From contig NZ_JAPFBJ010000002.1 in the NCBI RefSeq assembly GCF_030867385.1, positions 349,001-413,000 of the forward strand: 64,000 nucleotides of DNA, given 5' to 3'. Below are positions 1 through 64,000 of the stretch, piece after piece. Origin of the DNA: Sphingobium sp. DEHP117. Its GTDB lineage: Bacteria > Pseudomonadota > Alphaproteobacteria > Sphingomonadales > Sphingomonadaceae. Both the position numbers and the translations under genes were made by a program. The notes beneath the pieces were generated by a model, which had not been told where the DNA came from, ran no database searches, and worked only from the letters and a program-made list of their open reading frames with translations. Each line of letters opens with the position of its first letter. Position 1 is the stretch's first letter.

Positions 1-143
1 TCATCGCCCTGCTGTCCGCGAGCGCGATCATGGCGGTGCTGGGGCAAAAGATCGAGGCGGTGATCACCCGGCTGCTCGGAGTATTGCTCGCGGCACTGGC
101 CGTACAGTTCGTGATCGACGGCCTGAAAGGAAATTTCGGCTAG
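1..143 (+). CDS. MarC/UPF0056 family membrane protein (C-terminal fragment)
   Basis: Only the last 46 codons are in the window (frame begins at base 3, stop TAG 141-143). The peptide is hydrophobic and ends in RLLGVLLAALAVQFVIDGLK, which matches the last transmembrane helix of MarC/UPF0056 inner-membrane proteins. Members have six helices and no firmly established substrate. The family call rests on this tail alone; another small multipass protein remains possible. Confidence 0.6.
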   Translation, partial: IALLSASAIMAVLGQKIEAVITRLLGVLLAALAVQFVIDGLKGNFG

Positions 144-176
144 GGGAGAGCGCTTATGCGCCCTCCCCAGTCCGCA

Positions 177-857
177 TCAACTTGCCGAAGCGTCGCCCTG
201 TGTTACCGGCACGATCTTGATCTCCACCCGGCGGTTCTGCGCCTTGCCGACCGGGTCGCCGTTGCTGGCGATTGGCTGGCTCTCGCCAAAGCCCTTTGCG
301 GCCATGCGCACGGACTGGACCCCATGGCTCGCCAGATAGGATTGCACCGATGAAGCGCGCCGCTCTGACAGGCCCTGATTATAGGCATCAGACCCGTCGC
401 TGTCGGTATGGCCGTAAATGTCGATATAGGTCTTGGGATATTCGGCGAGGACCGAGGCCACCTGGTTGAGCGTCGGCTGGAACTGGCTCTGCACCGCGTC
501 GCTGTCTGTCGCGAAGGTGATGCCCGATGGCATGCGCAGCAACAGATCGTCGCCATTGCGCGCGACTTCGACACCGGTCCCGGCGGTGCGTTCGCGCAGC
601 TTCTTCTCCTGCGCATCCATATAGGCGCCGATCCCCGCGCCCGCGACAGCGCCGATGCCCGCGCCGAGAATCTTCTCCGTCCGGTCGCGCTTGCCGCCGA
701 CGAGATCGCCGAGCAGATAGCCGCCTAGCGCACCGCCGACGCCGCCGATCGCCGCCTTGGAAATAGTTTTCCGCCCGGTATCCGGGTCTGTCACGCACGC
801 CGTGGTGGCGAGAGACAAGATCAGCACGCTTGCCGCAGCCGCATTGATTTTTCGCAT
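177..857 (-). CDS. OmpA family lipoprotein with glycine-zipper segment (YiaD-like)
   Basis: This 226-residue protein starts with a lipoprotein signal peptide whose lipobox ends at the Cys of TTAC near residue 21. A glycine-rich zipper follows at about residues 36-80 (AIGGVGGALGGYLLGDLVGG, then AGIGAVAGAGIGAY). The C-terminal half is an OmpA/MotB peptidoglycan-binding domain, with IDIYGHTDSDGSDAYNQGLS and the closing NRRVEI motif. It is probably anchored in the outer membrane and holds the cell wall. The start has a good AAGGAGA ribosome site. It is transcribed alone, divergently from the CNNM gene. Confidence 0.9.
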   Translation of the reverse strand: MRKINAAAASVLILSLATTACVTDPDTGRKTISKAAIGGVGGALGGYLLGDLVGGKRDRTEKILGAGIGAVAGAGIGAYMDAQEKKLRERTAGTGVEVARNGDDLLLRMPSGITFATDSDAVQSQFQPTLNQVASVLAEYPKTYIDIYGHTDSDGSDAYNQGLSERRASSVQSYLASHGVQSVRMAAKGFGESQPIASNGDPVGKAQNRRVEIKIVPVTQGDASAS

Positions 858-1003
858 ATCATTCTCCTTTCAACTGCCCTTCGGCATTTGCTTCCCCGGT
901 TGGAAAACCCGGACTGCGGGCCGAGTGTTCCCGCAATGATGCTGAACAGGGGCTGATCTGCCTGTTGTGCTGTGATCAGATTCCTTGCATGGAAGGGCAG
1001 ACC

Positions 1004-2320
1004 ATGCACCAGACGGTACCCCTCACCCCCTTTCCCTGGGCGGATGTGTTCATCATTCTCGCGCTCGTGGCGCTCAACGGCCTGTTCGCCATGTCGGAGC
1101 TGGCGATCGTCTCGGCGCGGCGACCACGGCTTCAGGCGGCGGAGAAGGCGGGCAAGGGCGGCGCCACCGTCGCGCTGCGGCTGGCGGAAGACCCCGGCAA
1201 GTTTCTATCGACCGTGCAGATCGGCATCACGCTGATCGGCATCGGCGCGGGCGCCTATTCGGGCGCGAGCCTGGGCGGCCCGGTGGCGGAGCGGTTTCAG
1301 CGAGCCGGGCTGGGTGCCGAGACGGCGGAGACGATGGGCTTTGCGCTCGTCATCGGCCTCACCACCTTCGCCTCGCTGATCGTGGGTGAGCTGGTGCCCA
1401 AGCAGTTCGCCCTGCGCGCGCCCGAGCCGATTGCCATCATCATGGCGCGGCCGATGCTGTGGCTGGCCAAGGCGACCGCGCCGTTGGTCTGGCTGATGGA
1501 CCGATGCTCCGCCCTCATCTTCCGCGCGCTCGGGCTCAACCGCGAATCAGAGGCGCATGTCACGGCGGAGGAGCTGCACCTGATCGTCGCCGAGGCCAGC
1601 AAGTCCGGCGTGATCGAGGAGAGCGAGCGGGCGATCATCTCTGGCGTGGTGCGCCTGGCCGACCGGCCCGTGCGCGAGGTGATGACACCGCGCACCGATG
1701 TCGACTGGGTCGATGTATCGAGCGACGCGCGCGCGCTGCGGGCCAAGCTGCTCGCCACACCCCATACGCGCCTGCCGGTCGGGCGGGGCAGCGTCGAGGA
1801 GATCATCGGCGTGGTTCAGGCGCGTGACATCATGTCGGCCCTGTTGAAGCGCGAGAAGATAGACGTCTCTGCGCTGATGCGTACCGTCGCCGTCGTGCCC
1901 GATCAGGTCGATGCGATGGACGCGCTGGAGGTGCTGCGGCGCTCGGAAGTGCCCATGGTGATGGTGCATGACGAATACGGCCATTTCGAGGGCATCGTCA
2001 CCCCGTCCGACCTGCTCTCCGCCATCGCGGGCACCTTCGCGTCCGACGCGGACCTCTATGACGAGCCGGATCTGGTGGAGCGCGAGGACGGCAGCCTGCT
2101 CGTGTCAGGCCAGATGGCGATGGACCAGCTGGCCGAGCGCATCGGCCTCAGCCTGGAGGAAGAGCGCGATTATGCCACGGTGGCCGGGCATGTGCTGTGG
2201 CGCCTGAAGCACCTGCCTGAGGTGGGCGAGCATTTCGAGGATCAGGGCTGGACCTTCGAGGTCGTCGATATGGACGGGCGCAAGATCGACAAGCTGCTGG
2301 TCACGCCCAAACCCGGCTGA
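1004..2320 (+). CDS. CNNM/CBS-domain membrane protein (HlyC/CorC family)
   Basis: The product is 438 residues long. It has an N-terminal DUF21/CNNM membrane domain (about residues 1-190, including GLFAMSELAIVSARRPRL), a pair of CBS domains (about 205-330, with REVMTPRTDVDWVD and HDEYGHFEGIVTPSDLL), and a CorC_HlyC domain at the C-terminus. Family members are linked to magnesium or other divalent-ion efflux; the old name hemolysin is misleading. ATG 1004 is preferred because GGAAGG lies 7 bases before it; upstream in-frame starts lack this. It converges with msrQ, with 4 bases between the stops. Confidence 0.88.
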   Translation: MHQTVPLTPFPWADVFIILALVALNGLFAMSELAIVSARRPRLQAAEKAGKGGATVALRLAEDPGKFLSTVQIGITLIGIGAGAYSGASLGGPVAERFQRAGLGAETAETMGFALVIGLTTFASLIVGELVPKQFALRAPEPIAIIMARPMLWLAKATAPLVWLMDRCSALIFRALGLNRESEAHVTAEELHLIVAEASKSGVIEESERAIISGVVRLADRPVREVMTPRTDVDWVDVSSDARALRAKLLATPHTRLPVGRGSVEEIIGVVQARDIMSALLKREKIDVSALMRTVAVVPDQVDAMDALEVLRRSEVPMVMVHDEYGHFEGIVTPSDLLSAIAGTFASDADLYDEPDLVEREDGSLLVSGQMAMDQLAERIGLSLEEERDYATVAGHVLWRLKHLPEVGEHFEDQGWTFEVVDMDGRKIDKLLVTPKPG

Positions 2321-2324
2321 CCGC

Positions 2325-2945
2325 TCAGGCGCGGCGTACCCAGGCGGTGGGCAGTGCGCGCACGAGCAGCAGCGCCCCCGCAATGCCGGCATAGATCCAC
2401 GGCTCCGGCTGGAACCCCTTCACCCGCAATATGAAATGGATCGCCGCGAATATCGCGGAGAGATAGACCAGCCGGTGCAGCGCCTGCCAGCGCCGCCCGC
2501 CCAGTCTCCGGATCGACGCCCGCGTCGATGTCAGCGCCAATGGAAGCAGCAGCGTGAACGCCGCCATGCCGAGCAGGATGAAGGGGTGCTTGGCGACGCT
2601 CTCCCACAGCAGGGTGAAGGACCCCAGCTGATCCAGCAGGAAATAGACGCTGAGGTGCAAAAGCGCGCAGGCGAACGCCCACAGGCCCAGCGGCCGCCGC
2701 AGCGGCGCCAGCCAGCTCCACCGCGTCCATGTCCGCAACGGGGTGATCGCCAGCGAGAGAATGAGAAATCGGATCGCCCATAGCCCCAGATAGTTGATCG
2801 TATAGTCGATCGGCTCCGCGCTCAGGCCCACAGCGCGCGGGTCTCCCCCCGTGATCATCATCGCCCAGCGAACCGCCAGCACCAGAACGGGCAGGGCCAT
2901 GACGATATGCGCCAGCCCCTGCCGATGCGCGCGCAGCCAGCCCAT
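2325..2945 (-). CDS. msrQ: MsrQ, heme-binding membrane subunit of the MsrPQ methionine sulfoxide reductase
   Basis: This is a 206-residue, strongly hydrophobic protein with about six helices of the ferric-reductase-like transmembrane fold. Conserved His residues in likely heme-binding helices are seen in FACALLHLSVYF, ALHRLVYL and IFAAIHFILRVKG. MsrQ passes electrons across the inner membrane to periplasmic MsrP, which repairs oxidised methionines in envelope proteins. Its ATG overlaps the msrP stop by one base (TGATG), so translation is probably coupled. The reading frame is open further upstream but only inside msrP. Confidence 0.92.
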   Translation of the reverse strand: MGWLRAHRQGLAHIVMALPVLVLAVRWAMMITGGDPRAVGLSAEPIDYTINYLGLWAIRFLILSLAITPLRTWTRWSWLAPLRRPLGLWAFACALLHLSVYFLLDQLGSFTLLWESVAKHPFILLGMAAFTLLLPLALTSTRASIRRLGGRRWQALHRLVYLSAIFAAIHFILRVKGFQPEPWIYAGIAGALLLVRALPTAWVRRA

Positions 2946-3889
2946 CAGAAATAGCGCTTGAGGTTCATGCCGCGATAAAGCTGGCTCACCTCCGCGCCAT
3001 AGCCATTGTAGGGCAGGGTCGCGCGCGGCAGCCAGTCTCCAATGCGCCGCTCGCGCGCCTGGCTCCAGCGCGGATGATCGACCGTGGGGTTCACGTTGGA
3101 ATAAAAGCCATATTCCTGCGGGGCGGAGATGTTCCAGCTCGTCGGCGGCTGGCGATCGACCAGCCGGATGCGCACGATCGACTTGATCGACTTGAACCCG
3201 TATTTCCACGGCACCACGAGGCGGATCGGTGCACCGTTCTGGTTAGGCAGCACCCGCCCATATAGCCCCACAGCCAACAGCGTGAGCGGGTGCATCGCCT
3301 CATCGAGCCGCAATCCCTCGACATAGGGCCATTGCAGCACAGAGCTGCGCTGGCCCGGCATCTGGCCGGGGTCCTTCAGCGTCTCGAACGCGACGAACCT
3401 CGCCTTGCCGAGCGGCTCGACCATCTTGAGCAGCGCGTTCAGCGGAAAGCCGACCCAGGGAATGACCATCGACCATCCCTCGACACAGCGCATGCGGTAG
3501 ACCCGCTCCTCCAACGGCGCGAGGCGGATCAGCCGGTCGATGTCGATCGTCTGCGGCTTGGAAACCAGCCCATCCACCCGCACCGTCCACGGCCGGGTGC
3601 GCAGCTTGCCGGCCCGGCGCGCGGGGTCTTCCTTGTCGGTGCCGAACTCGTAGAAATTATTATAGTGGGTGACGCTGTCATAGCTGGTCTGGTCTTCGTC
3701 CAGCCTGCGGGTAAGGCGCGATGACAGACGCGGCAGGCCGCCGCCCTCGCCATCCGCCGCCTGCGCGAGATGCGGCATCAGCCCCGCGCCGATCATCCCT
3801 GCCAGCACGGCCCGCCGGTCCTGATAGAGCGACTCCGGCGTGGCGTCACGCTCGTGCAGATAAGACTCGGGGAGATTTCTGATCAGCAT
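2945..3889 (-). CDS. msrP: MsrP, periplasmic molybdenum-dependent methionine sulfoxide reductase
   Basis: The 314-residue product has an N-terminal segment with twin arginines ([13 protein letters not shown], residues 24-36) typical of a Tat signal. A sulfite-oxidase-like molybdopterin domain follows. Cys135 in [17 protein letters not shown] is the expected molybdenum ligand. It reduces methionine sulfoxide in periplasmic proteins using electrons from MsrQ, whose gene follows directly. The start has GGATGA about 4-9 bases upstream. Length and motif order match the YedY/MsrP family. Confidence 0.94.
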
Positions 3890-3970
3890 CGGTTCATCCT
3901 TCCGATCGGCAAGGCGGCTTGGCGCCGCGCCAGCTTATCGAACAGAAGAGATGAACGCCAGTTGTACGCG

Positions 3971-5260
3971 TTATGTGGCGCTTTGCTCGCGCTCCACTTC
4001 TCTCCATCCAATGTCACGGCGGCAAAAGCCCGACGGAAAGGAAAGCGCATCCACGGCCGCATAGGCCCGGCCCTGCGCCTGCGCGATGCTGCCCCCGAGC
4101 GCGGTGACATTGAGCACCCGCCCGCCATTCGCCACCAGCGCGCCGTCCAGCAGCGCCGTGCCCGCATGAAAGACCTTGACGCCGGTCGCCGTGCCTTCGG
4201 CCGCATCGATGCCGGAGATCGCGCCGCCCTTGTCCGGCGTGCCGGGATAGCCGTTCGCCGCCATCACCACCGTGAGCGCGCAGTCCTCCGCCATCTTCAC
4301 CGCGCCGCGCTCGCCCAGCCTGCCCTGCGCCACATCCATCAGCAGCGTCGCCAGATCCTCCTCCAGCCGCATCATCAGCACCTGGCATTCCGGATCGCCG
4401 AAGCGCGCATTATATTCGACCAGCTTCGGCCCCGCGTCGGTCAGCATCAGCCCCGCATAGAGCACCCCGCTATAGGGCATGCCCTCGGCGCGCATCGTAT
4501 CGACCGTCGGGCGGATGATCCGCTCCATCGCTTCGCGCTCCAGCTCCGGCGTCAGCACGCGCGCGGGCGAATAGGCGCCCATGCCGCCGGTATTGGGGCC
4601 GGTGTCGCCATCACCCACGCGCTTGTGATCCTGCGCGCTGCCGAAAGCGAGGATATCTGTGCCGTCGGTCAACGCGAAGAAGCTCGCCTCCTCGCCCGTC
4701 ATGAATTCTTCCAGCACCACCTCGGCCCCGGCCGCGCCGAAGCTGCCCGAGAACATGTCGGCGAGCGCTTCGTCCGCTTGGTTATGCGTCTCCGCGATGA
4801 TGACGCCCTTGCCCGCAGCCAGGCCGTCGGCCTTGATGACGACCGGCAAACCGAATTTCGGCAGCGCCGCGCGCGCCTCGTCCAGCGATGTCGTGCGCAC
4901 ATAAGCGGCGGTGGGGATATCCGCCCGCGCGCACAGATCCTTGGTGAAGCCCTTTGACCCCTCCAACTGCGCGGCCGCCTTGTTCGGGCCGAACACCGCG
5001 ACGCCCGCCGCGCGCAGGCTATCCGCCAGCCCGTCGACCAGCGGGGCTTCCGGGCCGATTACCACCAGTTTGACCGCCTGCACCGCACAGAACGCCGCCA
5101 CGGCATCATGGTCCGTCGCATCGAGCTTTACCAGCGTGGCGCACTCGGCAATGCCGGGGTTGCCCGGAGCGGCGAACAGTTTTTCGCATGTGGGCGATTG
5201 CGCCAGCTTCCACGCGAGGGCATGCTCGCGCCCGCCCGAACCCAGCAACAGGATATTCAT
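3971..5260 (-). CDS. purD: Phosphoribosylamine-glycine ligase (GAR synthetase)
   Basis: This 429-residue protein matches PurD over its full length. It has the N-terminal Rossmann motif [20 protein letters not shown], an ATP-grasp core ([19 protein letters not shown]), the metal-binding strand [14 protein letters not shown], and a C-terminal PurD domain ([14 protein letters not shown]). It makes glycinamide ribonucleotide from phosphoribosylamine, glycine and ATP in purine synthesis. Its start codon is only 24 bases from that of divergent xseA, so its promoter must lie within xseA. Confidence 0.97.
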
Positions 5261-5284
5261 TCGATTATGCCCCCGGAAGAAGAA

Positions 5285-6790
5285 ATGGAGTCCGCCTTCG
5301 ATGCGTCGGGCCGCCTGTTAGCGCAAGAGCGCTCGGGCGACAACGCGCCCGCGCTCTCCGTCTCCGAATTGTCGGCGTTGCTGAAGCGCACGGTGGAGGA
5401 CCGCTTCGGCCATGTGCGCCTGCGCGGCGAAATTTCGGGCTACAAGCGCGCGGCCTCGGGCCATGTCTATCTGTGCCTTAAGGATGACAACGCCCTGATA
5501 GACGGGGTGATGTGGAAGGGCGCCGCCGCCCGCCTCGCCTTCGCGCCGCAGGATGGCATCGAGGTGATCGCCACCGGCAAGCTCACCACCTATCCCGGGC
5601 GCAGCAAATATCAGATCGTGATAGAGCGGATGGAGCTGGCCGGCGAAGGCGCGCTGATGCAGCTGTTCGAGCAGCTGAAGCGCCAGCTCGCCGCCGAGGG
5701 GCTGTTCGCGCCCGAGCGCAAGAAGCGCCTGCCCTATCTGCCGCGCGTGATCGGCGTCGTCACCTCGCCCACCGGCGCAGTGATCCGCGACATACTGCAC
5801 CGGCTGGAGGATCGCTGCCCCACGCAGGTTCTCGTCTGGCCCGTGCTGGTGCAGGGCGAGGGCGCGGCGGCGCAGGTGGCGGCGGCAGTGCGCGGTTTCA
5901 GCGCGATGGCGCCGGGCGGGGCTGTCCCCCGGCCCGATCTCGTCATCGTCGCGCGCGGCGGCGGGTCGATCGAGGATCTGTGGGCGTTTAACGAGGAGGC
6001 AGTGGTGCGCGCGGTCGCGGACTGCACCATCCCGGTCATCTCCGCCGTGGGGCACGAAACCGACACGACCCTGTGCGACTATGCGGCGGACGTGCGCGCC
6101 CCCACCCCCACCGCCGCCGCCGAGATGGCGGTGCCGGTGCGCGCAGAGCTGATGGCGGGTCTCAACGAACTTGGCCTGCGCAGCAACCGCGCGGTGCGGC
6201 GCGGGGTGGAGCTGCGGCGCGAGCGCCTCGCCCTGACAGCGCGGTTGCTGCCAGCCCCGGAAACGCTGCTCGCCACCCAGCGCCAGCGCGCCGACGATCT
6301 GGGCGAGCGGCTGACGCGCGGGCTGCGCCAGCGGGTGACGCTCGCCTGGCGTCATCTCTCCGAGGCGGGCGGTGCGCTGCGCCCGGCGGTGCTCCACCAG
6401 CGCGTCGCGCGGGAGCGGGCGCGGTTGGATGCCGTGCGCTTGCGGCCCGATCTCGTCACGCGCGGCATTGCGCAACGGCGCGAGCGGCTGGACGCCAGCT
6501 GGCGGCTTGCGCTCTCGCTCGATCCGCGTCGGCCGCTGTCCAAAGGCTTCGCACTGGTAAGCGCGGGGGAACAGGTCCTCACGTCGGCATCCGCCGCGCG
6601 GGCCGCCGGGGCGATGCGCCTCACCTTCCATGACGGCGCGCTCGACGTGATTGCGCAGGAAGGGGTTGAGTCAGCCGCCCTCACCCGGCTATCACAGCCG
6701 CAGAAACCCGCCCGCAAAAACCCACGCACTGAGAGTGCCGCCACGACACAGCAGGATCTGTTCGGCGCGGCTCGGAAGGACGATTTTTGA
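5285..6790 (+). CDS. xseA: Exodeoxyribonuclease VII large subunit
   Basis: The protein is 501 residues with the usual XseA order. An N-terminal OB fold (about 20-115; [32 protein letters not shown]) is followed by the catalytic Exonuc_VII_L domain with [35 protein letters not shown] and [20 protein letters not shown], then a long helical C-terminus. It degrades single-stranded DNA with the XseB subunit, which is not in this window. ATG 5285 is chosen because GGAAG lies just upstream; ATG 5267 is also in frame. DUF2093 follows with a one-base overlap. Confidence 0.95.
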
Positions 6791-7014
6791 TGCTGATGCA
6801 CGGCAAGGACCAGCCCGCAAAGCTGCACTATCTCTCCTACAGCTTCAGGGTGCTGAGCCCCGGCGATTATGTGGTCTGCGCGGTCACCGGCGCGCGCATC
6901 CAGCTAGACGATCTGCGCTATTGGTCGATCGTGCGGCAGGAGGCCTATGTCGACGCCGAGGCGTCTACGCAAGCAGAGGTGCGCTGGCGCAAGGAACAGG
7001 GGCTGCCCGCCTGA
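6790..7014 (+). CDS. DUF2093 domain protein
   Basis: This is a 74-residue protein covering almost all of DUF2093, with the diagnostic core FRVLSPGDYVVCAVTGARI and LDDLRYWSIVRQEAYV. Its function is unknown. The CAVTG and YW motifs suggest a small compact fold. The ATG overlaps the xseA stop (TGATG), so the two are probably translated together; this pairing is common in alphaproteobacteria and hints at a nucleic-acid-related role. A TTG start one codon earlier is possible. Confidence 0.85.
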   Translation: MLMHGKDQPAKLHYLSYSFRVLSPGDYVVCAVTGARIQLDDLRYWSIVRQEAYVDAEASTQAEVRWRKEQGLPA

Positions 7015-7028
7015 GGCGGCATCGGCCC

Positions 7029-7910
7029 GTGCGCGCGCTCGCCCCGCTGTTTCCCGCATTGCTGCTTGGCGCATGCGTCAGCGCGCCGTTGCCCATGCCC
7101 GCGTCCGCTCCCGCGCCAGCCAGCCCCGCACCAAAACCCGCCCGCCCCGATTTTGTGCTGGAAGGCGCGGCGCGGCAGGGCGGCGCGATCTATGGCTTCG
7201 CCCCTTCGCTCGCCAAGGCGGTCATGCTGGACAACGCCCCCGTTCCGGTGGCGGCGGACGGGCGGTTCCTGATCGCGTTTGACCGCGATGCACCGCCGAA
7301 CGCGCTGCTGACGGCGGAGCTGAGCGATGGCACCCGCCTGACCCGCACAATAGCCATTGCAACCGGCAACTGGCGGATCGAGCAGGTCGATGCCTCGCTC
7401 ACCGCCAATGTGCCGAGCGCCGAGTTTCAGGCGCGCAGGCCCGCCGAGCTGGCGCGCATCGCCGCCGCGCGGGGCGGCGACAGCGGCGCGAACGGCTGGC
7501 GGCAGGCATTCATCTGGCCCGCGACGGGACGCATCTCGGGCATCTTCGGATCACAGCGCGTCTATCGTGGCACGCCGGGCAGCTATCATAGCGGCGTCGA
7601 TGTCGCGGTGCGCACCGGCACGCCCTTCGTCGCCCCTGCCGATGGCGTGGTGGTGCTCGCCGCCGCCGACGCGCCGTTCACGCTGGAGGGGCATCTGCTG
7701 ATCATCGACCACGGCATGGGCCTCTCCAGCGCCTTCCTCCACTGCGACAGCCTGGCGGTGAAGGAAGGAGAGCAGGTGCGACAGGGTCAGACGCTTGGCA
7801 CCACCGGCGCGACCGGCCGGGCGAGCGGCCCGCATCTCCACTGGGGGATGAAATGGCGCGACGCGCGCATCGATCCGGTGCTGCTCACGGGGCCCATGAA
7901 GGCCAAGTGA
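7029..7910 (+). CDS. M23-family peptidase lipoprotein (LytM/lysostaphin type)
   Basis: The product is 293 residues, starting at GTG 7029 behind GAGGCGG. The lipoprotein signal MRALAPLFPALLLGACVSAP has a clear lipobox (LLGAC). A proline-rich spacer and a beta-rich region precede the C-terminal M23 domain. The zinc-site motifs are intact: HSGVDVA (HxxxD) and HLHWG (HxH). It likely cuts peptidoglycan cross-links or activates amidases at the outer-membrane face of the periplasm. It follows DUF2093 by 14 bases, so it may belong to the xseA transcript. Confidence 0.9.
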   Translation: MRALAPLFPALLLGACVSAPLPMPASAPAPASPAPKPARPDFVLEGAARQGGAIYGFAPSLAKAVMLDNAPVPVAADGRFLIAFDRDAPPNALLTAELSDGTRLTRTIAIATGNWRIEQVDASLTANVPSAEFQARRPAELARIAAARGGDSGANGWRQAFIWPATGRISGIFGSQRVYRGTPGSYHSGVDVAVRTGTPFVAPADGVVVLAAADAPFTLEGHLLIIDHGMGLSSAFLHCDSLAVKEGEQVRQGQTLGTTGATGRASGPHLHWGMKWRDARIDPVLLTGPMKAK

Positions 7911-8264
7911 TTCGCGCCGAAACTGCTATTCGTCCGTCACCGCGTTGCTACTAAACCCAGCCGCGACCAGAATACGCAAAAACCTTGTCACGTGGTTACG
8001 TGATTGATTTTACTCTATCTTACAAAAGAGTGACAAAGCTGCAACAGTGCCATTTAAAACGCCGGATTTCCGCAACTGCGGACTTTACGCGGAACCCTTA
8101 ACGCCGGTTAATAATTCTCAAGGTCGCAAACTACAGAACCAGTCCTGAGAAATAATCACCTTGTCCTTCACCGAAGGATGGGGGGGAGTGAGCTGTACCT
8201 TTGCGCCCGTGGTAGAACCGGGGCCGGCAGTGAGCTTGCCCCTCCAGAGCAAGGGAACTGGACC
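7911..8264. other. 354-base intergenic region before the TonB-dependent receptor
   Basis: No open reading frame with coding character is seen. The region is more AT-rich than its surroundings (about 7960-8160), as expected for a regulated promoter. It holds small inverted repeats: TTAAC/GTTAA arms at 8098-8111, and TTCCGC/GCGGAA arms just upstream. GTCACGTGGTTACGTGA lies at about 7987-8003. A purine-rich AAGGGA ribosome site precedes ATG 8265. I could not fix a -35/-10 pair or recognise a riboswitch. Confidence 0.5.
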
Positions 8265-11200
8265 ATGAAAAATACTGATATTGCAGCCCGCCTGCGGTGT
8301 GGTGTCGCATCCTCCATACTGGCCATCAGCCTGGCCATACCTACGATGAGCTTGGCGCAAACAACCGACGCGGCAGACCCGGCAGCAGCCGACGACAGCA
8401 CGATCATCGTAACAGGCTCCCTGCTCAGGCAGGACCCCAACAACACACCGTCCCCCGTATCGGTTGTATCCTCAGAAACCCTTGAGCAGCGCGGCATTCA
8501 GACCACGCAGGACGCGATACAGCGGCTTTCGTCCAATAACGGACCGGCGCTGACCAACTCTTTCTCCGCCAATGGCGCCTTCGCCGGCGGCGCCTCTGCG
8601 GTTTCTCTGCGTGGTCTCACGACCAACTCGACGCTGGTGCTGTTCGACGGTATGCGCGCTGCCTATTACCCTCTGTCCGACGACGGGACGCGCAATTTCG
8701 TCGATCTTAACACAATCCCCGACGACATTGTCGACCGTATCGAGGTCCTCCGCGACGGCGCTTCTTCGACTTACGGCGCAGACGCGATAGCGGGTGTCGT
8801 AAACGTCATCACGAAAAAGCAGATCACCGGCATAACCGGCCGGGCAGAGATGGGCCTCAGTGAACGCGGCGACGGGCGTAACTATCGCTTCAGCGCTACC
8901 GGCGGTTTTGGCGATCTGCGCAGTGACGGGTATAATATCTACGCCAGCGGTTTCTACTACAGGCAGAAGGCGCTCTATAACCGCGACCTGCCCTATCCCT
9001 ATAATTCATCGAACCAGTCGGGTATCTGCCGCAACGGAGTGTGTGGCCCGCAGGTCGGCCTCAATGGCAACACCATCAACCCTACTTCCAATGGCTTTGA
9101 AGGGCTTCATATCGGCCCGACGGACGCCTCGCTGTTTGCGACCACCTTCTTCGTGGCTCCCTATGATGCGACAAATACCACGGCGTTGGGTCCCTATGAT
9201 TTCCTCAACCGCGCCGCCGGATGTATTGCCGGAGAAACGCCGTATACCCTCACCCCAACCGAACTCGCGAATAACCCCGATGTCGCTGGCACGGTTTGCC
9301 AAGGCGACTTGATTACCCAATACGGCGTGGTCTCCCCCAATATCGAACGCATGGGAGGATCATTCCGTGCAACCAAGGCTTTTGATAACGGCATGGAGGC
9401 CTTCATTGAGGGCAATGTGCTGCAAAGCACCGTCGACTATAGCGGCAATCCAGCCAGCATCCGGCGCAACGGGCCTGCCGGAATCCGGTTCCCGCGCTTC
9501 AGCACCGCCAACAGCGGCCCGCCGAACGCACCGGGTTCCTTCTCGCTTGCCCTGCCTGTTTTTGTCTGCCCGCTCGTCAATGGATTGCCGCAGGCGGTGT
9601 GCGACGCAAGCAATGGTACGCTCAACCCCAACAACCCCTTTGCCGCGCAGGGGCAGGTTGCGCGCCTCACAGGCCGCATCCCCAATCTGTTCGAATATGA
9701 TGAAACCCGCAGCCGCACCTATCGCTTCCACGCGGGCCTAACCGGCGATCTGACCGACAACTGGAAGTTCGCAGTAGACGCGATCGGTATGGAAACCCAT
9801 CTGCGCCAGACGCAGCGCGGCTATGTCTATATCCAGCATCTCCTGCATGCGGTGGCCGATGGCAGCTACAACTTCGTCAATCCGCTGGCCAACAGCCAGC
9901 AGGTTCTCGATTATCTTGCTCCGGAGAACGTCACCAAGGCAAAATCGAAACTCTATGGCCTGCAGGGAAGCATCAATGGCAATCTGTTCGATCTGCCCGG
10001 CGGTCCGCTGCAGATCGGTGTCGGCGCGCAGGTGCGGTATGAGTCGATCAATGCGCCGAGCGCCAATGACGATTTCGCCGGCCCTACCGAGCGCTATTTC
10101 GTGCTCAATGCCTTCGGAACCAAAGGCAGCCGCAAGGTCTACTCCGCCTATGCTGAGCTGGACGCGCCGGTTCTCGACATGCTCACCGTCAACGCATCCG
10201 GCCGCTATGACAGATATTCGAGCGGGCAGGACGCCTTCTCGCCCAAGATCGGCTTGCGCGCGACACCAATGGAGGGGCTGGTACTGCGCGGGACATGGTC
10301 ACGCGGCTTCCGCATCCCGAGCTTCGCGGAGGCGAATGCGCTGCCGACCACCGGGTTCGTCAACAACTCCGCGTCGATTTTCAATGATGCGTATCTCCTC
10401 CAATATAACTGTTCGGCGGCCACTTATACCACGGCTTGCCCGACCTATATCCGCTCTGGCTCATATGGCCAGACCCAGCTCGCCAGCCCCAACCTCAAGC
10501 CTGAGCGCTCGACGAGCTGGACTGCAGGCGTGATCCTGAAGCCGATACGGAATGTCACGCTGTCGCTGGATTACTACAACATCAAGAAAACCAAGGCGAT
10601 CGTACCCGCACCATATTCCGCCGCGATCCAGGCTTACTATACGGGTCAGCCGATACCGGCGGGATACAACATAATCGCCGATGCCCCCGATCCGGCGTTT
10701 GCTACTGCGAAGCCGCGCATAGCGTTCGTGCAGGCACCATTTATCAATGCCAGCACCTATAAGTCCGAGGGCATTGACATCGGCGTATCCGGTAACTTCG
10801 ATCTGGGCCCGGATGTTCGGTTCAGCTCGTCCCTCGAGGCAAGCTACATCATCAACCTGAGCCAGTCAGTCGATGGCGTTACAGAATCCTATGAAGGCAC
10901 TTCTGGTAACTTCAACCTCACGGCCGGTTCGGGCACCCCTGAGTGGCACGGTGTGTGGCAGAACACAGTGGAATGGGGTCCGCTGTCGGTCACAGGAACG
11001 ATCGAGTACTTTGACGGCTACAACCTGTCGGCGGCGGATCAGGGCACAATACCGGGGGATTGCGGCCTGCTGTCCACCGATCCTTCGCAGCAATTCTCGA
11101 GCTGTGACGTGGACGATTACATCACGGTGGACCTGAACACGCAATTCCGCGTGAACGACAACTTCACCTTCTATGTCAACGTGCTCAACCTGTTCGACAA

Positions 11201-11312
11201 TCTGCCCCCGATCGATCCGGTCACTTATGGCGCGAACAACTACAACTCTGTTCAGGGCGGCACCGGCATTTTCGGACGTTCCTATCGCGTCGGGATCAAG
11301 GCCAACTTCTGA
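8265..11312 (+). CDS. TonB-dependent outer-membrane receptor
   Basis: This 1015-residue protein has a signal peptide (residues 1 to about 31, ending SLA), a TonB-box-like DSTIIVTGS at 44-52, and a plug domain (VVSSETLEQRGIQTTQDAIQ; VDRIEVLRDGASSTYGADAI). A long beta-barrel follows and ends in the aromatic terminus GIKANF. Several Cys pairs in extracellular-loop regions (for example ICRNGVCG) suggest loop disulfides. This style of large receptor is very common in sphingomonads. The substrate cannot be read from the sequence. It has its own terminator and a TonB-family gene follows. ATG 8265 has AAGGGA 8 bases upstream. Confidence 0.93.
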   Translation: MKNTDIAARLRCGVASSILAISLAIPTMSLAQTTDAADPAAADDSTIIVTGSLLRQDPNNTPSPVSVVSSETLEQRGIQTTQDAIQRLSSNNGPALTNSFSANGAFAGGASAVSLRGLTTNSTLVLFDGMRAAYYPLSDDGTRNFVDLNTIPDDIVDRIEVLRDGASSTYGADAIAGVVNVITKKQITGITGRAEMGLSERGDGRNYRFSATGGFGDLRSDGYNIYASGFYYRQKALYNRDLPYPYNSSNQSGICRNGVCGPQVGLNGNTINPTSNGFEGLHIGPTDASLFATTFFVAPYDATNTTALGPYDFLNRAAGCIAGETPYTLTPTELANNPDVAGTVCQGDLITQYGVVSPNIERMGGSFRATKAFDNGMEAFIEGNVLQSTVDYSGNPASIRRNGPAGIRFPRFSTANSGPPNAPGSFSLALPVFVCPLVNGLPQAVCDASNGTLNPNNPFAAQGQVARLTGRIPNLFEYDETRSRTYRFHAGLTGDLTDNWKFAVDAIGMETHLRQTQRGYVYIQHLLHAVADGSYNFVNPLANSQQVLDYLAPENVTKAKSKLYGLQGSINGNLFDLPGGPLQIGVGAQVRYESINAPSANDDFAGPTERYFVLNAFGTKGSRKVYSAYAELDAPVLDMLTVNASGRYDRYSSGQDAFSPKIGLRATPMEGLVLRGTWSRGFRIPSFAEANALPTTGFVNNSASIFNDAYLLQYNCSAATYTTACPTYIRSGSYGQTQLASPNLKPERSTSWTAGVILKPIRNVTLSLDYYNIKKTKAIVPAPYSAAIQAYYTGQPIPAGYNIIADAPDPAFATAKPRIAFVQAPFINASTYKSEGIDIGVSGNFDLGPDVRFSSSLEASYIINLSQSVDGVTESYEGTSGNFNLTAGSGTPEWHGVWQNTVEWGPLSVTGTIEYFDGYNLSAADQGTIPGDCGLLSTDPSQQFSSCDVDDYITVDLNTQFRVNDNFTFYVNVLNLFDNLPPIDPVTYGANNYNSVQGGTGIFGRSYRVGIKANF

Positions 11313-11334
11313 CGGCCCCATAGTCTGCGCAAAG

Positions 11335-11365
11335 AAGGGCGGCCCTCGCGGGTCGCCCTTTTTCT
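11335..11365 (+). terminator. Rho-independent terminator of the TonB-dependent receptor gene
   Basis: An 11-bp stem (arms 11335-11345 and 11350-11360, with one G-U pair) encloses a TCGC loop and runs into a T tract, TTTTTCTT. It sits 22 bases after the receptor stop codon. Confidence 0.9.
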
Positions 11366-11412
11366 TGCCTTGCTCCTGTCACGCCCAGCATCCCTCTTTC
11401 ACCACGCCCCCT

Positions 11413-11431
11413 GATGTGATATCATCACATC
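11413..11431. promoter_or_regulatory. Perfect inverted repeat upstream of the TonB-family gene (probable operator)
   Basis: The arms GATGTGAT (11413-11420) and ATCACATC (11424-11431) are exact reverse complements around a 3-base ATC. It lies 49 bases before ATG 11481 and after the receptor terminator, the right place for a transcription-factor site. It resembles a CRP/FNR-type TGTGA-TCACA site with a 5-base rather than 6-base spacer; the regulator is unknown. A second inverted repeat (TCCTGTG/CACAGGA, 11448-11466) lies between it and the gene. Confidence 0.55.
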
Positions 11432-11480
11432 CGTGGATCCTGCGCGATCCTGTGCAGGCCACAGGACAGGAGGATGCGTG

Positions 11481-12158
11481 ATGCAGTGGATCCTGAACAA
11501 TAATCGCACAATCGACACTGGCTATACCGGCAAGCGGGCTTCCCCGCTCGCCATAGGCGCGACGATCGCGGTGCATGTCGCGATCGGCGGGCTGGTTTAT
11601 ATGTTGCCGCCCGGCACCATCCGCGATGTGGTGCCGGATGTGATTTGGATCACCAACGTACCGGTGGAGAAGCCGAAGGAAGAGGCAAGGCAGGACAAGG
11701 GCAAGGAACAGCCGCTTCAGCGCGCGGCGCGCACCGACAAGCCGGTCGAGCCGCGAATTGAGCCGCTCGACCCTGTCGGCACCGCCAAGGATCCGCCCAT
11801 CGGCGACCCGGCTGGCGGCGGGGGAGCGGGCAGCGGTGCGGGCACACAGACGGTCGAACATCAGCCCGTGCTTGTTGCCGCAATCCCGGATCCAAGGCGC
11901 CTGCCCGACTTCCAGCCCGATTATCCCGCCGCGATGATCCGCGCGCAGACCGAGGGCTATGCGACCGTGCGCGTTCACATTTCGGCAAGCGGCAGGGTGG
12001 AGACGGTCGAACTCATCGACACCAACGACAGTGCGTTCTGGAAGGCAACGCGCAAGCAGGCGCTGGAACGCTGGCGCTTCCGGCCCGCCACGCGCGATGG
12101 CGTCGCCGAGCCGAGCGAGAAGGTGATGACGGTGCGCTTCCGCCTGTCAGACCTCTGA
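11481..12158 (+). CDS. TonB family energy-transducing protein
   Basis: The 225-residue protein has a single N-terminal membrane anchor (about 24-42, SPLAIGATIAVHVAIGGLVY), a periplasmic spacer rich in Pro, Lys and Glu (about 58-115), and a C-terminal TonB domain (about 135-225). The TonB domain carries FQPDYPAAMIRAQTEGYATV, VHISASGRVETVELI and ALERWRFRPA. It would pass proton-motive energy to receptors such as the one just upstream. ATG 11481 has AGGAGG 7 bases before it. A palindromic operator-like site and a separate terminator suggest it is its own unit. No exbB or exbD is nearby. Confidence 0.9.
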   Translation: MQWILNNNRTIDTGYTGKRASPLAIGATIAVHVAIGGLVYMLPPGTIRDVVPDVIWITNVPVEKPKEEARQDKGKEQPLQRAARTDKPVEPRIEPLDPVGTAKDPPIGDPAGGGGAGSGAGTQTVEHQPVLVAAIPDPRRLPDFQPDYPAAMIRAQTEGYATVRVHISASGRVETVELIDTNDSAFWKATRKQALERWRFRPATRDGVAEPSEKVMTVRFRLSDL

Positions 12159-12172
12159 GCCGCCGGGGATTG

Positions 12173-12209
12173 GGGCGGGGTGCGGGCGCTTCGCCCGCCC
12201 CCGCCTTTT
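12173..12209 (+). terminator. Terminator after the TonB-family gene
   Basis: A GC-rich hairpin (left arm GGCGGGG-T-GCGGGC, right arm GCCCGCCCCCGCC, loop around CTTC) is followed by TTTTC at 12206-12210. It lies between the convergent tonB and HerA-like genes and fits plus-strand termination. Confidence 0.75.
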
Positions 12210-12210
12210 C

Positions 12211-13827
12211 TTATTTAAACAGACCGCCGAGCACGCCGCGCACCAGCCCGCCGATCAGGCCGCCGCCCGACGACTTGCGCGACGAGCCGCCCAACACCGC
12301 CTTGCCGATCTCGTTGGCGACCTGACGGCCGAGCGACGAGCCGACCGAGCGGGTGGCGGACTGGATCGCGCGGTCGAAATTGCTGGGCTTGGCTGCCTCG
12401 CGCGCGGCGGCGGCGTCTGCGCGCGCCTGCGCCTTCAGCTCCGCCTCGCGCTGCTTTGCCTCGATTTTCGCCTGTGCGGCTGCTGCCTTGTCGGCCTCGG
12501 CCTGCGCCTTTTCCGCTTCTGCCGCGGCGGCGGCGGCCTGCCCACGCGCCGCGAGGATTTCCTCCGCACTCTCGCGGTCCACCGCCGTGTCATATTTGCC
12601 GTCGACCGGCGAAACCGAGCGGATGATCGCCCGCTCCTTGGCATCGAGCGGGCCGAGGCGCGAGCGTGGTGGCGCGATCAGCGTGCGCTGTACGATGCTG
12701 GGGCTGCCATCCTCCTGCAACAGCGAGACAAGCGCCTCGCCGACCTTCAGTTCCGTGATCGCGGTTTCGACATTGAGGTCCGGGTTGACGCGAAAAGTCT
12801 CCGCCGCCGCCTTGATCGCCTTCTGGTCGCGCGGGGTGAAGGCGCGCAGCGCGTGCTGAACCCGGTTGCCGAGCTGACCAGCCACTTCCTCGGGGATGTC
12901 GATCGGGTTCTGCGTCACGAAATAGACGCCGACGCCCTTGGATCGGATCAAACGCACCACCTGTTCGATCTTGTCGGTCAATGCCTTGGGCGCATCGTCG
13001 AACAGCAGATGCGCCTCGTCGAAGAAGAAGACGAGCTTGGGCTTTTCGGGATCGCCCACTTCTGGAAGTACTTGAAAAAGCTCGGAAAGTAGCCAGAGCA
13101 GGAAGGTGGAATAGAGCTTGGGGCTCTGCATCAGCCGGTCCGCCGCCAGCACGTTGATAGACCCGCGCCCCTTGTCGTCCACGTGGAGAAAGTCATGGAT
13201 ATCGAGCGCCGGCTCACCAAAAAACGCGGCGCCGCCCTGGCTGTCGAGACTGAGCAGCTGGCGCTGGATCGTGCCGACGCTGGCCTTGGTCACATTGCCA
13301 TATCTGGCGGAGAGCATGTCGGCATTTTCCGCGCAGTAAGCCAGCATCGCCTGCAGATCACCGAGGTCGAGCAGCAGCAGCCCTTCCTCGTCGGCATAGC
13401 GGAAGGCGATGTTGAGCACGCCTTCCTGCGTTTCATTGAGGTCCATGAGCCGCGCGAGGAGCAGCGGCCCCATCTCGCTCACCGTGGTGCGGATCGGGTG
13501 GCCCTGTTGCCCGTAGAGATCCCAGAAGATCACCGGATTGTCGGCATAGGCATAGTCCGCCATGCCGATCTCCTTGGCGCGAGCCTCCAGCGCGGCGGCG
13601 TTCTTGAAGGTGGGCGAACCGGGCATCGCGATCCCGGCAAGGTCGCCTTTCACGTCGGCCATGAATACGGGCACGCCGAGGCGCGAGAAATTCTCTGCGA
13701 TGCCCTGAAGTGTCACCGTCTTGCCGGTGCCGGTTGCGCCTGCGATCAGCCCGTGCCGGTTCGCGCGCTTCAGATTGAGCGTTTGCGGCTGCCCTGCCGC
13801 CGCGCCGATGAAAATGCCGTCGCCCAT
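12211..13827 (-). CDS. HerA-like ATPase, DUF853 family (YjgR type)
   Basis: This is a 538-residue ATPase with Walker A GATGTGKT (about 30-37) and Walker [13 protein letters not shown] near residue 285. The arginine-rich C-terminal part of the motor domain ([16 protein letters not shown]) precedes an Ala/Glu/Lys-rich coiled coil (about 430-490) and a Gly/Ser-rich tail. The family resembles HerA/FtsK DNA translocases, but its cellular role in bacteria is not established. No nuclease partner (NurA) is adjacent. It lies 99 bases downstream of degP on the same strand. Confidence 0.85.
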
Positions 13828-13926
13828 AGCTGCGCTCCCCGTGCCGATAATAGGCGGACAGGCATAGCGTCCGCCACCGCCCCTGAAAAGAGGCGGGCGG
13901 CAGGCGCCATGTAAACTCGGCGATCG

Positions 13927-15444
13927 TTATTTGGTCAGTTCAACCGGCACATAGCCCCGGAAGCGCGCGCTGGGCCGGGCGATAAGCAGCAACACCGCGC
14001 GCTTGCCGGCGGTTCGGGCAGCGGCGACTCCAGCCTTTACGTCCGCTGCGGTACGAACCTTGCGACCGTCGATCTCCAAGATCATGTCGCCACGCTGGAC
14101 ACCGACGATCGCGGCGTCGCTCTGCGGGTTGACGCCGTTGACGACAACGCCCTCGACACTGTCATCGAGGCCGAGCTGGCGGCGGATAGCCGGATTGATG
14201 TCCAGCACGGCTATGCCAATGCCGTTCTCATTGGGATTGCGTGGAGCATAATTCGGCTGCTGCGGCTGAGCGCCCTGCGGATCGTCGAGGAAGCCGCCGG
14301 ACAGCTCCTGCTCGCTCGGGCGTTTGCCCAAAGTGACGTTGACCGTGCGGCGCTTGCCGTCGCGGATCAGCTCCACCGGCACCGGTCGTCCGATCTGCAG
14401 GTCCGCGACCAGCACTGACAGCGGGTTGTCGAGGTTCACTTCCTTGCCGCCCACGCTCAGGATCACGTCGCGAGGCTGGATCCCCGCGCGGGCCGCCGGG
14501 CCGTCAGGCGGCACGGCATTGACGAACACGCCATGATTCTTGTCGACACCCAGCGCCTGCGCCAGCTTGTCGTTGATCTGCGAATAGCCGATGCCGAGAT
14601 AGCCGCGCTCGATCTTTTCCCCGCGCATCAGCTTCTCGACGATCGGGCGTGCGATCTCGCCCGGAATGGCAAAGCCCAGCCCGATATTGCCGCCATTGGG
14701 CGATGCTATCCAGGTGTTGATGCCGATGACGTTGCCGCTCATGTCGAACATCGGTCCGCCTGAGTTGCCCTGGTTGATCGAGGCGTCAGTCTGGATAAAG
14801 CGGTCGTACGGTGAACCGGAGCCGGTGGTGCGCGCGATATTGGAGATGATGCCCGTCGTCACCGTGCCTTCCAGCCCCAAGGGCTGACCGATCACGATCA
14901 CCCAGTCGCCCACGCGCGAGTTCTTGGTGCTGCCGAAACGGACATAGGGCATTGCCTTGCCGGGCTTGATCTTGAGCACGGCCAAATCGGCCACCTCGTC
15001 GCGTCCCACCAGTTCCGCCGCATATTCGGTGTGATCGTTCATGGTGACGGTGATCGACTCGATGGTCGCGGTCGGGTCACCCGGTGCGACCACATGGTTG
15101 TTGGTGACGATATAGCCGTCAGCCGAGATCAGGAATCCCGCCCCGAGCGAAGTGCCCTCCTGGATCTGCGGCCCGTTGTTGCCGCGCCCACCGAAGATAT
15201 TGCCGAACAGGTCATCGAGCGGATTGTTGCGCACCTGCACGCGCTGGCGGGTCGAGATGTTGACCACAGCCGGCTGCAGCCGCTCCACCATGTCCGCAAA
15301 ACTGCTGGGCGCGCCACGCGGCGCAACGGCAGCCTGCATATTGTCGTTCTGCGCAGGCTGGGCGCCCAGCGGCTCATGCGAGCTGATGGCGAGCGCGGTG
15401 CCACCCAGGAGCAAGGCAGCAGTCAGACCATAAACGTAGCGCAA
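13927..15444 (-). CDS. Do-family periplasmic serine endoprotease (DegP/DegQ)
   Basis: Starting at TTG 15444, the product is 505 residues with a signal peptide (MRYVYGLTAALLLGGTALA). The trypsin-like domain has the full catalytic triad: His117 (TNNHVV), Asp153 (EVADLAVLKI) and Ser228 (NQGNSGGPMF). Two PDZ domains follow (about 280-370 and 410-500). It degrades or refolds misfolded envelope proteins. TTG is chosen because AGAGGA lies about 9 bases before it and a signal peptide follows directly; in-frame starts further upstream (to 15522) would bury the signal. It lies next to hflKC, another envelope quality-control unit. Confidence 0.92.
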   Translation of the reverse strand: MRYVYGLTAALLLGGTALAISSHEPLGAQPAQNDNMQAAVAPRGAPSSFADMVERLQPAVVNISTRQRVQVRNNPLDDLFGNIFGGRGNNGPQIQEGTSLGAGFLISADGYIVTNNHVVAPGDPTATIESITVTMNDHTEYAAELVGRDEVADLAVLKIKPGKAMPYVRFGSTKNSRVGDWVIVIGQPLGLEGTVTTGIISNIARTTGSGSPYDRFIQTDASINQGNSGGPMFDMSGNVIGINTWIASPNGGNIGLGFAIPGEIARPIVEKLMRGEKIERGYLGIGYSQINDKLAQALGVDKNHGVFVNAVPPDGPAARAGIQPRDVILSVGGKEVNLDNPLSVLVADLQIGRPVPVELIRDGKRRTVNVTLGKRPSEQELSGGFLDDPQGAQPQQPNYAPRNPNENGIGIAVLDINPAIRRQLGLDDSVEGVVVNGVNPQSDAAIVGVQRGDMILEIDGRKVRTAADVKAGVAAARTAGKRAVLLLIARPSARFRGYVPVELTK

Positions 15445-15558
15445 GACATTTTTCCTCTCATATCTCAAGGCGCAGGCCAATGTCCTGCAGCAAAATGTTG
15501 GCTCAGCCTTGCCAACCGACATCTGAACCGAAATTGAATAGCTCTCTAGTCGAGGGAT

Positions 15559-16404
15559 CTACCGGCCGCGAAACTCCCGCAGGAAATCGTTATCGGGCGA
15601 CAGGATGACACTCGTCTGCCCGCCGTTCTCCGGGTTGAACGTGCGCCGGTAGGCCTGCATCGCCCGATAGAAATCATAGAACCGGGGATCCTTGCCGAAG
15701 CTGGCGGCATAGACCTGCGCTGCCTGGGCGTCAGCCTCGGCGCGGATGATCTGTGCTTGGCGTTCACCCTGTGCGCGAATGGTCAGCGCCTCCTGCTGGC
15801 GCGCCGTGCGCATGCGCTGGAACGCGCTTTGCAGCGGGGTGCCGTCAGGCAAGTCGGCACGCTTGATGCGTACGTCGACCACTTCAGCGCCATATTGCCG
15901 GGCCACACGATTAAGCCCCGCGCGGATGTTGTTCATCACCTGCCCGCGCTCTGGCGACAGCAGCGCCGCGAATGGCCGCTTGCCGAGCTCGTTTCGCAAC
16001 GCCGAACCAAGGATCGGACGCAGCGCCTCCTCCACCCGATCCTCGCTCCCCGCAGACACATACATGCGCAGAGGGTTGGTAATGCGATAGCGGGCATAGG
16101 CATCGACCTGAAGCCGCAGCTGGTCAGTCGAGAGCACCTGCTGGCGCTCCATCTTGACGGACTGGATGCGCTTGTCGATCCAGACCACCTGCTCGGCAAA
16201 GGGAATGCGCACCGCAAGGCCAGCACCCGTCTGGCCGAAGCGTTCATTGGGGTGGTAGCTGTTCACGATACGCTCCGGCTGGCCGAAGCGGACGATGACA
16301 CCCTGCTGCGTTTCCGGCACGATAGAAACCGTACTGCCGAGCAAGACCAGCACACCGAGCACAAGAAGCGCTGCCAGCACGGGATTGCGCATGATGCGTT
16401 CCAT
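15559..16404 (-). CDS. hflC: HflC, SPFH/prohibitin membrane protein
   Basis: This 281-residue protein has one N-terminal transmembrane helix (about 6-28) and an SPFH domain beginning VPETQQGVIVRFGQPERIV. A helical stretch RMRTARQQEALTIRAQGE contains the family's conserved coiled-coil segment. HflC and HflK form a large inner-membrane complex that surrounds and modulates the FtsH protease. Its ATG overlaps the hflK stop by one base, so the subunits are probably made in equal amounts. Confidence 0.95.
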   Translation of the reverse strand: MERIMRNPVLAALLVLGVLVLLGSTVSIVPETQQGVIVRFGQPERIVNSYHPNERFGQTGAGLAVRIPFAEQVVWIDKRIQSVKMERQQVLSTDQLRLQVDAYARYRITNPLRMYVSAGSEDRVEEALRPILGSALRNELGKRPFAALLSPERGQVMNNIRAGLNRVARQYGAEVVDVRIKRADLPDGTPLQSAFQRMRTARQQEALTIRAQGERQAQIIRAEADAQAAQVYAASFGKDPRFYDFYRAMQAYRRTFNPENGGQTSVILSPDNDFLREFRGR

Positions 16405-17618
16405 CAGCGGCCTCCTTCCCCGGTCGCGCCGGTACCCGCCCCGTCCTTAGGCTTTCTGCGAATTTCCGGCAGCGGCAGATAGGGCATCACATTGTTGGAT
16501 TCGATGATCGTCTTGTCGGTATCCGCAAGGATCGCCTCCATCGTCTCATAGTACATGCGCCGCCGCGTCACTTCGGGCGAAAGCTTGTACTGCTCATAGA
16601 CCTTGTCGAAGGCCGCCGCCTCGCCCTGCGCGCGGGCGTTGAGCTGTTGGGCATAGGCCGTCGCCTGGTTGACATAGGTGGTGGCGTCCTGCTTCGCGGC
16701 GGACACCTCCTTGAACGCGTCATTGACTTCGTTGGGCGGATCGGCCTGCTTGATGGCGACACCCTGAATGCGAATGCCGGAGCGATAATTATCGAGAATT
16801 TCCTGCATCTTCTGCGCGACCTGCTGCTCTATGCCTGTGCGCCCGGCGCCCAGCGCCTCGTTGAGGGTGATCGTCGCCAACACGGCGCGCATCGCCGTCT
16901 CGGCGACCTCCTGAACCGTAGCGTCGGGGTCAGCCAGCTCGAACAGATACAGCTCCGGGTCGCGGATGTTCCAGCGCACCGAATAAGCGAGGTCGATGAT
17001 GTTCTGATCGCCGGTGAGCACCAGATTCTGGCTCTCACCGGAGACGGACCCGATATCGACCGTGCGGATTTCCTCGACATCGACCGTCTCGACTGTCTCG
17101 AACGGCGCGGGCAGGGTAAGCCCGATGCCCGGCGTCATCGAGCGGCTGTAGCTGCCGAGGAACAACACCACGCCACGTTCCTGCGGGCCGATGCGGTGAA
17201 AACTGGTGAGGGTGATCCACAATATGGCAACAATACCGAGCGCAATCGGCCACAGCGTGCGGGGATCGCCGCCGCCGACAAAGCCACCGCCCCCGCCAGG
17301 CGCGCTACCTTTGCCGCCGCCAAAGTTTTCGCGCCCGCGCCGCAACATATCCTCGATCAGTGAAGGTCGGCCTGCCCCGCCGGGGCCTCCCGCGCCCTGC
17401 CCGCCACGCGGCGGCTGGGTCCAGGGATTGCGCGGGCCGCCGCCCGAAGCGCCACCACCCTGCCCGCCAGCCTGCCCCTGCCCGTCATCCGGCGCGCCCT
17501 CACTGCCATCAGGCCCGCCGCCCGGCTTGCCGCCCCAGGGGCCGGCCATGGCCAAACCGGGAAGCAACGACAGGAGGGAGCGAAGGCGGCGCAAAAGCGC
17601 AGGGGTGTTCTGGTTCAT
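16404..17618 (-). CDS. hflK: HflK, SPFH/prohibitin membrane protein
   Basis: The 404-residue product has a long Gly/Pro-rich cytoplasmic N-terminus (about 25-110), one membrane helix (about 123-142, WPIALGIVAILWITLTSFH), and the SPFH domain (GPQERGVVLFLGSYSRSMTPG and onward). It partners HflC in the FtsH-regulating complex. The start is uncertain: 17618 gives a weak ribosome site, and an internal ATG at 17549 begins MAGPWGGKPGG, the usual style for HflK, but lacks a ribosome site. It is divergent from mrp across about 74 bases. Confidence 0.93.
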   Translation of the reverse strand: MNQNTPALLRRLRSLLSLLPGLAMAGPWGGKPGGGPDGSEGAPDDGQGQAGGQGGGASGGGPRNPWTQPPRGGQGAGGPGGAGRPSLIEDMLRRGRENFGGGKGSAPGGGGGFVGGGDPRTLWPIALGIVAILWITLTSFHRIGPQERGVVLFLGSYSRSMTPGIGLTLPAPFETVETVDVEEIRTVDIGSVSGESQNLVLTGDQNIIDLAYSVRWNIRDPELYLFELADPDATVQEVAETAMRAVLATITLNEALGAGRTGIEQQVAQKMQEILDNYRSGIRIQGVAIKQADPPNEVNDAFKEVSAAKQDATTYVNQATAYAQQLNARAQGEAAAFDKVYEQYKLSPEVTRRRMYYETMEAILADTDKTIIESNNVMPYLPLPEIRRKPKDGAGTGATGEGGR

Positions 17619-17692
17619 GGTCCGTCATGTATAAGGAGCCGCGCGGCGGAAAAACAGTGCCTTTGCCAAGATAATCGCATATGGGGCGCGGC

Positions 17693-18658
17693 ATGACCGA
17701 CCTGACCCCTCTTTCCGCCGAAATCGCATCACTTTCCCAAGGCCGCGCCAGTGCCATTCGGCTTAAGGAAGGCGTCCTCTCTCTGGTGCTCGATGTGAGC
17801 TCGCTCGGCGCGGACGAGCGCCGCGCCATGACCGCCGCGATCGAGGATGCGGCGCGCGCGATTCCCGCAGTCACTGCGGTGCGCATCGCGGAAACGGCAG
17901 AGAAAAAGGGCTGCACCATCATCGCCGTCGCGTCCGGAAAGGGCGGGGTGGGCAAGTCGACGGTCTCCGCCAATCTCGCCATCGCGCTGAAAGCCATGGG
18001 TGTGAAGGTGGGCTTGGTCGATGCCGACATCTATGGCCCTTCGCAACCGCGCCTGCTTGCGAGCGAGGGTCAAAAACCGCTTGCGCAAGACAGCAAGATG
18101 ATCCCGATTACCGGCGTGGGCGGCGTGCCGATGCTCTCCATGGGCCATCTGGTCGAGCCGGGGCGGGCCATCGCATGGCGCGGGCCGATGGCCGGCAACG
18201 CGCTCTCGCAACTTATCGACGCACACTGGGGCGCGGTGGACGTGCTCATCGTCGATATGCCGCCTGGCACCGGCGACATTCAGCTGTCGATGGTGCAGAA
18301 GCACAAGCCGGCAGGTGCGGTGATCGTCTCGACGCCGCAGGATCTCGCGCTGATGGACGCAACCCGCGCTGTCAGCCTGTTCGAGCAGGCCGGCGTGCCG
18401 ATGATCGGGCTGGTTGAAAATATGGCGGGCTATAGCTGCCCTCACTGTGGCCACCAGTCTGATCCGTTCGGGACCGGCGGGGCGGAAGCTGCAGCAAAGG
18501 CAATGAACATGCCGTTTCTGGGGCGCATTCCGCTGGCTATCGACATCCGGCAGGCGTCTGACGCCGGAACGCCACCGGCCGCGGGCGACGCACATGAGGC
18601 AGCGCCTTTCATTGCCGTCGCTGCGCGGGTGAAAGACTGGCTCACCGCCAGAGGTTAG
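17693..18658 (+). CDS. Mrp/ApbC family P-loop iron-sulfur cluster carrier
   Basis: From ATG 17693 the product is 321 residues. An N-terminal DUF59-like remnant (about 1-65) is followed by the deviant Walker A of the Mrp/Nbp35 group, ASGKGGVGKST. Later come DADIYGPSQPRLL, MPPGTGDIQLS and the CxxC motif YSCPHCG, which binds the transferable Fe-S cluster. It is thought to load Fe-S clusters onto apoproteins. ATG 17681 is an alternative start. It converges with dnaA, with only 4 bases between the stops. Confidence 0.92.
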   Translation: MTDLTPLSAEIASLSQGRASAIRLKEGVLSLVLDVSSLGADERRAMTAAIEDAARAIPAVTAVRIAETAEKKGCTIIAVASGKGGVGKSTVSANLAIALKAMGVKVGLVDADIYGPSQPRLLASEGQKPLAQDSKMIPITGVGGVPMLSMGHLVEPGRAIAWRGPMAGNALSQLIDAHWGAVDVLIVDMPPGTGDIQLSMVQKHKPAGAVIVSTPQDLALMDATRAVSLFEQAGVPMIGLVENMAGYSCPHCGHQSDPFGTGGAEAAAKAMNMPFLGRIPLAIDIRQASDAGTPPAAGDAHEAAPFIAVAARVKDWLTARG

Positions 18659-18662
18659 GGCC

Positions 18663-20117
18663 TCACATCTCCAGCTGGCGCTGAAGCTTGCGAATGTCGG
18701 CATCGATCTCCGCGTTGCTCTGGCGCAACTCCTCGATCGTGCGCACAGCGTGGATCACCGTGCTGTGATCGCGCCCGCCGAATATCCGCCCAATTTCGGG
18801 GAGCGAGCGCGGCGTCATCTTCTTGGCGAGGTACATCGCCACCTGCCGCGGCCGCGCCACCGCCCGCGCCCGGCGTTTGGAGCGCATCTCCGCAGGGTCG
18901 ATGCGATAATGCGCCGCGCAGGCCTTCTGGATATCGTCCACCGTAATGCGCCGGGCGTTCGCGCGCACCGCATCCGCCAGCATCGCCTGCGCGAAGTCCA
19001 TGTCGACCGGGCGGCCGGTGAGCTGGGCGTAGGCGATCAGCTTGTTGAACGCGCCCTCCAACTCGCGCAGGTTGGAGCGGATCGAGCGGGCAAGATAATC
19101 CAGCACCGCATCGGGAATGGCCGCATCGGGCAGGGAGGCACGCTTCGCCTCCAGGATGGCACGGCGCAGATCAAGGTCGGCAGGCTGGATATCGGCCACC
19201 AAACCGCCGGCAAGCCGCGACAATATGCGCGGATCGACCGCATCAAGGTGCTGGGGCGCGCGGTCCGCGCTGATGACGATGCGTGCGCCGCTCTCGGCAA
19301 GCTCGTTGATGGTGTGGAGAAACTCTTCCTGCGTCGATCCCTTGCCGGCAATGAACTGGATATCGTCCACCAGCAACAGCTTGGCCGCGCGCAGCCGCGC
19401 CTTGAACGCCATGCTGTCGTTCGCGCGCATCGCGGTGACGAACTCCATCATGAATTTCTCGGCAGACATGTAGATGATCTGATGCGCGGGGAAATGACCG
19501 GCATAGGCGGCAGCGATCGCATGGAGCAGATGGGTCTTCCCCTGTCCGGTGCCGCCGTGGATATAGAGCGGGTTGAACAAGGGTGCGGACCGCGCGCCCA
19601 TCGCCTGCGCGGCGGAGCAGGCGAGGCGATTGCTTTCTCCCACCACGAAATCGGCAAAGCTGTGGCGCAGGGCAAGCCCGTCAGGCGCGGGGCGGCGCGG
19701 TTGCGGAGTCGGCTCGGCCGGAGCGGAGCGCTCCCCGCCTGTTGCACCGGCAGCGATCCTCTCAACCGTGTTCACGGCCCCGGCGCGATGGGGGGCGCGC
19801 ACCACCCTGATCTCCTCCACGCCGATCTGGGCGGCCCTTACAGCGAGACGAATGCGGTCGCCAAACTGGCTGGCGATGAAATTGGCGGTGAAATCGGACC
19901 CGGCGAGCAATTCCAGCGTGCCAGTGCTGTCGCAATAGCTGCCCAGCCGCAACGGCTTGAGCCACTGGTCATACATCCGCGCGCCCACGCCGCTGCGCAA
20001 TGCTGCCGTCACCGCCTCCCAACCCGCAACGATAGCTTCGGGGCAGCCCTCTGCCGGTGCCCCCCTGTCGGCACGGCGGAGTGTCAGGGCATCATTGTCA
20101 TCAGCTTCTGCAAACAC
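18663..20117 (-). CDS. dnaA: Chromosomal replication initiator protein DnaA
   Basis: The product is 484 residues from GTG 20117. Domain I is short (MYDQWLKPLRLGSY), a Pro-rich linker follows, then the AAA+ domain with Walker A GGTGQGKTHLL, Walker B LLLVDDIQF and sensor regions. DNA-binding domain IV has RQVAMYLAKKM and the signature FGGRDHSTVIHAVRTIE. It binds DnaA boxes to open the origin. GTG is preferred because AAGGGAGGG (20125-20133) lies 7 bases upstream; the frame stays open to 20282 but that extension has no domain-I character. rpsT lies upstream on the same strand, a common alphaproteobacterial neighbourhood. Confidence 0.97.
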   Translation of the reverse strand: MFAEADDNDALTLRRADRGAPAEGCPEAIVAGWEAVTAALRSGVGARMYDQWLKPLRLGSYCDSTGTLELLAGSDFTANFIASQFGDRIRLAVRAAQIGVEEIRVVRAPHRAGAVNTVERIAAGATGGERSAPAEPTPQPRRPAPDGLALRHSFADFVVGESNRLACSAAQAMGARSAPLFNPLYIHGGTGQGKTHLLHAIAAAYAGHFPAHQIIYMSAEKFMMEFVTAMRANDSMAFKARLRAAKLLLVDDIQFIAGKGSTQEEFLHTINELAESGARIVISADRAPQHLDAVDPRILSRLAGGLVADIQPADLDLRRAILEAKRASLPDAAIPDAVLDYLARSIRSNLRELEGAFNKLIAYAQLTGRPVDMDFAQAMLADAVRANARRITVDDIQKACAAHYRIDPAEMRSKRRARAVARPRQVAMYLAKKMTPRSLPEIGRIFGGRDHSTVIHAVRTIEELRQSNAEIDADIRKLQRQLEM

Positions 20118-20279
20118 GCGCGCGCCCTCCCTTATTGTGACGGAGTCCCTGTCATCGCAAACCCCCATGCATGACCCACAACTTTCCATCCGCTTCCAGC
20201 CATGGGAAACGGCGTGCCCCTTGTGGATCATGATAACCGCGACATCCGATTCGGACTGCGGGTGAGCCACAGGATTAGG

Positions 20280-20295
20280 CAATCGTTAACGATTG
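20280..20295. promoter_or_regulatory. 16-bp perfect palindrome upstream of dnaA
   Basis: CAATCGTTAACGATTG reads identically on both strands, with a TTAA centre. It lies about 165 bases upstream of the dnaA GTG start at the edge of the AT-rich promoter region. This suggests binding of a dimeric regulator; which one is unknown. Confidence 0.5.
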
Positions 20296-20546
20296 GATCA
20301 AGAGGGTGTGCCGTCAAAAAACTGAAATAAAATGTTTGACAGAGCCAAGAGCGCGGAATCACGTGATAATCAAATAAACTATTGGTTTTACATGATTATT
20401 GTCTGAATTTTCTTTTCGCAGTCACAGCGAATCAGCGCAAGTCCTGCATTTCTCCCTGATGGGTCGCCCGGGCTTGGATGGCACCGGCGAAACGGTATTT
20501 CGCGCGGCCCCCTCCCATTCACTCAAGCCCGTCTTACGCGGGCATG

Positions 20547-20576
20547 AAGAAACCCGCCGGATCGCTCCGGCGGGTG
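20547..20576 (-). terminator. Rho-independent terminator of rpsT
   Basis: Read on the minus strand, the stem ACCCGCCGGA/TCCGGCGGGT has a 4-base loop and is followed by TTTCTT. It lies about 30 bases after the rpsT stop and separates rpsT from dnaA transcription. Confidence 0.9.
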
Positions 20577-20606
20577 TCGAAACGGGCAAGCCCGGCGTTA
20601 AGCGTG

Positions 20607-20870
20607 TCAGGCGATGGCGCCGACGGCCTTCGTCAGGCGGCTGAACTTGCGCGAAGCGGTGTTCTTGTGCAGCACGCCGCGCGCCACGCCGCGTGCCAGT
20701 TCCGGCTGCACCACGGCGAGCGCCGAAGCGGCAGCGTCCTTGTCGCCAGCGGCAACGGCGCTTTCCACCTTCTTCACCAGCGTGCGAATGCGGCTGATGC
20801 GGTTGCCGTTGATCTCGGTGCGGCGCGCGTTGCGGCGGATGCGCTTTTTTGCCTGCGGCGTATTGGCCAT
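20607..20870 (-). CDS. rpsT: 30S ribosomal protein S20
   Basis: This 87-residue, very basic protein begins [20 protein letters not shown] and contains the S20 helical hairpin motifs ([19 protein letters not shown] and [18 protein letters not shown]). S20 binds 16S rRNA early in small-subunit assembly. Length and sequence are typical. It stands as a single gene with a strong terminator, next to dnaA. Confidence 0.98.
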
Positions 20871-21047
20871 AAGTTCCTCGAAAGCCTTGTCTGAATTCCG
20901 GTAAAGAGGAGCGCACGAGGCTCCCCTGAATCACGAAGGGTGGCCCATAGCGGCTTCGCCCATCTGCGTCAACATAAACGGGCGCGTGGCGCCTGCCCCG
21001 AAAATTTGGACGGGACAGAGCTTACAAAGCGCGCTAGCGATTCGTCC

Positions 21048-22184
21048 ATGCTCGTCGCACTCTATGCATTCTCGTTGCTGGCCGGGGCGCTGTTTCTCCA
21101 TCCCTACATCAGCTATCCTTTGAGCCTGCGGCTGATGCGCGCGCGGCCGGTGCGCGGCTGCAATGCAGACGCGCCGCGTCCCTCCGCAAGCCTGCTGTTT
21201 TCCGCCTATAATGAGGAGCGCGCGCTGCCCACGAAGCTCGACAATCTTGAGGCGATCAAAAAACTACACCCCGATCTCGAGATTCTTGGCTATTCCGACA
21301 TGAGTACGGACGGCACGCTGGCGTTGCTTGAAAGCCGCCCCGAGCTTTTGCGGGTGATCCCGACGACGGAGCGAACGGGCAAGGCGACCGGCATGCGACA
21401 CATGGTTGCGCAGGCGCGAGGCGAGATCTGTATCTTCACGGATGCCAACGTCCTGCTCGCGCCCGAATCGGTCGGGGTGCTGCTCGATTATTTCCGGGAT
21501 CCCGCAATTGGCGCGGTGTCTGGCACGCTGCATTACATCAATGCCGAAGAGGGCGCGACCGCGCAGGTGGGCGGGCTGTACTGGCGGCTGGAGGAGACGA
21601 TCAAGGCGCTCGAATCGCGCTGCGGCTCGATGATGGGTGCAGACGGCGCGATCTTCGCGACGCGGCGCGCGCTCTATCCTGAGGTGCCGCCGCACCTGCT
21701 GGACGACATGATCGCCTCGATGAGCGTGTTGCTGCACGGCAAGCGCCTCATCAGCGCGCGCGAGGTCATCGCCTATGAGCGCACCACCACCGACCCGGTG
21801 GACGAGTTTCGCCGCAAACGCCGGATCGCGTGCCGTTCCTACGCCTCGTATCTTCATCTCTGGCCCCAGCTGGCGAAGCAATTCTCGCTTACAGACCGCT
21901 ACAAGTTCATCTCTCACAAATGGCTGCGCTGGATGGGCGCACCGCTGGCGCTCTTGGCGGCCGGATCGTTGAGCGCGGCACTGTGGCTGGATCGCAGGCC
22001 TGACCTTCTCATCGCCCTATGGGGCGCACCGGCGCTCGTCCTGCTCGGCGCGGCTCTCAAGGTTCGTCCCTGCGTGATGGTGGTCGAGATCGCGGCGGCG
22101 ATCTGGGCGTCGTTCCTGGGGGTCATCGATGCATGGCGGGGCCGTACTTACCAGACCTGGGCACCCGCCAAATCGCGGGACTGA
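21048..22184 (+). CDS. Membrane-associated family 2 glycosyltransferase
   Basis: From ATG 21048 the product is 378 residues. A first hydrophobic helix (1-25) is followed by a GT-A catalytic domain with LLFSAYNEERALPTKLDNL, SDMSTDGT (nucleotide binding) and DANV (DxD-like). A later RRKRRIACRSYASY resembles the Q/RxxRW-type region, and two or three C-terminal helices complete it. It probably adds sugars to a lipid-linked or extracellular glycan at the inner membrane. No ribosome site is obvious; the open frame extends to 20940, but that part overlaps the rpsT promoter region. It converges with the phosphatase gene with no gap. Confidence 0.85.
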   Translation: MLVALYAFSLLAGALFLHPYISYPLSLRLMRARPVRGCNADAPRPSASLLFSAYNEERALPTKLDNLEAIKKLHPDLEILGYSDMSTDGTLALLESRPELLRVIPTTERTGKATGMRHMVAQARGEICIFTDANVLLAPESVGVLLDYFRDPAIGAVSGTLHYINAEEGATAQVGGLYWRLEETIKALESRCGSMMGADGAIFATRRALYPEVPPHLLDDMIASMSVLLHGKRLISAREVIAYERTTTDPVDEFRRKRRIACRSYASYLHLWPQLAKQFSLTDRYKFISHKWLRWMGAPLALLAAGSLSAALWLDRRPDLLIALWGAPALVLLGAALKVRPCVMVVEIAAAIWASFLGVIDAWRGRTYQTWAPAKSRD

Positions 22185-22949
22185 TCAGCGCGCCTTTGCC
22201 TCTATCGACCAGGCGTCATCATCCTCTATCCCGATGGCGGTGAGCATCCCGGTGCGATAGGCGCCGGTGTCTATGCCGATGCGGTTGTGAAGGATTTGCG
22301 CGGTCTCGCTCTGGCTATGCCCATGCACTACGCGCCAGGGGTGCCGCGCCTTGCTGGAGAGGAAAGGCTCGCGGATCCACAGCAAATCCTCGTCAGTCTG
22401 CTCGTCCAGTCTGAAGCGTGGTCTTATGCCCGCATGGGCAAAGAGATAGTCGCCATGCCTGTGGAGCGAGGGAAGCGCGGTCATCCACTGTATGATAGGT
22501 GGGGATACTGCCGCCTGAAACGCTTCGATCAACTGCCACTGGCTGCCCTCACTGCCATAAGCACGCTCGATCAGCCCCTGGTCGACACCCCAGCTCAGCA
22601 GCGTCTCCTCGCCGCCATATTTGAGCCAGAAGCGCAGCGCCATCCGGTTGCCCTTCAGCACCTGCAGCATGGTTTCCTCATGATTGCCCTTGAGGCAGTG
22701 GAAATAGGCGGAGCCTTCCATCGCCTGCAGCAGCTCGCACACTTCGCGCGATTGGGGGCCACGATCGATGTAATCGCCAAGCAGGACGACATGCGTCTCA
22801 AGTGGCGGGCGAGCGCGCTGATCCCGCTCAATCAGTTGAAGCAGGCTAACCAGCAGGGGGAAGCAGCCATGCACATCGCCGATCGCATAGATGCGGCAAT
22901 TGTCGGTGCTATATCTGGCCTTCCGGCGGAGGCGACCCAGCAGACTCAC
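22185..22949 (-). CDS. Serine/threonine-type metallophosphatase (calcineurin-like)
   Basis: The 254-residue product has all the motifs of the PPP/ApaH-type fold: GDVHG, GDYIDRG, GNHE, and HGH near the C-terminus (VVHGHSQSE). Two metal ions would be held by these residues. The substrate may be phosphoproteins or dinucleoside tetraphosphates; the sequence does not decide. It resembles small bacterial PrpA-like phosphatases. Its stop abuts the glycosyltransferase stop exactly. Confidence 0.88.
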   Translation of the reverse strand: MSLLGRLRRKARYSTDNCRIYAIGDVHGCFPLLVSLLQLIERDQRARPPLETHVVLLGDYIDRGPQSREVCELLQAMEGSAYFHCLKGNHEETMLQVLKGNRMALRFWLKYGGEETLLSWGVDQGLIERAYGSEGSQWQLIEAFQAAVSPPIIQWMTALPSLHRHGDYLFAHAGIRPRFRLDEQTDEDLLWIREPFLSSKARHPWRVVHGHSQSETAQILHNRIGIDTGAYRTGMLTAIGIEDDDAWSIEAKAR

Positions 22950-23011
22950 GGGCGCATGCGTAGCAAATGACCGAGCGAAACTGAAGCGTCTGCCTTGCGC
23001 CGCTGGGGCAC

Positions 23012-23042
23012 GAAAAACCCCGGCCAGCGTCCCGGCCGGGGT
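23012..23042 (-). terminator. Rho-independent terminator of the Bax inhibitor-1 gene
   Basis: On the minus strand, the 8-bp perfect stem CCCCGGCC/GGCCGGGG (arms 23034-23041 and 23018-23025) is followed by TTTTT (23013-23017). It lies 24 bases after the stop codon. Confidence 0.93.
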
Positions 23043-23065
23043 GAAATTCGCCGTGCTCCAGGCGA

Positions 23066-23806
23066 TTAGTTGCGATTGCTGCCCATGAAGCGCAGCAGCA
23101 TCAGGAACAGGTTGATAAAGTCGAGGTAGAGGCTCAATGCACCCATCACCACCGACTTGCCAACCATCTCCGTGCCCGCAACATAGGAATAGCTCTCCTT
23201 GATCCTCTGCGTGTCATAGGCGGTCAAGCCAGCGAAGATCAGCACGCCGATGGCGCTGATCGCGAGACTCATTACGCTCGACTGCAGGAAGAGGTTGATA
23301 AGCGATGCGACGATGAGGCCGATCAGACCCATGATCAGGAAAGTGCCGAACGCCGACAGATCCTTCTTCGTGGTATAGCCCACAAGGCTCAGACCTGCGA
23401 AAGCCGCCGCTGTCGCGAAGAAGGTCTGCGCAATCGACGTCCCCGTGTAGACGAGGAATATCGACGAGAGCGAAAGCCCCATCACAGCGGCATACGCCCA
23501 GTAAATCGCCTGCGCAGCCGTTGTCGAAAGCCGGTTGATACCGAAGCTCAGCACCAGCACGAACGCCAGCGGCGCGAACATGATGACATATTTCAGCAGC
23601 CCCGGCCCTGCCAGGATCTGATAGGCGAGGCCGCTGCTTGCGAAAAGCATGGCGACGAGACCCGTGAGCAGGACACCGCTCGCCATATAATTGTACACCG
23701 ACAGCATGTAGGACCGGAGCCCCGCGTCGTAAGACGCACGAGCGGCCGCAGGCGCACCAGCGCCGAAGCTCATCCCGCCTGTCCGGGGGTCAGACCAGTT
23801 AGCCAT
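23066..23806 (-). CDS. Bax inhibitor-1/YccA family membrane protein
   Basis: This 246-residue protein has about seven closely spaced hydrophobic helices and family motifs including TAYDTQRIKESY and YLDFINLFLMLLRFMG at the C-terminus. Bacterial members (YccA, YbhL) associate with the FtsH protease or act as pH-sensitive calcium leak channels; which applies here is not known. The C-terminal RFMGSNRN agrees with the family. It is a single gene with its own terminator. Confidence 0.9.
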   Translation of the reverse strand: MANWSDPRTGGMSFGAGAPAAARASYDAGLRSYMLSVYNYMASGVLLTGLVAMLFASSGLAYQILAGPGLLKYVIMFAPLAFVLVLSFGINRLSTTAAQAIYWAYAAVMGLSLSSIFLVYTGTSIAQTFFATAAAFAGLSLVGYTTKKDLSAFGTFLIMGLIGLIVASLINLFLQSSVMSLAISAIGVLIFAGLTAYDTQRIKESYSYVAGTEMVGKSVVMGALSLYLDFINLFLMLLRFMGSNRN

Positions 23807-23904
23807 TGTAAGTCAACTCCTTGTCATTGGCGCTATTGCCAACGCACGCAATATCGTGTGTCCGGGTTAAAGTTTCAAGAAAAACCGGACAGGAGGCGCG
23901 GCAC

Positions 23905-24450
23905 TCATCTCTGAGTGATAACGCCGCAGGCGATCCGGCCGCCAGAATTGCCAGATGGATCGGTTTTCATGTCATCCGGCCCGGCATGGATGACGATGGA
24001 TGCACCGTCTGCATCGAGCATCGGATTTGCCCCATCGCTCAGCGTGGCGGGGATGGTGGCTGTCAGCGTGCCGGTGCCGTCGGCGCCAATCTCGATATTG
24101 GGCAAGTCGCCTTCATGCGGCCCGGCGGGATTCTGCATGCCATGCTGCTTGCCGAGCGGATTCCAGTGACCGCCTGCGCTGGTGAAAGCGGGTGCGACGC
24201 AGGACCCGACCATATGGATGTGCACGCCATGAACACCCGGCGAAATTCCGCTGGCACGCAATGTCAGCCGCAAGCCACCGTCAACCTTGGAGATCGTAAG
24301 GTCACCCTTGCTCGCTCCCTGTCCATCCGCCAAAGCCGCGCCGGCGACGACGGCCGGAGCATCCGCCATTCCGTTTGTGGTCGAGGCGCAGCCTGCCAAT
24401 ACCAAGGCGGCCGAAGACAGGGTCGTCAAGACAAGCATGTTCACGCGCAT
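23905..24450 (-). CDS. sodC: Cu/Zn superoxide dismutase, lipoprotein form
   Basis: The product is 181 residues from ATG 24450. Its lipoprotein signal ends at the lipobox VLAGC. The SodC metal ligands are visible: HIH in GVHGVHIHMVG, His in GGHWNP, His in GPHEGDLPN, and His in IVIHAGPDD. The disulfide cysteines are in VGSCVAP and RIACGVI. It removes superoxide in the periplasm. The chosen ATG has AAAGGA about 9 bases upstream; an in-frame ATG 18 bases earlier lacks one. Confidence 0.94.
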   Translation of the reverse strand: MRVNMLVLTTLSSAALVLAGCASTTNGMADAPAVVAGAALADGQGASKGDLTISKVDGGLRLTLRASGISPGVHGVHIHMVGSCVAPAFTSAGGHWNPLGKQHGMQNPAGPHEGDLPNIEIGADGTGTLTATIPATLSDGANPMLDADGASIVIHAGPDDMKTDPSGNSGGRIACGVITQR

Positions 24451-24531
24451 TTCAGGGGTTCCTTTCACAGCATGGCTTGAAAACCAATAGTACTTCCCGT
24501 TGGTTCCTCACACACTGAGATACCCGCCAAC

Positions 24532-24563
24532 GAAAAGGGGCCGGTCATTGCTGACCAGCCCCT
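24532..24563 (-). terminator. Rho-independent terminator of the OmpA-like porin gene
   Basis: On the minus strand, the stem GGGGCTGGTC/GACCGGCCCC with one mismatch and a 6-base loop is followed by TTTTCG. It lies 24 bases after the stop. Confidence 0.88.
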
Positions 24564-24586
24564 CCTTGTCCTAAGCCTCGCGGCTC

Positions 24587-25663
24587 TTACATGCCCGAAC
24601 CCGGACCGTAGGTGATTTCCACACGACGGTTCTGCAGCTCGCGAACACCGTCAGCGGTCTCAACCTTGGGCTGGCCTTCACCAAATGCCTTGGTGGAGAT
24701 GGCGCCATCCGAGATGCCCTTGGAGACGATGTACGCCTTCACTGCATCCGCGCGGCGCTGAGACAGCGCGACGTTGTAGGCCGGGCGACCCGCCTTGTCG
24801 GCGTGACCAGCAAGCATGACCTGCGCGCTGTTGCAGTTGGCATAGGCCGAAACCGCGCTGTCGAGGATCGTTGCCGCATCTGGCGTGATGTCCGACTTAT
24901 CGAATTCAAAGAACACGATATACGGTCCAGGCTGGCACTCAACCACCGGCGGAGGCGGCGGGGGAGGCGGCGGGGGCGGAGGAGGTGGCGGCGGCGGGGG
25001 CGGAGGAGGCGGAGGAGCCTTCTCGCCGAAGTTGTACACCAGGCCAACCAACAGGCTGTGCGTGCGCACATCCGCGTCAACCGCAGTGCCGGGCGCGCCC
25101 GCACCGCCAAAGGCGTTGCTGGTGACGATATCGACGTTACGGTGGTTGAAGTAGCGATACTTCAGTTCCGCATCGAGCTTGTCGCTCAGCGGCATACGGA
25201 CACCTGCCAGAGCCTGCCAGGCGAAACCGGTGTCGGAGTCATCCGTCGTCAGCGTGTAGAGATGCGTGCGCGCAATACCCGCGCCGCCGCCGACAAAACC
25301 CTGCAGACCATCATCCGGACCGAAGTCGAGCAGGCCGTTCAGCATGAAGCTGAGCGAACGCACGTTGCCGCGGGTGCTCTGAACGCCGACATAATCAACA
25401 TGGTCGGTCCATGCGCGGCGGAAACCCACCTCCGATTCAAGACGGAACATGCCGAAGTCATAACCGATCACGCCGTCAACGTCGAAACCGGTGTTATAAT
25501 CCGCTGTCGCATCTGCGGCGGTCGAACCTGCCACATCAATATCGATGTCTTCGACAAGCATTGCGCCGCCATGAGCGCCGATATACCAGGCATCATCACG
25601 CGCGAGAGCAGGACTTGCCATCGCCGTGGTCGCAAGAGCTGCCGCAAGAGCAAGCTTCCGCAT
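24587..25663 (-). CDS. OmpA-type outer-membrane protein with 23-proline linker
   Basis: The 358-residue product has a signal peptide (ends SPALA), an eight-strand OmpA-like barrel (about 22-215, from DDAWYIGAHGG to LLVGLVYNFGEKA), an uninterrupted run of 23 prolines (codons 24947-25015), and a C-terminal OmpA peptidoglycan-binding domain (IVFFEFDKSDITPDA, AGHADKAGRPAYN, LQNRRVEITYG). It links the outer membrane to the cell wall. The prolines use mixed CCG, CCT, CCC and CCA codons. ATG 25663 is chosen for its AAGGGG site; a start 10 codons earlier is less likely. Confidence 0.93.
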   Translation of the reverse strand: MRKLALAAALATTAMASPALARDDAWYIGAHGGAMLVEDIDIDVAGSTAADATADYNTGFDVDGVIGYDFGMFRLESEVGFRRAWTDHVDYVGVQSTRGNVRSLSFMLNGLLDFGPDDGLQGFVGGGAGIARTHLYTLTTDDSDTGFAWQALAGVRMPLSDKLDAELKYRYFNHRNVDIVTSNAFGGAGAPGTAVDADVRTHSLLVGLVYNFGEKAPPPPPPPPPPPPPPPPPPPPPPPVVECQPGPYIVFFEFDKSDITPDAATILDSAVSAYANCNSAQVMLAGHADKAGRPAYNVALSQRRADAVKAYIVSKGISDGAISTKAFGEGQPKVETADGVRELQNRRVEITYGPGSGM

Positions 25664-25816
25664 GTCTATTCCCCTTTCCAAACTTGGTCGCATGGACTGT
25701 GGAAACTCCCTACCCCCTGGAAAGTTTCATGGCAAGACCAGTTTAATTCGGAAAAATAGTTCGCTTTGACGCTAATTATCACACTTTTCTGTGAGTCGGG
25801 CAGTAATTTCATAAAA

Positions 25817-26314
25817 TCAGGCGATTAGCCCATGCGCGCGCAACGCGCTCAGCACCTGGCCAAGCACCGCGCGCGCCTGCGTATCGACAACGCTGCCGCC
25901 TGTCGGGTCGGCAATCGCGCCCTGCCGTGCGGCCACCACCCGGTTGACTCCGATATACAGTCCGTCGGGTCGCACCGGGTCCGCCAGCCATGAAGTGCCG
26001 TCGTGGGTGTAGCGGCGGCCGTCCGCCGCGCAGAGGACGTTCAGCCCCGCGCGCGGAGCGACAAAGCGCCAACCCCCGGCCGTCAGGCACGCCAGCTGGC
26101 CGTCATGCCCCGCCCAGGCGCCGGTTGCGCCCGCCGCTACGACCCAGCACTGCGCCGGGGCAGCACCGCCCGGCGGTGTGGTGAGCGTGATGCTCTGTAC
26201 CTGCGCATGCAAGAGCATATCGATGAGGGCCAGCGCCTCGTTATGCGTCAGCTCCTTCTGCGCTTGCCCCGGCTGCAGCAGCGGCAGGGCAAAGCGGTCA
26301 CTGTTTGTCGTCAT
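25817..26314 (-). CDS. DUF2793 protein at the end of the GTA-like cluster
   Basis: This 165-residue protein begins MTTNSDRFALPLLQPGQAQK, the hallmark DUF2793 start, and contains GLNVLCAADGRRYTHDGTSW. DUF2793 proteins occur next to GTA and prophage tail genes and are thought to be tail-tip or fibre components; the exact role is unproven. It is the last gene of the cluster, 22 bases after the hub protein, and uses the same strand and codon style. Confidence 0.85.
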   Translation of the reverse strand: MTTNSDRFALPLLQPGQAQKELTHNEALALIDMLLHAQVQSITLTTPPGGAAPAQCWVVAAGATGAWAGHDGQLACLTAGGWRFVAPRAGLNVLCAADGRRYTHDGTSWLADPVRPDGLYIGVNRVVAARQGAIADPTGGSVVDTQARAVLGQVLSALRAHGLIA

Positions 26315-26336
26315 GATGCGAACTCCGAAAGGCGAA

Positions 26337-28541
26337 TTATATGCTGAGAGCGATGCTGGCGGGGCGCCCCGCCCCGAAAGTGCCGATCTGGCGGACCTGC
26401 GCCGTCACCGGGCCGCTGATCCCGAGGCCATGATCGACCGCGATCATCGCGGCATCATAGGTCCATTGCGGGGATGAGGTCGTCACGCTGCGGTAGACGC
26501 CACCGGATTTGACGAGGTCGATGCGATACTGCTCCTGCTCCTCGCCGAGCGGCGCATCCGCACCATCAACCCATTGCCAGCCGATCCGGCTGCGGCGGAC
26601 CCAGCCGAGCTGCCACCCCCCGCCCACAGCCACCGCCGTCCCATGTACCGGCGAGAGCGGGAGCACGGCCTGCCCGGCCACCGCCACGCTCGCCTTTACC
26701 GGGGCCGTGTCGCCGATGCCGATCGCATCGACAAGCAGGGTCGACCCCATCACCGCATAAGCAGTCGGCACTGGCAGGAGACTCGCCTGATCCAGCAGCA
26801 GAATTGGCTCGCCCGCGCTGTGGCCCGCCATTGCCCATTCGGTGCCGCGTCGGCCGCGCAGCAGGCGGGACAAGCGCCAACTCGTCGGCCCGGTCTGGTT
26901 GGCGAGGCCAAACTGGATCACCTCGTTGCCCACCAGCGCCAGATTGGCACCGCGCAGCAATGCGGCATCGTCCGCATTTGCCAACTGCATGGCACTGTTG
27001 AGCAGCTGCACGTCGAGGGTCGAGCCAAGATCGAACAGCGCGGCACTCGCCGCTCCGCCCAGCGCGCCCGCAGTGGTGCCGATGATGGCGGGCAGCGCGG
27101 TGCCGCCGATCGAGATGAGCGCGGCGCTGGCCGCATCTTCCACGAACAGTTCGGCCGCACGCCATCCCGCCTGCGCCCCCGCTGCTGCCACCGCCACAAG
27201 CGGGGCGGTGAGCAGCGTGTCGTCGGGCATCGGCAGATCGGCGATAACAAGGCTCGTCGGGCCATGGAGCTGGTCGGCCTGCAATACCGGGGCGCCCCCG
27301 TCAGCGGGTGGTGCCGCAACACCTGCTCCGCCCACCTGCCTCAAACTGAGGCGCACGCCCATGCCTTCCCATTCGCTGCGCTCGATGCGCCAGCGCCCGT
27401 TTTCGCTGTCCACAGTGACGACCGCGCCCGGTTCAAGGCCGAGCGCCCGCCAGTCGCACCGCAGCTCGAGCGTGCGCCTGCCGGTCCACAGGCTATGCAG
27501 TCGCGCTTCGGCCAGTGCACGCGCCGAGACGGCATCGAGCGAGGCAGGCAGATCCAGCGCCTCTTCCCTGCGGCCCGGCCCGGCGCGCTCGGCCATCTGC
27601 ACACCGGCCTGATGGTCACGCCCCGGATCATAATGCCGCATGGACACGCGCAACGGCGCGTCCTCGGCCCGCCCGCGCATCAGCTTCGCGCCCTTTTCAC
27701 GCCGGCCATTGAAGCGCGCGCCGATCATATCGGCTGGGATGTTGGCCTCTATCGGCCCGGCCGGGATAATGCCGGTCCCCGCCGCGCCGGTCCGCAGAGC
27801 GAGCGAATACCCCTCAACGAGCGGCAACAGCGCATCGGCAATACCGGATCCACTCGCCGCATAGCCCATCACGAAAGGTCCCCCGCCACCATCCGGCGCG
27901 ATCAGCCCGTCACTCAGGTCGTTGGCGATGTCCGCCACCGGCACCGCGCCGTTCTCGGCGATAACCTCGAAAGTAAGCGAGGGGATCCGGTTGCCAAAGT
28001 CGGTCAGCACCAGATCCTGAAACACCACATAGGCCATGCCGCGATGGGCGCTGGCGTTCGCCAGACCTACGGCGCCCGCTATCTGATAGTCCGCCGCCTG
28101 ATCCTCGGAACCCGGGTATACGCGGAATGAGCTGATATAGGTCTTGAAATCACCGGCAGCCCCGCGCAACAGGTTGCCGTCGGCCCATATCCGGTCAATC
28201 CCCGCAATGCGCCGTGCGGAAATCGCCACGGCAAAGCTCGCGCTATAGGTGTAAGTGGTCGTCTTGGGCTTGCCCTTGCCGCCACCGCTGGTGTGGCGCT
28301 GCTCGATCAGGTCCGTCGCCCAGATGACCGTGCCCGCCACCCGCATGGAGCCGAAGATCTTTGGTATCTGATCGCCATAGCGCGACGTTTGTATGCGCAG
28401 GTCGTTGAGGCGCGGCCCCACCCGTCCCTTGGGCTTGAACAGCACATTCTGGTCGATCGCCTGCCCTATGGCCGCGCCGATCGTCGCGCCCAGCGGCCCG
28501 CCCAGCACCGAACCGACGACCGTAAGAACAACGGTTGCCAT
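26337..28541 (-). CDS. GTA-type tail hub/host-specificity protein (gp15-like), short form
   Basis: The product is 734 residues. It starts with a Gly/Ala-rich hydrophobic segment (MATVVLTVVGSVLGGPLGAT) followed by LNDLRIQTSRYGDQIPKIFG, as in phage tail proteins of the J/hub type (Phage-tail_3-like region about 180-400). RcGTA gp15 is about 1300 residues from memory and includes a TIM-barrel region. This one is some 570 residues shorter and starts directly with the tail domain. It would form the tail tip. The next gene upstream (NlpC/P60) ends 3 bases before its start. Confidence 0.85.
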   Translation of the reverse strand: MATVVLTVVGSVLGGPLGATIGAAIGQAIDQNVLFKPKGRVGPRLNDLRIQTSRYGDQIPKIFGSMRVAGTVIWATDLIEQRHTSGGGKGKPKTTTYTYSASFAVAISARRIAGIDRIWADGNLLRGAAGDFKTYISSFRVYPGSEDQAADYQIAGAVGLANASAHRGMAYVVFQDLVLTDFGNRIPSLTFEVIAENGAVPVADIANDLSDGLIAPDGGGGPFVMGYAASGSGIADALLPLVEGYSLALRTGAAGTGIIPAGPIEANIPADMIGARFNGRREKGAKLMRGRAEDAPLRVSMRHYDPGRDHQAGVQMAERAGPGRREEALDLPASLDAVSARALAEARLHSLWTGRRTLELRCDWRALGLEPGAVVTVDSENGRWRIERSEWEGMGVRLSLRQVGGAGVAAPPADGGAPVLQADQLHGPTSLVIADLPMPDDTLLTAPLVAVAAAGAQAGWRAAELFVEDAASAALISIGGTALPAIIGTTAGALGGAASAALFDLGSTLDVQLLNSAMQLANADDAALLRGANLALVGNEVIQFGLANQTGPTSWRLSRLLRGRRGTEWAMAGHSAGEPILLLDQASLLPVPTAYAVMGSTLLVDAIGIGDTAPVKASVAVAGQAVLPLSPVHGTAVAVGGGWQLGWVRRSRIGWQWVDGADAPLGEEQEQYRIDLVKSGGVYRSVTTSSPQWTYDAAMIAVDHGLGISGPVTAQVRQIGTFGAGRPASIALSI

Positions 28542-28544
28542 ATC

Positions 28545-28955
28545 TCAACGTCCCCATCGAAAATGCGCGATCACCGGCCAGGGCGAAGCACCCGGCATTT
28601 CCACGACCCGCGCCAGGCTGGCGTCCGCGTGAACATGGCCCGCGTCCGTGGCTATCATCAGATGAAACTGTGCCACCCCAGCATACGCCAGCACGAGGTC
28701 GCCGGGCTTGGAGTGCCGCACCGCGCGCAGCCCGGCCGCGCGCATAATCGTGGCGAACCGCTCGGCCGTGCCGCCCCGGATGCTATAGGCGGCGGGTACG
28801 ATGCGCCCATCCAGCCGCCGGTGCCCGGCGCGGCTCAGAGCCAGAACCGCCAGGCCGATACAGTCCACGCCGGTCTCGGCGCTGCGCCCATGCAGCCGGA
28901 ACGGCGCACCGATCAGCGCCCGCGCCGCCGCGACGATCCTCTCTGCCCGTTTCAT
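28545..28955 (-). CDS. GTA-type NlpC/P60 cell-wall peptidase (gp14-like)
   Basis: The 136-residue protein has the NlpC/P60 catalytic Cys32 in GVDCIGLAV and candidate His98 (QFHLMIAT) with His107/109 downstream. It would cut peptidoglycan during DNA delivery by the particle. Length, motif and position between gp13-like and gp15-like genes match the GTA peptidase. Confidence 0.9.
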   Translation of the reverse strand: MKRAERIVAAARALIGAPFRLHGRSAETGVDCIGLAVLALSRAGHRRLDGRIVPAAYSIRGGTAERFATIMRAAGLRAVRHSKPGDLVLAYAGVAQFHLMIATDAGHVHADASLARVVEMPGASPWPVIAHFRWGR

Positions 28956-28979
28956 GATCGAACCCCAATTTCGTTAACA

Positions 28980-29037
28980 AAATGATTTTGCCCAGAATGA
29001 GCCGACTTTCGCAGGCCATTATCGGCAAAATCAATTT
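28980..29037. repeat. Hairpin repeat A in the GTA-like cluster
   Basis: The arms TGATTTTGCCCAGAATG (from 28983) and its near reverse complement CATTATCGGCAAAATCA (ending 29033) form a long imperfect stem with a short loop. The right arm includes the stop codon of the DUF2163 gene. The flanks match repeat B (GAGCCGA and TTTCGCAGGCCAT), as if A were B with about 45 loop bases removed. Confidence 0.7.
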
Positions 29038-29858
29038 GCACCCGGATAGCGGGTGAGGAGATCCATTCCGGGCAGATAAGGCTCGCCCCGAAAGTTGACG
29101 GCGTTGCCGAAACGGGCGGAGCAGGTCGCCATCTGCTTGTCGCAACCTTCCGTTATGAGCGCGCGCGTGCCCACCGCCACCGGAAAGGCGGGAAGTTCGG
29201 ACAACGTCACACTGCCCCCATCATTGCCGACAATGCCCTGCGTCAGCCCGCAATTCTCACCTTCGATCCAGCGCAGCTGGCCAAAGACATAAGCGCCTAC
29301 CGAAAGCCCCCCGCCTGAAATGGTCGCCACTTCGGCGGTCATGCCACTGATGCTGACTTCGCGCCGGTGCCGGGCCAAATCGACCCAGCACGCACGGTCG
29401 CCCAATCTTGCGCGGCATCCGGGCGATGTTTCGGGCGCCACCGGCGCGGCCAGCACACCCGCAGGCCCGGTGAGCTCGGCGGAAAAGGCCTCGCCCTGCC
29501 GCTCCACCGCGCCCAGCGTACCGCGCATCAGCTCCAGCCACATGGCACCCGGCGCGGTCCATTCGGTCAGCGCCAGGCTCAGCTCCGCGGCATCCCATTT
29601 CCCGGCAGACAGGTCCGCCTCGCTGATCGCATCGCTGGATAGCGCACCCTTCAGCTCCATGCTCTCCGGGTCGAGCGCGATCCCCTTGTTGATGGCCGAA
29701 GGGATCATGCCCGGCGCGGCTGTATAGACCACACCGCCGATCGTCAGGTCGCGGTCATGGCTGGTGAGGCCGATCGTCACACCGTCGCGCCGCTCCAGCC
29801 GCCAGCAGAACGCAAAGGCGGCAAGCTCCTGCGCCAATATCGCGTCGAACGCGCTCAT
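29031..29858 (-). CDS. DUF2163 tail protein (GTA gp13-like)
   Basis: This 275-residue protein shows the DUF2163/BR0599 family pattern: TIGLTSHDRDLTIGGVVYTA near the N-terminus, a Cys-containing middle (SPGCRARLGDRACWVDLA), and ITEGCDKQMATCSARFGNAV near the end. In GTA particles this protein belongs to the tail hub. Its ATG overlaps the stop of the DUF2460 fusion by 4 bases (ATGA). Confidence 0.93.
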   Translation of the reverse strand: MSAFDAILAQELAAFAFCWRLERRDGVTIGLTSHDRDLTIGGVVYTAAPGMIPSAINKGIALDPESMELKGALSSDAISEADLSAGKWDAAELSLALTEWTAPGAMWLELMRGTLGAVERQGEAFSAELTGPAGVLAAPVAPETSPGCRARLGDRACWVDLARHRREVSISGMTAEVATISGGGLSVGAYVFGQLRWIEGENCGLTQGIVGNDGGSVTLSELPAFPVAVGTRALITEGCDKQMATCSARFGNAVNFRGEPYLPGMDLLTRYPGAN

Positions 29859-32173
29859 TCGCGGATCTCCACCAGCGGTACGGATGGCGCTTCACCCGCC
29901 GCGAAGGTCGCGCGGTTCACTTCCAGCGCATCCTCGGCAAACCGCACCGGCACATCGAAGCGGAACCCGGCGGTGAGGATCACGCCGCTCGCCGGGGCGA
30001 CATTGAACGAGATCATCCCGCCGCCCAGATGCTGCCATCCGGTTGTCAGCTCCACACCATTGGCGGCAATCCGGATCGTGCCCGCCACCGGCCGGGTGAT
30101 GCGCCGCTGCTGCGCCTCCGCCCCGCTGCCATAATATTTGGCAAGGGCGAACTGGCTGGTCGCGCCATCCCCGGTGCCGAGCTTCTGGTCGACCGGGCTG
30201 ACCGCCTGCCCCCACGGCGCGCTCTGATTGTCGAACGGGTCGGTAAAGCGAAACCCCCGCGCCGCGCCCCTGCGCGCCCGGAAAAAGTCGATCAGCGTCA
30301 CAAGATCGGCCTCGGAGCGCACGCCTGGCCCGGCATCGAACCGCAGCCGCGCGTCCGCCCAGTCGGATGAGCGCCGCTCATGGCCCGATATGCTCTCGAC
30401 CGTCTGGGTCGAAAACGCCGGGGTCACGCTCGCCTCCTTGCCGATGCTCAAGGGGAAGATCACATCGTCGAACGCCTGCATAGGCTCTCCTGCCAGACAG
30501 AAATAGGTGAAGCCGTCGCGCGCCACTTGGGGCAGCGCCCAGATGAACGTGCGCGCCACCCCGCGCGCCTCGCCGACACGCGCGGCTTTCTCGATCAGCG
30601 GCCATTGCGTTGCCGCATCCGCGCCCTGCAGCACGAACCCGGAGAGATAATGCTGCTCCGCCGCCGCATAGCCCAGCCGCGTGGTCGCGGCGGCCGCGCC
30701 AGCGGCAGAGAGCGCGCCATGCCCGCCCGTCACCCAGTCATAATCCTCGAGCTGCAAGACATCGAAGGCGGGCTTGGCCCAGCCAAGCGGCATGTTGGCG
30801 CGCTTCGCCTCGGGGGCTTGGCTGTCGAGCACCGTCGGCAGATAGGTGAGCAGATGCGTCTGGCATGCGGGCGCCGCCGCCTTCACGGCCGCAACCAGCG
30901 CTGCCGTCGAACTCGCCAGCAACGCCCCCGCCTGGTCAAGCAGCGCCGTCTGCGCACCGTTGAGCGACGCGCGGATATTCGGGATCGACACCGGATTGCC
31001 GCCAAAGGCCGCCTTCGCCGCTGCGTCATAGAGGCAGATGCGCCCGTCCGGCATCACCCACCACCACGGCTCACCCACCTGAAACTTCGGCGCAAGCCCC
31101 GCCGCTTGCCCAATCCCGATAAACGCCGCGCCGACCTGATGCAGATAGCCCATCGCCCCGCTCTGCGCAGGCGAAAGCAGTGTAGAAGGCGGAGACCAGC
31201 CGGTGAGCGCGGGCGATCCATCCTCCGCCCGCTGCTTCCAGTTGCCCCAGCAATGCTGATCGAGCAGCTCGTAAGACAGTGACCAGATAATGCCAAAGCC
31301 TTGTGTTTGCGCCCGCGCCGCAAAGTCCGCATGCCACGCGGCGCAGGGGCTGCACAGCACGCCGCCGTTCAAGCTCGCATAATAAGCGCCGCTATTGAGC
31401 TCGAGCCGGAAATAATGGCTCATGCCGACATAGTGCAGAATGTCACCGCGATATCCCAGCGCCCGGATTTGCCACAGCACGCGCTCGGGCGTCTGGTTAT
31501 AGGCGTCGTCATAGCCGGTAGCGATCGAAAGGCCATGTTCGGGCAGCATCGGGTCGCCGATCGACAGCACCGATCCGGAGCCGTCGCACGCGATGCCCGT
31601 CAGCTCGACCCAGCCTTCCTGCCCCAGCGGATATTGCGTGGTGCCGCCGTCATAGCCGGTCGGGACCAGCGAGATGAAGATGCGGTCGATGTCCCCCGCC
31701 CACACCGGGTCTGCCTCGGCAGGCAACAGGAAGCCACCGTTCAACGCATTGAAATCGATCGTGATATCGGCGTCGGTCGGCGAACCGCTCGCATAGTTCC
31801 ACAGCCGCACATACCAGCTGCGCGGCGCGCCGCCCGCGTCCCGCCCCTCGATCGTCAGCGTCGGGCCGTTGACGGCGTCCAGTTGCCTGATCCCGCTGCT
31901 GCGCCAATGAAAGCGCAGCTGACAATTGCGGAAGTCGCGGCGCGTCTCATAGGCGAGCAGCGGATGATCCCACTGGTCCTGCGCCTCCCAGATCAGCCCC
32001 GCCAGATCGCCCGACCCATAGAATACAGTGTCAACCCGCAAGGCATCGGGCGCAGTCGTCACCACGCTCGCCATCATCGGGCGCGGGAAGTTCACGGTCC
32101 AGAACGCGGGCGAGAAACGCTTGACGAACCCGCGCTCCTGCCCGCCGTCAGCGGACGCCAGCCAATATGCCAT
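29855..32173 (-). CDS. DUF2460 distal-tail protein fused to a large N-terminal domain (gp12-like)
   Basis: The product is 772 residues. The last ~205 residues are DUF2460 (TPAFSTQTVESISGHERRSS, FFRARRGAARGFRFTDPFDN), the GTA gp12 distal-tail domain. The first ~565 residues are an extra module with beta-rich start (TVNFPRPMMASVVTTAPDAL) and a possible TIM-barrel/glycoside-hydrolase-like part: YDDAYNQTPERVLWQIRALG, WSLSYELLDQHCWGNW, FQVGEPWWWVMPDG, with acidic residues in typical strand-end places. The hydrolase idea is inference. ATG 32173 begins MAYWLASADGGQERG; a start 12 codons earlier is possible. Confidence 0.85.
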   Translation of the reverse strand: MAYWLASADGGQERGFVKRFSPAFWTVNFPRPMMASVVTTAPDALRVDTVFYGSGDLAGLIWEAQDQWDHPLLAYETRRDFRNCQLRFHWRSSGIRQLDAVNGPTLTIEGRDAGGAPRSWYVRLWNYASGSPTDADITIDFNALNGGFLLPAEADPVWAGDIDRIFISLVPTGYDGGTTQYPLGQEGWVELTGIACDGSGSVLSIGDPMLPEHGLSIATGYDDAYNQTPERVLWQIRALGYRGDILHYVGMSHYFRLELNSGAYYASLNGGVLCSPCAAWHADFAARAQTQGFGIIWSLSYELLDQHCWGNWKQRAEDGSPALTGWSPPSTLLSPAQSGAMGYLHQVGAAFIGIGQAAGLAPKFQVGEPWWWVMPDGRICLYDAAAKAAFGGNPVSIPNIRASLNGAQTALLDQAGALLASSTAALVAAVKAAAPACQTHLLTYLPTVLDSQAPEAKRANMPLGWAKPAFDVLQLEDYDWVTGGHGALSAAGAAAATTRLGYAAAEQHYLSGFVLQGADAATQWPLIEKAARVGEARGVARTFIWALPQVARDGFTYFCLAGEPMQAFDDVIFPLSIGKEASVTPAFSTQTVESISGHERRSSDWADARLRFDAGPGVRSEADLVTLIDFFRARRGAARGFRFTDPFDNQSAPWGQAVSPVDQKLGTGDGATSQFALAKYYGSGAEAQQRRITRPVAGTIRIAANGVELTTGWQHLGGGMISFNVAPASGVILTAGFRFDVPVRFAEDALEVNRATFAAGEAPSVPLVEIRE

Positions 32174-32210
32174 GAAAGGAAATCCTCGGATTATCGGGCT
32201 CTCGCCCAAA

Positions 32211-32301
32211 GGAGATTTCGGTCAGGATGAGCCGAGAATGGCGGATTTCGAGAACTGGCGCACAGAAAGCCGTCTTTCGCAGGCCATCATGGGCGAAATC
32301 C
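32211..32301. repeat. Hairpin repeat B in the GTA-like cluster
   Basis: The left arm GAGATTTCGGTCAGGATGA (32212-32230) pairs with the right arm CATCATGGGCGAAATC (32285-32300) with few mismatches. The loop contains GAGCCGAGAATGGCGGATTT and CTTTCGCAGGCC, shared with repeats A and C. It fills the gap between the tape-measure-like and DUF2460 genes. Confidence 0.7.
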
Positions 32302-32870
32302 TATTCGGAGAGAGCACTACGGACATTCCTCGCAATCTGCCGGGAACTGCGCGCCAGCGCCTCCGGCGCGCCGCCCTGCGGCGCGTTGACGTTGATCGTC
32401 ACGCGCACGTCGCGCCCGCCCGCACCCGCGCCATTGGCAATGATACGCCCGCTGGAGGTAGGCACGAACAGCTCCGGCCCGTTTTCCCCAACGCGATAGG
32501 CGCGTCCCGGCGAAACCGGCCCGCCGGTCGCGCGCCCCGGCGCGCCGGCAAACACGGTGCCGATCGTGGATAGCACGCTGCCGATCAGGCCGCCGCCGCC
32601 GCCCGCCCCCGGTCCTCCCGCAGACATTGCGTTCGCCATGTCCTGCCCGATCTGGGTGAGCACCGCGAGCGCGATCCGCGCCAGATCCTCAAAGCCGAAC
32701 TTCCCGGTCCGGATCGCCCGCACGAGGCTGCCCTCGATCATGCGGCCCGCCTTCTCGGCGCTCTTGGCCAGCGGCCCCTCCATGCTGTCGCGCATCCCGG
32801 CGACATCGCGGGCAAAACCCTGCGTGTCGGCGCGCACCGCGATCACCAAGCGGTCGATTTCCTCATCCAT
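32301..32870 (-). CDS. Short tape-measure-like tail protein (GTA gp11-like)
   Basis: This 189-residue protein starts MDEEIDRLVIAVRADTQGFA, with a helical segment (residues 1-75) and a Gly-rich hydrophobic middle (AMSAGGPGAGGGGGLIGSVL). The C-terminus GENGPELFVPTSSGRIIANG is typical of tail tape-measure proteins. The small size matches GTA particles with short tails. The start overlaps the chaperone gene by 8 bases. Confidence 0.82.
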   Translation of the reverse strand: MDEEIDRLVIAVRADTQGFARDVAGMRDSMEGPLAKSAEKAGRMIEGSLVRAIRTGKFGFEDLARIALAVLTQIGQDMANAMSAGGPGAGGGGGLIGSVLSTIGTVFAGAPGRATGGPVSPGRAYRVGENGPELFVPTSSGRIIANGAGAGGRDVRVTINVNAPQGGAPEALARSSRQIARNVRSALSE

Positions 32871-33069
32871 CGGGAAACATCTCCTGCAATCGTGCCATGT
32901 CGGGCGCGGAGGGCGCATCCGGAACCGCCGCCCCCTCCAGCATCGCGCTGGCTACCGCTTCCATCTCGGCGGGCGTGGCGCTCCAGAACTGCTCTGCGCC
33001 CCAGCCCAGTTGCCAGCCCGCTACCCCCGCGAGCCTGAGCGCCACCGGGGCGAAGCGCTGCTCGCTCAT
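32863..33069 (-). CDS. Small tail assembly chaperone (GTA g10.1-like)
   Basis: The 68-residue protein (RFAPVALRLAGVAGWQLGWG, then QFWSATPAEMEAV) fits the small phage tail assembly chaperone family seen between GTA g10 and g11. It overlaps the genes on both sides (4 and 8 bases), so translation is coupled. Chaperones of this type hold the tape measure before tail polymerisation. Confidence 0.85.
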   Translation of the reverse strand: MSEQRFAPVALRLAGVAGWQLGWGAEQFWSATPAEMEAVASAMLEGAAVPDAPSAPDMARLQEMFPDG

Positions 33070-33386
33070 GCCCGGCCGGAGAGGATCTGGCCCAGCAGCA
33101 GCTTCAGCGCGGGCGTGGCCGCGGCAAGCCCCTGGGCCGCCACTGCTTCGCCCAGATCCTCGCGCGTCACTGCCTGCGGCCAGTCAAAGCGGCAATGCCA
33201 GAACAGGGCGACCAGCTCGCCAAGCTTCAGCCCGCCCGACGCCGCCCGCTCGACGAGTGCGAACAGCGGGCCAAGCTCCTCCTCGGCCGCCACCAGCGCG
33301 GAAAATGTCGGCCTGAGTATCAGCCGCTCACCGCGCACCAGCACGGATGCCTCGCCGCGCAGTGCATTTGCCGCGCGGGTCGTCAC
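33066..33386 (-). CDS. GTA-family tail assembly protein (gp10-like)
   Basis: This 106-residue protein starts at GTG and contains RGEASVLVRGERLILRPTFS and LGELVALFWHCRFDW, matching the gene-transfer-agent tail chaperone family. Its GTGA start overlaps the stop of the major tail protein gene. It probably works with the next small gene as a pair of tail chaperones. Confidence 0.85.
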   Translation of the reverse strand: MTTRAANALRGEASVLVRGERLILRPTFSALVAAEEELGPLFALVERAASGGLKLGELVALFWHCRFDWPQAVTREDLGEAVAAQGLAAATPALKLLLGQILSGRA

Positions 33387-33790
33387 AGGCTCACCACCAC
33401 GCCGGAGCTTTCGAGGCTGATCGTGTAGGTGCGCTCGCCATTATAATCGCCCGCATAGTCGAGGCGTGTGACGAGGAACTTGCCCTGCATGCGCTCTCCG
33501 CTCTCGAAGCTCAGCTCATAATCATCGATCACCCCTGCGAGCGCGCGGTTGCGGATGTTCACTTCTCCTGCCGAGCCGGTGAAGATACCGGCGGCCGAGA
33601 CGCTGACCGCGCGCACCCCCGCGCCGGACAGCAGCTCGCGCCAGCCGCCCGATCCCTTGTTGGTAATGTTCACCGCCTCACCGCTCACCGACAGCTGCGT
33701 CGTGCGCAGGCCCGCAATGGTGGTATAGGTCAGCGGCATATTGCCGTTTCCGATCTTCAGTAAAAACGCACTTCCTTTTTCGACGCTCAT
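33383..33790 (-). CDS. Major tail protein, TP901-1 type (GTA gp9-like)
   Basis: The 135-residue product begins MSVEKGSAFLLKIGNGNMPL and has the beta-rich tail-tube pattern (ITNKGSGGWRELLSGAGVRA, YELSFESGERMQGKFLVTRL). It would form the tail tube rings. It is the first gene after the opposite-strand insert at 33928-34233. Confidence 0.9.
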   Translation of the reverse strand: MSVEKGSAFLLKIGNGNMPLTYTTIAGLRTTQLSVSGEAVNITNKGSGGWRELLSGAGVRAVSVSAAGIFTGSAGEVNIRNRALAGVIDDYELSFESGERMQGKFLVTRLDYAGDYNGERTYTISLESSGVVVSL

Positions 33791-33820
33791 GGCGCACTGT
33801 TCCTTTCGTCAGTTGAGGTT

Positions 33821-33863
33821 CGGCACCGGTGCCGCGTTCGAAATTCGCGTGCGTGCGAATTTC
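33821..33863. repeat. Palindrome and hairpin between the major tail gene and the opposite-strand insert
   Basis: A 14-bp perfect palindrome CGGCACCGGTGCCG (33821-33834) is followed at once by 9-bp perfect arms GAAATTCGC (33840-33848) and GCGAATTTC (33855-33863). The site sits between two divergently read starts, so it could hold regulatory sites for both. It is not clearly the same family as repeats A-E. Confidence 0.6.
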
Positions 33864-33927
33864 ACTGAAAAAGGCCGCAAGGGCGTTAAGCTTTCATGCA
33901 GCCATTCTGGGGTATGGAGGGGTTGCT

Positions 33928-34233
33928 ATGATACTGGTTGCACTGATCTTCGCCGCAGCTACGCCTGCAGATGCCGTTCCCAAGGCACGGCAGGCCTATG
34001 CATCCTGCCTCAGCCAGTTCACCAACGACGCCGTGGACCGCAAGATGCCGAAGGAAGAGTTCGTCCCCGGCCTCAACGCCAAATGTGCTGACAAGGAAGC
34101 CAAATTTCGCGCCGCCCTCGTCGCCGCCAACCGGGCAGACGGCATGAGCGAAAAGGACTCCGCCGCCGACGCCGAGGACCAGGTGAAGGGCTATATCGAA
34201 CAGATGACGGACAACTTCGCCAGCGGCAATTGA
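33928..34233 (+). CDS. Small secreted protein of unknown function inserted in the GTA-like cluster
   Basis: This 101-residue protein starts at ATG 33928 behind a strong GGAGGGG site. It has a signal peptide (MILVALIFAAATPADA) and a mature helical part with two cysteines (Cys27, Cys53) and many charged residues. I do not recognise a named domain. It is the only plus-strand gene in the 16-kb cluster, with its own ribosome site and palindromes upstream, so it looks like an added cargo gene rather than a structural gene. A periplasmic location is inferred from the signal peptide. Confidence 0.7.
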   Translation: MILVALIFAAATPADAVPKARQAYASCLSQFTNDAVDRKMPKEEFVPGLNAKCADKEAKFRAALVAANRADGMSEKDSAADAEDQVKGYIEQMTDNFASGN

Positions 34234-34268
34234 GGACGGTCAGCTTTTCTCTGCCGAAGCAACAACGC

Positions 34269-34416
34269 AGATTTGCGTCAGGACGAGCCGAGAACGGCGG
34301 ATTTCGAGACCCTTGAAACGAGGCACGTGACTCGTTTCAACGCAGCGTACTTAAGGCACGTGAGCACCGGAAGCGCAGGAAGCGGGTGTTCGCAGGCCGT
34401 CATGGCACAAATCTCA
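34269..34416. repeat. Hairpin repeat C in the GTA-like cluster
   Basis: The left arm AGATTTGCGTCAGGACGAGCC and right arm GCCGTCATGGCACAAATCT (ending 34414) are near reverse complements. The loop holds a second hairpin TTGAAACGAG/CTCGTTTCAA (34313-34340) and a segment GTGAGCACCGGAAGCGCAG also found in repeat E. The right end overlaps the stop of the DUF3168 gene. Confidence 0.7.
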
Positions 34417-34809
34417 CGCCGCCAGCACCCTGACCCGATAATCCATCACCGCATTCCACCGCCCCGCGCCATTACGCAACAGGCGCGAGCGGGTCATCAC
34501 CAGGCTGCCCACGCGCCACGCGCCAACTGTGCCTGACAAACCCTGCACCGCCGCATCCACCAGCGGCATGATCGCGCCGATGCGGCTGTGGGTTTCGCGG
34601 TCGTCCTCGATCCCGATGCCGATGCGCAGCTCGCGCCCCGGTCTGTCCTTGGTCGCCCAGTCCGTGCCGATGCCCTCGCCCACGATCACCATCGGTGGAG
34701 TCGCCTTGTCCGGCGTGCCGTCATAGATGCGGTTGACCTGCGCACTGAGCGCGGCGTCAGCGCGCAACAGGGTGATCAGCGCCGCACGAATATCGACATC
34801 GGGGTTCAT
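34414..34809 (-). CDS. DUF3168 head-tail/tail terminator protein (GTA gp8-like)
   Basis: The 131-residue protein has the DUF3168 pattern: DIRAALITLLRADAALSAQV, RIYDGTPDKATPPMVIVGEG, and a final YRVRVLAA. It would act at the head-tail joint or tail end. Its start overlaps the stop of the preceding small gene by 4 bases (ATGA). Confidence 0.92.
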   Translation of the reverse strand: MNPDVDIRAALITLLRADAALSAQVNRIYDGTPDKATPPMVIVGEGIGTDWATKDRPGRELRIGIGIEDDRETHSRIGAIMPLVDAAVQGLSGTVGAWRVGSLVMTRSRLLRNGAGRWNAVMDYRVRVLAA

Positions 34810-35018
34810 AATGCCGTTCTCCCGATAATGCGCAGCGAAGCGTCCCTGATCCAGCGGTCGAGCAGCCGCCGCCCTTCGAGGACGACATCGTCCCCTTCCA
34901 CATGCGCGGAAATGCCCGGAAACGCGCCGGCCTCGTCCACGATGCCGCGCCGCCTCTGCACCGCACGCGCCTCGGCATGGCCGCGCGCCCTGTCGAGCAG
35001 AGCGTCGAGCGCGCTCAT
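34806..35018 (-). CDS. Small head-tail joining protein candidate (GTA g7 position)
   Basis: This 70-residue, highly charged protein begins MSALDALLDRARGHAEARAV and ends DRWIRDASLRIIGRTAL. It overlaps the g6-like gene and the DUF3168 gene by 4 bases each. By position it fills the GTA g7 slot (head closure), but it is shorter than the usual ~110 residues and I do not recognise a domain. The assignment is from gene order. Confidence 0.65.
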   Translation of the reverse strand: MSALDALLDRARGHAEARAVQRRRGIVDEAGAFPGISAHVEGDDVVLEGRRLLDRWIRDASLRIIGRTAL

Positions 35019-35557
35019 GCGATCCGCATCCTGCGCCACGGCCGCCACAGCGCGGTTACGATTGCGGGCGGCGGGTCGCTCTGTTCCCGCTCGGTGAAGA
35101 GATGCGCGGCGAGGCGCACGATGCCCTGCCGCAAGCCGTCCGGCAGGCTGGCCCAGTTGGCGGAGATGCCTGCCATCAGGTCCACCTCCAGCCGGGTTTC
35201 GGATCGGGACTGGCTGACGCGCACCCACCCGTCGCCATCGCCGCTGATGTCCACGGAATAAGCGCCCACCGCCAGCGCGCTCGCCGTGCCGTCCGCCGCG
35301 ATCGCCCGCGCCGCGCTGATCGCACTTACCGGGCAAACGCGCAGCCGCGTCCATTCGCTGCTGAGCGCCAGCCGTTCCACGCCGCTGCGCGCGAACATCG
35401 CCTGCGCGCAGAAGTCTTCCGCCATGCCGATGGCAGAGCGCATCAGCGCACCGATCGCCGCGTCGTCGGTCGCGGTTTCGATCCGCAACCAGGCCTTGGC
35501 CTCGGCAATACCCGCGTCGATAATTACTTGCGCCACCGCGCTCATTGTCACTGTCAT
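35015..35557 (-). CDS. Head-tail connector protein (GTA gp6-like)
   Basis: The 180-residue protein contains AEAKAWLRIETATDDAAIGA, LMRSAIGMAEDFCAQ and ASLPDGLRQGIVRLAAHLFT, matching phage gp6-like head-tail connectors that attach below the portal. ATG 35557 is used; ATG 35545 and 35581 are in frame. A terminator-like hairpin lies upstream, between it and the capsid gene. Confidence 0.88.
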   Translation of the reverse strand: MTVTMSAVAQVIIDAGIAEAKAWLRIETATDDAAIGALMRSAIGMAEDFCAQAMFARSGVERLALSSEWTRLRVCPVSAISAARAIAADGTASALAVGAYSVDISGDGDGWVRVSQSRSETRLEVDLMAGISANWASLPDGLRQGIVRLAAHLFTEREQSDPPPAIVTALWRPWRRMRIA

Positions 35558-35596
35558 GGCCTGCGCCCCCCACATGTCCACACGCTATCCCACAAC

Positions 35597-35630
35597 GAAA
35601 ACCCCTCCCACACGGGCATGCGGGAGGGGT
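35597..35630 (-). terminator. Terminator-like hairpin between capsid and connector genes
   Basis: On the minus strand, 9-bp perfect arms ACCCCTCCC (35601-35609, read in reverse) and GGGAGGGGT (35622-35630) are followed by TTTTCG. It fits a rho-independent terminator downstream of the capsid gene and could leave capsid mRNA in excess over downstream genes. Confidence 0.75.
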
Positions 35631-35667
35631 CAGTCAGGGAGATTGCCACGCACCATCCTGACGATAT

Positions 35668-35712
35668 GATTTGGCAAGTGGCAGCCTTCTCAAGCCGCCA
35701 TGGGCCAAATTC
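35668..35712. repeat. Hairpin repeat D in the GTA-like cluster
   Basis: The arms GATTTGGCAAGTGGCAGCCTT (35668-35688) and its imperfect complement ending 35712 form a compact stem-loop with almost no loop. It resembles repeats A-C in arm sequence (GATTTgGC, GCC). It lies just after the capsid stop codon. Confidence 0.65.
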
Positions 35713-35717
35713 GCGCT

Positions 35718-36860
35718 TCAGGAGACGCTGAACTTCATCAATTTAATAGCCTCGCTATTGACCACAGCGCCGCCCAGCCGCTTCACCGAATAGAAGTTCA
35801 CATAAGGCTTGTTGCTGTAGGGATCGCGCAGCACGCTGGTTTCGTTGCGCTCGGCGATCACATAGCCGTGGCGGAAGTTGCCGAACGCGATCGAGAGGCT
35901 GTTCGCCGCGATGTCCGGCATGTCCGCCGCTTCGATCACCGGATAGCCGAGCAGGGTGGCGGGCTGATCGGCGGCAAGCGCAGGTTGCCACATGAACGCG
36001 CCGTCCGATGTCTTGAACTTGCGGATCACGGCCAGCGTCGCCGCGTTCATCACCCAGGCCGCGCCCTGGCGGTAGGGGGCTTTCAGCGCATGAACGAGGT
36101 CGACCAGCTTGTCCTGCGGGTTGGTGGCGACAAAGCCGCCCGCCGCGCCTGCCGCGACATACTGGATCGTGCCGAACGCGCGGATGCTGTCCACCTCGTT
36201 GGTGGTGGTATAGGTCAAAAAGCCCTTGGGCTGGTTGGTGCCCGTGCCGTTGACGAACGCCGCCCCTTCCGCGCGGGCAAATTCCATCGCAATCTCGCCC
36301 GCAAGCCAGCTCTCGACATCGAACTGCGCATCGTCGAGCATCGCCTGGCTCGCCGACGGGTTGGCATAAAGGTCGCCCCATGGCGGCACGATCTCGCTGT
36401 AGGTCGGCGTGCCGGTCTCGGGCCGCGCGGCAGTTTCAGCCGCCCAGCCGGACGGCGTGCCGCCGGTCGTCACCAGCTTGCGGTAGCCTGCGGTGCCCAC
36501 CTTCACCACATTCGCGACCGAGCGGATCGGCGACGTTGCTTTCAGGAACGTCTCGATCATCGCGTCCAGCTCGCGCGGCACCGCATAGCCGCCGGACGCG
36601 GGCGTGGCGCCGGTGAAGCTCTTCAGCTCCAGCCCCGCCTCCATGCCATGGCGCAGATATTTGTCGACGAACGCCGCGCGGGCGGGGTCGATATCCGCGC
36701 CCTTCACCCCATCGAGCGCGGGGCGGATAATGGCGCTTCTCTGCGCGGCAGCCACCTGGCCTTTCAGCGCGGCGACATCTGCTTCAAGCGTCGAAATCTT
36801 GTCCGCCTGGGCGAGCGCATCAAAGCTCTCCTCCAGCGCATCGGCTTTCACTTCATACAT
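35718..36860 (-). CDS. HK97-type major capsid protein (GTA gp5-like)
   Basis: The 380-residue product starts MYEVKADALEESFDALAQAD behind AGGAGA. An N-terminal helical scaffold region (about 1-95) is probably removed by the prohead protease. The HK97 capsid fold follows, with GGYAVPRELDAMIETFLKA, EIVPPWGDLYANPSASQAML and FGNFRHGYVIAERNETSVL. It forms the particle head. A terminator-like hairpin and repeat D follow its stop. Confidence 0.95.
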   Translation of the reverse strand: MYEVKADALEESFDALAQADKISTLEADVAALKGQVAAAQRSAIIRPALDGVKGADIDPARAAFVDKYLRHGMEAGLELKSFTGATPASGGYAVPRELDAMIETFLKATSPIRSVANVVKVGTAGYRKLVTTGGTPSGWAAETAARPETGTPTYSEIVPPWGDLYANPSASQAMLDDAQFDVESWLAGEIAMEFARAEGAAFVNGTGTNQPKGFLTYTTTNEVDSIRAFGTIQYVAAGAAGGFVATNPQDKLVDLVHALKAPYRQGAAWVMNAATLAVIRKFKTSDGAFMWQPALAADQPATLLGYPVIEAADMPDIAANSLSIAFGNFRHGYVIAERNETSVLRDPYSNKPYVNFYSVKRLGGAVVNSEAIKLMKFSVS

Positions 36861-36893
36861 AGGCTTCTCCTGCTTTACCCGTTGACTCAAATG

Positions 36894-36998
36894 TCTCCGT
36901 TCGGTTCGAGCAGCATCGAGCGAAGCCGAGATGCGCCCGTCGAGAACCTTCTCGACCGCAATCTCGACAGGCTCGATCGCCGCTCGAAACGAACGGGA
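36894..36998. repeat. Hairpin repeat F upstream of the capsid gene
   Basis: A left arm of about 28 bases (36894-36921, core GTTCGGTTCGAGC) pairs imperfectly with the right arm 36971-36998 (core GCTCGAAACGAAC). A nested perfect hairpin GTCGAGAA/TTCTCGAC lies at 36940-36957. The core resembles widely scattered GTTCGTTTCGAGC-type repeats of sphingomonads (recollection). Confidence 0.7.
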
Positions 36999-37014
36999 TT
37001 TGCGAACTTCCTGT

Positions 37015-37428
37015 TTATTCCACCGCGTGCACCCGGGCGGCGGGCTGCATCGGAAAGGTGACGAGGCTCACCTCGATGAGGTCCAGATCCTTCAGCACAC
37101 GCGGGTGACGCCCATCCGCCTTCGCCACGCGATAGCCGAACGACAGCCCGTTCACCTGCCCCTGCTTCAGCAGCACCGCCGCTTCCGCAGGCGCGTCGGC
37201 GCGCACATGGCCGATCACGCGCAGCCCGCGTTCGTCCTCGGCCATGCTCTCGATGATGCCGATCGGCTTATCGGGCCGGTGCTGCCACAAGAGCGGCACA
37301 GCCTTGCTCCGCCCGCGCCACCACGCAATCGCCCGCGCAAAGGCGCCCTTGCGGATGATATCCCCGCCCCGGTCCTGCCGGTCGAACAGCGCGGCATAGC
37401 CCGCGAACCGCACGCCCTGCGCCGTCAC
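37015..37428 (-). CDS. HK97-type prohead protease (GTA gp4-like)
   Basis: From GTG 37428 the product is 137 residues. It has the caudovirus prohead protease motifs: FAGYAALFDRQDRGGDIIRK, the catalytic His in VPLLWQHRPDKPIGII, and the catalytic Ser in VNGLSFGYRV. It would trim the capsid scaffold. Its GTGA start overlaps the DUF6127 stop by 4 bases. It is on the short side for the family. Confidence 0.92.
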   Translation of the reverse strand: MTAQGVRFAGYAALFDRQDRGGDIIRKGAFARAIAWWRGRSKAVPLLWQHRPDKPIGIIESMAEDERGLRVIGHVRADAPAEAAVLLKQGQVNGLSFGYRVAKADGRHPRVLKDLDLIEVSLVTFPMQPAARVHAVE

Positions 37429-37736
37429 GGTCGCACCAGGGAAACAAGCCCGGTCTTCACCGCCATGCCCAGCAGCGTCACCGCAAGGCATGCGCGCACC
37501 ATCCAGCTGATCGCCGCGTTCTTCGCCGCCGATTTCGCATCCCGCCAGGCGGAGAGCAGCTGCCGCAGTTCGCGCAGGTCGTCCTCCGCCGCGCGGTCGC
37601 TGAGGCCCAGCCGGTCGAGCGCGCGGGCAGCGCCGATCTCGCTCGCCTCCTCCACCAGCGCGCGGATCGTCACCAGATCCCCGGCGCGCCCTTCGGCCTG
37701 CGCCACCAGCCCGGCGAGCATATCGCTGTCCCTCAT
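37425..37736 (-). CDS. DUF6127-type small membrane protein (GTA g3.5-like)
   Basis: This 103-residue protein has a helical charged N-terminus (TIRALVEEASEIGAARALDR, SDRAAEDDLRELRQLLSAWR) and one C-terminal membrane helix (WMVRACLAVTLLGMAV). By size and position it is the GTA g3.5 gene, of unknown role in head assembly. It overlaps its neighbours by 4 bases on both sides. Confidence 0.82.
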   Translation of the reverse strand: MRDSDMLAGLVAQAEGRAGDLVTIRALVEEASEIGAARALDRLGLSDRAAEDDLRELRQLLSAWRDAKSAAKNAAISWMVRACLAVTLLGMAVKTGLVSLVRP

Positions 37737-38884
37737 GTCACTTCTCCTTGCACGCTCATGCCCAGCATCGCCCGCTTTTCGTCTGCCGAGAGGAAGTCGG
37801 CGCCGCTCAGCCGCTCCCACATCGCGGTGCGCTCGTCCGCCAGCTCTGGCACCCGGTCGAGGTCCACCGCCAGCTCCAGCCCCGGCATGGCGGGGCGCAG
37901 GCCCTGCGCGATCCCGCCCAGAATCTTGGCCATCAACGGCAAGATCGTCTGCCGCCACAGCGCCTTGTTCGCCTCGCGATAATTGGCGTAGGTATTGTCG
38001 CCCGGCAGGCCGAGCAGCATCGGCGGCACCCCGAAGGCTAGCGCGATCTCTCGCGCGGCCGACGCCTTCAGCGCCACGAAATCCATCTCCGCGGGCGACA
38101 TCGAGAGCGACTGCCATTTGAGGCCGCCTTCGAGCAGCATCGGCCGCCCCGCGTTTAGCGCACCCTGAAACGCCGCCTCCATCTCGGCCTTCAGCCGCGC
38201 GAACTGCTCTGCCGAAAGGACGGCGCCGTCCCTGCCGCTGTCGTAGACGAGCGCACCGCTAGGGCGCGCCATGTTGTCGAGCAACGCCTTGTTCCAGGTC
38301 GTGGCGGCATTGTGGATCGCCACTGGCCCGCTCGCCGCGCCGATGCAGCCCAGCCCCATATGATCGTCGAGCGGGTTGATGGCTTTCAGATGGATCACCG
38401 CCGTGCGCCCGCGCCCGTCCTCCGCCCAGAGCCGCGAGACCCGGTCCTGCACCCGATATTGATAGGCGACCGGCCAGCCGTTGGTGTCGACATCGACGCT
38501 CACCCGCTCGGGCCGCAGCGCGAACAGCTCAACCGGTTCGCCCTCGCCGTCCGGCGAGATCTGCACGAAACCATTGCCATGCAACAGCAGGTGCAGCGCC
38601 AGCGTCTCGACCAGCCCCTGCCCCGCCGAAGCGTGGCGGACCAGCTCAAGCGCCCTGGCGTTGTTCGCCGCGCTCGCGCCGGATGCGATTAACGATGCGC
38701 CGCCCGCCGCCTCCGACACCAGCCGCACCGCGCGCTGCGCAATGGGGTTGGCCTGCACAGCCGCGCGCACCTGCGCCTCATAGCTTGAGGGCCACTCGCC
38801 CAGCGCCGGCCCGCCGATCGCATAGGCGCGCGACAACACCGGGCGCGACCCAACGGCCGCCCCCTTCCATCCGAACAATTTCAT
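37733..38884 (-). CDS. HK97-type portal protein (GTA gp3-like)
   Basis: The 383-residue protein starts MKLFGWKGAAVGSRPVLSRA at ATG 38884 behind CGGAGTG. Portal motifs include NPIAQRAVRLVSEAAGG, LALHLLLHGNGFVQI, and the C-terminal FGVPPMLLGLPGDNTYANYR with EANKALWRQTILPLM. It forms the DNA entry ring of the head. Repeat E lies directly upstream. Confidence 0.94.
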   Translation of the reverse strand: MKLFGWKGAAVGSRPVLSRAYAIGGPALGEWPSSYEAQVRAAVQANPIAQRAVRLVSEAAGGASLIASGASAANNARALELVRHASAGQGLVETLALHLLLHGNGFVQISPDGEGEPVELFALRPERVSVDVDTNGWPVAYQYRVQDRVSRLWAEDGRGRTAVIHLKAINPLDDHMGLGCIGAASGPVAIHNAATTWNKALLDNMARPSGALVYDSGRDGAVLSAEQFARLKAEMEAAFQGALNAGRPMLLEGGLKWQSLSMSPAEMDFVALKASAAREIALAFGVPPMLLGLPGDNTYANYREANKALWRQTILPLMAKILGGIAQGLRPAMPGLELAVDLDRVPELADERTAMWERLSGADFLSADEKRAMLGMSVQGEVT

Positions 38885-38925
38885 GAGTTCACTCCGTTGG
38901 AGCCGATAATCAGTGAGAGCGGCCT

Positions 38926-39048
38926 GGAATTGCTCTCCATTGAGTCGAAAATGGTGGAATGCGAGAACCGGCGCGCAGCGACCTTTAAGGGTCGTGAGCA
39001 CCGGAAGCGCAGCAGAACGCCATTTGCAGACCGATGGAGAGCAATTCC
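38926..39048. repeat. Hairpin repeat E between the LuxR-type and portal genes
   Basis: Perfect 15-bp arms GGAATTGCTCTCCAT (38926-38940) and ATGGAGAGCAATTCC (39034-39048) enclose about 93 bases. The loop contains CGCAGCGACCTTTAAGG and GTGAGCACCGGAAGCGCAG, which match repeat C closely. The right arm ends 2 bases before the LuxR-type stop codon. Confidence 0.8.
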
Positions 39049-39050
39049 TT

Positions 39051-39776
39051 TTAGGCGGCGATGAGCCCCATGCCGACGCCGACGACCGCCGCCGACGTAC
39101 GGTCAGAAACTTCGAGCTTTTCGTAAATCCGCCGCAAATAGGTGTCCACCGTTGCACCGGAAAGATCGAGTATCTCGGCGATCACGCTGTTGCTCTTGCC
39201 GCGCGCGACCCAGTCCAGAATCTCCAGTTCGCGCGCCGAGAGCGGCTTTTCCAGCGGCCCCCTGTCGGGCAGCAGCTGGCATAATCTCATGTGCGCAACC
39301 TGCGCCACCATGTGCATCTCTTCGACTGGTGCGGTGTCGAGCACATTTTCCCTCACCGTCGCGCCGACATTGACACTGCCGTTGCGCCCTGCCGGTCCAT
39401 AAACCGGCAGCGTGAAGCCGTCCCCCAGCTCGGCCGCGCGCATACGGGCGAGGAACGCCATCTGCTCGTCATCCGGTTCGATCAGCGCCCAGGCACTGCT
39501 CCACCGCGTCGGAGCCCCCCGCGAGATCACGACCTGCGGCAGCGGGTCCTTCTCGCCCCAGCCTTCTGATACATAGGCCTGCTCCACCGCGCGGGAGAAG
39601 CCGCGGTGAACGATGTTGAACCCGCGACGCGGGCCGGGGCCGCTGCGGCTCGTCATGAAGTAGGCGAAACCGCGAAACCCGCGTGCGCGAAAATAGCCAC
39701 GCACCACCCGCCACAGTTCAGCGGCGGACCCGGCATCGCTTATCTCCGCCACCCTGAGGTTCACGGCCCTATCCAC
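39051..39776 (-). CDS. LuxR-type regulator with autoinducer-binding domain, inside the GTA-like cluster
   Basis: The 241-residue product starts at GTG 39776. The N-terminal part (about 15-165) fits the autoinducer-binding domain, keeping Tyr68, Asp77-Pro78 (EKDPLPQ) and Trp92 (TRWSSAW), though the usual first Trp appears to be Val. A LuxR/FixJ helix-turn-helix follows (180-240; LSARELEILDWVARGKSNSV, YEKLEVSDRTSA). No luxI is present, so it is a solo receptor in this window. It sits on the same strand between terminase and portal genes, so it may couple the cluster to cell density. Confidence 0.88.
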   Translation of the reverse strand: MDRAVNLRVAEISDAGSAAELWRVVRGYFRARGFRGFAYFMTSRSGPGPRRGFNIVHRGFSRAVEQAYVSEGWGEKDPLPQVVISRGAPTRWSSAWALIEPDDEQMAFLARMRAAELGDGFTLPVYGPAGRNGSVNVGATVRENVLDTAPVEEMHMVAQVAHMRLCQLLPDRGPLEKPLSARELEILDWVARGKSNSVIAEILDLSGATVDTYLRRIYEKLEVSDRTSAAVVGVGMGLIAA

Positions 39777-39854
39777 AGTCAGTCATGCCCACGGCGGAGC
39801 TATAGCCCAAATTTTCTTCCGAAGATACATGTGTAAACCTAAACTATGCCCGTC

Positions 39855-41180
39855 TTAAAGAGGCCTAATACCATATTCCGCGCGCCGCCCCAGCATCAGC
39901 GCGGCAAATGCCCACACCAGCGCATCCGCCCGGTCGGGTGAGCGGCCCGGCCCTTCATAGCCGCCGCCGATCATCATGCCGCACAACTGATCCTCGAGCG
40001 CCGGAAATGCGCCGATGTGCCGTACTCGCCCTCGTTCATACAACGCCGCCACCGGCTCGGCGCGCGCGCTCTTGCTGCGGCTGGCATGAACCAGGCGCAC
40101 CGGCAAGTCCGCCTCCGCCGCACGCAACACGCTTTCGACCATCGCACCGCCATTATTGGCTTCGGCCACCACCCGGTCCGCGCCATGCCGCGCCGCCGCT
40201 GCCACGACGCGCGCGGCCCAGCCATCCGGGCTCAGCCCGCCCACGGTGGCATCCTCGATCACATAGCCGATGCCGTCCACGCCCAGCCCGGCCACGATTA
40301 TGCCGCAGGCGTCTCCCCCGGCCGACGCCGGTGGATCGACCGCCACCACCACGCGGGAGAACGCACTGTCGCCATCATTCCACAAGACGTCGCGCCGCAC
40401 GCGGCATCGTTCGATCAGCGCGCGCGTCCACAGTGCGCCCTCGGGCTCGTCGATCAGCTCGCCGTCCAGTTCCTGCCGCCCGAGAGCGGTGCCGCCATAA
40501 TCCTGCTCCATCGCCGCGAGGAAGCCGCGCGCCAGATGCATCCTGTTGTCGTGCGTGCGCCCGCGCGTCATCGCCACGCCCGACTGACCCACCAGCCGCC
40601 GGAGCAGCGGCACCGGGCGCGGCGTCGTCGTCGCCAGCACGCGCGGCTGGTCGCCGAGCCTCAAACCCAGCATCAGATTGTCCCATGCCGCCTCCGCATA
40701 GGGCCATTTCGCCAGCTCGTCCGCCCATGCATGGGTGAACTGCGGCCCGCGCAGCGACTCCGGCTCCGCCGCGCCATAGAGCATTGCCTGCGCGCCCGAT
40801 TTCCAGATCAGGCGTTTCAGCGCCGGATGCCAGAGCGGCCGGTCCCAGCGCGGCGCGATGGCGAGAAGGCCGCTCTCGCCTTCCACCATGACGCTGCGCG
40901 CCTCCATCAGCGTGGCACCGACCAGCGCGATGCGCGCGCCGCCGTTCCGCTCGGCAATGGCGCGCACCCATTCGGCGCCGGAGCGGGTCTTGCCGAAGCC
41001 CCTGCCGGCCAGCATCAGCCACACGCGCCAGTCTCCCGGCGGCGGCAACTGATCCGGCCGCGCATGCACCACCCAGTCGTGGAGCAGCGTCTCCCTCCCC
41101 GCTTCCCCCAGCTGATCGAGCAGCGCGTCGAGCTTCTCCGGCGGCCAGCTGGCCAACTCCTCCCACTGCGAGCGGCTCAT
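39855..41180 (-). CDS. Terminase large subunit (GTA gp2-like)
   Basis: The 441-residue protein has the ATPase Walker A AGRGFGKT (58-65), Walker B-like THAWADELAKW, and a nuclease domain beginning VVVAVDPPASAGGDACGII with later acidic residues (RSPDRADALVWAF). It would pump and cut DNA into heads. ATG 41180 (MSRSQWEELASW) is preferred over the open extension to 41252, which runs into hairpin repeats. Confidence 0.95.
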   Translation of the reverse strand: MSRSQWEELASWPPEKLDALLDQLGEAGRETLLHDWVVHARPDQLPPPGDWRVWLMLAGRGFGKTRSGAEWVRAIAERNGGARIALVGATLMEARSVMVEGESGLLAIAPRWDRPLWHPALKRLIWKSGAQAMLYGAAEPESLRGPQFTHAWADELAKWPYAEAAWDNLMLGLRLGDQPRVLATTTPRPVPLLRRLVGQSGVAMTRGRTHDNRMHLARGFLAAMEQDYGGTALGRQELDGELIDEPEGALWTRALIERCRVRRDVLWNDGDSAFSRVVVAVDPPASAGGDACGIIVAGLGVDGIGYVIEDATVGGLSPDGWAARVVAAAARHGADRVVAEANNGGAMVESVLRAAEADLPVRLVHASRSKSARAEPVAALYERGRVRHIGAFPALEDQLCGMMIGGGYEGPGRSPDRADALVWAFAALMLGRRAEYGIRPL

Positions 41181-41231
41181 GCATTCGTGTTCCTTGCTGG
41201 AAATGCCTTGCAGGCGTTTGAGGGGTCTGCG

Positions 41232-41301
41232 CCGGCCCTCTCCCCCACCCAACCTCCCAATAGTTTACCCTGTCGGGAGGTTGGGCGGGGGAGAGGGCCG
41301 G
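41232..41301. repeat. Hairpin repeat G between terminase genes
   Basis: Two 27-base arms (41232-41258 and 41275-41301) are reverse complements with one mismatch; the core is CCGGCCCTCTCCCCC. The loop is 16 bases. This is the strongest stem-loop in the window and would be very stable in RNA. Confidence 0.85.
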
Positions 41302-41309
41302 TGCCGATC

Positions 41310-41343
41310 ATCCGAAACGTCAGCGAAGCGACTCGTTTCGGAT
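41310..41343. repeat. Second hairpin between terminase genes
   Basis: Perfect 10-bp arms ATCCGAAACG (41310-41319) and CGTTTCGGAT (41334-41343) enclose 14 bases. It starts 8 bases after repeat G and its end touches the stop codon of the g1-like gene. The arm core resembles the inner hairpin of repeat C. Confidence 0.7.
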
Positions 41344-41903
41344 CACTCGGCGCCCCGCCCCCGCATCACTGCGATCTTGGCATGGATTTCAGCGCGCAGC
41401 GTTTCGCTGCCGGGTCGGTCGATCCCCTGCTCAGCGCGATAGGCATCGACAGACCCCTTGTGCGCCATCAGCAGGCGCAGCGCCATGCTGTGCGGATAGC
41501 TGTGAACCGTTTTGGTTCGCTTCTTTCCGTTTTCATTTCCGTCGTCGACCTGCTCGGTAATTTCCGAGCCGTGGATCGACTGGCGCAGCAGCAGCATCTC
41601 CAGCTCGGCATAGCCCTGCTCCAGCGCCTCGGCCCATCCCGCCGCAAAGGCCGGGTCTTTCTTGCGCTGCGTATAGACGCCCGAGACATCCATCTTCACC
41701 ACGCGGCAGGCCTCGGTCACATTCGATGTAGCCCGCAGCACGTCGAGAAACTGCGCCTTTTTCCTGTCCGTCCAGCTGGTCTTGCGCGGACGATAATATT
41801 GCGCCCGGGCGGCCTCTCCCGGAGCGCGCTGCTGCACCCAGAGCTTCATGTCCTTCGTGCGCGCGCTATTGGTGCCGAGTGTCTTGCCATCCTTTCGTGC
41901 CAT
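41343..41903 (-). CDS. Terminase small-subunit-like protein (GTA g1 position)
   Basis: The 186-residue protein has a basic N-terminus, then FLDVLRATSNVTEACRVVKM, a helix-turn-helix-like segment similar to phage terminase small subunits, followed by VSGVYTQRKKDPAFAAGWAE. It is the first gene of the cluster and has a strong GGAGG site 6 bases before ATG. It may recognise DNA or load the large subunit; GTA packaging is usually non-specific. Confidence 0.8.
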   Translation of the reverse strand: MARKDGKTLGTNSARTKDMKLWVQQRAPGEAARAQYYRPRKTSWTDRKKAQFLDVLRATSNVTEACRVVKMDVSGVYTQRKKDPAFAAGWAEALEQGYAELEMLLLRQSIHGSEITEQVDDGNENGKKRTKTVHSYPHSMALRLLMAHKGSVDAYRAEQGIDRPGSETLRAEIHAKIAVMRGRGAE

Positions 41904-41933
41904 GCTGCCTCCGCCTCCGCGCCTGGAAACGCA

Positions 41934-41959
41934 AAAGGCCGGAACACTCCGTCCCGGCC
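41934..41959 (-). terminator. Terminator-like hairpin in the leader of the GTA-like cluster
   Basis: On the minus strand, GGCCGG and CCGGCC arms (41954-41959 and 41938-41943) with a 10-base loop are followed by TTTTGC. It lies 31 bases before the first cluster gene and 140 bases after the toxin gene. It could end mazEF transcription or act as an attenuator for the cluster. Confidence 0.5.
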
Positions 41960-42098
41960 CCGCCCCTCGACGCGATTCGCCATCATGCCTGTCGTCCTAG
42001 CCTGAGCGTGACGCTGTAGGACAGAACAATTTTTCCTATTTGGTTATTTTAGGTGTCGCCGCCCGATCTTATGCGTAATGGGCCAACTCGCCCTCACA

Positions 42099-42437
42099 TC
42101 ACAAGGCGAGACATTCCCTCAGGCTCTTCAACACAGCGGCTCTGTCCATATCGTGCAGCATTCCCACTGGGCGAACAGAGTCCGTCTGGATGGTATGGAG
42201 CTTCATCCGTACCTTGCACGGCTTCGTCAGCCCCGCCTCGGCCAAATGGGTGATCACAACGTCTCCGGGCCATGGACTTGCCGCTTCCCGGGTGATCATC
42301 GCGATGACTGCGGTACCGGTCTCCCGGTTGCGCTTTCCGTCGGTCAGTACCAGCGCGGGCCGCCTTCGTTCGCCCTTCCTTTCCACAAAGGGAAATTCGA
42401 CGACGACGACCGTGAACCGCCCGATCGCGTCACTCAC
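42099..42437 (-). CDS. MazF/PemK-type toxin
   Basis: The 112-residue product starts at GTG and has the MazF/PemK fold signature: TVVVVEFPFVERKGERRRPA, LVLTDGKRN, MITREAASPWPGDVVITHLA, and a C-terminal helix. Such toxins are usually sequence-specific RNases. The GTGA start overlaps the antitoxin stop by 4 bases, the standard toxin-antitoxin arrangement. It is the last gene before the GTA-like cluster leader. Confidence 0.9.
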   Translation of the reverse strand: MSDAIGRFTVVVVEFPFVERKGERRRPALVLTDGKRNRETGTAVIAMITREAASPWPGDVVITHLAEAGLTKPCKVRMKLHTIQTDSVRPVGMLHDMDRAAVLKSLRECLAL

Positions 42438-42667
42438 AGTTCAGCCCAATAATCGTCTTCCTCCGGGTCGAACCACTCCGGCATATTGTGCATGGCAAAA
42501 GCCTGCCACTCGGCCTGTGTCGCCTCGTCATATATGACCTTGGTCAGAACGGCCCGCCCGTCCTCCACATCGAACATCACATGGTCGCCCGCCTTGAGCC
42601 CCAATGCCTTGCGCACGTCTTTGGGTATAGTGACCTGATGCTTGATAGTGAGCTTGCCTGCTTTCAT
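42434..42667 (-). CDS. AbrB/MazE-type antitoxin
   Basis: This 77-residue protein has an N-terminal SpoVT/AbrB swapped-hairpin domain (KLTIKHQVTIPKDVRKALGL, KAGDHVMFDVEDGRAVL) that binds DNA. An acidic C-terminal tail (MPEWFDPEEDDYWAEL) would wrap the toxin. It probably represses its own promoter through the palindrome directly upstream. The start codon follows the promoter so closely that the mRNA may be leaderless. Confidence 0.92.
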   Translation of the reverse strand: MKAGKLTIKHQVTIPKDVRKALGLKAGDHVMFDVEDGRAVLTKVIYDEATQAEWQAFAMHNMPEWFDPEEDDYWAEL

Positions 42668-42672
42668 CTGAA

Positions 42673-42702
42673 AAAAGTAATACGTATTACTTTTGAGGTC
42701 AA
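42673..42702 (-). promoter_or_regulatory. mazEF-type promoter with 22-bp palindromic operator
   Basis: A perfect 22-bp palindrome (42673-42694, half-site AAAAGTAATAC) ends 6 bases before the antitoxin ATG. On the minus strand a -35 TTGACC (42702-42697) and -10 TACTTT (42679-42674) are spaced by exactly 17 bases, with the palindrome covering the spacer and -10. Initiation would fall at or next to the ATG, and no ribosome site exists. The -35 overlaps the last codon of ubiB. Confidence 0.75.
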
Positions 42703-44237
42703 GCCAACACCCTCACCAGCGCCGCACCAACGGCTGCCGCGCCGAGCGCTACCGCGCCATAGCGCAGCAGCCAACCCGGCTGCCAGACGAGCAGCCTTAC
42801 CTCGGGCAGGGGCGGCGGGGGCGGCGCGCCGCCGGGGGCGGGGTAGCGGTCCTCGATCCGGCGGACGAGATCTGGCAGGCGCATCAGCGTGCGCCAGTGT
42901 TCCACCAGCGTGTCCGCCGCCTTCGCCTCAGGCCCCAGCTCGTCGCGCAGCCAGGCGGAGACATACGGCCCGCTCGTTTCCCACATGTTGATGTCGGGGT
43001 CGAGCGCGGTGGCGATGCCCTCGACCATCACCATCGTCTTTTGCAGCAACAGCAGGTGCGGCTGCGTCTCCATGTCGAAGTCGCGCGTGATCGCGAACAG
43101 CCCGTCTAGCATCTGGCCGACGCTCAGCTCGCTCGCGGGCTTGCCGCGCATCGGCTCCCCCACCGCGCGCAGGGCCGTGGCGAATTCGGCGACATCATGA
43201 TGCGCGGGCACATATTGCGCCTCGAAGTGGATCTCGGCGACACGGCGGTAATTACCTGTAATCAGGCCATAAAGTATCTCCGCGAGCCACAGCCGCGCCT
43301 GCCGGTTGATCCGCCCCATGATCCCGAAGTCGATCGCCGCGATCCGCCCGTCCGGCGTCACGAACAAATTGCCCTGGTGCATATCCGCGTGGAAAAAGCC
43401 CTCGGCAATCGCCTGCCGCAGGAAGGTGTTGACCAGCCGCGCCGCGAGCGCCTTCGGGTCATGCCCGGCGGCGATGATCGCCTCCCGGTCAGAGATCTTG
43501 ACGCCGTCGATCCACGCCATCGTCATGACCCTGCCGGTGGTGCGATCCCAGTCGATCGCCGGCACGAGATAACCCGGCTCGGCCGCCATCGCTTCGGCCA
43601 GCTCGGACGACGAAGCCGCCTCGCGCCGCAAGTCCAGCTCGCGCGCGGTCCAGCGTTTGAGGTTGGCGATGACGAGGCGCGGGCGCAGCCGCTTCGCCTC
43701 ACCGCCCAGCTGCTCCAGATGCGCCGCCGCCCATTCGTATGTCGCGATGTCCCGCGCAAACTGGTCCGCGATGCCCGGGCGCAAAACCTTGACCGCCACG
43801 TCCCGCCCCTCGGTCGTCACCGCCCGGTGGACCTGCGCGATCGACGCGGCACCGACCGGCACTTCGTCGAACCGCGCGTAGACTGTCTCCAGCGGCTGTC
43901 CCAGCGTAGTCTCCACCGCCGCGCGGATGGCACGGAAAGGCAGCGGAGGCAGCGCATCCTGCAAGGTGAGCAGATCACGCGCCGCCGCCTCGCCCACGAG
44001 GTCGGGCCGCGTCGCGAGCGTCTGCCCCAGCTTGATCGCCGCGGGCCCGATCGCCTGAAACGCCGCAGCATAGCGTGGCTGCTTCGGCACGCGCGCGCCC
44101 AGCCGGGCGAGCCGCACAAGGCGGCGCACCGGCGCTGGCGTGTTCGCGTCGCGCTCGATCCCCATCAGCGCGCCATGCCGGGCGAGGATGCGCCCCCATT
44201 TCAGCAGGCGCCAGAGATGCGTCGCGTGGCTCGTCAT
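42699..44237 (-). CDS. ubiB: UbiB, ABC1-family kinase-like protein of ubiquinone synthesis
   Basis: The 512-residue protein has the ADCK/UbiB kinase-like fold with AAIKLGQTLATRPDLV (KxGQ motif), VAVKVLRPGIADQF, FFHADMHQGNLFV and IAAIDFGIMGR. Two C-terminal membrane helices end it (LLRYGAVALGAAAVGAALVR). It is needed for ubiquinone synthesis, probably as an ATPase that handles membrane intermediates, and is not itself a hydroxylase. ubiE lies upstream on the same strand. Confidence 0.95.
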   Translation of the reverse strand: MTSHATHLWRLLKWGRILARHGALMGIERDANTPAPVRRLVRLARLGARVPKQPRYAAAFQAIGPAAIKLGQTLATRPDLVGEAAARDLLTLQDALPPLPFRAIRAAVETTLGQPLETVYARFDEVPVGAASIAQVHRAVTTEGRDVAVKVLRPGIADQFARDIATYEWAAAHLEQLGGEAKRLRPRLVIANLKRWTARELDLRREAASSSELAEAMAAEPGYLVPAIDWDRTTGRVMTMAWIDGVKISDREAIIAAGHDPKALAARLVNTFLRQAIAEGFFHADMHQGNLFVTPDGRIAAIDFGIMGRINRQARLWLAEILYGLITGNYRRVAEIHFEAQYVPAHHDVAEFATALRAVGEPMRGKPASELSVGQMLDGLFAITRDFDMETQPHLLLLQKTMVMVEGIATALDPDINMWETSGPYVSAWLRDELGPEAKAADTLVEHWRTLMRLPDLVRRIEDRYPAPGGAPPPPPLPEVRLLVWQPGWLLRYGAVALGAAAVGAALVRVLA

Positions 44238-44249
44238 GAAATTATTTTC

Positions 44250-44276
44250 TGGATCCCCGCCTGCGCGGGGGCATGA
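44250..44276. repeat. Short GC-rich hairpin between ubiE and ubiB
   Basis: CCCCGC (44255-44260) and GCGGGG (44265-44270) pair around CTGC, flanked by GGATC and GGCATGA. This GGATCCCCGCCTGCGCGGGG-type unit is a familiar scattered repeat in sphingomonad intergenic DNA (recollection). It is not followed by a good T tract. Confidence 0.6.
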
Positions 44277-44289
44277 ACCACTGCGCCGT

Positions 44290-45021
44290 TCATGCCTTCC
44301 AGCCCGAATGGATCGCCACCAGCCCACCCAGTATCGGCTCCACCCTTGTCTGCGTGAACCCAGCCGCGCGGATCATCTTTTCGAATTCCGGCATCGGCGG
44401 AAAGCGGCGAATCGATTCGATGAGATAGCGATAGCTGTCCTCGTCCTTCGCCAGCATCTTGCCGATCTTGGGCACGAGGCGATGGGAGTATGCGTCATAC
44501 ACTTCGGAAAAGCCCGGCCAGACGCAGGTCGAGAATTCGAGGCAGAAAAACCGTCCGCCATATTTGAGCACACGGTGCGCCTCGCTGAGCGCCTTGTCGA
44601 TGAAGGTGACGTTGCGAATGCCGAAGGCGATCGTGTAGGCATCAAAGCTCCGATCCGCGAAGGTCAGCGCTTCGGCGTTCTGCTCTGACCAGGTCAGACC
44701 CGCAATGTCCCTCTTCTCCGCCCGCTCGCGGCCCACGGCCAGCATCTCCGGGTTGATGTCCGCCACCGTCACTGCCGCGCCGGACTTGGCGAGGCGGAAC
44801 GCGATATCGCCCGTGCCGCCCGCCATGTCGAGGATCGCCTCGCCTTTGCGCGGTTTCACACGCGAGACGAACTGATCCTTCCACAGCCGGTGTGCGCCCA
44901 GCGACATCGCGTCGTTCATCAGGTCATAGCGCCGCGCGACACCGGAAAACACCTCGCGGACCATGCCCGCCTTTTCGCTGGCATCGACCTCGCGATAGCC
45001 GAAGGATACTGTTTCGCTCAT
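44290..45021 (-). CDS. ubiE: UbiE C-methyltransferase (ubiquinone/menaquinone)
   Basis: This 243-residue SAM-dependent methyltransferase has motif I ILDMAGGTGDIAFRLA, the family block FGYREVDASEKAGMVREVFS, and YDLMNDAMSLGAHRLWKDQF. It adds the C-methyl group to the benzoquinol ring in ubiquinone synthesis. It is divergent from mutM, with 53 bases between the starts. Confidence 0.97.
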   Translation of the reverse strand: MSETVSFGYREVDASEKAGMVREVFSGVARRYDLMNDAMSLGAHRLWKDQFVSRVKPRKGEAILDMAGGTGDIAFRLAKSGAAVTVADINPEMLAVGRERAEKRDIAGLTWSEQNAEALTFADRSFDAYTIAFGIRNVTFIDKALSEAHRVLKYGGRFFCLEFSTCVWPGFSEVYDAYSHRLVPKIGKMLAKDEDSYRYLIESIRRFPPMPEFEKMIRAAGFTQTRVEPILGGLVAIHSGWKA

Positions 45022-45074
45022 GCGCCGTCTCTAGCCCCTGTTTATCCCGGTGGGAAGCGGCTAAGCAGGCGAAC

Positions 45075-45890
45075 ATGCCAGAGCTTCCCGAAGTCGAAAC
45101 CACTGTCGCGGGCCTGCGGCCGGTGCTGCAGGGGCACGTGCTCACCCGTGTCGAGACCCGCCGCGCGGACCTGCGAACCCCTTTCCCGCCAGACCTGCGC
45201 CAGCGGCTCACCGGCGCGCGGGTCACCACACTTAGCCGCCGCGCCAAATATGGCCTGATCGATACCGATCGGGGCGACGTGATGATCTTTCACCTCGGCA
45301 TGTCCGGACGCTGGCGCGTCGACCCGGCGGAAGTGGGAAAGCATGACCATCTGATCCTCGAGACAGACGCCGGGCGGCGGCTGGCCTTATGCGACCCGCG
45401 CCGGTTTGGCTTTGTCGATCTCGTCACGGCAGACACGCTTGGGGAATATCCGCCGTTCACGCGCATGGGGCCAGAGCCGCTGGACGCCGCTTTCACCGGC
45501 CCAGCTCTCCATGCGACGCTGGCGGGCAAGACCAGCCCGATCAAGGCGACACTGCTTGACCAGCGTGTCGTGGCCGGCCTGGGTAATATCTATGTGTGCG
45601 AGGCGCTGCACATGGCCGGAATCGCGCCGGAGCGCGCGGCGGGAGCGCTCTCTCCGGAGCAATGCTCCGCGCTTGTGGCAGCGGTAAAACAGGTTCTCAC
45701 GGCGGCCATCGAGGCAGGCGGTTCAACCCTGCGCGACTATGCCCGCCCGGACGGCGAGCTCGGCTATTTCGCCAAGCAGTGGCGCGTGTATGGGCGCGAA
45801 GGAGAGGCCTGCCCCGCCTGTGCTACCCCGGTATCCCGGCGCGCGGAGGGCGGCCGCAGCACCTTCTACTGCTCCACCTGCCAGCGCTAG
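45075..45890 (+). CDS. mutM: Formamidopyrimidine-DNA glycosylase (Fpg)
   Basis: The 271-residue product begins MPELPEVETTVAGLRPVL, with the catalytic Pro2 and Glu3 after Met removal. It contains the helix-two-turn-helix (NIYVCEALHMAGIAPERAAG) and ends in a four-Cys zinc finger (CPACATPV, then STFYCSTCQR). It removes 8-oxoguanine and FaPy lesions. ATG 45075 is set by the need for Pro2. mutM next to ubiE is a frequent alphaproteobacterial arrangement. Confidence 0.98.
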   Translation: MPELPEVETTVAGLRPVLQGHVLTRVETRRADLRTPFPPDLRQRLTGARVTTLSRRAKYGLIDTDRGDVMIFHLGMSGRWRVDPAEVGKHDHLILETDAGRRLALCDPRRFGFVDLVTADTLGEYPPFTRMGPEPLDAAFTGPALHATLAGKTSPIKATLLDQRVVAGLGNIYVCEALHMAGIAPERAAGALSPEQCSALVAAVKQVLTAAIEAGGSTLRDYARPDGELGYFAKQWRVYGREGEACPACATPVSRRAEGGRSTFYCSTCQR

Positions 45891-45989
45891 ACCATGGTTC
45901 GCGCCTTTATTGGAAGCCAGCGCCGCTTCAATCAAAGGCGATCAGGTTCAGCCGAAGCGAGCCGCAGCCCGCCCCGTCACCCAGTCCGG

Positions 45990-46340
45990 TCAGCGGCAGC
46001 GGACGTTGTTGCGGTCAATCGCCCGCCCCGCAAGCGCACCGCCGGCGGCACCCAGGATCGTGCCCAGCGTCTTGCTACCACCCGGCGCGATGACATTGCC
46101 CAGCACGCCCCCCGCGATGCCACCGACGATCAACCCGGTCGTGCCATCAGGCTTCTTGCAGTAATAATTGCCATTGGCATCGCGATAGATCTGGTCATCG
46201 TCGCGCAGCACATAGCCGTCGTTATAGCCCCGGTCAGAATAGCGGGGGCGATCATCGCCATAGCCGGCGCACGCCGCGAGCGGGAGGGCCGACAGCGTGC
46301 ACAGAGACAAGAGCGCACGGGATTTCAGGGTCTGGGGCAT
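45990..46340 (-). CDS. Glycine-zipper 2TM domain lipoprotein
   Basis: From ATG 46340 (AAGGAGA site) the product is 116 residues. A lipoprotein signal ends at ALPLAAC, a Tyr/Asp-rich middle follows (YSDRGYNDGYVLRDDDQIYR), then the glycine zipper GLIVGGIAGGVLGNVIAPGG with GTILGAAGGALAGRAIDRNN. Similar proteins (17-kDa surface antigen/SlyB type) sit in the outer membrane and support envelope stability. It is a single gene between mutM and uvrA. Confidence 0.85.
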   Translation of the reverse strand: MPQTLKSRALLSLCTLSALPLAACAGYGDDRPRYSDRGYNDGYVLRDDDQIYRDANGNYYCKKPDGTTGLIVGGIAGGVLGNVIAPGGSKTLGTILGAAGGALAGRAIDRNNVRCR

Positions 46341-46415
46341 GGTTTCTCTCCTTGGGGGTAGGAACATGTCCCGGTTAAACCCACGACGAAGCGATAGGTT
46401 GCCTTGCCTTCGGTA

Positions 46416-49313
46416 TCACCCGTTACGGAGCAATGACGCCAGATACCACCCAGTATAGCTTCGCTTCTCCTTTACCACCTGCTCCGGCGTGCCCTCGGCC
46501 ACGATCTCGCCGCCTTTGACGCCGCCTTCCGGCCCCAAGTCGATGATCCAGTCCGCCGTCTTGATGACGTCGAGATTATGCTCGATGACGACGACGGAAT
46601 TGCCCTGCTCCACCAGCGCGTGCAGCACTTCCAGCAATTTGCGCACATCCTCAAAGTGCAGGCCGGTCGTCGGTTCATCCAGTATATACAGCGTATTGCC
46701 GGTCGCGCGGCGGCTGAGTTCCTTGGCGAGCTTCACCCGCTGCGCCTCGCCGCCTGACAGCGTCGTCGCCTGCTGGCCTACCTTGACATAGCCCAGCCCC
46801 ACCTCGGCCAGCATCGCCATCTTGTCGCGGATCGGCGGCACCGCCTTGAAGAACTCGACCGCGTCCTCCACCGTCATGTCGAGCACGTCGGCGATGCTCA
46901 TCCCCTTGAACTTCACCTCCAGCGTCTCGCGGTTATAGCGTTTGCCGTGGCACTCTTCGCAGGTGACGTAGACATCGGGCAGGAAGTGCATCTCGATCTT
47001 GATCAGCCCGTCGCCCGTGCATTTTTCACAGCGCCCGCCCTTCACGTTGAAGCTGAATCGCCCCGGCTTGTATCCGCGCGCCTGGGCCTCCGGCAGGCCG
47101 GCGAACCAGTCGCGAATGTTGGTGAAGGCGCCGGTATAGGTCGCCGGGTTGGAGCGCGGCGTGCGTCCGATCGGTGACTGGTCGATGTCGATCACCTTGT
47201 CGCAATGCTCGAGGCCAGTCACCTTGTCATGCGCCCCGGCGATGATGCGCGCGCCGTTGAGGTTGCGCGCGGCGGCCGCATAAAGCGTGTCGATGGTAAA
47301 GCTCGATTTGCCGGAGCCGGATACCCCGGTGATGCAGGTGAAGGTGCCTAGCGGAATGCTCGCCGTCACCCCGCGCAGATTGTTGGCGCGGGCATTGTGC
47401 ACCGTCACCTTCTTGCCGCTCCCTTTGCGCCGCTTCTTCGGCACGGCGATTTCGCGCGTGCCGTTCAGGTAATCGGCGGTGAGGCTGCCGGATGAAGCGA
47501 GAATATCCTCAAGGCTTCCTTCCGCCACCACCTCGCCGCCATGCACCCCCGCGCCCGGCCCCATATCCACGATATGGTCGGCGGCGCGGATCGCGTCTTC
47601 GTCATGCTCCACCACCAGAACGGTGTTGCCGAGATCGCGCAGGCGTTTCAGCGTGGCGAGCAGCATGTCGTTGTCGCGCTGGTGCAGGCCTATGCTGGGT
47701 TCGTCGAGCACATAGAGCACGCCCGAAAGGCCCGAGCCGATCTGGCTGGCGAGGCGGATGCGCTGGCTCTCGCCGCCCGAAAGCGTGCCGGAGGTGCGGT
47801 CGAGATTGAGATAATCGAGGCCGACATTGTTCAAAAAGCCCAGCCGCTCGATGATCTCCTTCAGTATCGCCCTGGCGATCTGGTTCTGCTGATCGGTGAG
47901 GTGATCGGGCAGCTGCTCGAAGAAGGCGAGCGCGTCGACCACGCTGCGGCGGGTGGAAACGGAAATGTCCTCGCCCGCTATCTTGACCGAAAGCGCCTCG
48001 GGCTTGAGGCGCGCGCCGTGGCAGGTCTCGCAGGGTTGCGCCGTCTGATACTTTCCCAGCTCCTCACGCATCCATGCGCTTTCGGTGGAGAGCATGCGCC
48101 GGTTGAGGTTGCCGATCACCCCCTCGAACGGCTTGTTGACGCTATATTCCTTGCGCCCGTCCTTGAAGGTGAGCTGCACGGGCTTGCCGCCGGTGCCGTG
48201 CAGGATGATGAGCCGCACCTCGCCGGGCAGCTCCGCCCAGGGTGTATCGAGCTTGAAACCATAGGCCTTGGCGAGGCTTTCCAGCACCTGCATATAGTAG
48301 GGCGAGGGCGGGTTGGATTTCGCCCACGGCACGATCGCGCCCTTCCTGAGGCTGAGCGCCTCGTTGGGCACCACGAGCTGCTCGTCGAACAGCAGTTTCT
48401 CGCCCAACCCGTCGCACGCCGGGCAGGCGCCCTGCGGCGCGTTGAAGCTGAACAACCGCGGCTCGATCTCCGCCAGCGTGAAGCCTGACACGGGACAAGC
48501 GAATTTTTCGGAAAAGACGATGCGGTTGGCGGGAATGCCCGCGCCCTTCATCGCGCCGCCGTCGGCCACCTCGGCTTCCCGACCCGGCACCACGCCATCG
48601 GCCAGATCGACATAGGCCAGCCCCTCGGCCAGCTTCAGCGCGGTCTCGAAACTGTCTGCCAGCCGGGTGGCGATGTCGTCCTTCACCGCAATGCGATCGA
48701 CCACCACCTCGATGTCGTGCTTGTATTTTTTGTCGAGCGCGGGTGCTTCCTCGATGCCGTAAAACTCGCCGTCGATGCGCACGCGGGTGAAGCCCGCCTT
48801 CTGCCACTCCGCCAGCTCCCTGCGATATTCACCCTTGCGGCCGCGCACTACGGGCGCGAGCAGATAGATGCGCGTGCCCTCGGGCAACTGCATCACCCGG
48901 TCCACCATCTGGCTTATGGTCTGCGCGGAGATCGGCAGGCCGGTCGCCGGAGAATAGGGGATACCGACCCGCGCCCACAGTAGGCGCATATAATCGTAAA
49001 TCTCCGTCACCGTTGCGACTGTGGAGCGCGGATTGCGGCTGGTCGTCTTCTGTTCGATCGAGATGGCGGGAGAGAGGCCGTCGATATGCTCTACATCCGG
49101 CTTTTGCATCATTTCGAGAAACTGGCGCGCATAGGCGGACAGCGACTCGACATAGCGCCGCTGCCCCTCGGCATAGATAGTGTCGAACGCAAGGCTCGAT
49201 TTACCCGATCCGGACAATCCGGTAATCACGATTAGCCGGTCGCGCGGCAGGTCGATATCCACGCCCTTGAGGTTATGTTCGCGCGCGCCGCGCACTTTGA
49301 TATGGGTCAGCAT
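46416..49313 (-). CDS. uvrA: UvrA, excinuclease ABC damage-recognition subunit
   Basis: The 965-residue protein has two ABC ATPase modules (Walker [13 protein letters not shown] near 33-44 and [10 protein letters not shown] near 650) and two signature motifs ([32 protein letters not shown]). Zinc-binding cysteines are in [24 protein letters not shown] and [10 protein letters not shown]. It finds bulky DNA lesions and loads UvrB. A perfect SOS box lies 58 bases upstream, so it is probably under LexA control. Confidence 0.98.
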
Positions 49314-49370
49314 GCAAAGGTCCGTAAATTGATTTCAAGGCTGGATCGGCCGGGATCGGGCGCCGCAGGT

Positions 49371-49385
49371 GTTCCATATATGTTC
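49371..49385. promoter_or_regulatory. SOS box (LexA site) upstream of uvrA
   Basis: GTTCCATATATGTTC is an exact GTTC-N7-GTTC direct repeat, the LexA site established in alphaproteobacteria. It starts 58 bases upstream of the uvrA ATG on the opposite reading strand, inside the expected promoter region. Confidence 0.85.
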
Positions 49386-49443
49386 TGATGAGCAGAAGCG
49401 CAATCACGGCTTGCGACGAGATTAGGTCGAAGGAGAGATATTT

Positions 49444-49460
49444 ATGTTGCAACGCAACAT
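49444..49460. promoter_or_regulatory. Inverted repeat in the uvrA/unknown-gene intergenic region
   Basis: The arms ATGTTGC and GCAACAT surround AAC. A second one, GCTTAAGCG/CGCTTAAG, follows at about 49489-49514, ending 40 bases before the unknown gene at 49553. These could be operators for that gene or for uvrA. The arms are short, so this is tentative. Confidence 0.4.
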
Positions 49461-49552
49461 GTTTGTTTCTTAACATGGGACAACGGATGCTTAAGCGTTT
49501 GCTAACCGCTTAAGGCGCATAAGGAACCGGTCCGAGTTGAAAAGGTTCGCAT

Positions 49553-50113
49553 ATGGGACAGATGGACATGAGCGGTAAGCCGACTGACGGCACGATCACC
49601 CTCGCGGAAATGCGGGAGTTTGCCAGCTTCCCGGCTGCTACCCAGCGATACATCCGCCGTTCGCTCGATGTCGCGTTCCACCGCGCCGATGCGATGGAGC
49701 TGTGGTGCCGCGACGTGGTCGAGGCGGCAAGCATTCGCGCACAGGCCCGGATTTATGAGCGCATCCAGAATCTGCGTGCCATCGTTCCTGATGACAGCGG
49801 GCTTGAGCAGATGGAACCGTTCATGGCTCCACTTATCACCATTTCCGCCTTCGATCTGGGGCAGGACAGGCTCTCCAGCTTCTCTGCCTACCGCTTCCTC
49901 TATGAACGCCTGCTTGGCGCGGGCGCGCGGCCATGGCTGCCCGGCGCGTTCTGCGCGGCGGCGAGCCTGCCAAACCTTCACCCGGACAAACGGCGTCTTC
50001 TGTTGCAGTCGATCAGCGAGGCGGCGGCGACGGCCATCGGCTGGTCCAATCGCGAGCCGAGCTTCTACCCCGAATGGGTCGAGAAGGTCGACGTCACCAA
50101 ACCGGCGAATTAA
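49553..50113 (+). CDS. Protein of unknown function (helical, 186 residues)
   Basis: The protein starts at ATG 49553 (AAAAGG 7 bases before); ATG 49565 and 49571 are in frame. It is soluble-looking, mainly helical, with no signal peptide: [40 protein letters not shown], then [21 protein letters not shown] do not recognise a family. It has normal codon usage for this genome and its own upstream palindromes. Its 3' end overlaps the convergent queG by 20 bases. Confidence 0.7.
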
Positions 50114-51167
50114 CGCAGCGCGCTTCAAGCCGGCCCAGCGCCCAGCGCGCGGCGTCCTGAACCACCGGGTCGTTATCCCCCAGCAGTGCCGACAGTGCGG
50201 GCACGAGCGATCCGTCCCCGCTATTCCCTGCCGCGATCGCCGCGTTGCGCACCATGCGGTTTCGCCCGATGCGCTTGATGGGGGAGCCCGAGAAAATCTC
50301 CCGAAATCCGGCATCATCGAGCCGCAAGAGATCGTCCAGCCGTGGCGCGGCCAACTCCGCGCGCGGCAGGAAAGCTTTGTGCGCCTGCGCTGCCTGCGCG
50401 AACTTGTTCCAGGGGCAGGCGGCAAGGCAGTCGTCGCAGCCATAGACATGATTGCCGATGCCAGGACGCAACTCCTCAGGAATCGGGCCTTTATGCTCGA
50501 TGGTCAGGTAAGAGATGCACCGCCGCGCATCGAGGCGGTAGGGCGCGGGGAAGGCGTCGGTCGGGCAGGCGGTTTGGCAGGCTGAGCACGAGCCGCAGCG
50601 GTCCCGCGCCGGGGCATCCGGCATCAGCGCCGCATCGACATAGATCGCGCCCAGGAACAACCAGTTGCCTTGGCTGCGGCTCAATATATTGGTGTGCTTT
50701 CCCTGCCAGCCGATGCCCGCCGCCTGCGCGAGCGGCTTTTCCATCACCGGCGCGGTATCGACGAAAACCTTGAGTGCGCCCATTCCCTTCTGCTCGACCA
50801 TCCAGCGGGCGAGGGCTTTGAGCGCGGATTTCACGACATCATGATAATCCCGCCCCTGCGCATAGGCGGAGATGCGCCCCCGCTCGGGCTGATTGGCCAG
50901 CGCCATCGGATCGGCGGCGGGGGCATAGCTCATGCCGAGCATGATCACCGATCGCACCTCCGGCCATAGCCCTTTGGGCGATGCCCGCTCCGCCGCCCGG
51001 GTTTCCATCCACAGCATTTCGCCGTGGCAGCCCTGCTTAAGCCACTCGCGCAGGCGTGCCCCGGCTTCCGGCGCCGCTTCGGCATCGCAAATGCCGCAGG
51101 CTGCAAAGCCCAGCTCCGCCGCCTTGGCCTTGAGGCGCTGTTCGAAAGGGATAGTCGGCGCGGTCAT
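50094..51167 (-). CDS. queG: Epoxyqueuosine reductase
   Basis: The 357-residue protein has the QueG signatures: an N-terminal DUF1730-type cobalamin-binding part ([33 protein letters not shown]), then two 4Fe-4S motifs, [16 protein letters not shown] and [11 protein letters not shown], and a C-terminal HEAT-like end. It reduces epoxyqueuosine to queuosine in tRNA. Its last codons overlap the convergent unknown gene. Confidence 0.96.
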
Positions 51168-51212
51168 GGCGGCACCAGCCTTAAAGCAGGAGCGCGGCTG
51201 CGCAAACGGGGA

Positions 51213-53087
51213 TTAAAGCGAAGCGGGCCGAGTGGAGACCGGCGCGGCAGGGCGCAGGATGCGGTAGATCCGCGTGGTGCCCTCGCCTCGCACATGCATG
51301 CGCATAAGCCAGTCGGGTACCTGCCCCTTCACCAGCCGAGCGGCCAGCCCATGGGGCGCCTTGCTGCTGTAACGTTTGATTTCGTTGCCATCCGGGAACA
51401 GCAACAGATAGTGCGCGGAGGTGCCAAGCACGATCGCCTTGTCCGTGCCCGGCGGGGCGGTGAAGGCGTGGATCACTTCGGTCATGCCGGCGATGTTGCG
51501 ATGATGGGAGGTCGCAATCACGCTGTGATCGGTGCGTAGCAGTATCTCCGGCCCGACATCGAGCGAGGTGAACAGCACCGAGGGCGGCAGCGCGCGCAAA
51601 GCCTCGATCCGAGCATAAGGCGCGATCGTCTTGCCGCCCTTGCTGTCGACATCGTCCGGCACGTTCGCAAGCTTGGAGACCGCCATGCTGGAAAGCGCCG
51701 CCCCGCCAAAAGGCGTCAGCACGCACAGCGAAGCGGTGAGCAGTACGCGCGCCGCCATATGCCGCATCGCCGCGATACGGGGATAGAGGCGGGCGATGAT
51801 CCACATGTTGCCGATCAGCATCAAAAGGTGGGCCACGCCCATGGCGCGCAACACCATGAGGCAGACCACAAATGCGCCCAGTGCCATGCCGAGCAGCGAG
51901 AGCCAGTCGAAGCGCTTGTCCGCGTCCTTCTCTGAAAGCGTCGCGGCGATCATGCCGGCGAGGCCCAGCAGGCCGGGGACAAGGATGATCGTGGCGGTCG
52001 AAACATCCTGCCGCCAGACCGGCTGCCCCTCGGCAATGGCGAGGTACCAATAGTCATATACCAGTGGGTCAAGCGCCTGAAATGGGCCAGCGAGGCATTG
52101 CGGAGCATAGGCTACCAATGCCGCAGCTCCAGCCGCCGCCGCGATGGCCAGCGGCGCGATGCGGCGCGCGATCGTTGCCTCACCCAGCATCTTGTGCCCG
52201 GCCCACAATAGCGTCGCCACCGCAAAGAGCGGCAGCAGATAGGGCGGAGACATGGAGTCGCAATGCGTTTCGAGGCTTGCTGCCAAGCCATGGGTGCCGA
52301 GCAGCAGCAACGCCGAAGCAAGGGCGAGCACCGTAACGAAGCCCATCAGCCGCGGCCATTCGTCTTGCGGCCGTGCGATGTAACGCAGGCCCAGCACCGC
52401 GCCGTTGATCGCGATATAGGGCAGCGCCTCACCGGAGATATGCACCCACATCGCCATGGAGGCACCGGCGATCCAGCCGCCTCGGCGCGCATCCCGCGCC
52501 AGCACACCGCCGATGACCCCGACCGACGCCACCACCTGCCAGGCATGATGGTCGATCCTTAGCGGCGACATCTGGGTGAGGATCGGAAAGGAGGTTACGA
52601 GCAGCGCCACGACCAGCACGGCACGATGCGGCCCGACGAAGCCGCGCACCGCAAAATAGACCGCGACGCACATCGCCAGCAGGGTGAGCATCGGCACCGA
52701 GACGCAGGCGATGATCTCCGCCATATGGTCCCCGAACAAAGGACGCATTGCGATGATGATGCCCGCAATCGGCAGATCGACCAGCCGCGACCAGTGCATC
52801 GGCCCGCCCACGGGTGGGTTGATGCGGTGCATGCTGACATCGAACCAGCTCTGGCCTGCGAGGAAATTGCGCACCTGCACGAGGCGCAGAGCATCATCCG
52901 GATCGCGAAATTCAAGATGGGCAAAGCTGCCCCAATGCCAGGCGAGCCAGACGATCGCGCACTCCAGCCACAACGCGCCGACCAGCCATAGGGCGTTGTG
53001 CCCGCGTTCTATCCAGGGGCGGCTGTCCTCACGCAGGCGCAAGGCTGCGGCGCCTGCAAAGTCTTCAGGAAAGAGCGGCCGGGTCAC
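51213..53087 (-). CDS. Multipass membrane protein, GT-C glycosyltransferase-like
   Basis: From GTG 53087 the product is 624 residues with roughly 11-13 hydrophobic helices and a C-terminal soluble domain (about 520-624). The first external loop carries EFRDPDDALRLVQVRNFLAG then FDVSMHRINPPVGGPMHWSR; a DPDD acidic motif in this place is typical of GT-C sugar transferases that use lipid-linked donors. The exact substrate is unknown. It overlaps the gtrA stop by 4 bases (GTGA), so it is translationally coupled. Such proteins are sometimes mislabelled as AcrB family. Confidence 0.75.
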   Translation of the reverse strand: MTRPLFPEDFAGAAALRLREDSRPWIERGHNALWLVGALWLECAIVWLAWHWGSFAHLEFRDPDDALRLVQVRNFLAGQSWFDVSMHRINPPVGGPMHWSRLVDLPIAGIIIAMRPLFGDHMAEIIACVSVPMLTLLAMCVAVYFAVRGFVGPHRAVLVVALLVTSFPILTQMSPLRIDHHAWQVVASVGVIGGVLARDARRGGWIAGASMAMWVHISGEALPYIAINGAVLGLRYIARPQDEWPRLMGFVTVLALASALLLLGTHGLAASLETHCDSMSPPYLLPLFAVATLLWAGHKMLGEATIARRIAPLAIAAAAGAAALVAYAPQCLAGPFQALDPLVYDYWYLAIAEGQPVWRQDVSTATIILVPGLLGLAGMIAATLSEKDADKRFDWLSLLGMALGAFVVCLMVLRAMGVAHLLMLIGNMWIIARLYPRIAAMRHMAARVLLTASLCVLTPFGGAALSSMAVSKLANVPDDVDSKGGKTIAPYARIEALRALPPSVLFTSLDVGPEILLRTDHSVIATSHHRNIAGMTEVIHAFTAPPGTDKAIVLGTSAHYLLLFPDGNEIKRYSSKAPHGLAARLVKGQVPDWLMRMHVRGEGTTRIYRILRPAAPVSTRPASL

Positions 53088-53485
53088 GCAAAGACCACGG
53101 ACCGGCGGAGCAAGTAGGTGGCTTGAAAGCTGATCGCGACGGCGACGAGCTTGGCGAGACGCGGATCCAGCCCGAAATGGCTGCCGGTGCCTACAATGAG
53201 GCTGGTGAGCGCAAGGCCGATGAGCGTCGAGATGACGAACAATGCCTTCTGCCGTGTGCGCTGCGGACCGCGCAGCGCCTGCTCGGCGAACACGAGGCGC
53301 GACGAAACGAGCCAGTGCACCAACAGGCCGCTGCAATAGCCCGCCATCGAGGCCGGAACGGGTTGCGTCCCCATTTGCAGCAGCATCATGAACAGGCTGA
53401 GGTCAGCCGCCAGCGCCAGCGCGCTCGCCATGATGTAGCGAGCGTAGGTGATGCGCCAGACGAGGGTTGCTGCACGAGCGATCAT
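53084..53485 (-). CDS. GtrA family membrane protein
   Basis: This 133-residue protein has four hydrophobic helices and the GtrA pattern (RYIMASALALAADLSLFMML, ending AISFQATYLLRRSVVF). GtrA proteins are thought to flip or help move polyprenyl-linked sugars across the inner membrane. It sits between an FAD oxidoreductase and a GT-C-like protein on the same strand, consistent with one glycan pathway. Confidence 0.88.
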   Translation of the reverse strand: MIARAATLVWRITYARYIMASALALAADLSLFMMLLQMGTQPVPASMAGYCSGLLVHWLVSSRLVFAEQALRGPQRTRQKALFVISTLIGLALTSLIVGTGSHFGLDPRLAKLVAVAISFQATYLLRRSVVFA

Positions 53486-53501
53486 ATCGTCAGGCTACCG
53501 C

Positions 53502-55052
53502 TTAAGGTGTTACCGGTTCGTTAATCCGGCTCGGAACGTCGCGCACGCTCGCCAGCGCCGCCCGCTCACCAGCAGTCAGGGCACTGTTGGACACTTCGCC
53601 CTCGTCGCCGGATTCGTGATATTCGGCGTCTTCATTGACCTGCCACGTGTCGTACACGCGCGACCCCGCCTCGATGTTGCGGACGGTGAGCATCGCCGTC
53701 ATCATGGCGTGGTCCTGGTTGTTATAGCGGTGCATGCCGTTGCGGCCGACGAGGTGCAGCGTTGGATATTTCGCTTCCAGCTCGTGGCGCATCGCGGCGA
53801 CATTGTCGGCATAGCCATCATCGTAGACCGGATAGGCCTTTTCCTGCCGCACGACCGCGCCGCCAATCACATCCTCCGGCTTGCAAAGGCCGAGGATCGC
53901 CATTTCCTTCTTTGCCAGCTCCACCAGATCGGCGTCGGCGGATGCCCAGAGCGTGTCGCCCTCAAAGCAGAAATATTCCAGACCCACGCACGCGATGCTG
54001 GGGTCGGGCACCATTTCGGGGGACCAGCTGCGGAAGTTCTGCACCCGGCCGACCAGCACCTTGCTGTCGTGGATGTAGATCCAGTTGTCCGGGAACAGAT
54101 CCTCGGAGCGGATCATCAGGGCTACGGTGAGGAAGTCGCGATAGTTGAGCTTGTTCGCCTCGACGATCGTCTGCGGCTTCGGCTCGATCCGGTCGGCCAG
54201 CTCGCGCATCGGCGCAGAGCTGATGACATGGGCGGCGTTGACGGTCACGATCGAACCGTCCGCCTGCCGTGCTTTCAGGTTCCAGCGGTTGCCGCCATCC
54301 TGGCTCAGGCTTTCGAGCGTGTGGCTCATCAGCACATGGTTGCCCTTGGCGCGCACATGATCACGCGCGGCCTCCCACATCATGCCGGGGCCAAGGCGGG
54401 GATAGCGGAAGGTCTCCAGCAGGGTCTTGGTTTCCATGCCGTCATTGGGCTTCTTGTTGAGGCCAAGGCTGCGCTTCAGGCCGTCCATCACCGCCGCGCC
54501 GAGGCTTAGGCCCTTGATGCGTTGCGCCGCCCAGTCTGCTGACATCTCGTCGCACGGCATGCCCCACACCTTTTCGGTGTAGGTCTTGAAAAAGATCGAG
54601 AACAGGCGGAAACCAAACTGGTTGACGACCCAGTCCTGAAAGCTGCGTACGTTTTTCGTCGGGAATGCCTTCGCCTTGGCATAGCTCAACATACATAAGG
54701 TGGAGCGGAAGATGCCGAGATTCCACAGCGCCTCGAATGCGCGCAACGGATAGCTGTAGAACTTGCCCTCGTAATAGATGCGACTCATGCGGGGGCGCTG
54801 GATGAAATCGTCGGGCAGGATCTCGTTCCAGAGATCGACCACCTCCTTGGACTTCGAGAAGAAGCGGTGGCCACCGATGTCGAAACGGAAGCCTTCATGC
54901 TCGACCGTGCGGCTGATGCCGCCGACATAATGGTCATCCTTTTCGATGACCGTGACCTTGTATCCGCTCTTGGACAACAGGTAGGCGGCCGTGAGACCGG
55001 CCGGCCCTGCGCCGATAATCGCTACATCCGTGCTATGGTCGCCCAGCGACAT
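53502..55052 (-). CDS. FAD-dependent oxidoreductase (UDP-galactopyranose mutase-like/amino-oxidase fold)
   Basis: The 516-residue product has the dinucleotide-binding motif [20 protein letters not shown] and the flavin-family strand [20 protein letters not shown], with FFSKSKEVV next. The C-terminal [20 protein letters not shown] is typical of proteins related to UDP-galactopyranose mutase and carotenoid/amine oxidases. It probably acts on a sugar nucleotide or lipid-linked sugar, judged by its GtrA and GT-C-like partners. ATG 55052 is used (GGGGA site); ATG 55058 and 55091 are in frame. Confidence 0.82.
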
Positions 55053-55292
55053 TCTCATTCCCCAATATGGCGGTTGCCCGCTTAACCGCATGCCGCAAAT
55101 TGGCTAAGGAAAGCTTAATCCTATAGTGATCGTCGTGCGGCCGAACGAACGGGCGCAAGGCGGTTGGAGACATTGCAGAATATTTCTTGCATCGCAACAT
55201 CAAATCAAAATCCGCTCCAGCTCACGGCGATGGCGGAACGCACCAGGCTTCTGAGCGTTATCGCCCCGTTACCTCTGCTGAAGGAGCATCTT

Positions 55293-55421
55293 ATGAATAA
55301 ACTCGCTGTTCTGGCGCTCACCACCGTCTCTCTTCTTCTGGCTGCCTGCAATACTGTGAAGGGTGCAGGTAAAGATATCGAATCCGTCGGCAACGAAGGC
55401 GAAAAGGTCATTAACCAGTAA
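55293..55421 (+). CDS. Entericidin A/B family lipoprotein
   Basis: This 42-residue peptide has a lipoprotein signal (MNKLAVLALTTVSLLLAAC) followed by NTVKGAGKDIESVGNEGEKV, the entericidin pattern. ATG 55293 has AAGGAG 6 bases upstream. Entericidins are small membrane lipoproteins linked to stress or programmed lysis. Only one member is present here. It precedes the c-di-GMP gene by 89 bases. Confidence 0.9.
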   Translation: MNKLAVLALTTVSLLLAACNTVKGAGKDIESVGNEGEKVINQ

Positions 55422-55510
55422 GTCGTTTGCGCCCTTTCGGGACGTTACACTGAAAATTTACGTTCCGGGCCTATTACCTCCGGTCTGCTTCCTTTGTGAG
55501 CACCGGAGAG

Positions 55511-57703
55511 ATGAAAACAGAAAAGCGCGCCAACGAGCTGTTCCGACCACTTATATTGTTGTCGGTAGTAGCTACGATTTTGCTCCTTGTCGGGGGGTAT
55601 CATCTTGCGTTGCGGATGAATGACGCAGCGAAAGAGCGTGAACAACAGCTCGTAGCCAATGGAATTGCAAACAAGATTGTCGAAGTAGACAAGGGTGCCG
55701 TTGGTCAGGTGGTGTGGGATGACGCCTTGGCCAATCTCGAAGCGCGCAACATCGACTGGGCAACCGACAATATTGGTCAGTTCCTCTACGATACCTCCTT
55801 TTTCCAATATAGCTTCGCATTGGATCATCAGGACAGGCTGTTTTTCGCGACCGATATCGGCCAGCAGGCGCCACTGTCGATTTACACCCCTTTCGCGCGT
55901 TCCATGCATACCGCCATCAAGGCCGCGCGGCGCAAGGAAGCAGAGCGCCGCAAGAAAGGAATACAGCTGGGTTCCTTGAAAGACCCCGTCCAGTACCACA
56001 ATCTGGTCAGGATCAACGGGCGCGTGTTCGTGGTGGTCGCTTCATTGGTGGAGCCGGATTTCGGCACGGTCAAGCAACGGTACGACCGCGCGCCTATTGT
56101 TATCGCCGCCACCCAGATCAACGATCAATTTCTCCAGGCTTTCGCTCAGCGATATATGTTGCCGGATCTCAAGCTGCGGCTGGATCAGCAGGAAGACAAA
56201 AGGGGCACTGCCCAGGTTGACCTCAACGACGACAAGGGCCGCTACGTCGCCACGCTGGAGTGGACACCTGGCGCACCGGGGACGGAGCTGGCCCTCAAGC
56301 TGCTTGCTCCCACCCTGGTTGTTATCCTGCTGTTCTTCGGGTTGATGGCCCTGTTCCACAGGCGGAGCTGGCGCGCCGCGCAACAGCTGATCGCCAGCGA
56401 AGCGCGCGCCTCGCACCTGGCCTATCACGACCCGCTGACCGGCCTGCCAAACCGCGTGATGTTCTTTGACCGGCTCGGCGTCGCGCTCGATCAGCTTCGG
56501 CGCAACGGCACCTCGATTGCGGTGCACTGCCTTGATCTGGACCGGTTCAAGGAGGTGAACGACACCTTTGGACACCAGATTGGCGATGAGTTGATCGTCG
56601 CGGCATCGCGCCGCATTGCCGAGGTATGCCGCCGGTCAGACACTTTCGCGCGGTTGTCGGGCGACGAGTTCGCGATCGTCCAGCTCGACGCCACACCTCA
56701 TGCCGCGGCGCGACTGGCCGAGCGCATCGTGGAGTCGATATCGCTGCCGATGGAACTTTCCAGCGGGCGCGTCCATGTGTCCTGCTCGATCGGGGTAAAC
56801 CTTCTCACCGAAGGCGAGGTCGCCGCCGCCGATGCGCTGCGCCATGCCGACCTCGCGCTCTATCGTTCCAAGAACAACGGCCGTGCACAATACAGCTTCT
56901 TTGAGCCGGAGATGGACGCGGCGATGCGCATGCGCCGCGAGATAGAAGGCGAGCTGCGCGAGGCGCTGAACAAAGGCGAGCTCAACATGGTCTATCAGCC
57001 ACAGTCCGACAAATCGGGCAAGATCGCCGGCGTCGAGGCGCTGCTGCGCTGGAAGCACCCGGAGCGGGGCGACATCTCGCCCGCCATGTTCATCCCCATC
57101 GCAGAGGAATGCGGCCTCATCAACGAGCTGGGTATGTACACCCTGCGCGAAGCCTTTATTGCCAGCCGCCAGTGGCAGGGCTTGAAGGTCGCGGTCAACA
57201 TTTCCGCAGCCCAGTTGCGGATGCGTGACTTCCCAGAGAAGGTCGGGGAGCTGGTCAGGGAATGTGCGGTCGATCCGCGCACGTTCGAGATGGAGATCAC
57301 CGAAGGCCTTCTGCTTGGCGACGACCCGGTGACGCATGGTGTGCTGCGCCAGTTGCGGCAGATGGGCTTTTCGATCGCGCTCGATGATTTCGGCACCGGT
57401 TATTCCAGCCTCAGCTATCTACAGCGCTATCCCATCGACAAGATCAAGATCGACCGCAGCTTCGTCGCGAACCTCGGTATCGAAAAGGAATCCGCCGCAG
57501 TCGTGCAGGCGATCGTGAAACTTGCGCGCGCCCTCAAGCTCGAGGTCATCGCCGAGGGGGTGGAAACCACCGAGCAACGCGACCAGCTGATCGAAATCGG
57601 CTGCGAGGAGATTCAGGGATATCTTTATAGCCGCCCGGTCGAGGCCAAGCAAATCGACCGGATGTGCGATAAGCCGGAAACGCTTACTTCCCGCCGCGCT
57701 TGA
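55511..57703 (+). CDS. Membrane-bound GGDEF-EAL cyclic-di-GMP enzyme with periplasmic CHASE4-like sensor
   Basis: The 730-residue protein has TM1 (about 13-35), a periplasmic CHASE4-like domain (about 40-250), TM2 (about 260-282), GGDEF (about 300-465; active-site form SGDEF at about 382-386), and EAL (about 475-725; EALLRW near 507, DDFGTGYSSL near 624). Both catalytic sites look intact, so it could make or break c-di-GMP. ATG 55511 is used although GGAG is close (2-base spacing); GTG 55496 has no ribosome site. Confidence 0.9.
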   Translation: MKTEKRANELFRPLILLSVVATILLLVGGYHLALRMNDAAKEREQQLVANGIANKIVEVDKGAVGQVVWDDALANLEARNIDWATDNIGQFLYDTSFFQYSFALDHQDRLFFATDIGQQAPLSIYTPFARSMHTAIKAARRKEAERRKKGIQLGSLKDPVQYHNLVRINGRVFVVVASLVEPDFGTVKQRYDRAPIVIAATQINDQFLQAFAQRYMLPDLKLRLDQQEDKRGTAQVDLNDDKGRYVATLEWTPGAPGTELALKLLAPTLVVILLFFGLMALFHRRSWRAAQQLIASEARASHLAYHDPLTGLPNRVMFFDRLGVALDQLRRNGTSIAVHCLDLDRFKEVNDTFGHQIGDELIVAASRRIAEVCRRSDTFARLSGDEFAIVQLDATPHAAARLAERIVESISLPMELSSGRVHVSCSIGVNLLTEGEVAAADALRHADLALYRSKNNGRAQYSFFEPEMDAAMRMRREIEGELREALNKGELNMVYQPQSDKSGKIAGVEALLRWKHPERGDISPAMFIPIAEECGLINELGMYTLREAFIASRQWQGLKVAVNISAAQLRMRDFPEKVGELVRECAVDPRTFEMEITEGLLLGDDPVTHGVLRQLRQMGFSIALDDFGTGYSSLSYLQRYPIDKIKIDRSFVANLGIEKESAAVVQAIVKLARALKLEVIAEGVETTEQRDQLIEIGCEEIQGYLYSRPVEAKQIDRMCDKPETLTSRRA

Positions 57704-57737
57704 CCTGAAAAGCTGGCGGGCCTAGCCGAAAGGCAGG

Positions 57738-59789
57738 ATGCGCGCCTTTCCAACATCATTGCTGTTGCTGATTGCGCTGTTGCTCGCGCCCTCGGCATGG
57801 GCGCAAGGCGCGTTCTCGGGAACAGCCAAGCCGCATATAACCCCATCGCTGGAGACGGAAACGCTGCGCCCCGAGCCGGGCGGGGTGGTGACGCTCGCGT
57901 TCGTGATGGCACCCGAGCCGGGCTGGCACGGCTATTGGCTGAACCCCGGCGACGCCGGCAAGCCGATAGAACCGCGCTGGGACTTGCCCGACGGCGCGAG
58001 CGTCGGGCCGCTTCGCTACCCGGTGCCGCAAACACTCGTCGTATCAGGACTGATGAACCATGTGTACGAAGGCCGCTACGCGGTGCTGGCAGACTTGCGC
58101 GTGCCGAAAAATGCGAAGGCCGGACACAGGCTGCCAGTCCGGGTGCATCTCGACTGGCTCGCCTGCACCGACGCGATCTGTGTGCCCGAACAGGCCGACC
58201 TCGCTATCACCCTCTCGATAGGAGCGGCAGGGGCGGCGGCCCCAGAGAACCGGGCGCGTTTTGACACCTATCGCCGTGCGCTGCCAAGGCCGCTGGGTGG
58301 AGAGGCGCGGTTCGAGGCCGATCCGGCTGGCGGCCTGCGCCTCGCCATCCCCTATCCAGCAGCCGCGCCACTCGATGCGCCGCATTTCTTCCCGGCAGAT
58401 CTGGGGGCGAAAAGCTATGCTGGCACGCAACGCTTCACACGCCACGGCGACAGCCTGATCGTCACGATTGCCGGGCTCGCGCTGCCCGCTCGAGACGCTG
58501 TGCGCGGCGTGCTCAAGATCGGGCCGGACGCTGGGCTGGAGGTGGTTGCACGCCAAGGCGCTGTGCCGCAGCCAAGCGAAGGCAGCGCAGGCTGGCGCGG
58601 TGTACTGCTGGCGTTCGTGGGCGCAATTGCGGGCGGGCTTATCCTCAACATCATGCCCTGCGTATTTCCGGTGCTCAGCCTAAAGGCCATGAGCCTGCTG
58701 CGCGGCGCCTCGTCTCCCGCCGCTGCCCGCAAGGAGGCATGGGCCTACGCGGCGGGCGTCATGAGCGCGTGCATGGCTCTGGGCGGGGCGGTGATGGCGT
58801 TGCGCGCGGGCGGCGCGAGCATCGGCTGGGCGTTTCAGCTGCAAAGCCCGGCGGTGGTGCTGATGCTGCTGGTCTTGAGCCTCGCCATCGCGCTCGAACT
58901 GGCAGGTGTATGGCGGATGGCTGCGCTGTCGATCGGCGGAGGCCTCACCGCGCGGCGCGGGCTGATGGGCGATTTCTGGAGCGGGGTGCTGGTGGCGTTC
59001 GTGGCGACGCCCTGCACCGGGCCGTTCATGGCCGGCGCTTTGGGCGCGGCACTGGTTTTACCGATGGGGGCCGCGCTTGCAATCTTCGCCGGGCTGGGGC
59101 TGGGCATCGCGCTGCCGTTCCTGCTGCTCGGCCACATCCCCGCGCTGCGCCGCGCTCTCCCGCGCCCCGGCCCGTGGATGGAGCGGGTGCAGCGCTGGCT
59201 GAGTATTCCGATGGCGCTGACTGCACTGGGTCTGCTCTGGCTGCTGTGGCGGCAGGCGGGCGGTACGGGGCTGAGCATCGGGATTGCCGCAGCGATCGCG
59301 CTAACGGCACTGCTCTGGTGGCTGGGCCGGGCGCAGACGCGCGAGCGGCGCTTCGCGGGTCTGGCTGCGCTGGTGCTTGGCGCAATAATAGTGGCGGCGG
59401 GCGTGGCGACGCTTGGCCGTGTTGACCGCTCTGCGCAGGGCATACCCCCGGCAAATGGATTCAGCGAGGCGGCGCTGGAAAAGGCGTGCGCCTCGGGCAA
59501 GCCGGTGTTTCTTTATTTCACTGCCGACTGGTGCTTGAGCTGCAAGGTCAACGAGGCGGGCGCGATCGACCGGGCGGAGGTGCGGGCGGCCTTTGAAAAG
59601 GCAGGCGTGAAGGTGATCGTGGGAGACTGGACCAATGGCGACCCCGCCATCACCCGCTTCCTCGAAAGCCGCCAGCGCTCCGGTGTACCGCTCTACCTCT
59701 GGTATCCGCCAAACGGGGGTGAACCGAAAGAGCTGCCCCAGATTCTGACCCCCGCGATGCTGGTCGCGCTGGCGCAAGGCGAGGGCTGA
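57738..59789 (+). CDS. DsbD-family protein-disulfide reductase
   Basis: The 683-residue protein has a signal peptide (ends SAWAQG), a periplasmic DsbD-alpha-like beta domain (about 25-260) with LACTDAICVPEQADLAI, then eight membrane helices (about 290-560; NIMPCVFPVLSLKAMSLLRG, VATPCTGPFMAGALGAAL). A C-terminal thioredoxin domain has C598-L-S-C601 in FTADWCLSCKVNEAG. It carries electrons from cytoplasmic thioredoxin to periplasmic thiol proteins. tlyA follows after 2 bases. Confidence 0.93.
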   Translation: MRAFPTSLLLLIALLLAPSAWAQGAFSGTAKPHITPSLETETLRPEPGGVVTLAFVMAPEPGWHGYWLNPGDAGKPIEPRWDLPDGASVGPLRYPVPQTLVVSGLMNHVYEGRYAVLADLRVPKNAKAGHRLPVRVHLDWLACTDAICVPEQADLAITLSIGAAGAAAPENRARFDTYRRALPRPLGGEARFEADPAGGLRLAIPYPAAAPLDAPHFFPADLGAKSYAGTQRFTRHGDSLIVTIAGLALPARDAVRGVLKIGPDAGLEVVARQGAVPQPSEGSAGWRGVLLAFVGAIAGGLILNIMPCVFPVLSLKAMSLLRGASSPAAARKEAWAYAAGVMSACMALGGAVMALRAGGASIGWAFQLQSPAVVLMLLVLSLAIALELAGVWRMAALSIGGGLTARRGLMGDFWSGVLVAFVATPCTGPFMAGALGAALVLPMGAALAIFAGLGLGIALPFLLLGHIPALRRALPRPGPWMERVQRWLSIPMALTALGLLWLLWRQAGGTGLSIGIAAAIALTALLWWLGRAQTRERRFAGLAALVLGAIIVAAGVATLGRVDRSAQGIPPANGFSEAALEKACASGKPVFLYFTADWCLSCKVNEAGAIDRAEVRAAFEKAGVKVIVGDWTNGDPAITRFLESRQRSGVPLYLWYPPNGGEPKELPQILTPAMLVALAQGEG

Positions 59790-59791
59790 GC

Positions 59792-60547
59792 ATGGCCAAG
59801 GCGCGTGTCGATCAGCTGCTCGTGGAGCGCGGCCTCGCCGAGAGCCGCGCCCGGGCACAGGCGCTGATCCTGGCTGGGTTGGTGTTCAGCGCCGAGCGCA
59901 AGATCGAGAAAGCCGGGCAGGCGCTGAACGAAGACGCACCGCTGGAGGTGCGCGGGCGCGATCACCCGTGGGTTTCGCGCGGGGGCATCAAGCTTGCCCA
60001 CGGTTTGGCGCATTTCGGCTGGAATGTGGGCCAAGCGGTGGCGATGGATATCGGCAGTTCGACAGGCGGCTTCACCGACGTGCTGCTCACCAACGGGGCG
60101 GCGCGTGTCTATGCGGTCGACAGTGGCACCAACCAGCTCGCATGGAAACTGCGCTCGGACCCTCGCGTCATCGTCCACGAACAAACGAGCGCGCGGATAT
60201 TGGCGCCCCAACACATCCCTGAACCCATCGACATCATCGTCTGCGACGCGAGCTTCATATCGCTCGCCAAGGTGTTGGAGCGGCCGCTCTCGTTCGCGGC
60301 CCCCAAGGCGCGGTTGATGGCCCTCGTCAAGCCGCAGTTCGAAGCGGGGCGCGAGGAGGTTGGCAAAGGCGGCGTGGTGCGCGACCCCGCTGTCCACGCG
60401 CGCGTGTGCGAGGAGGTGCGCTGCTGGCTGGAAGGCCAGGGATGGGTTGTGGAAGGCATAACGCCCAGCCCCATCACCGGCCCGGAAGGGAATGTGGAGT
60501 TCCTGATCGCGGCGCTGCTGCCCGGAACCGAACCGAAAACAGCCTGA
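59792..60547 (+). CDS. TlyA family rRNA 2'-O-methyltransferase
   Basis: The 251-residue product has an N-terminal S4 RNA-binding domain (RVDQLLVERGLAESRARAQA) and an FtsJ-type methyltransferase domain with VAMDIGSSTGGFTDVLLTNG, VCDASFISLAKVLE and LVKPQFEAGREEVGKGG. TlyA methylates 16S/23S rRNA and affects capreomycin sensitivity; the hemolysin name is historical. It starts 2 bases after the dsbD stop, so they probably form one transcript. Confidence 0.93.
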   Translation: MAKARVDQLLVERGLAESRARAQALILAGLVFSAERKIEKAGQALNEDAPLEVRGRDHPWVSRGGIKLAHGLAHFGWNVGQAVAMDIGSSTGGFTDVLLTNGAARVYAVDSGTNQLAWKLRSDPRVIVHEQTSARILAPQHIPEPIDIIVCDASFISLAKVLERPLSFAAPKARLMALVKPQFEAGREEVGKGGVVRDPAVHARVCEEVRCWLEGQGWVVEGITPSPITGPEGNVEFLIAALLPGTEPKTA

Positions 60548-60700
60548 TTCCCATCGCGGCGCTTGACGCAGAGCATCCGCGCAAGCATCTTGCGATGCAG
60601 CGAGACTTTCATCGGTCTTGTCGCGAGCGAGAATAATCCAGCAATGGCAAAAGTTTTGGCGCGCACTGATGGGCACACGCAGGCGGAAAGACTGAGTGGA

Positions 60701-61249
60701 ATGAATGAAATAGCATCGCAGGGCCAGCTTCGTATGTCCTATTTGCGCTGGGCCTTGTTCACGGTTCCTACGATTGTTTTCCTCGGCTTTCTTTCCGGCC
60801 AGATCGCCAACAGCGGATATCAGAACAACTGGTTCGCCGGGCTGGTGAAGCCCGATTTCATGCCCGAAGGCTGGGTGTTCGGCGCGGCGTGGACCGTGCT
60901 TTACACGCTGATGGGTCTTGCCCTCGCGGTCATCCTGCACGCGCGGGGAGCGAAGATGCGCGGCCTCGCCATCGTGCTTTTTCTCGTCCAGCTCGTCGTC
61001 AACTATGCGTGGTCGTTCGTCTTTTTCCGCCTTCATCTGGTGCCCGAGGCGCTGTGGATGATCATTGGCATCTTCGTACTCGCGGCGCTGACGACGATAT
61101 TGTTCGCGCGCATCCGCATCATCGCGGCGGTGCTGATGCTGCCCTATCTCGGCTGGCTGGTGTTCGCGGGCGTGCTGACCCTCAGCATAGACAAGCTCAA
61201 TCCCAACGCCAAAAACCTTGTCGCACCGGGCCTCAGCACCCATATCTGA
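60701..61249 (+). CDS. TspO/MBR family tryptophan-rich sensory protein
   Basis: From ATG 60701 the protein is 182 residues with five membrane helices. Its motifs are WFAGLVKPDFMPEGWVFGAA and WTVLYTLMGLAL, with VVNYAWSFVFFRLHLVPEAL later. TspO binds porphyrins and other ligands in the membrane. ATG 60644 is a possible earlier start. A 153-base gap separates it from tlyA. Confidence 0.88.
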   Translation: MNEIASQGQLRMSYLRWALFTVPTIVFLGFLSGQIANSGYQNNWFAGLVKPDFMPEGWVFGAAWTVLYTLMGLALAVILHARGAKMRGLAIVLFLVQLVVNYAWSFVFFRLHLVPEALWMIIGIFVLAALTTILFARIRIIAAVLMLPYLGWLVFAGVLTLSIDKLNPNAKNLVAPGLSTHI

Positions 61250-61275
61250 AGCCAACACGCTTCAACGAGGACATC

Positions 61276-61575
61276 ATGCAGAGCGAGAACCGTTTTTTCG
61301 ACGACCTGAGCCGTATTCTCAACGGCGCGGCGGGGACGCTCGCGGGCATGGGTCGCGAGGTGGAAGCCAATGCCCGCGAAAAGGCGAAGGCCTGGATGAG
61401 CAGCATGGATTTCGTTTCACGCGAAGAGTTCGAGGCGGTCAAGGAAATGGCTGCCACCGCCCGCGCCGAAGCCGAAGCGCTGAAAGCCCGGCTGGACGCG
61501 CTGGAAGGCAAGGCGGCCGCACCGAAAAAATCCGCCTCGAAGGCGCCGACGCCAAAGCCTCCCGTGGCTGACTGA
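61276..61575 (+). CDS. ubiK: UbiK/BMFP family ubiquinone accessory factor
   Basis: This 99-residue protein begins MQSENRFFDDLSRILNGAAG, with an amphipathic first helix, a coiled coil (SREEFEAVKEMAATARAEAE, ALKARLDALEGKA), and a Lys/Pro/Ala tail. UbiK/BMFP proteins help the ubiquinone synthesis complex at the membrane and have membrane-fusing activity in vitro. GAGG lies 6 bases before the ATG. Confidence 0.88.
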   Translation: MQSENRFFDDLSRILNGAAGTLAGMGREVEANAREKAKAWMSSMDFVSREEFEAVKEMAATARAEAEALKARLDALEGKAAAPKKSASKAPTPKPPVAD

Positions 61576-61599
61576 ATACATCCCCGATTTACCGACAGC

Positions 61600-61620
61600 T
61601 TATCCACAGCTTTATCCACT
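61600..61620 (+). promoter_or_regulatory. Two DnaA boxes upstream of ybjN
   Basis: A perfect DnaA box TTATCCACA (61600-61608) is followed by TTATCCACT (61612-61620), 12 bases start to start in the same direction. They lie 68-88 bases before the ybjN ATG. DnaA could regulate this gene group, or the pair could titrate DnaA. The short gap argues against an origin. Confidence 0.6.
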
Positions 61621-61687
61621 AAAAGCCGGTATTCTTGACTGGCGGGTGGTGCTATGCCTGCGCTGGAGAGCCAGGACATAGCATAAC

Positions 61688-62194
61688 ATGATGGAAAACG
61701 ACGAATTCGAGCAGCATGGCAGCGACGCCGAGCCGCTGGACATGCTTGCCAGCTATTTCGAGGCGAACGGCTGGGCCTATGAGCATAATGGCGAGGACGA
61801 GATCGCCGCGACCACTCAGGGCAGCTGGACGCAATATGAACTGCGCGCGATCTGGCGCGAGGAAGACCAGGTTCTGCAGCTGCTTGCGTTGCCCGACATC
61901 CGCGTCACGGACGAAAAGCGCGGCGCGATCTATGAAACTATCGGCCTCATCAACGAGCAGCTCTGGCTCGGCCATTTCGAGCTCTGGTCCAACAGCGGCG
62001 TGGTGCTGTTCCGCCACGGCGCCCTGCTCTCGGGGGGCGACACGCTGACGCTCGACCAGACTCAGCTGCTGGTGGAAGCGGCGCTCGACGAATGTGAGCG
62101 TTTCTATCCTGTGTTCCAGTTCGTGCTGTGGGGCGGCAAGACCCCGGCCGAGGCGATTGCCGCCAGCATGATCGAAACCCGCGGCGAGGCGTGA
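61688..62194 (+). CDS. YbjN domain protein
   Basis: The 168-residue protein matches YbjN-type proteins: LDMLASYFEANGWAYEHNGE, WTQYELRAIWREEDQVLQLL, and INEQLWLGHFELWSNSGVVL. These fold like type III secretion chaperones; the function is unknown. In many alphaproteobacteria it precedes proC, as here (10-base gap). ATG 61691 is an equally likely start. Confidence 0.9.
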   Translation: MMENDEFEQHGSDAEPLDMLASYFEANGWAYEHNGEDEIAATTQGSWTQYELRAIWREEDQVLQLLALPDIRVTDEKRGAIYETIGLINEQLWLGHFELWSNSGVVLFRHGALLSGGDTLTLDQTQLLVEAALDECERFYPVFQFVLWGGKTPAEAIAASMIETRGEA

Positions 62195-62204
62195 AGCGCG
62201 GCTT

Positions 62205-63035
62205 ATGACGCTGAACTCTTTCAATCGCCCTCTGGTGATGATCGGCTGCGGCAACATGGCCGGGGCGATACTGGCTCGCTGGCTCGGCGCGGGATTGAGC
62301 GCGGCAAGCGTGACGGTGGTAGATCCCGGCCGGACCGCGCCCCCTTCAGATGGCATAACCTTGTTACCTGCGCTGCCGCCCACCCTGCCAGCGCGCGCTG
62401 TGATCATGCTCGGCGTAAAGCCACAGTCGCTGCCCGATATCGCGCCTGCACTGGCGCCACTGCTGGACCAGGGGCACCTCGTCATCTCCATGCTGGCGGG
62501 TGTGACAACCGTGGGTCTGCGCAGCGCTCTGGGCAAGGCCGCCGATCTGGTACGCATCATGCCCAATACCCCTGCGGCGCTGGGAAAAGGTGTGGTGGCG
62601 CTCTATGCCGACGCGCGAACGGATGCCACCGTGGTGGATGAAGCCTCGCACATGCTTGCTCCGCTTGGGCTGGTGGAGCGTATAGCGGACGAGGCGCAGC
62701 TCAACCTCATCACGGCGCTGACCGGCTGCGGCCCCGCTTTCGTGTTTCGGTTTATCGATGCACTCGCGCAGGCCGCGACGGCACTGGGGCTGGAGCCGGA
62801 TCAGTCTGCACGGCTCGCGTTGGCGACGGTCGAGGGCGCGAGCGCGCTAGCCGCCCAGGCCAATGAAGACCCCGCCATTCTTGCCGACAAGGTGGCGAGC
62901 AAGGGCGGAATGACCCGCGAGGGGCTGGATGTCATGGATGAGGAAGGCCGCCTGATTGCGTTGCTGGGCGACACGCTGCGCGCCGCGCGCGACCGTGGCG
63001 AGGCGCTGGAACGGCTGGCGGCTGCGTCCGGATAA
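62205..63035 (+). CDS. proC: Pyrroline-5-carboxylate reductase
   Basis: The 276-residue protein has an N-terminal NAD(P)-binding motif (VMIGCGNMAGAILARWLG), VIMLGVKPQSLPDIAP, and the signature region ITALTGCGPAFVFRFIDALA with DKVASKGGMTREGLDVMDEE. It makes L-proline from pyrroline-5-carboxylate. It converges with the MarR-type gene, their stop codons touching (63035/63036). Confidence 0.96.
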   Translation: MTLNSFNRPLVMIGCGNMAGAILARWLGAGLSAASVTVVDPGRTAPPSDGITLLPALPPTLPARAVIMLGVKPQSLPDIAPALAPLLDQGHLVISMLAGVTTVGLRSALGKAADLVRIMPNTPAALGKGVVALYADARTDATVVDEASHMLAPLGLVERIADEAQLNLITALTGCGPAFVFRFIDALAQAATALGLEPDQSARLALATVEGASALAAQANEDPAILADKVASKGGMTREGLDVMDEEGRLIALLGDTLRAARDRGEALERLAAASG

Positions 63036-63524
63036 TCAGCCGCGCAGGCCGAACACCATCTTGCGGTCTTCGGGCGGGATCAGCCCCTCCAGTACCTGCC
63101 AGAACCCGCTGACGGACCCCTGCCCCGCCTGAACATAGGCCGCCGCCATCTTGCCGCGCAAAGCCTCGAACAGGCTGGCTTCGAGCTTCGCGCCTTCTGC
63201 CGTCAGGCGCAGCTGCTTCTGCCTGCGGTCGCGATCCCCGGGCTTTGTTTCCACCAGCCCGCGCTCGATCAGGTCGTTGAGCACCCGGCCCAGCGACTGC
63301 TTGGTAATCGCAAGCAGCGCCAACAGCTCGCTCACGATCAGGTCTGGCTGGCGGGCGATAAAGTATAGCGCACGATGATGCGCCCGGCCCAACCCCTGCT
63401 GGCCCAGATCGTCGTCGATCGCGCGCGTCATGCGCGTGTAGCCGAAATAGAGCAGCTCTATCCCACGGCGAATTTCATCCTCGCGCAGGAACAGGGGCGA
63501 TGCGGTTGATCCGGTCGGGGCCAT
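63036..63524 (-). CDS. MarR family transcriptional regulator
   Basis: From ATG 63524 the product is 162 residues. The winged helix-turn-helix core reads GRAHHRALYFIARQPDLIVS, ELLALLAITKQSLGRVLNDL and GLVETKPGDRDRRQKQLRLT. MarR dimers usually sense small phenolic or oxidant ligands. No clear target gene is adjacent except convergent proC and a tRNA, so the regulon is unknown. An upstream in-frame start at 63566 would add 14 residues. Confidence 0.9.
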   Translation of the reverse strand: MAPTGSTASPLFLREDEIRRGIELLYFGYTRMTRAIDDDLGQQGLGRAHHRALYFIARQPDLIVSELLALLAITKQSLGRVLNDLIERGLVETKPGDRDRRQKQLRLTAEGAKLEASLFEALRGKMAAAYVQAGQGSVSGFWQVLEGLIPPEDRKMVFGLRG

Positions 63525-63657
63525 GCGCCTTGTGTTGGCGGCTTTGAGCGGCGTTGGCAAGGGCATGCGTGCAGGCGGTCATGCCGCCGCAAAACCCTAT
63601 TCCCTTTCGCGCGCCAGCCGTTATATGCCGCTGTCTCGGCGCCGGGCATCCGGCCTT

Positions 63658-63732
63658 TGGGGCGTAGCCAAGCGGTAAGGCAGCGGTTTTTGGTACCGCC
63701 ATGCGCAGGTTCGAATCCTGCCGCCCCAGCCA
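63658..63732 (+). tRNA. tRNA-Gln (anticodon TTG)
   Basis: The acceptor arms TGGGGCG and CGCCCCA pair fully. The D arm (GCCAAGCGGTAAGGC), anticodon arm (GCGGT, loop with TTG, ACCGC) and T arm (GCAGGTTCGAATCCTGC) are all intact. CCA is encoded (63730-63732). Confidence 0.96.
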
Positions 63733-63762
63733 GACCTTTCTACCTGGGGTTCCACAGAGTGG

Positions 63763-64000
63763 TTAATCCATCTCAAGCACGCGGCGCGCCTGCTTGAGAT
63801 GAGGGAAGTCGATCATCTTGCCGTCCAGCTGGAGTGCCCCTGAACCGGGATTTTCCGCAAAGGCGGCAACAACCCGGCGGGCAAAGGCCAGTTCCTCCTC
63901 GCTGGGCGCGAAGGCGGCCTCGATTATATCGACTTGGGCCGGATGGATCGCCATCATACCGGTAAAGCCATCGCGGCGGCCGCGTGCGGCATAGGCGGCC
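63763..64000 (-). CDS. CitE/HpcH-type CoA lyase or aldolase (C-terminal fragment)
   Basis: About 79 codons of the C-terminus are present; the start lies beyond the window. The tail contains GRRDGFTGMMAIHPAQVDII, a conserved end-of-barrel motif of HpcH/HpaI-CitE enzymes, followed by AFAPSEEELAFARRVVAAFA. Members cleave malyl-, citramalyl- or citryl-CoA-type substrates. The substrate cannot be told from this fragment. Confidence 0.85.
   Translation of the reverse strand, partial: AAYAARGRRDGFTGMMAIHPAQVDIIEAAFAPSEEELAFARRVVAAFAENPGSGALQLDGKMIDFPHLKQARRVLEMD

Follow-up and report, generated by a model that had tools for sequence, protein, structure and literature searches.

The window, by which we mean the whole stretch of 64,000 nucleotides of Sphingobium DNA analysed here, is part of a 3.59-Mb genome and holds an ordered head-tail cluster of approximately 15 kb (25817-41252) of a putative type I, RcGTA-like GTA (Table 1). 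Neither g1 (small terminase) nor g7 (head completion) was identified within this cluster; replacement of g7 has already been proposed for some Sphingomonadales, according to the available text of PMC9765227. The centre of interest is g12, the gene for the distal tail protein (Dit), which lies on the minus strand, a detail that an earlier note made from the letters of the window had not given.

Table 1. Features of the GTA cluster and its surroundings in the window.
Feature	Position	Strand	Basis or remark
OmpA-like protein	24587-25693		next gene examined outwards
DUF2793 protein after g15, 165 aa	25817-26314	minus	Pfam
g15, short megatron, 734 aa, without peripheral TIM-barrel region	26337-28541	minus	RcGTA megatron and NF048004 matches
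g15 site, near residue 236, that holds the peripheral domain in RcGTA-type megatrons	27807-27866	minus	junction of two matches
g14, NlpC/P60-like peptidase, 136 aa	28545-28955	minus	weak family match
g13, baseplate hub protein, 275 aa	29031-29858	minus	TIGR02218
g12, distal tail protein, fused gene	29855-32173	minus	772 aa
DUF2460 distal-tail (Dit) domain (PF09343, TIGR02217)	29861-30469	minus	Pfam and TIGR02217 match
TIM barrel, N4 non-contractile-tail-sheath type (PF23845)	30509-31543	minus	Pfam match and predicted structure
Codon of E476 (QLEDYD), end of strand 6	30746-30748	minus	invariant in 48 rows
Codon of E368 (GEPWWW), just after strand 4	31070-31072	minus	invariant in 48 rows
Codon of E302, after strand 3	31268-31270	minus	invariant in 48 rows
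Codon of D222 (772-aa numbering), just after barrel strand 1	31508-31510	minus	48-row alignment
NCTSP_N domain (PF23844), beta-sandwich	31556-32125	minus	Pfam match and predicted structure
g11, short tape-measure-like protein, 205 aa	32301-32918	minus	weak family match
Remainder of GTA head-tail cluster (g10 to terminase)	33066-41252	minus	
g10 (GTA-gp10)	33066-33386	minus	
Tail tube	33383-33790	minus	
Tail completion	34414-34809	minus	
Connector	35015-35581	minus	
Capsid, HK97-type	35718-36890	minus	
Prohead protease	37015-37491	minus	
Portal	37733-39157	minus	
Terminase	39855-41252	minus	
UbiB	42699-44327		next gene examined outwards

Two starts are available to the g12 frame, an ATG giving 772 residues and an upstream TTG giving 784. 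Along the longer form Pfam recognises three domains: NCTSP_N at residues 29-218 (E 4.9e-98, 326.4 bits, model positions 1-191 of 191), TIM-barrel_NCTSP at 223-567 (E 4e-168, 559.3 bits, model positions 1-348 of 348) and DUF2460 at 581-783 (E 2.2e-75). The first two matches cover their domains and exceed the cut-off of 27 bits that applies to both families, and TIGR02217, the Rcc01695 family, is matched over residues 579-783 with 206.5 bits, above its cut-off of 136.65 bits. These limits agree with the earlier note, which had assigned to DUF2460 only the last ~205 of 772 residues and thus left about 565 in front. Within that preceding part it had picked out two acid-bearing segments, WSLSYELLDQ and FQVGEPWWWVM, as signs of a glycosidase-type barrel on the distal tail protein. 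Both segments are real and lie where barrel strands 3 and 4 end in the predicted structure, and the family match together with the predicted fold, a sandwich plus a barrel rather than an unrelated beta-sandwich, bears the proposal out. When the sequences of solved structures were searched, the g12 barrel matched phage N4 gp64 (E 6e-37) and short parts of the module matched the N4 sheath protein gp65. The nearest named relative for g12 is that of Sphingobium fluviale, with a barrel 92% identical.

A part of comparable size is absent from g15. The earlier note had given this gene its correct size of 734 residues and had taken it for the hub; it is the megatron gene, and the hub is g13. Its comparison with some 1300 residues in RcGTA, TIM barrel included, holds good, as the RcGTA megatron has 1304 residues and the barrel region is absent here. 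Residues 10-235 of g15 align to residues 23-248 of the RcGTA megatron (6tba_8A) and residues 237-731 to positions 800-1298 of NF048004, so that approximately 550 residues are absent, all at one junction. Since the available text of PMC7296036 places the peripheral domain of the RcGTA megatron at residues 230-744, the missing part corresponds to this peripheral region. The N- and C-terminal parts of g15 are megatron-like with the peripheral part missing, and its whole-protein score against NF048004, 429.5 bits in two stretches, lies below the curated cut-off of 800 bits. GTA_TIM (PF13547) has no Pfam match in g12 or g15 and no match anywhere in the genome. The similarity of the sizes gained and lost, which the note had remarked on, is therefore that of one barrel module present and another absent.

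The distribution of the two barrels was followed in samples of 118 genomes of the order, called Sphingomonadales here since nearly all named relatives fall within it, and 240 of the class, three of which (G000, G005 and G012) belong to both. Within the order sample the N4-type barrel occurs in 51 genomes, DUF2460 in 54 and the megatron C-domain in 56, and all 51 lie within the 54. The GTA_TIM barrel was found in none of these 118 genomes, so that relatives keeping the gp15 barrel beside the fusion, the outcome named beforehand as contrary, did not appear. Across the class sample 24 genomes have GTA_TIM, three the N4-type barrel and none both; DUF2460 is present in 37 of the 240, and about a dozen of these 37 therefore carry neither barrel. 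Possession of the N4-type barrel with absence of GTA_TIM is lineage-wide in the order. In three genomes (G021, G039 and G065) DUF2460 occurs without the module: Dit stands in a frame of its own, 204-232 codons long, and the megatron frames are long (1184, 1080 and 1169) and contain no GTA_TIM, so the megatron slot can hold things other than this barrel; in G065 and G021 (loci L018 and L019) it is occupied by ~460-480 residues without a Pfam match. Four more (G006, G008, G050 and G097) have the megatron C-domain without DUF2460.

Megatron length follows the module. All 154 loci with both the module and a complete megatron frame (144 Dit-fused, nine hub-fused and one split gene) have megatrons of 683-939 residues, whereas 18 hand-picked loci without the module have megatrons of 1167-1494 residues in 15 cases and 729-790 in three; L041 and L020, in which no complete megatron was recognised, stand outside these 18. 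The three short cases (L038, L039 and L040) look decayed, because DUF2460 is absent from their genomes and in L040 a deletion has left its scar, the first 58 NCTSP_N residues running into a truncated hub. A Fisher test of module against megatron length gives 6e-19, a value that overstates the pattern and describes the table only, the loci being non-independent, the 18 hand-picked and the events few; behind the reciprocal pattern stand about two independent events, the fusions. Fusion counts in the set of 217 loci likewise describe the relatives of the window rather than all such barrels: the window enters twice (L001 and L004), several genomes are repeated and 160 loci were chosen by barrel similarity. 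Among the 197 barrel-bearing frames of this set, 192 carry DUF2460, three the hub and two neither, both of the latter being split-gene loci. Loci L058-L217 yielded 137 full-length fused proteins, reduced to 80 non-redundant ones, of which 65 plus the window were aligned.

In a third layout, which three genome loci (L021-L023) share with nine viral contigs (L225-L233), gp13, the hub, carries the module at its N-terminus. Wherever the Dit gene can be seen in these loci it is a separate one, and all complete megatrons there are short. Three of the contigs (L227, L230 and L233) measure 35-41 kb, a length to be expected of a phage or prophage. Two of the nine, L225 and L226, resemble each other, and another, L233, shares its barrel with L022. 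Two genomes of the order, G013 and G026, each contain a Dit-fused gene plus a second, hub-fused locus. In a barrel tree of 48 hand-chosen rows, from which L226 and L229 were left out, the hub-fused rows form one side of a branch (100/98) and the Dit-fused rows do likewise (89/70, not starred), and each fusion, to Dit and to the hub, may therefore have happened once.

The earlier note had suggested that a domain moved from hub to distal-tail ring, which in terms of the genes identified here would mean that the megatron barrel itself shifted to Dit. Such a shift would fit the matching sizes, the glycosidase-type TIM fold of both barrels and the fact that the two never occur together in the sampled genomes. 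We nevertheless reject it as very improbable. Profile-profile comparison of the N4-type and GTA_TIM barrels gives a probability of 0.6%, with no significant similarity, from shallow inputs of 13 and 12 rows (Neff 2.7 and 2.4). The best, insignificant stretch pairs two similar strand-end motifs, and with alignments of this depth the two barrels may be remote kin. A control search of phage proteins with the N4-type profile, run in a different program (hmmsearch), recovered gp64 of phage N4 (E 2.5e-96). The GTA_TIM alignment comprised 30 loci; a first choice of 39 out of 80 had included one row with a stop. The nearest folds also differ: a PDB search with the predicted Dit barrel returns N4 gp64 followed by beta-galactosidase, PgaB and beta-amylase folds, and one with the predicted megatron barrel returns the R4C megatron followed by GH113 mannanases. 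The megatron was represented by the R4C structure (8gtc_M), since 6tba_8A, which has 439 residues in the library, was matched only weakly. N4 gp64 is not among the best 50 matches listed for the GTA_TIM model, nor are megatron chains among the best 50 for the fused-protein model, although such absences exclude nothing. Among solved structures N4 gp64 stands closest to the Dit barrel, at 29-30% identity over ~300 residues, and the added module also includes a separate domain, NCTSP_N. It looks as if a different barrel of glycosidase fold, seated elsewhere in the particle, has taken the place of the megatron barrel.

What the Dit barrel does is best approached through its conserved acids. The 48 barrel rows cover GTAs, hub-fused phages, N4, and the Loki and phi92 types; D222 is nowhere substituted, one row being gapped there, and many further barrel residues besides the acids of Table 1 are likewise unsubstituted across these several architectures. 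Such a conserved pocket, as read from the alignment, argues for a ligand. All domains are under purifying selection, with dN/dS of 0.06-0.35 in six comparisons, one of them partial. Glycoside hydrolases of clan GH-A have paired catalytic acids on strands 4 and 7. In GH42 and GH14 strand 4 ends in the acid/base, a position taken here by E368, and strand 7 in the second catalytic glutamate. The predicted g12 barrel has no acid at the end of strand 7, and without one catalysis by the N4-type barrel may be absent; with E368 in place, enzyme action by g12 is about as likely as not. Alternatively, the module could be a binding or structural sheath part devoid of enzyme activity that stiffens or caps the tail end, much as the sheath of N4 encloses its tail tube, and recognises a receptor, a reading to which we give slightly less than an even chance. 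The missing strand-7 acid of the model agrees with it, as does the available text of a preprint (PMC12633501), in which N4 gp64:gp65 is a six-fold sheath with gp65 as receptor-binding protein for NfrA. Four acids and many other barrel residues unsubstituted in 48 rows are nonetheless more than a pure scaffold seems to need, and another protein with the module, phi92 gp142, is tabulated as a glycosidase in the available part of a review (PMC5380687).

The domain identities, the absence of the megatron barrel, its lineage-wide counterpart on Dit, the barrels' failure to show significant similarity, the invariant acids and purifying selection lead us to conclude with considerable confidence that the peripheral glycosidase-fold barrel at the tail tip of Sphingomonadales GTAs differs from that of RcGTA in kind and in place. 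According to the available text of PMC7296036, the RcGTA particle contains six Dit subunits in a ring and three copies each of hub and megatron, both of which are touched by the N-terminus of Dit. By homology, we infer for the g12 barrel a ring position and six copies. The GTA_TIM barrel of the megatron, a GH113-like fold present in three copies per RcGTA particle, is absent, and an N4-sheath-type module of beta-sandwich and TIM barrel is joined to the N-terminus of Dit, which would place it near the spot of the missing peripheral domain in six copies instead of three. Hung from the junction of ring and baseplate, the six barrels would bind, and perhaps cut, the surface glycan of the recipient, allowing the baseplate to reach the outer membrane. 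Gain of the new barrel may have preceded or followed loss of the old one. The loss may also have had a cause other than the new barrel, because the available text of a preprint (PMC13420450) has the RcGTA peripheral domain helping to dock the tailspike TspA and reports TspA as missing outside Rhodobacterales.

Alternatively, no exchange may have taken place inside the GTA lineage, the whole tail tip descending from a phage already equipped with the N4-type module and a short megatron. The hub-fused phages and prophages, whose megatrons are likewise short where complete, would suit such an origin, as would a FastTree of the megatron C-domain that does not divide cleanly into a short and a long half; against it, the gene order and the remainder of the cluster are RcGTA-like, and we consider this descent somewhat improbable. 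Decay of a prophage, with the fusion as an accident preserved by drift, is a most unlikely account of the cluster. The module is indeed broken in G010 (a stop), G035 and G072 (split frames) and G047 (an internal gap), and the gene is missing from some members of the order; yet dN/dS is well below 1 over every domain, a single open frame with barrel and DUF2460 persists in six family groups of the order sample, and the cluster genes examined in the window have open frames. An exchange of barrels at the tail tip suggests, rather tentatively and with a chance below one half, a rule of 'one barrel per tip': a glycan-processing barrel may sit at any of three places (megatron, Dit ring or hub), be built on different glycosidase folds and normally be present at one only, and Sphingomonadales GTAs would have swapped a three-copy GH113-like barrel for a six-copy barrel of the N4-sheath kind; both the range of glycans and the geometry by which recipients are recognised would thereby have changed throughout the order.

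The domains discussed here are already defined in Pfam, NCBIfam and PHROGs, and the available methods text of Kogay et al. 2020 (PMC7360931) notes that in Sphingomonadales g12 and g15 have lengths unlike those in other orders. In the partial texts returned by our literature search we found neither an explanation of that difference nor an account of the Dit fusion or barrel swap, although Viswanathan et al. 2017 (a Sphingomonadales prophage) and Schwarzer et al. 2012 (phi92) may touch on parts. New here are what the additional part is, that the absences are reciprocal, that the two barrels appear to be non-homologous, and that a third, hub-fused layout exists. Presence of one barrel and absence of the other account for the length difference. 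The exact function of the peripheral TIM barrel of the RcGTA megatron is described as unknown in the available text of a 2026 preprint (PMC13420450), and a sister lineage without this barrel, but with a different one of glycosidase fold close to the corresponding junction, amounts to a replacement experiment made by nature. The replacement pattern predicts that the tail tip needs a barrel and points to glycan handling as the role of that barrel.

Among known systems RcGTA of Rhodobacter capsulatus (PDB 6tba) is the closest, with the Dit, hub, peptidase and megatron genes in the same order as in the window. Its Dit, Rcc01695, is matched by the DUF2460 domain of g12 (E 1.1e-43) and its megatron, Rcc01698, by the N-terminal part of g15; however, Rcc01695 has 210 residues and no N-terminal module, and Rcc01698 retains the peripheral domain that g15 lacks. 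The g12 module ties GTAs to the gp64:gp65 sheath of phage N4 (PDB 9lc0, 9yf4 and 9yf5), which has a related TIM barrel and N-terminal domain and shares the acids E302, E368 and E476. Both modules are placed on six-fold tail structures, on the GTA side presumptively, but the N4 barrel is split between gp65 (1382 residues; about 373-416) and gp64 (112-410), whereas g12 is one chain fused to Dit. The hub-fused NCTSP proteins (phrog_6040) carry the same module on a tail-tip protein encoded beside Dit, and ORF17 of phage Loki, ORF45 of D0 and CDS14 of Lebethron carry it at the N-terminus of a tail-tip protein adjoining Dit. These arrangements differ in the partner, which is the gp13 hub in the former, a C-terminal part without a family match in the Loki type and Dit in the window. 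Finally, phi92 gp142 and rV5-type tail proteins combine NCTSP_N with TIM-barrel_NCTSP as g12 does, but they belong to large coliphages rather than GTAs, and in gp142 the N-terminal domain is Calx-beta and DUF2460 is missing.

In three of the compared loci, L018 and L019 (from order genomes G065 and G021) and L037, the megatron is long and lacks GTA_TIM, its peripheral-domain slot being filled instead by an insert of 460-480 residues that gave no match in a Pfam scan of L018 and L019. The hub proteins of all three loci are likewise larger, at 536-551 residues. A deletion scar is seen at 7852-8616 of L040, a locus with a short megatron, where the first 58 residues of NCTSP_N run directly into a truncated hub protein and no distal tail protein (Dit) is left.

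Sphingomonadales-type barrels together with tail-tip genes are also found in 80 loci from viral collections (L138-L217), on contigs of approximately 5-25 kb. Judged from their tail-tip genes only, these may be GTA clusters that have been catalogued as viruses. MT840053, a 5.4-kb faecal record named 'Bacteriophage sp.', shares 58% identity with the fused gene.

Genes flanking the megatron gene in the window
Feature	Position	Strand	Remark
g14 peptidase	28545-28955	-	NlpC/P60 and TIGR02219 scores, both under cut-off
DUF2793 protein	25817-26314	-	gene after megatron gene; phage-family matches

The peptidase scores 15.7 bits against Pfam NlpC/P60 (cut-off 23) and 17.1 against TIGR02219 (cut-off 81.9), and since it falls short of both it is, by its sequence, strongly diverged. 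Two of the phage families matched by the DUF2793 protein are named tail fibre, and the protein is a candidate fibre of the GTA in the window.

In the non-contractile tail sheath of phage N4 (L314) the barrel sequence is divided between two genes, with residues ~373-416 of gp65 aligning to positions 4-45 of the N4-type barrel profile and residues 112-410 of gp64 to positions 61-353. Because the profile match splits in this way, a single two-chain barrel may be common to both partners of the gp64:gp65 heterodimer.
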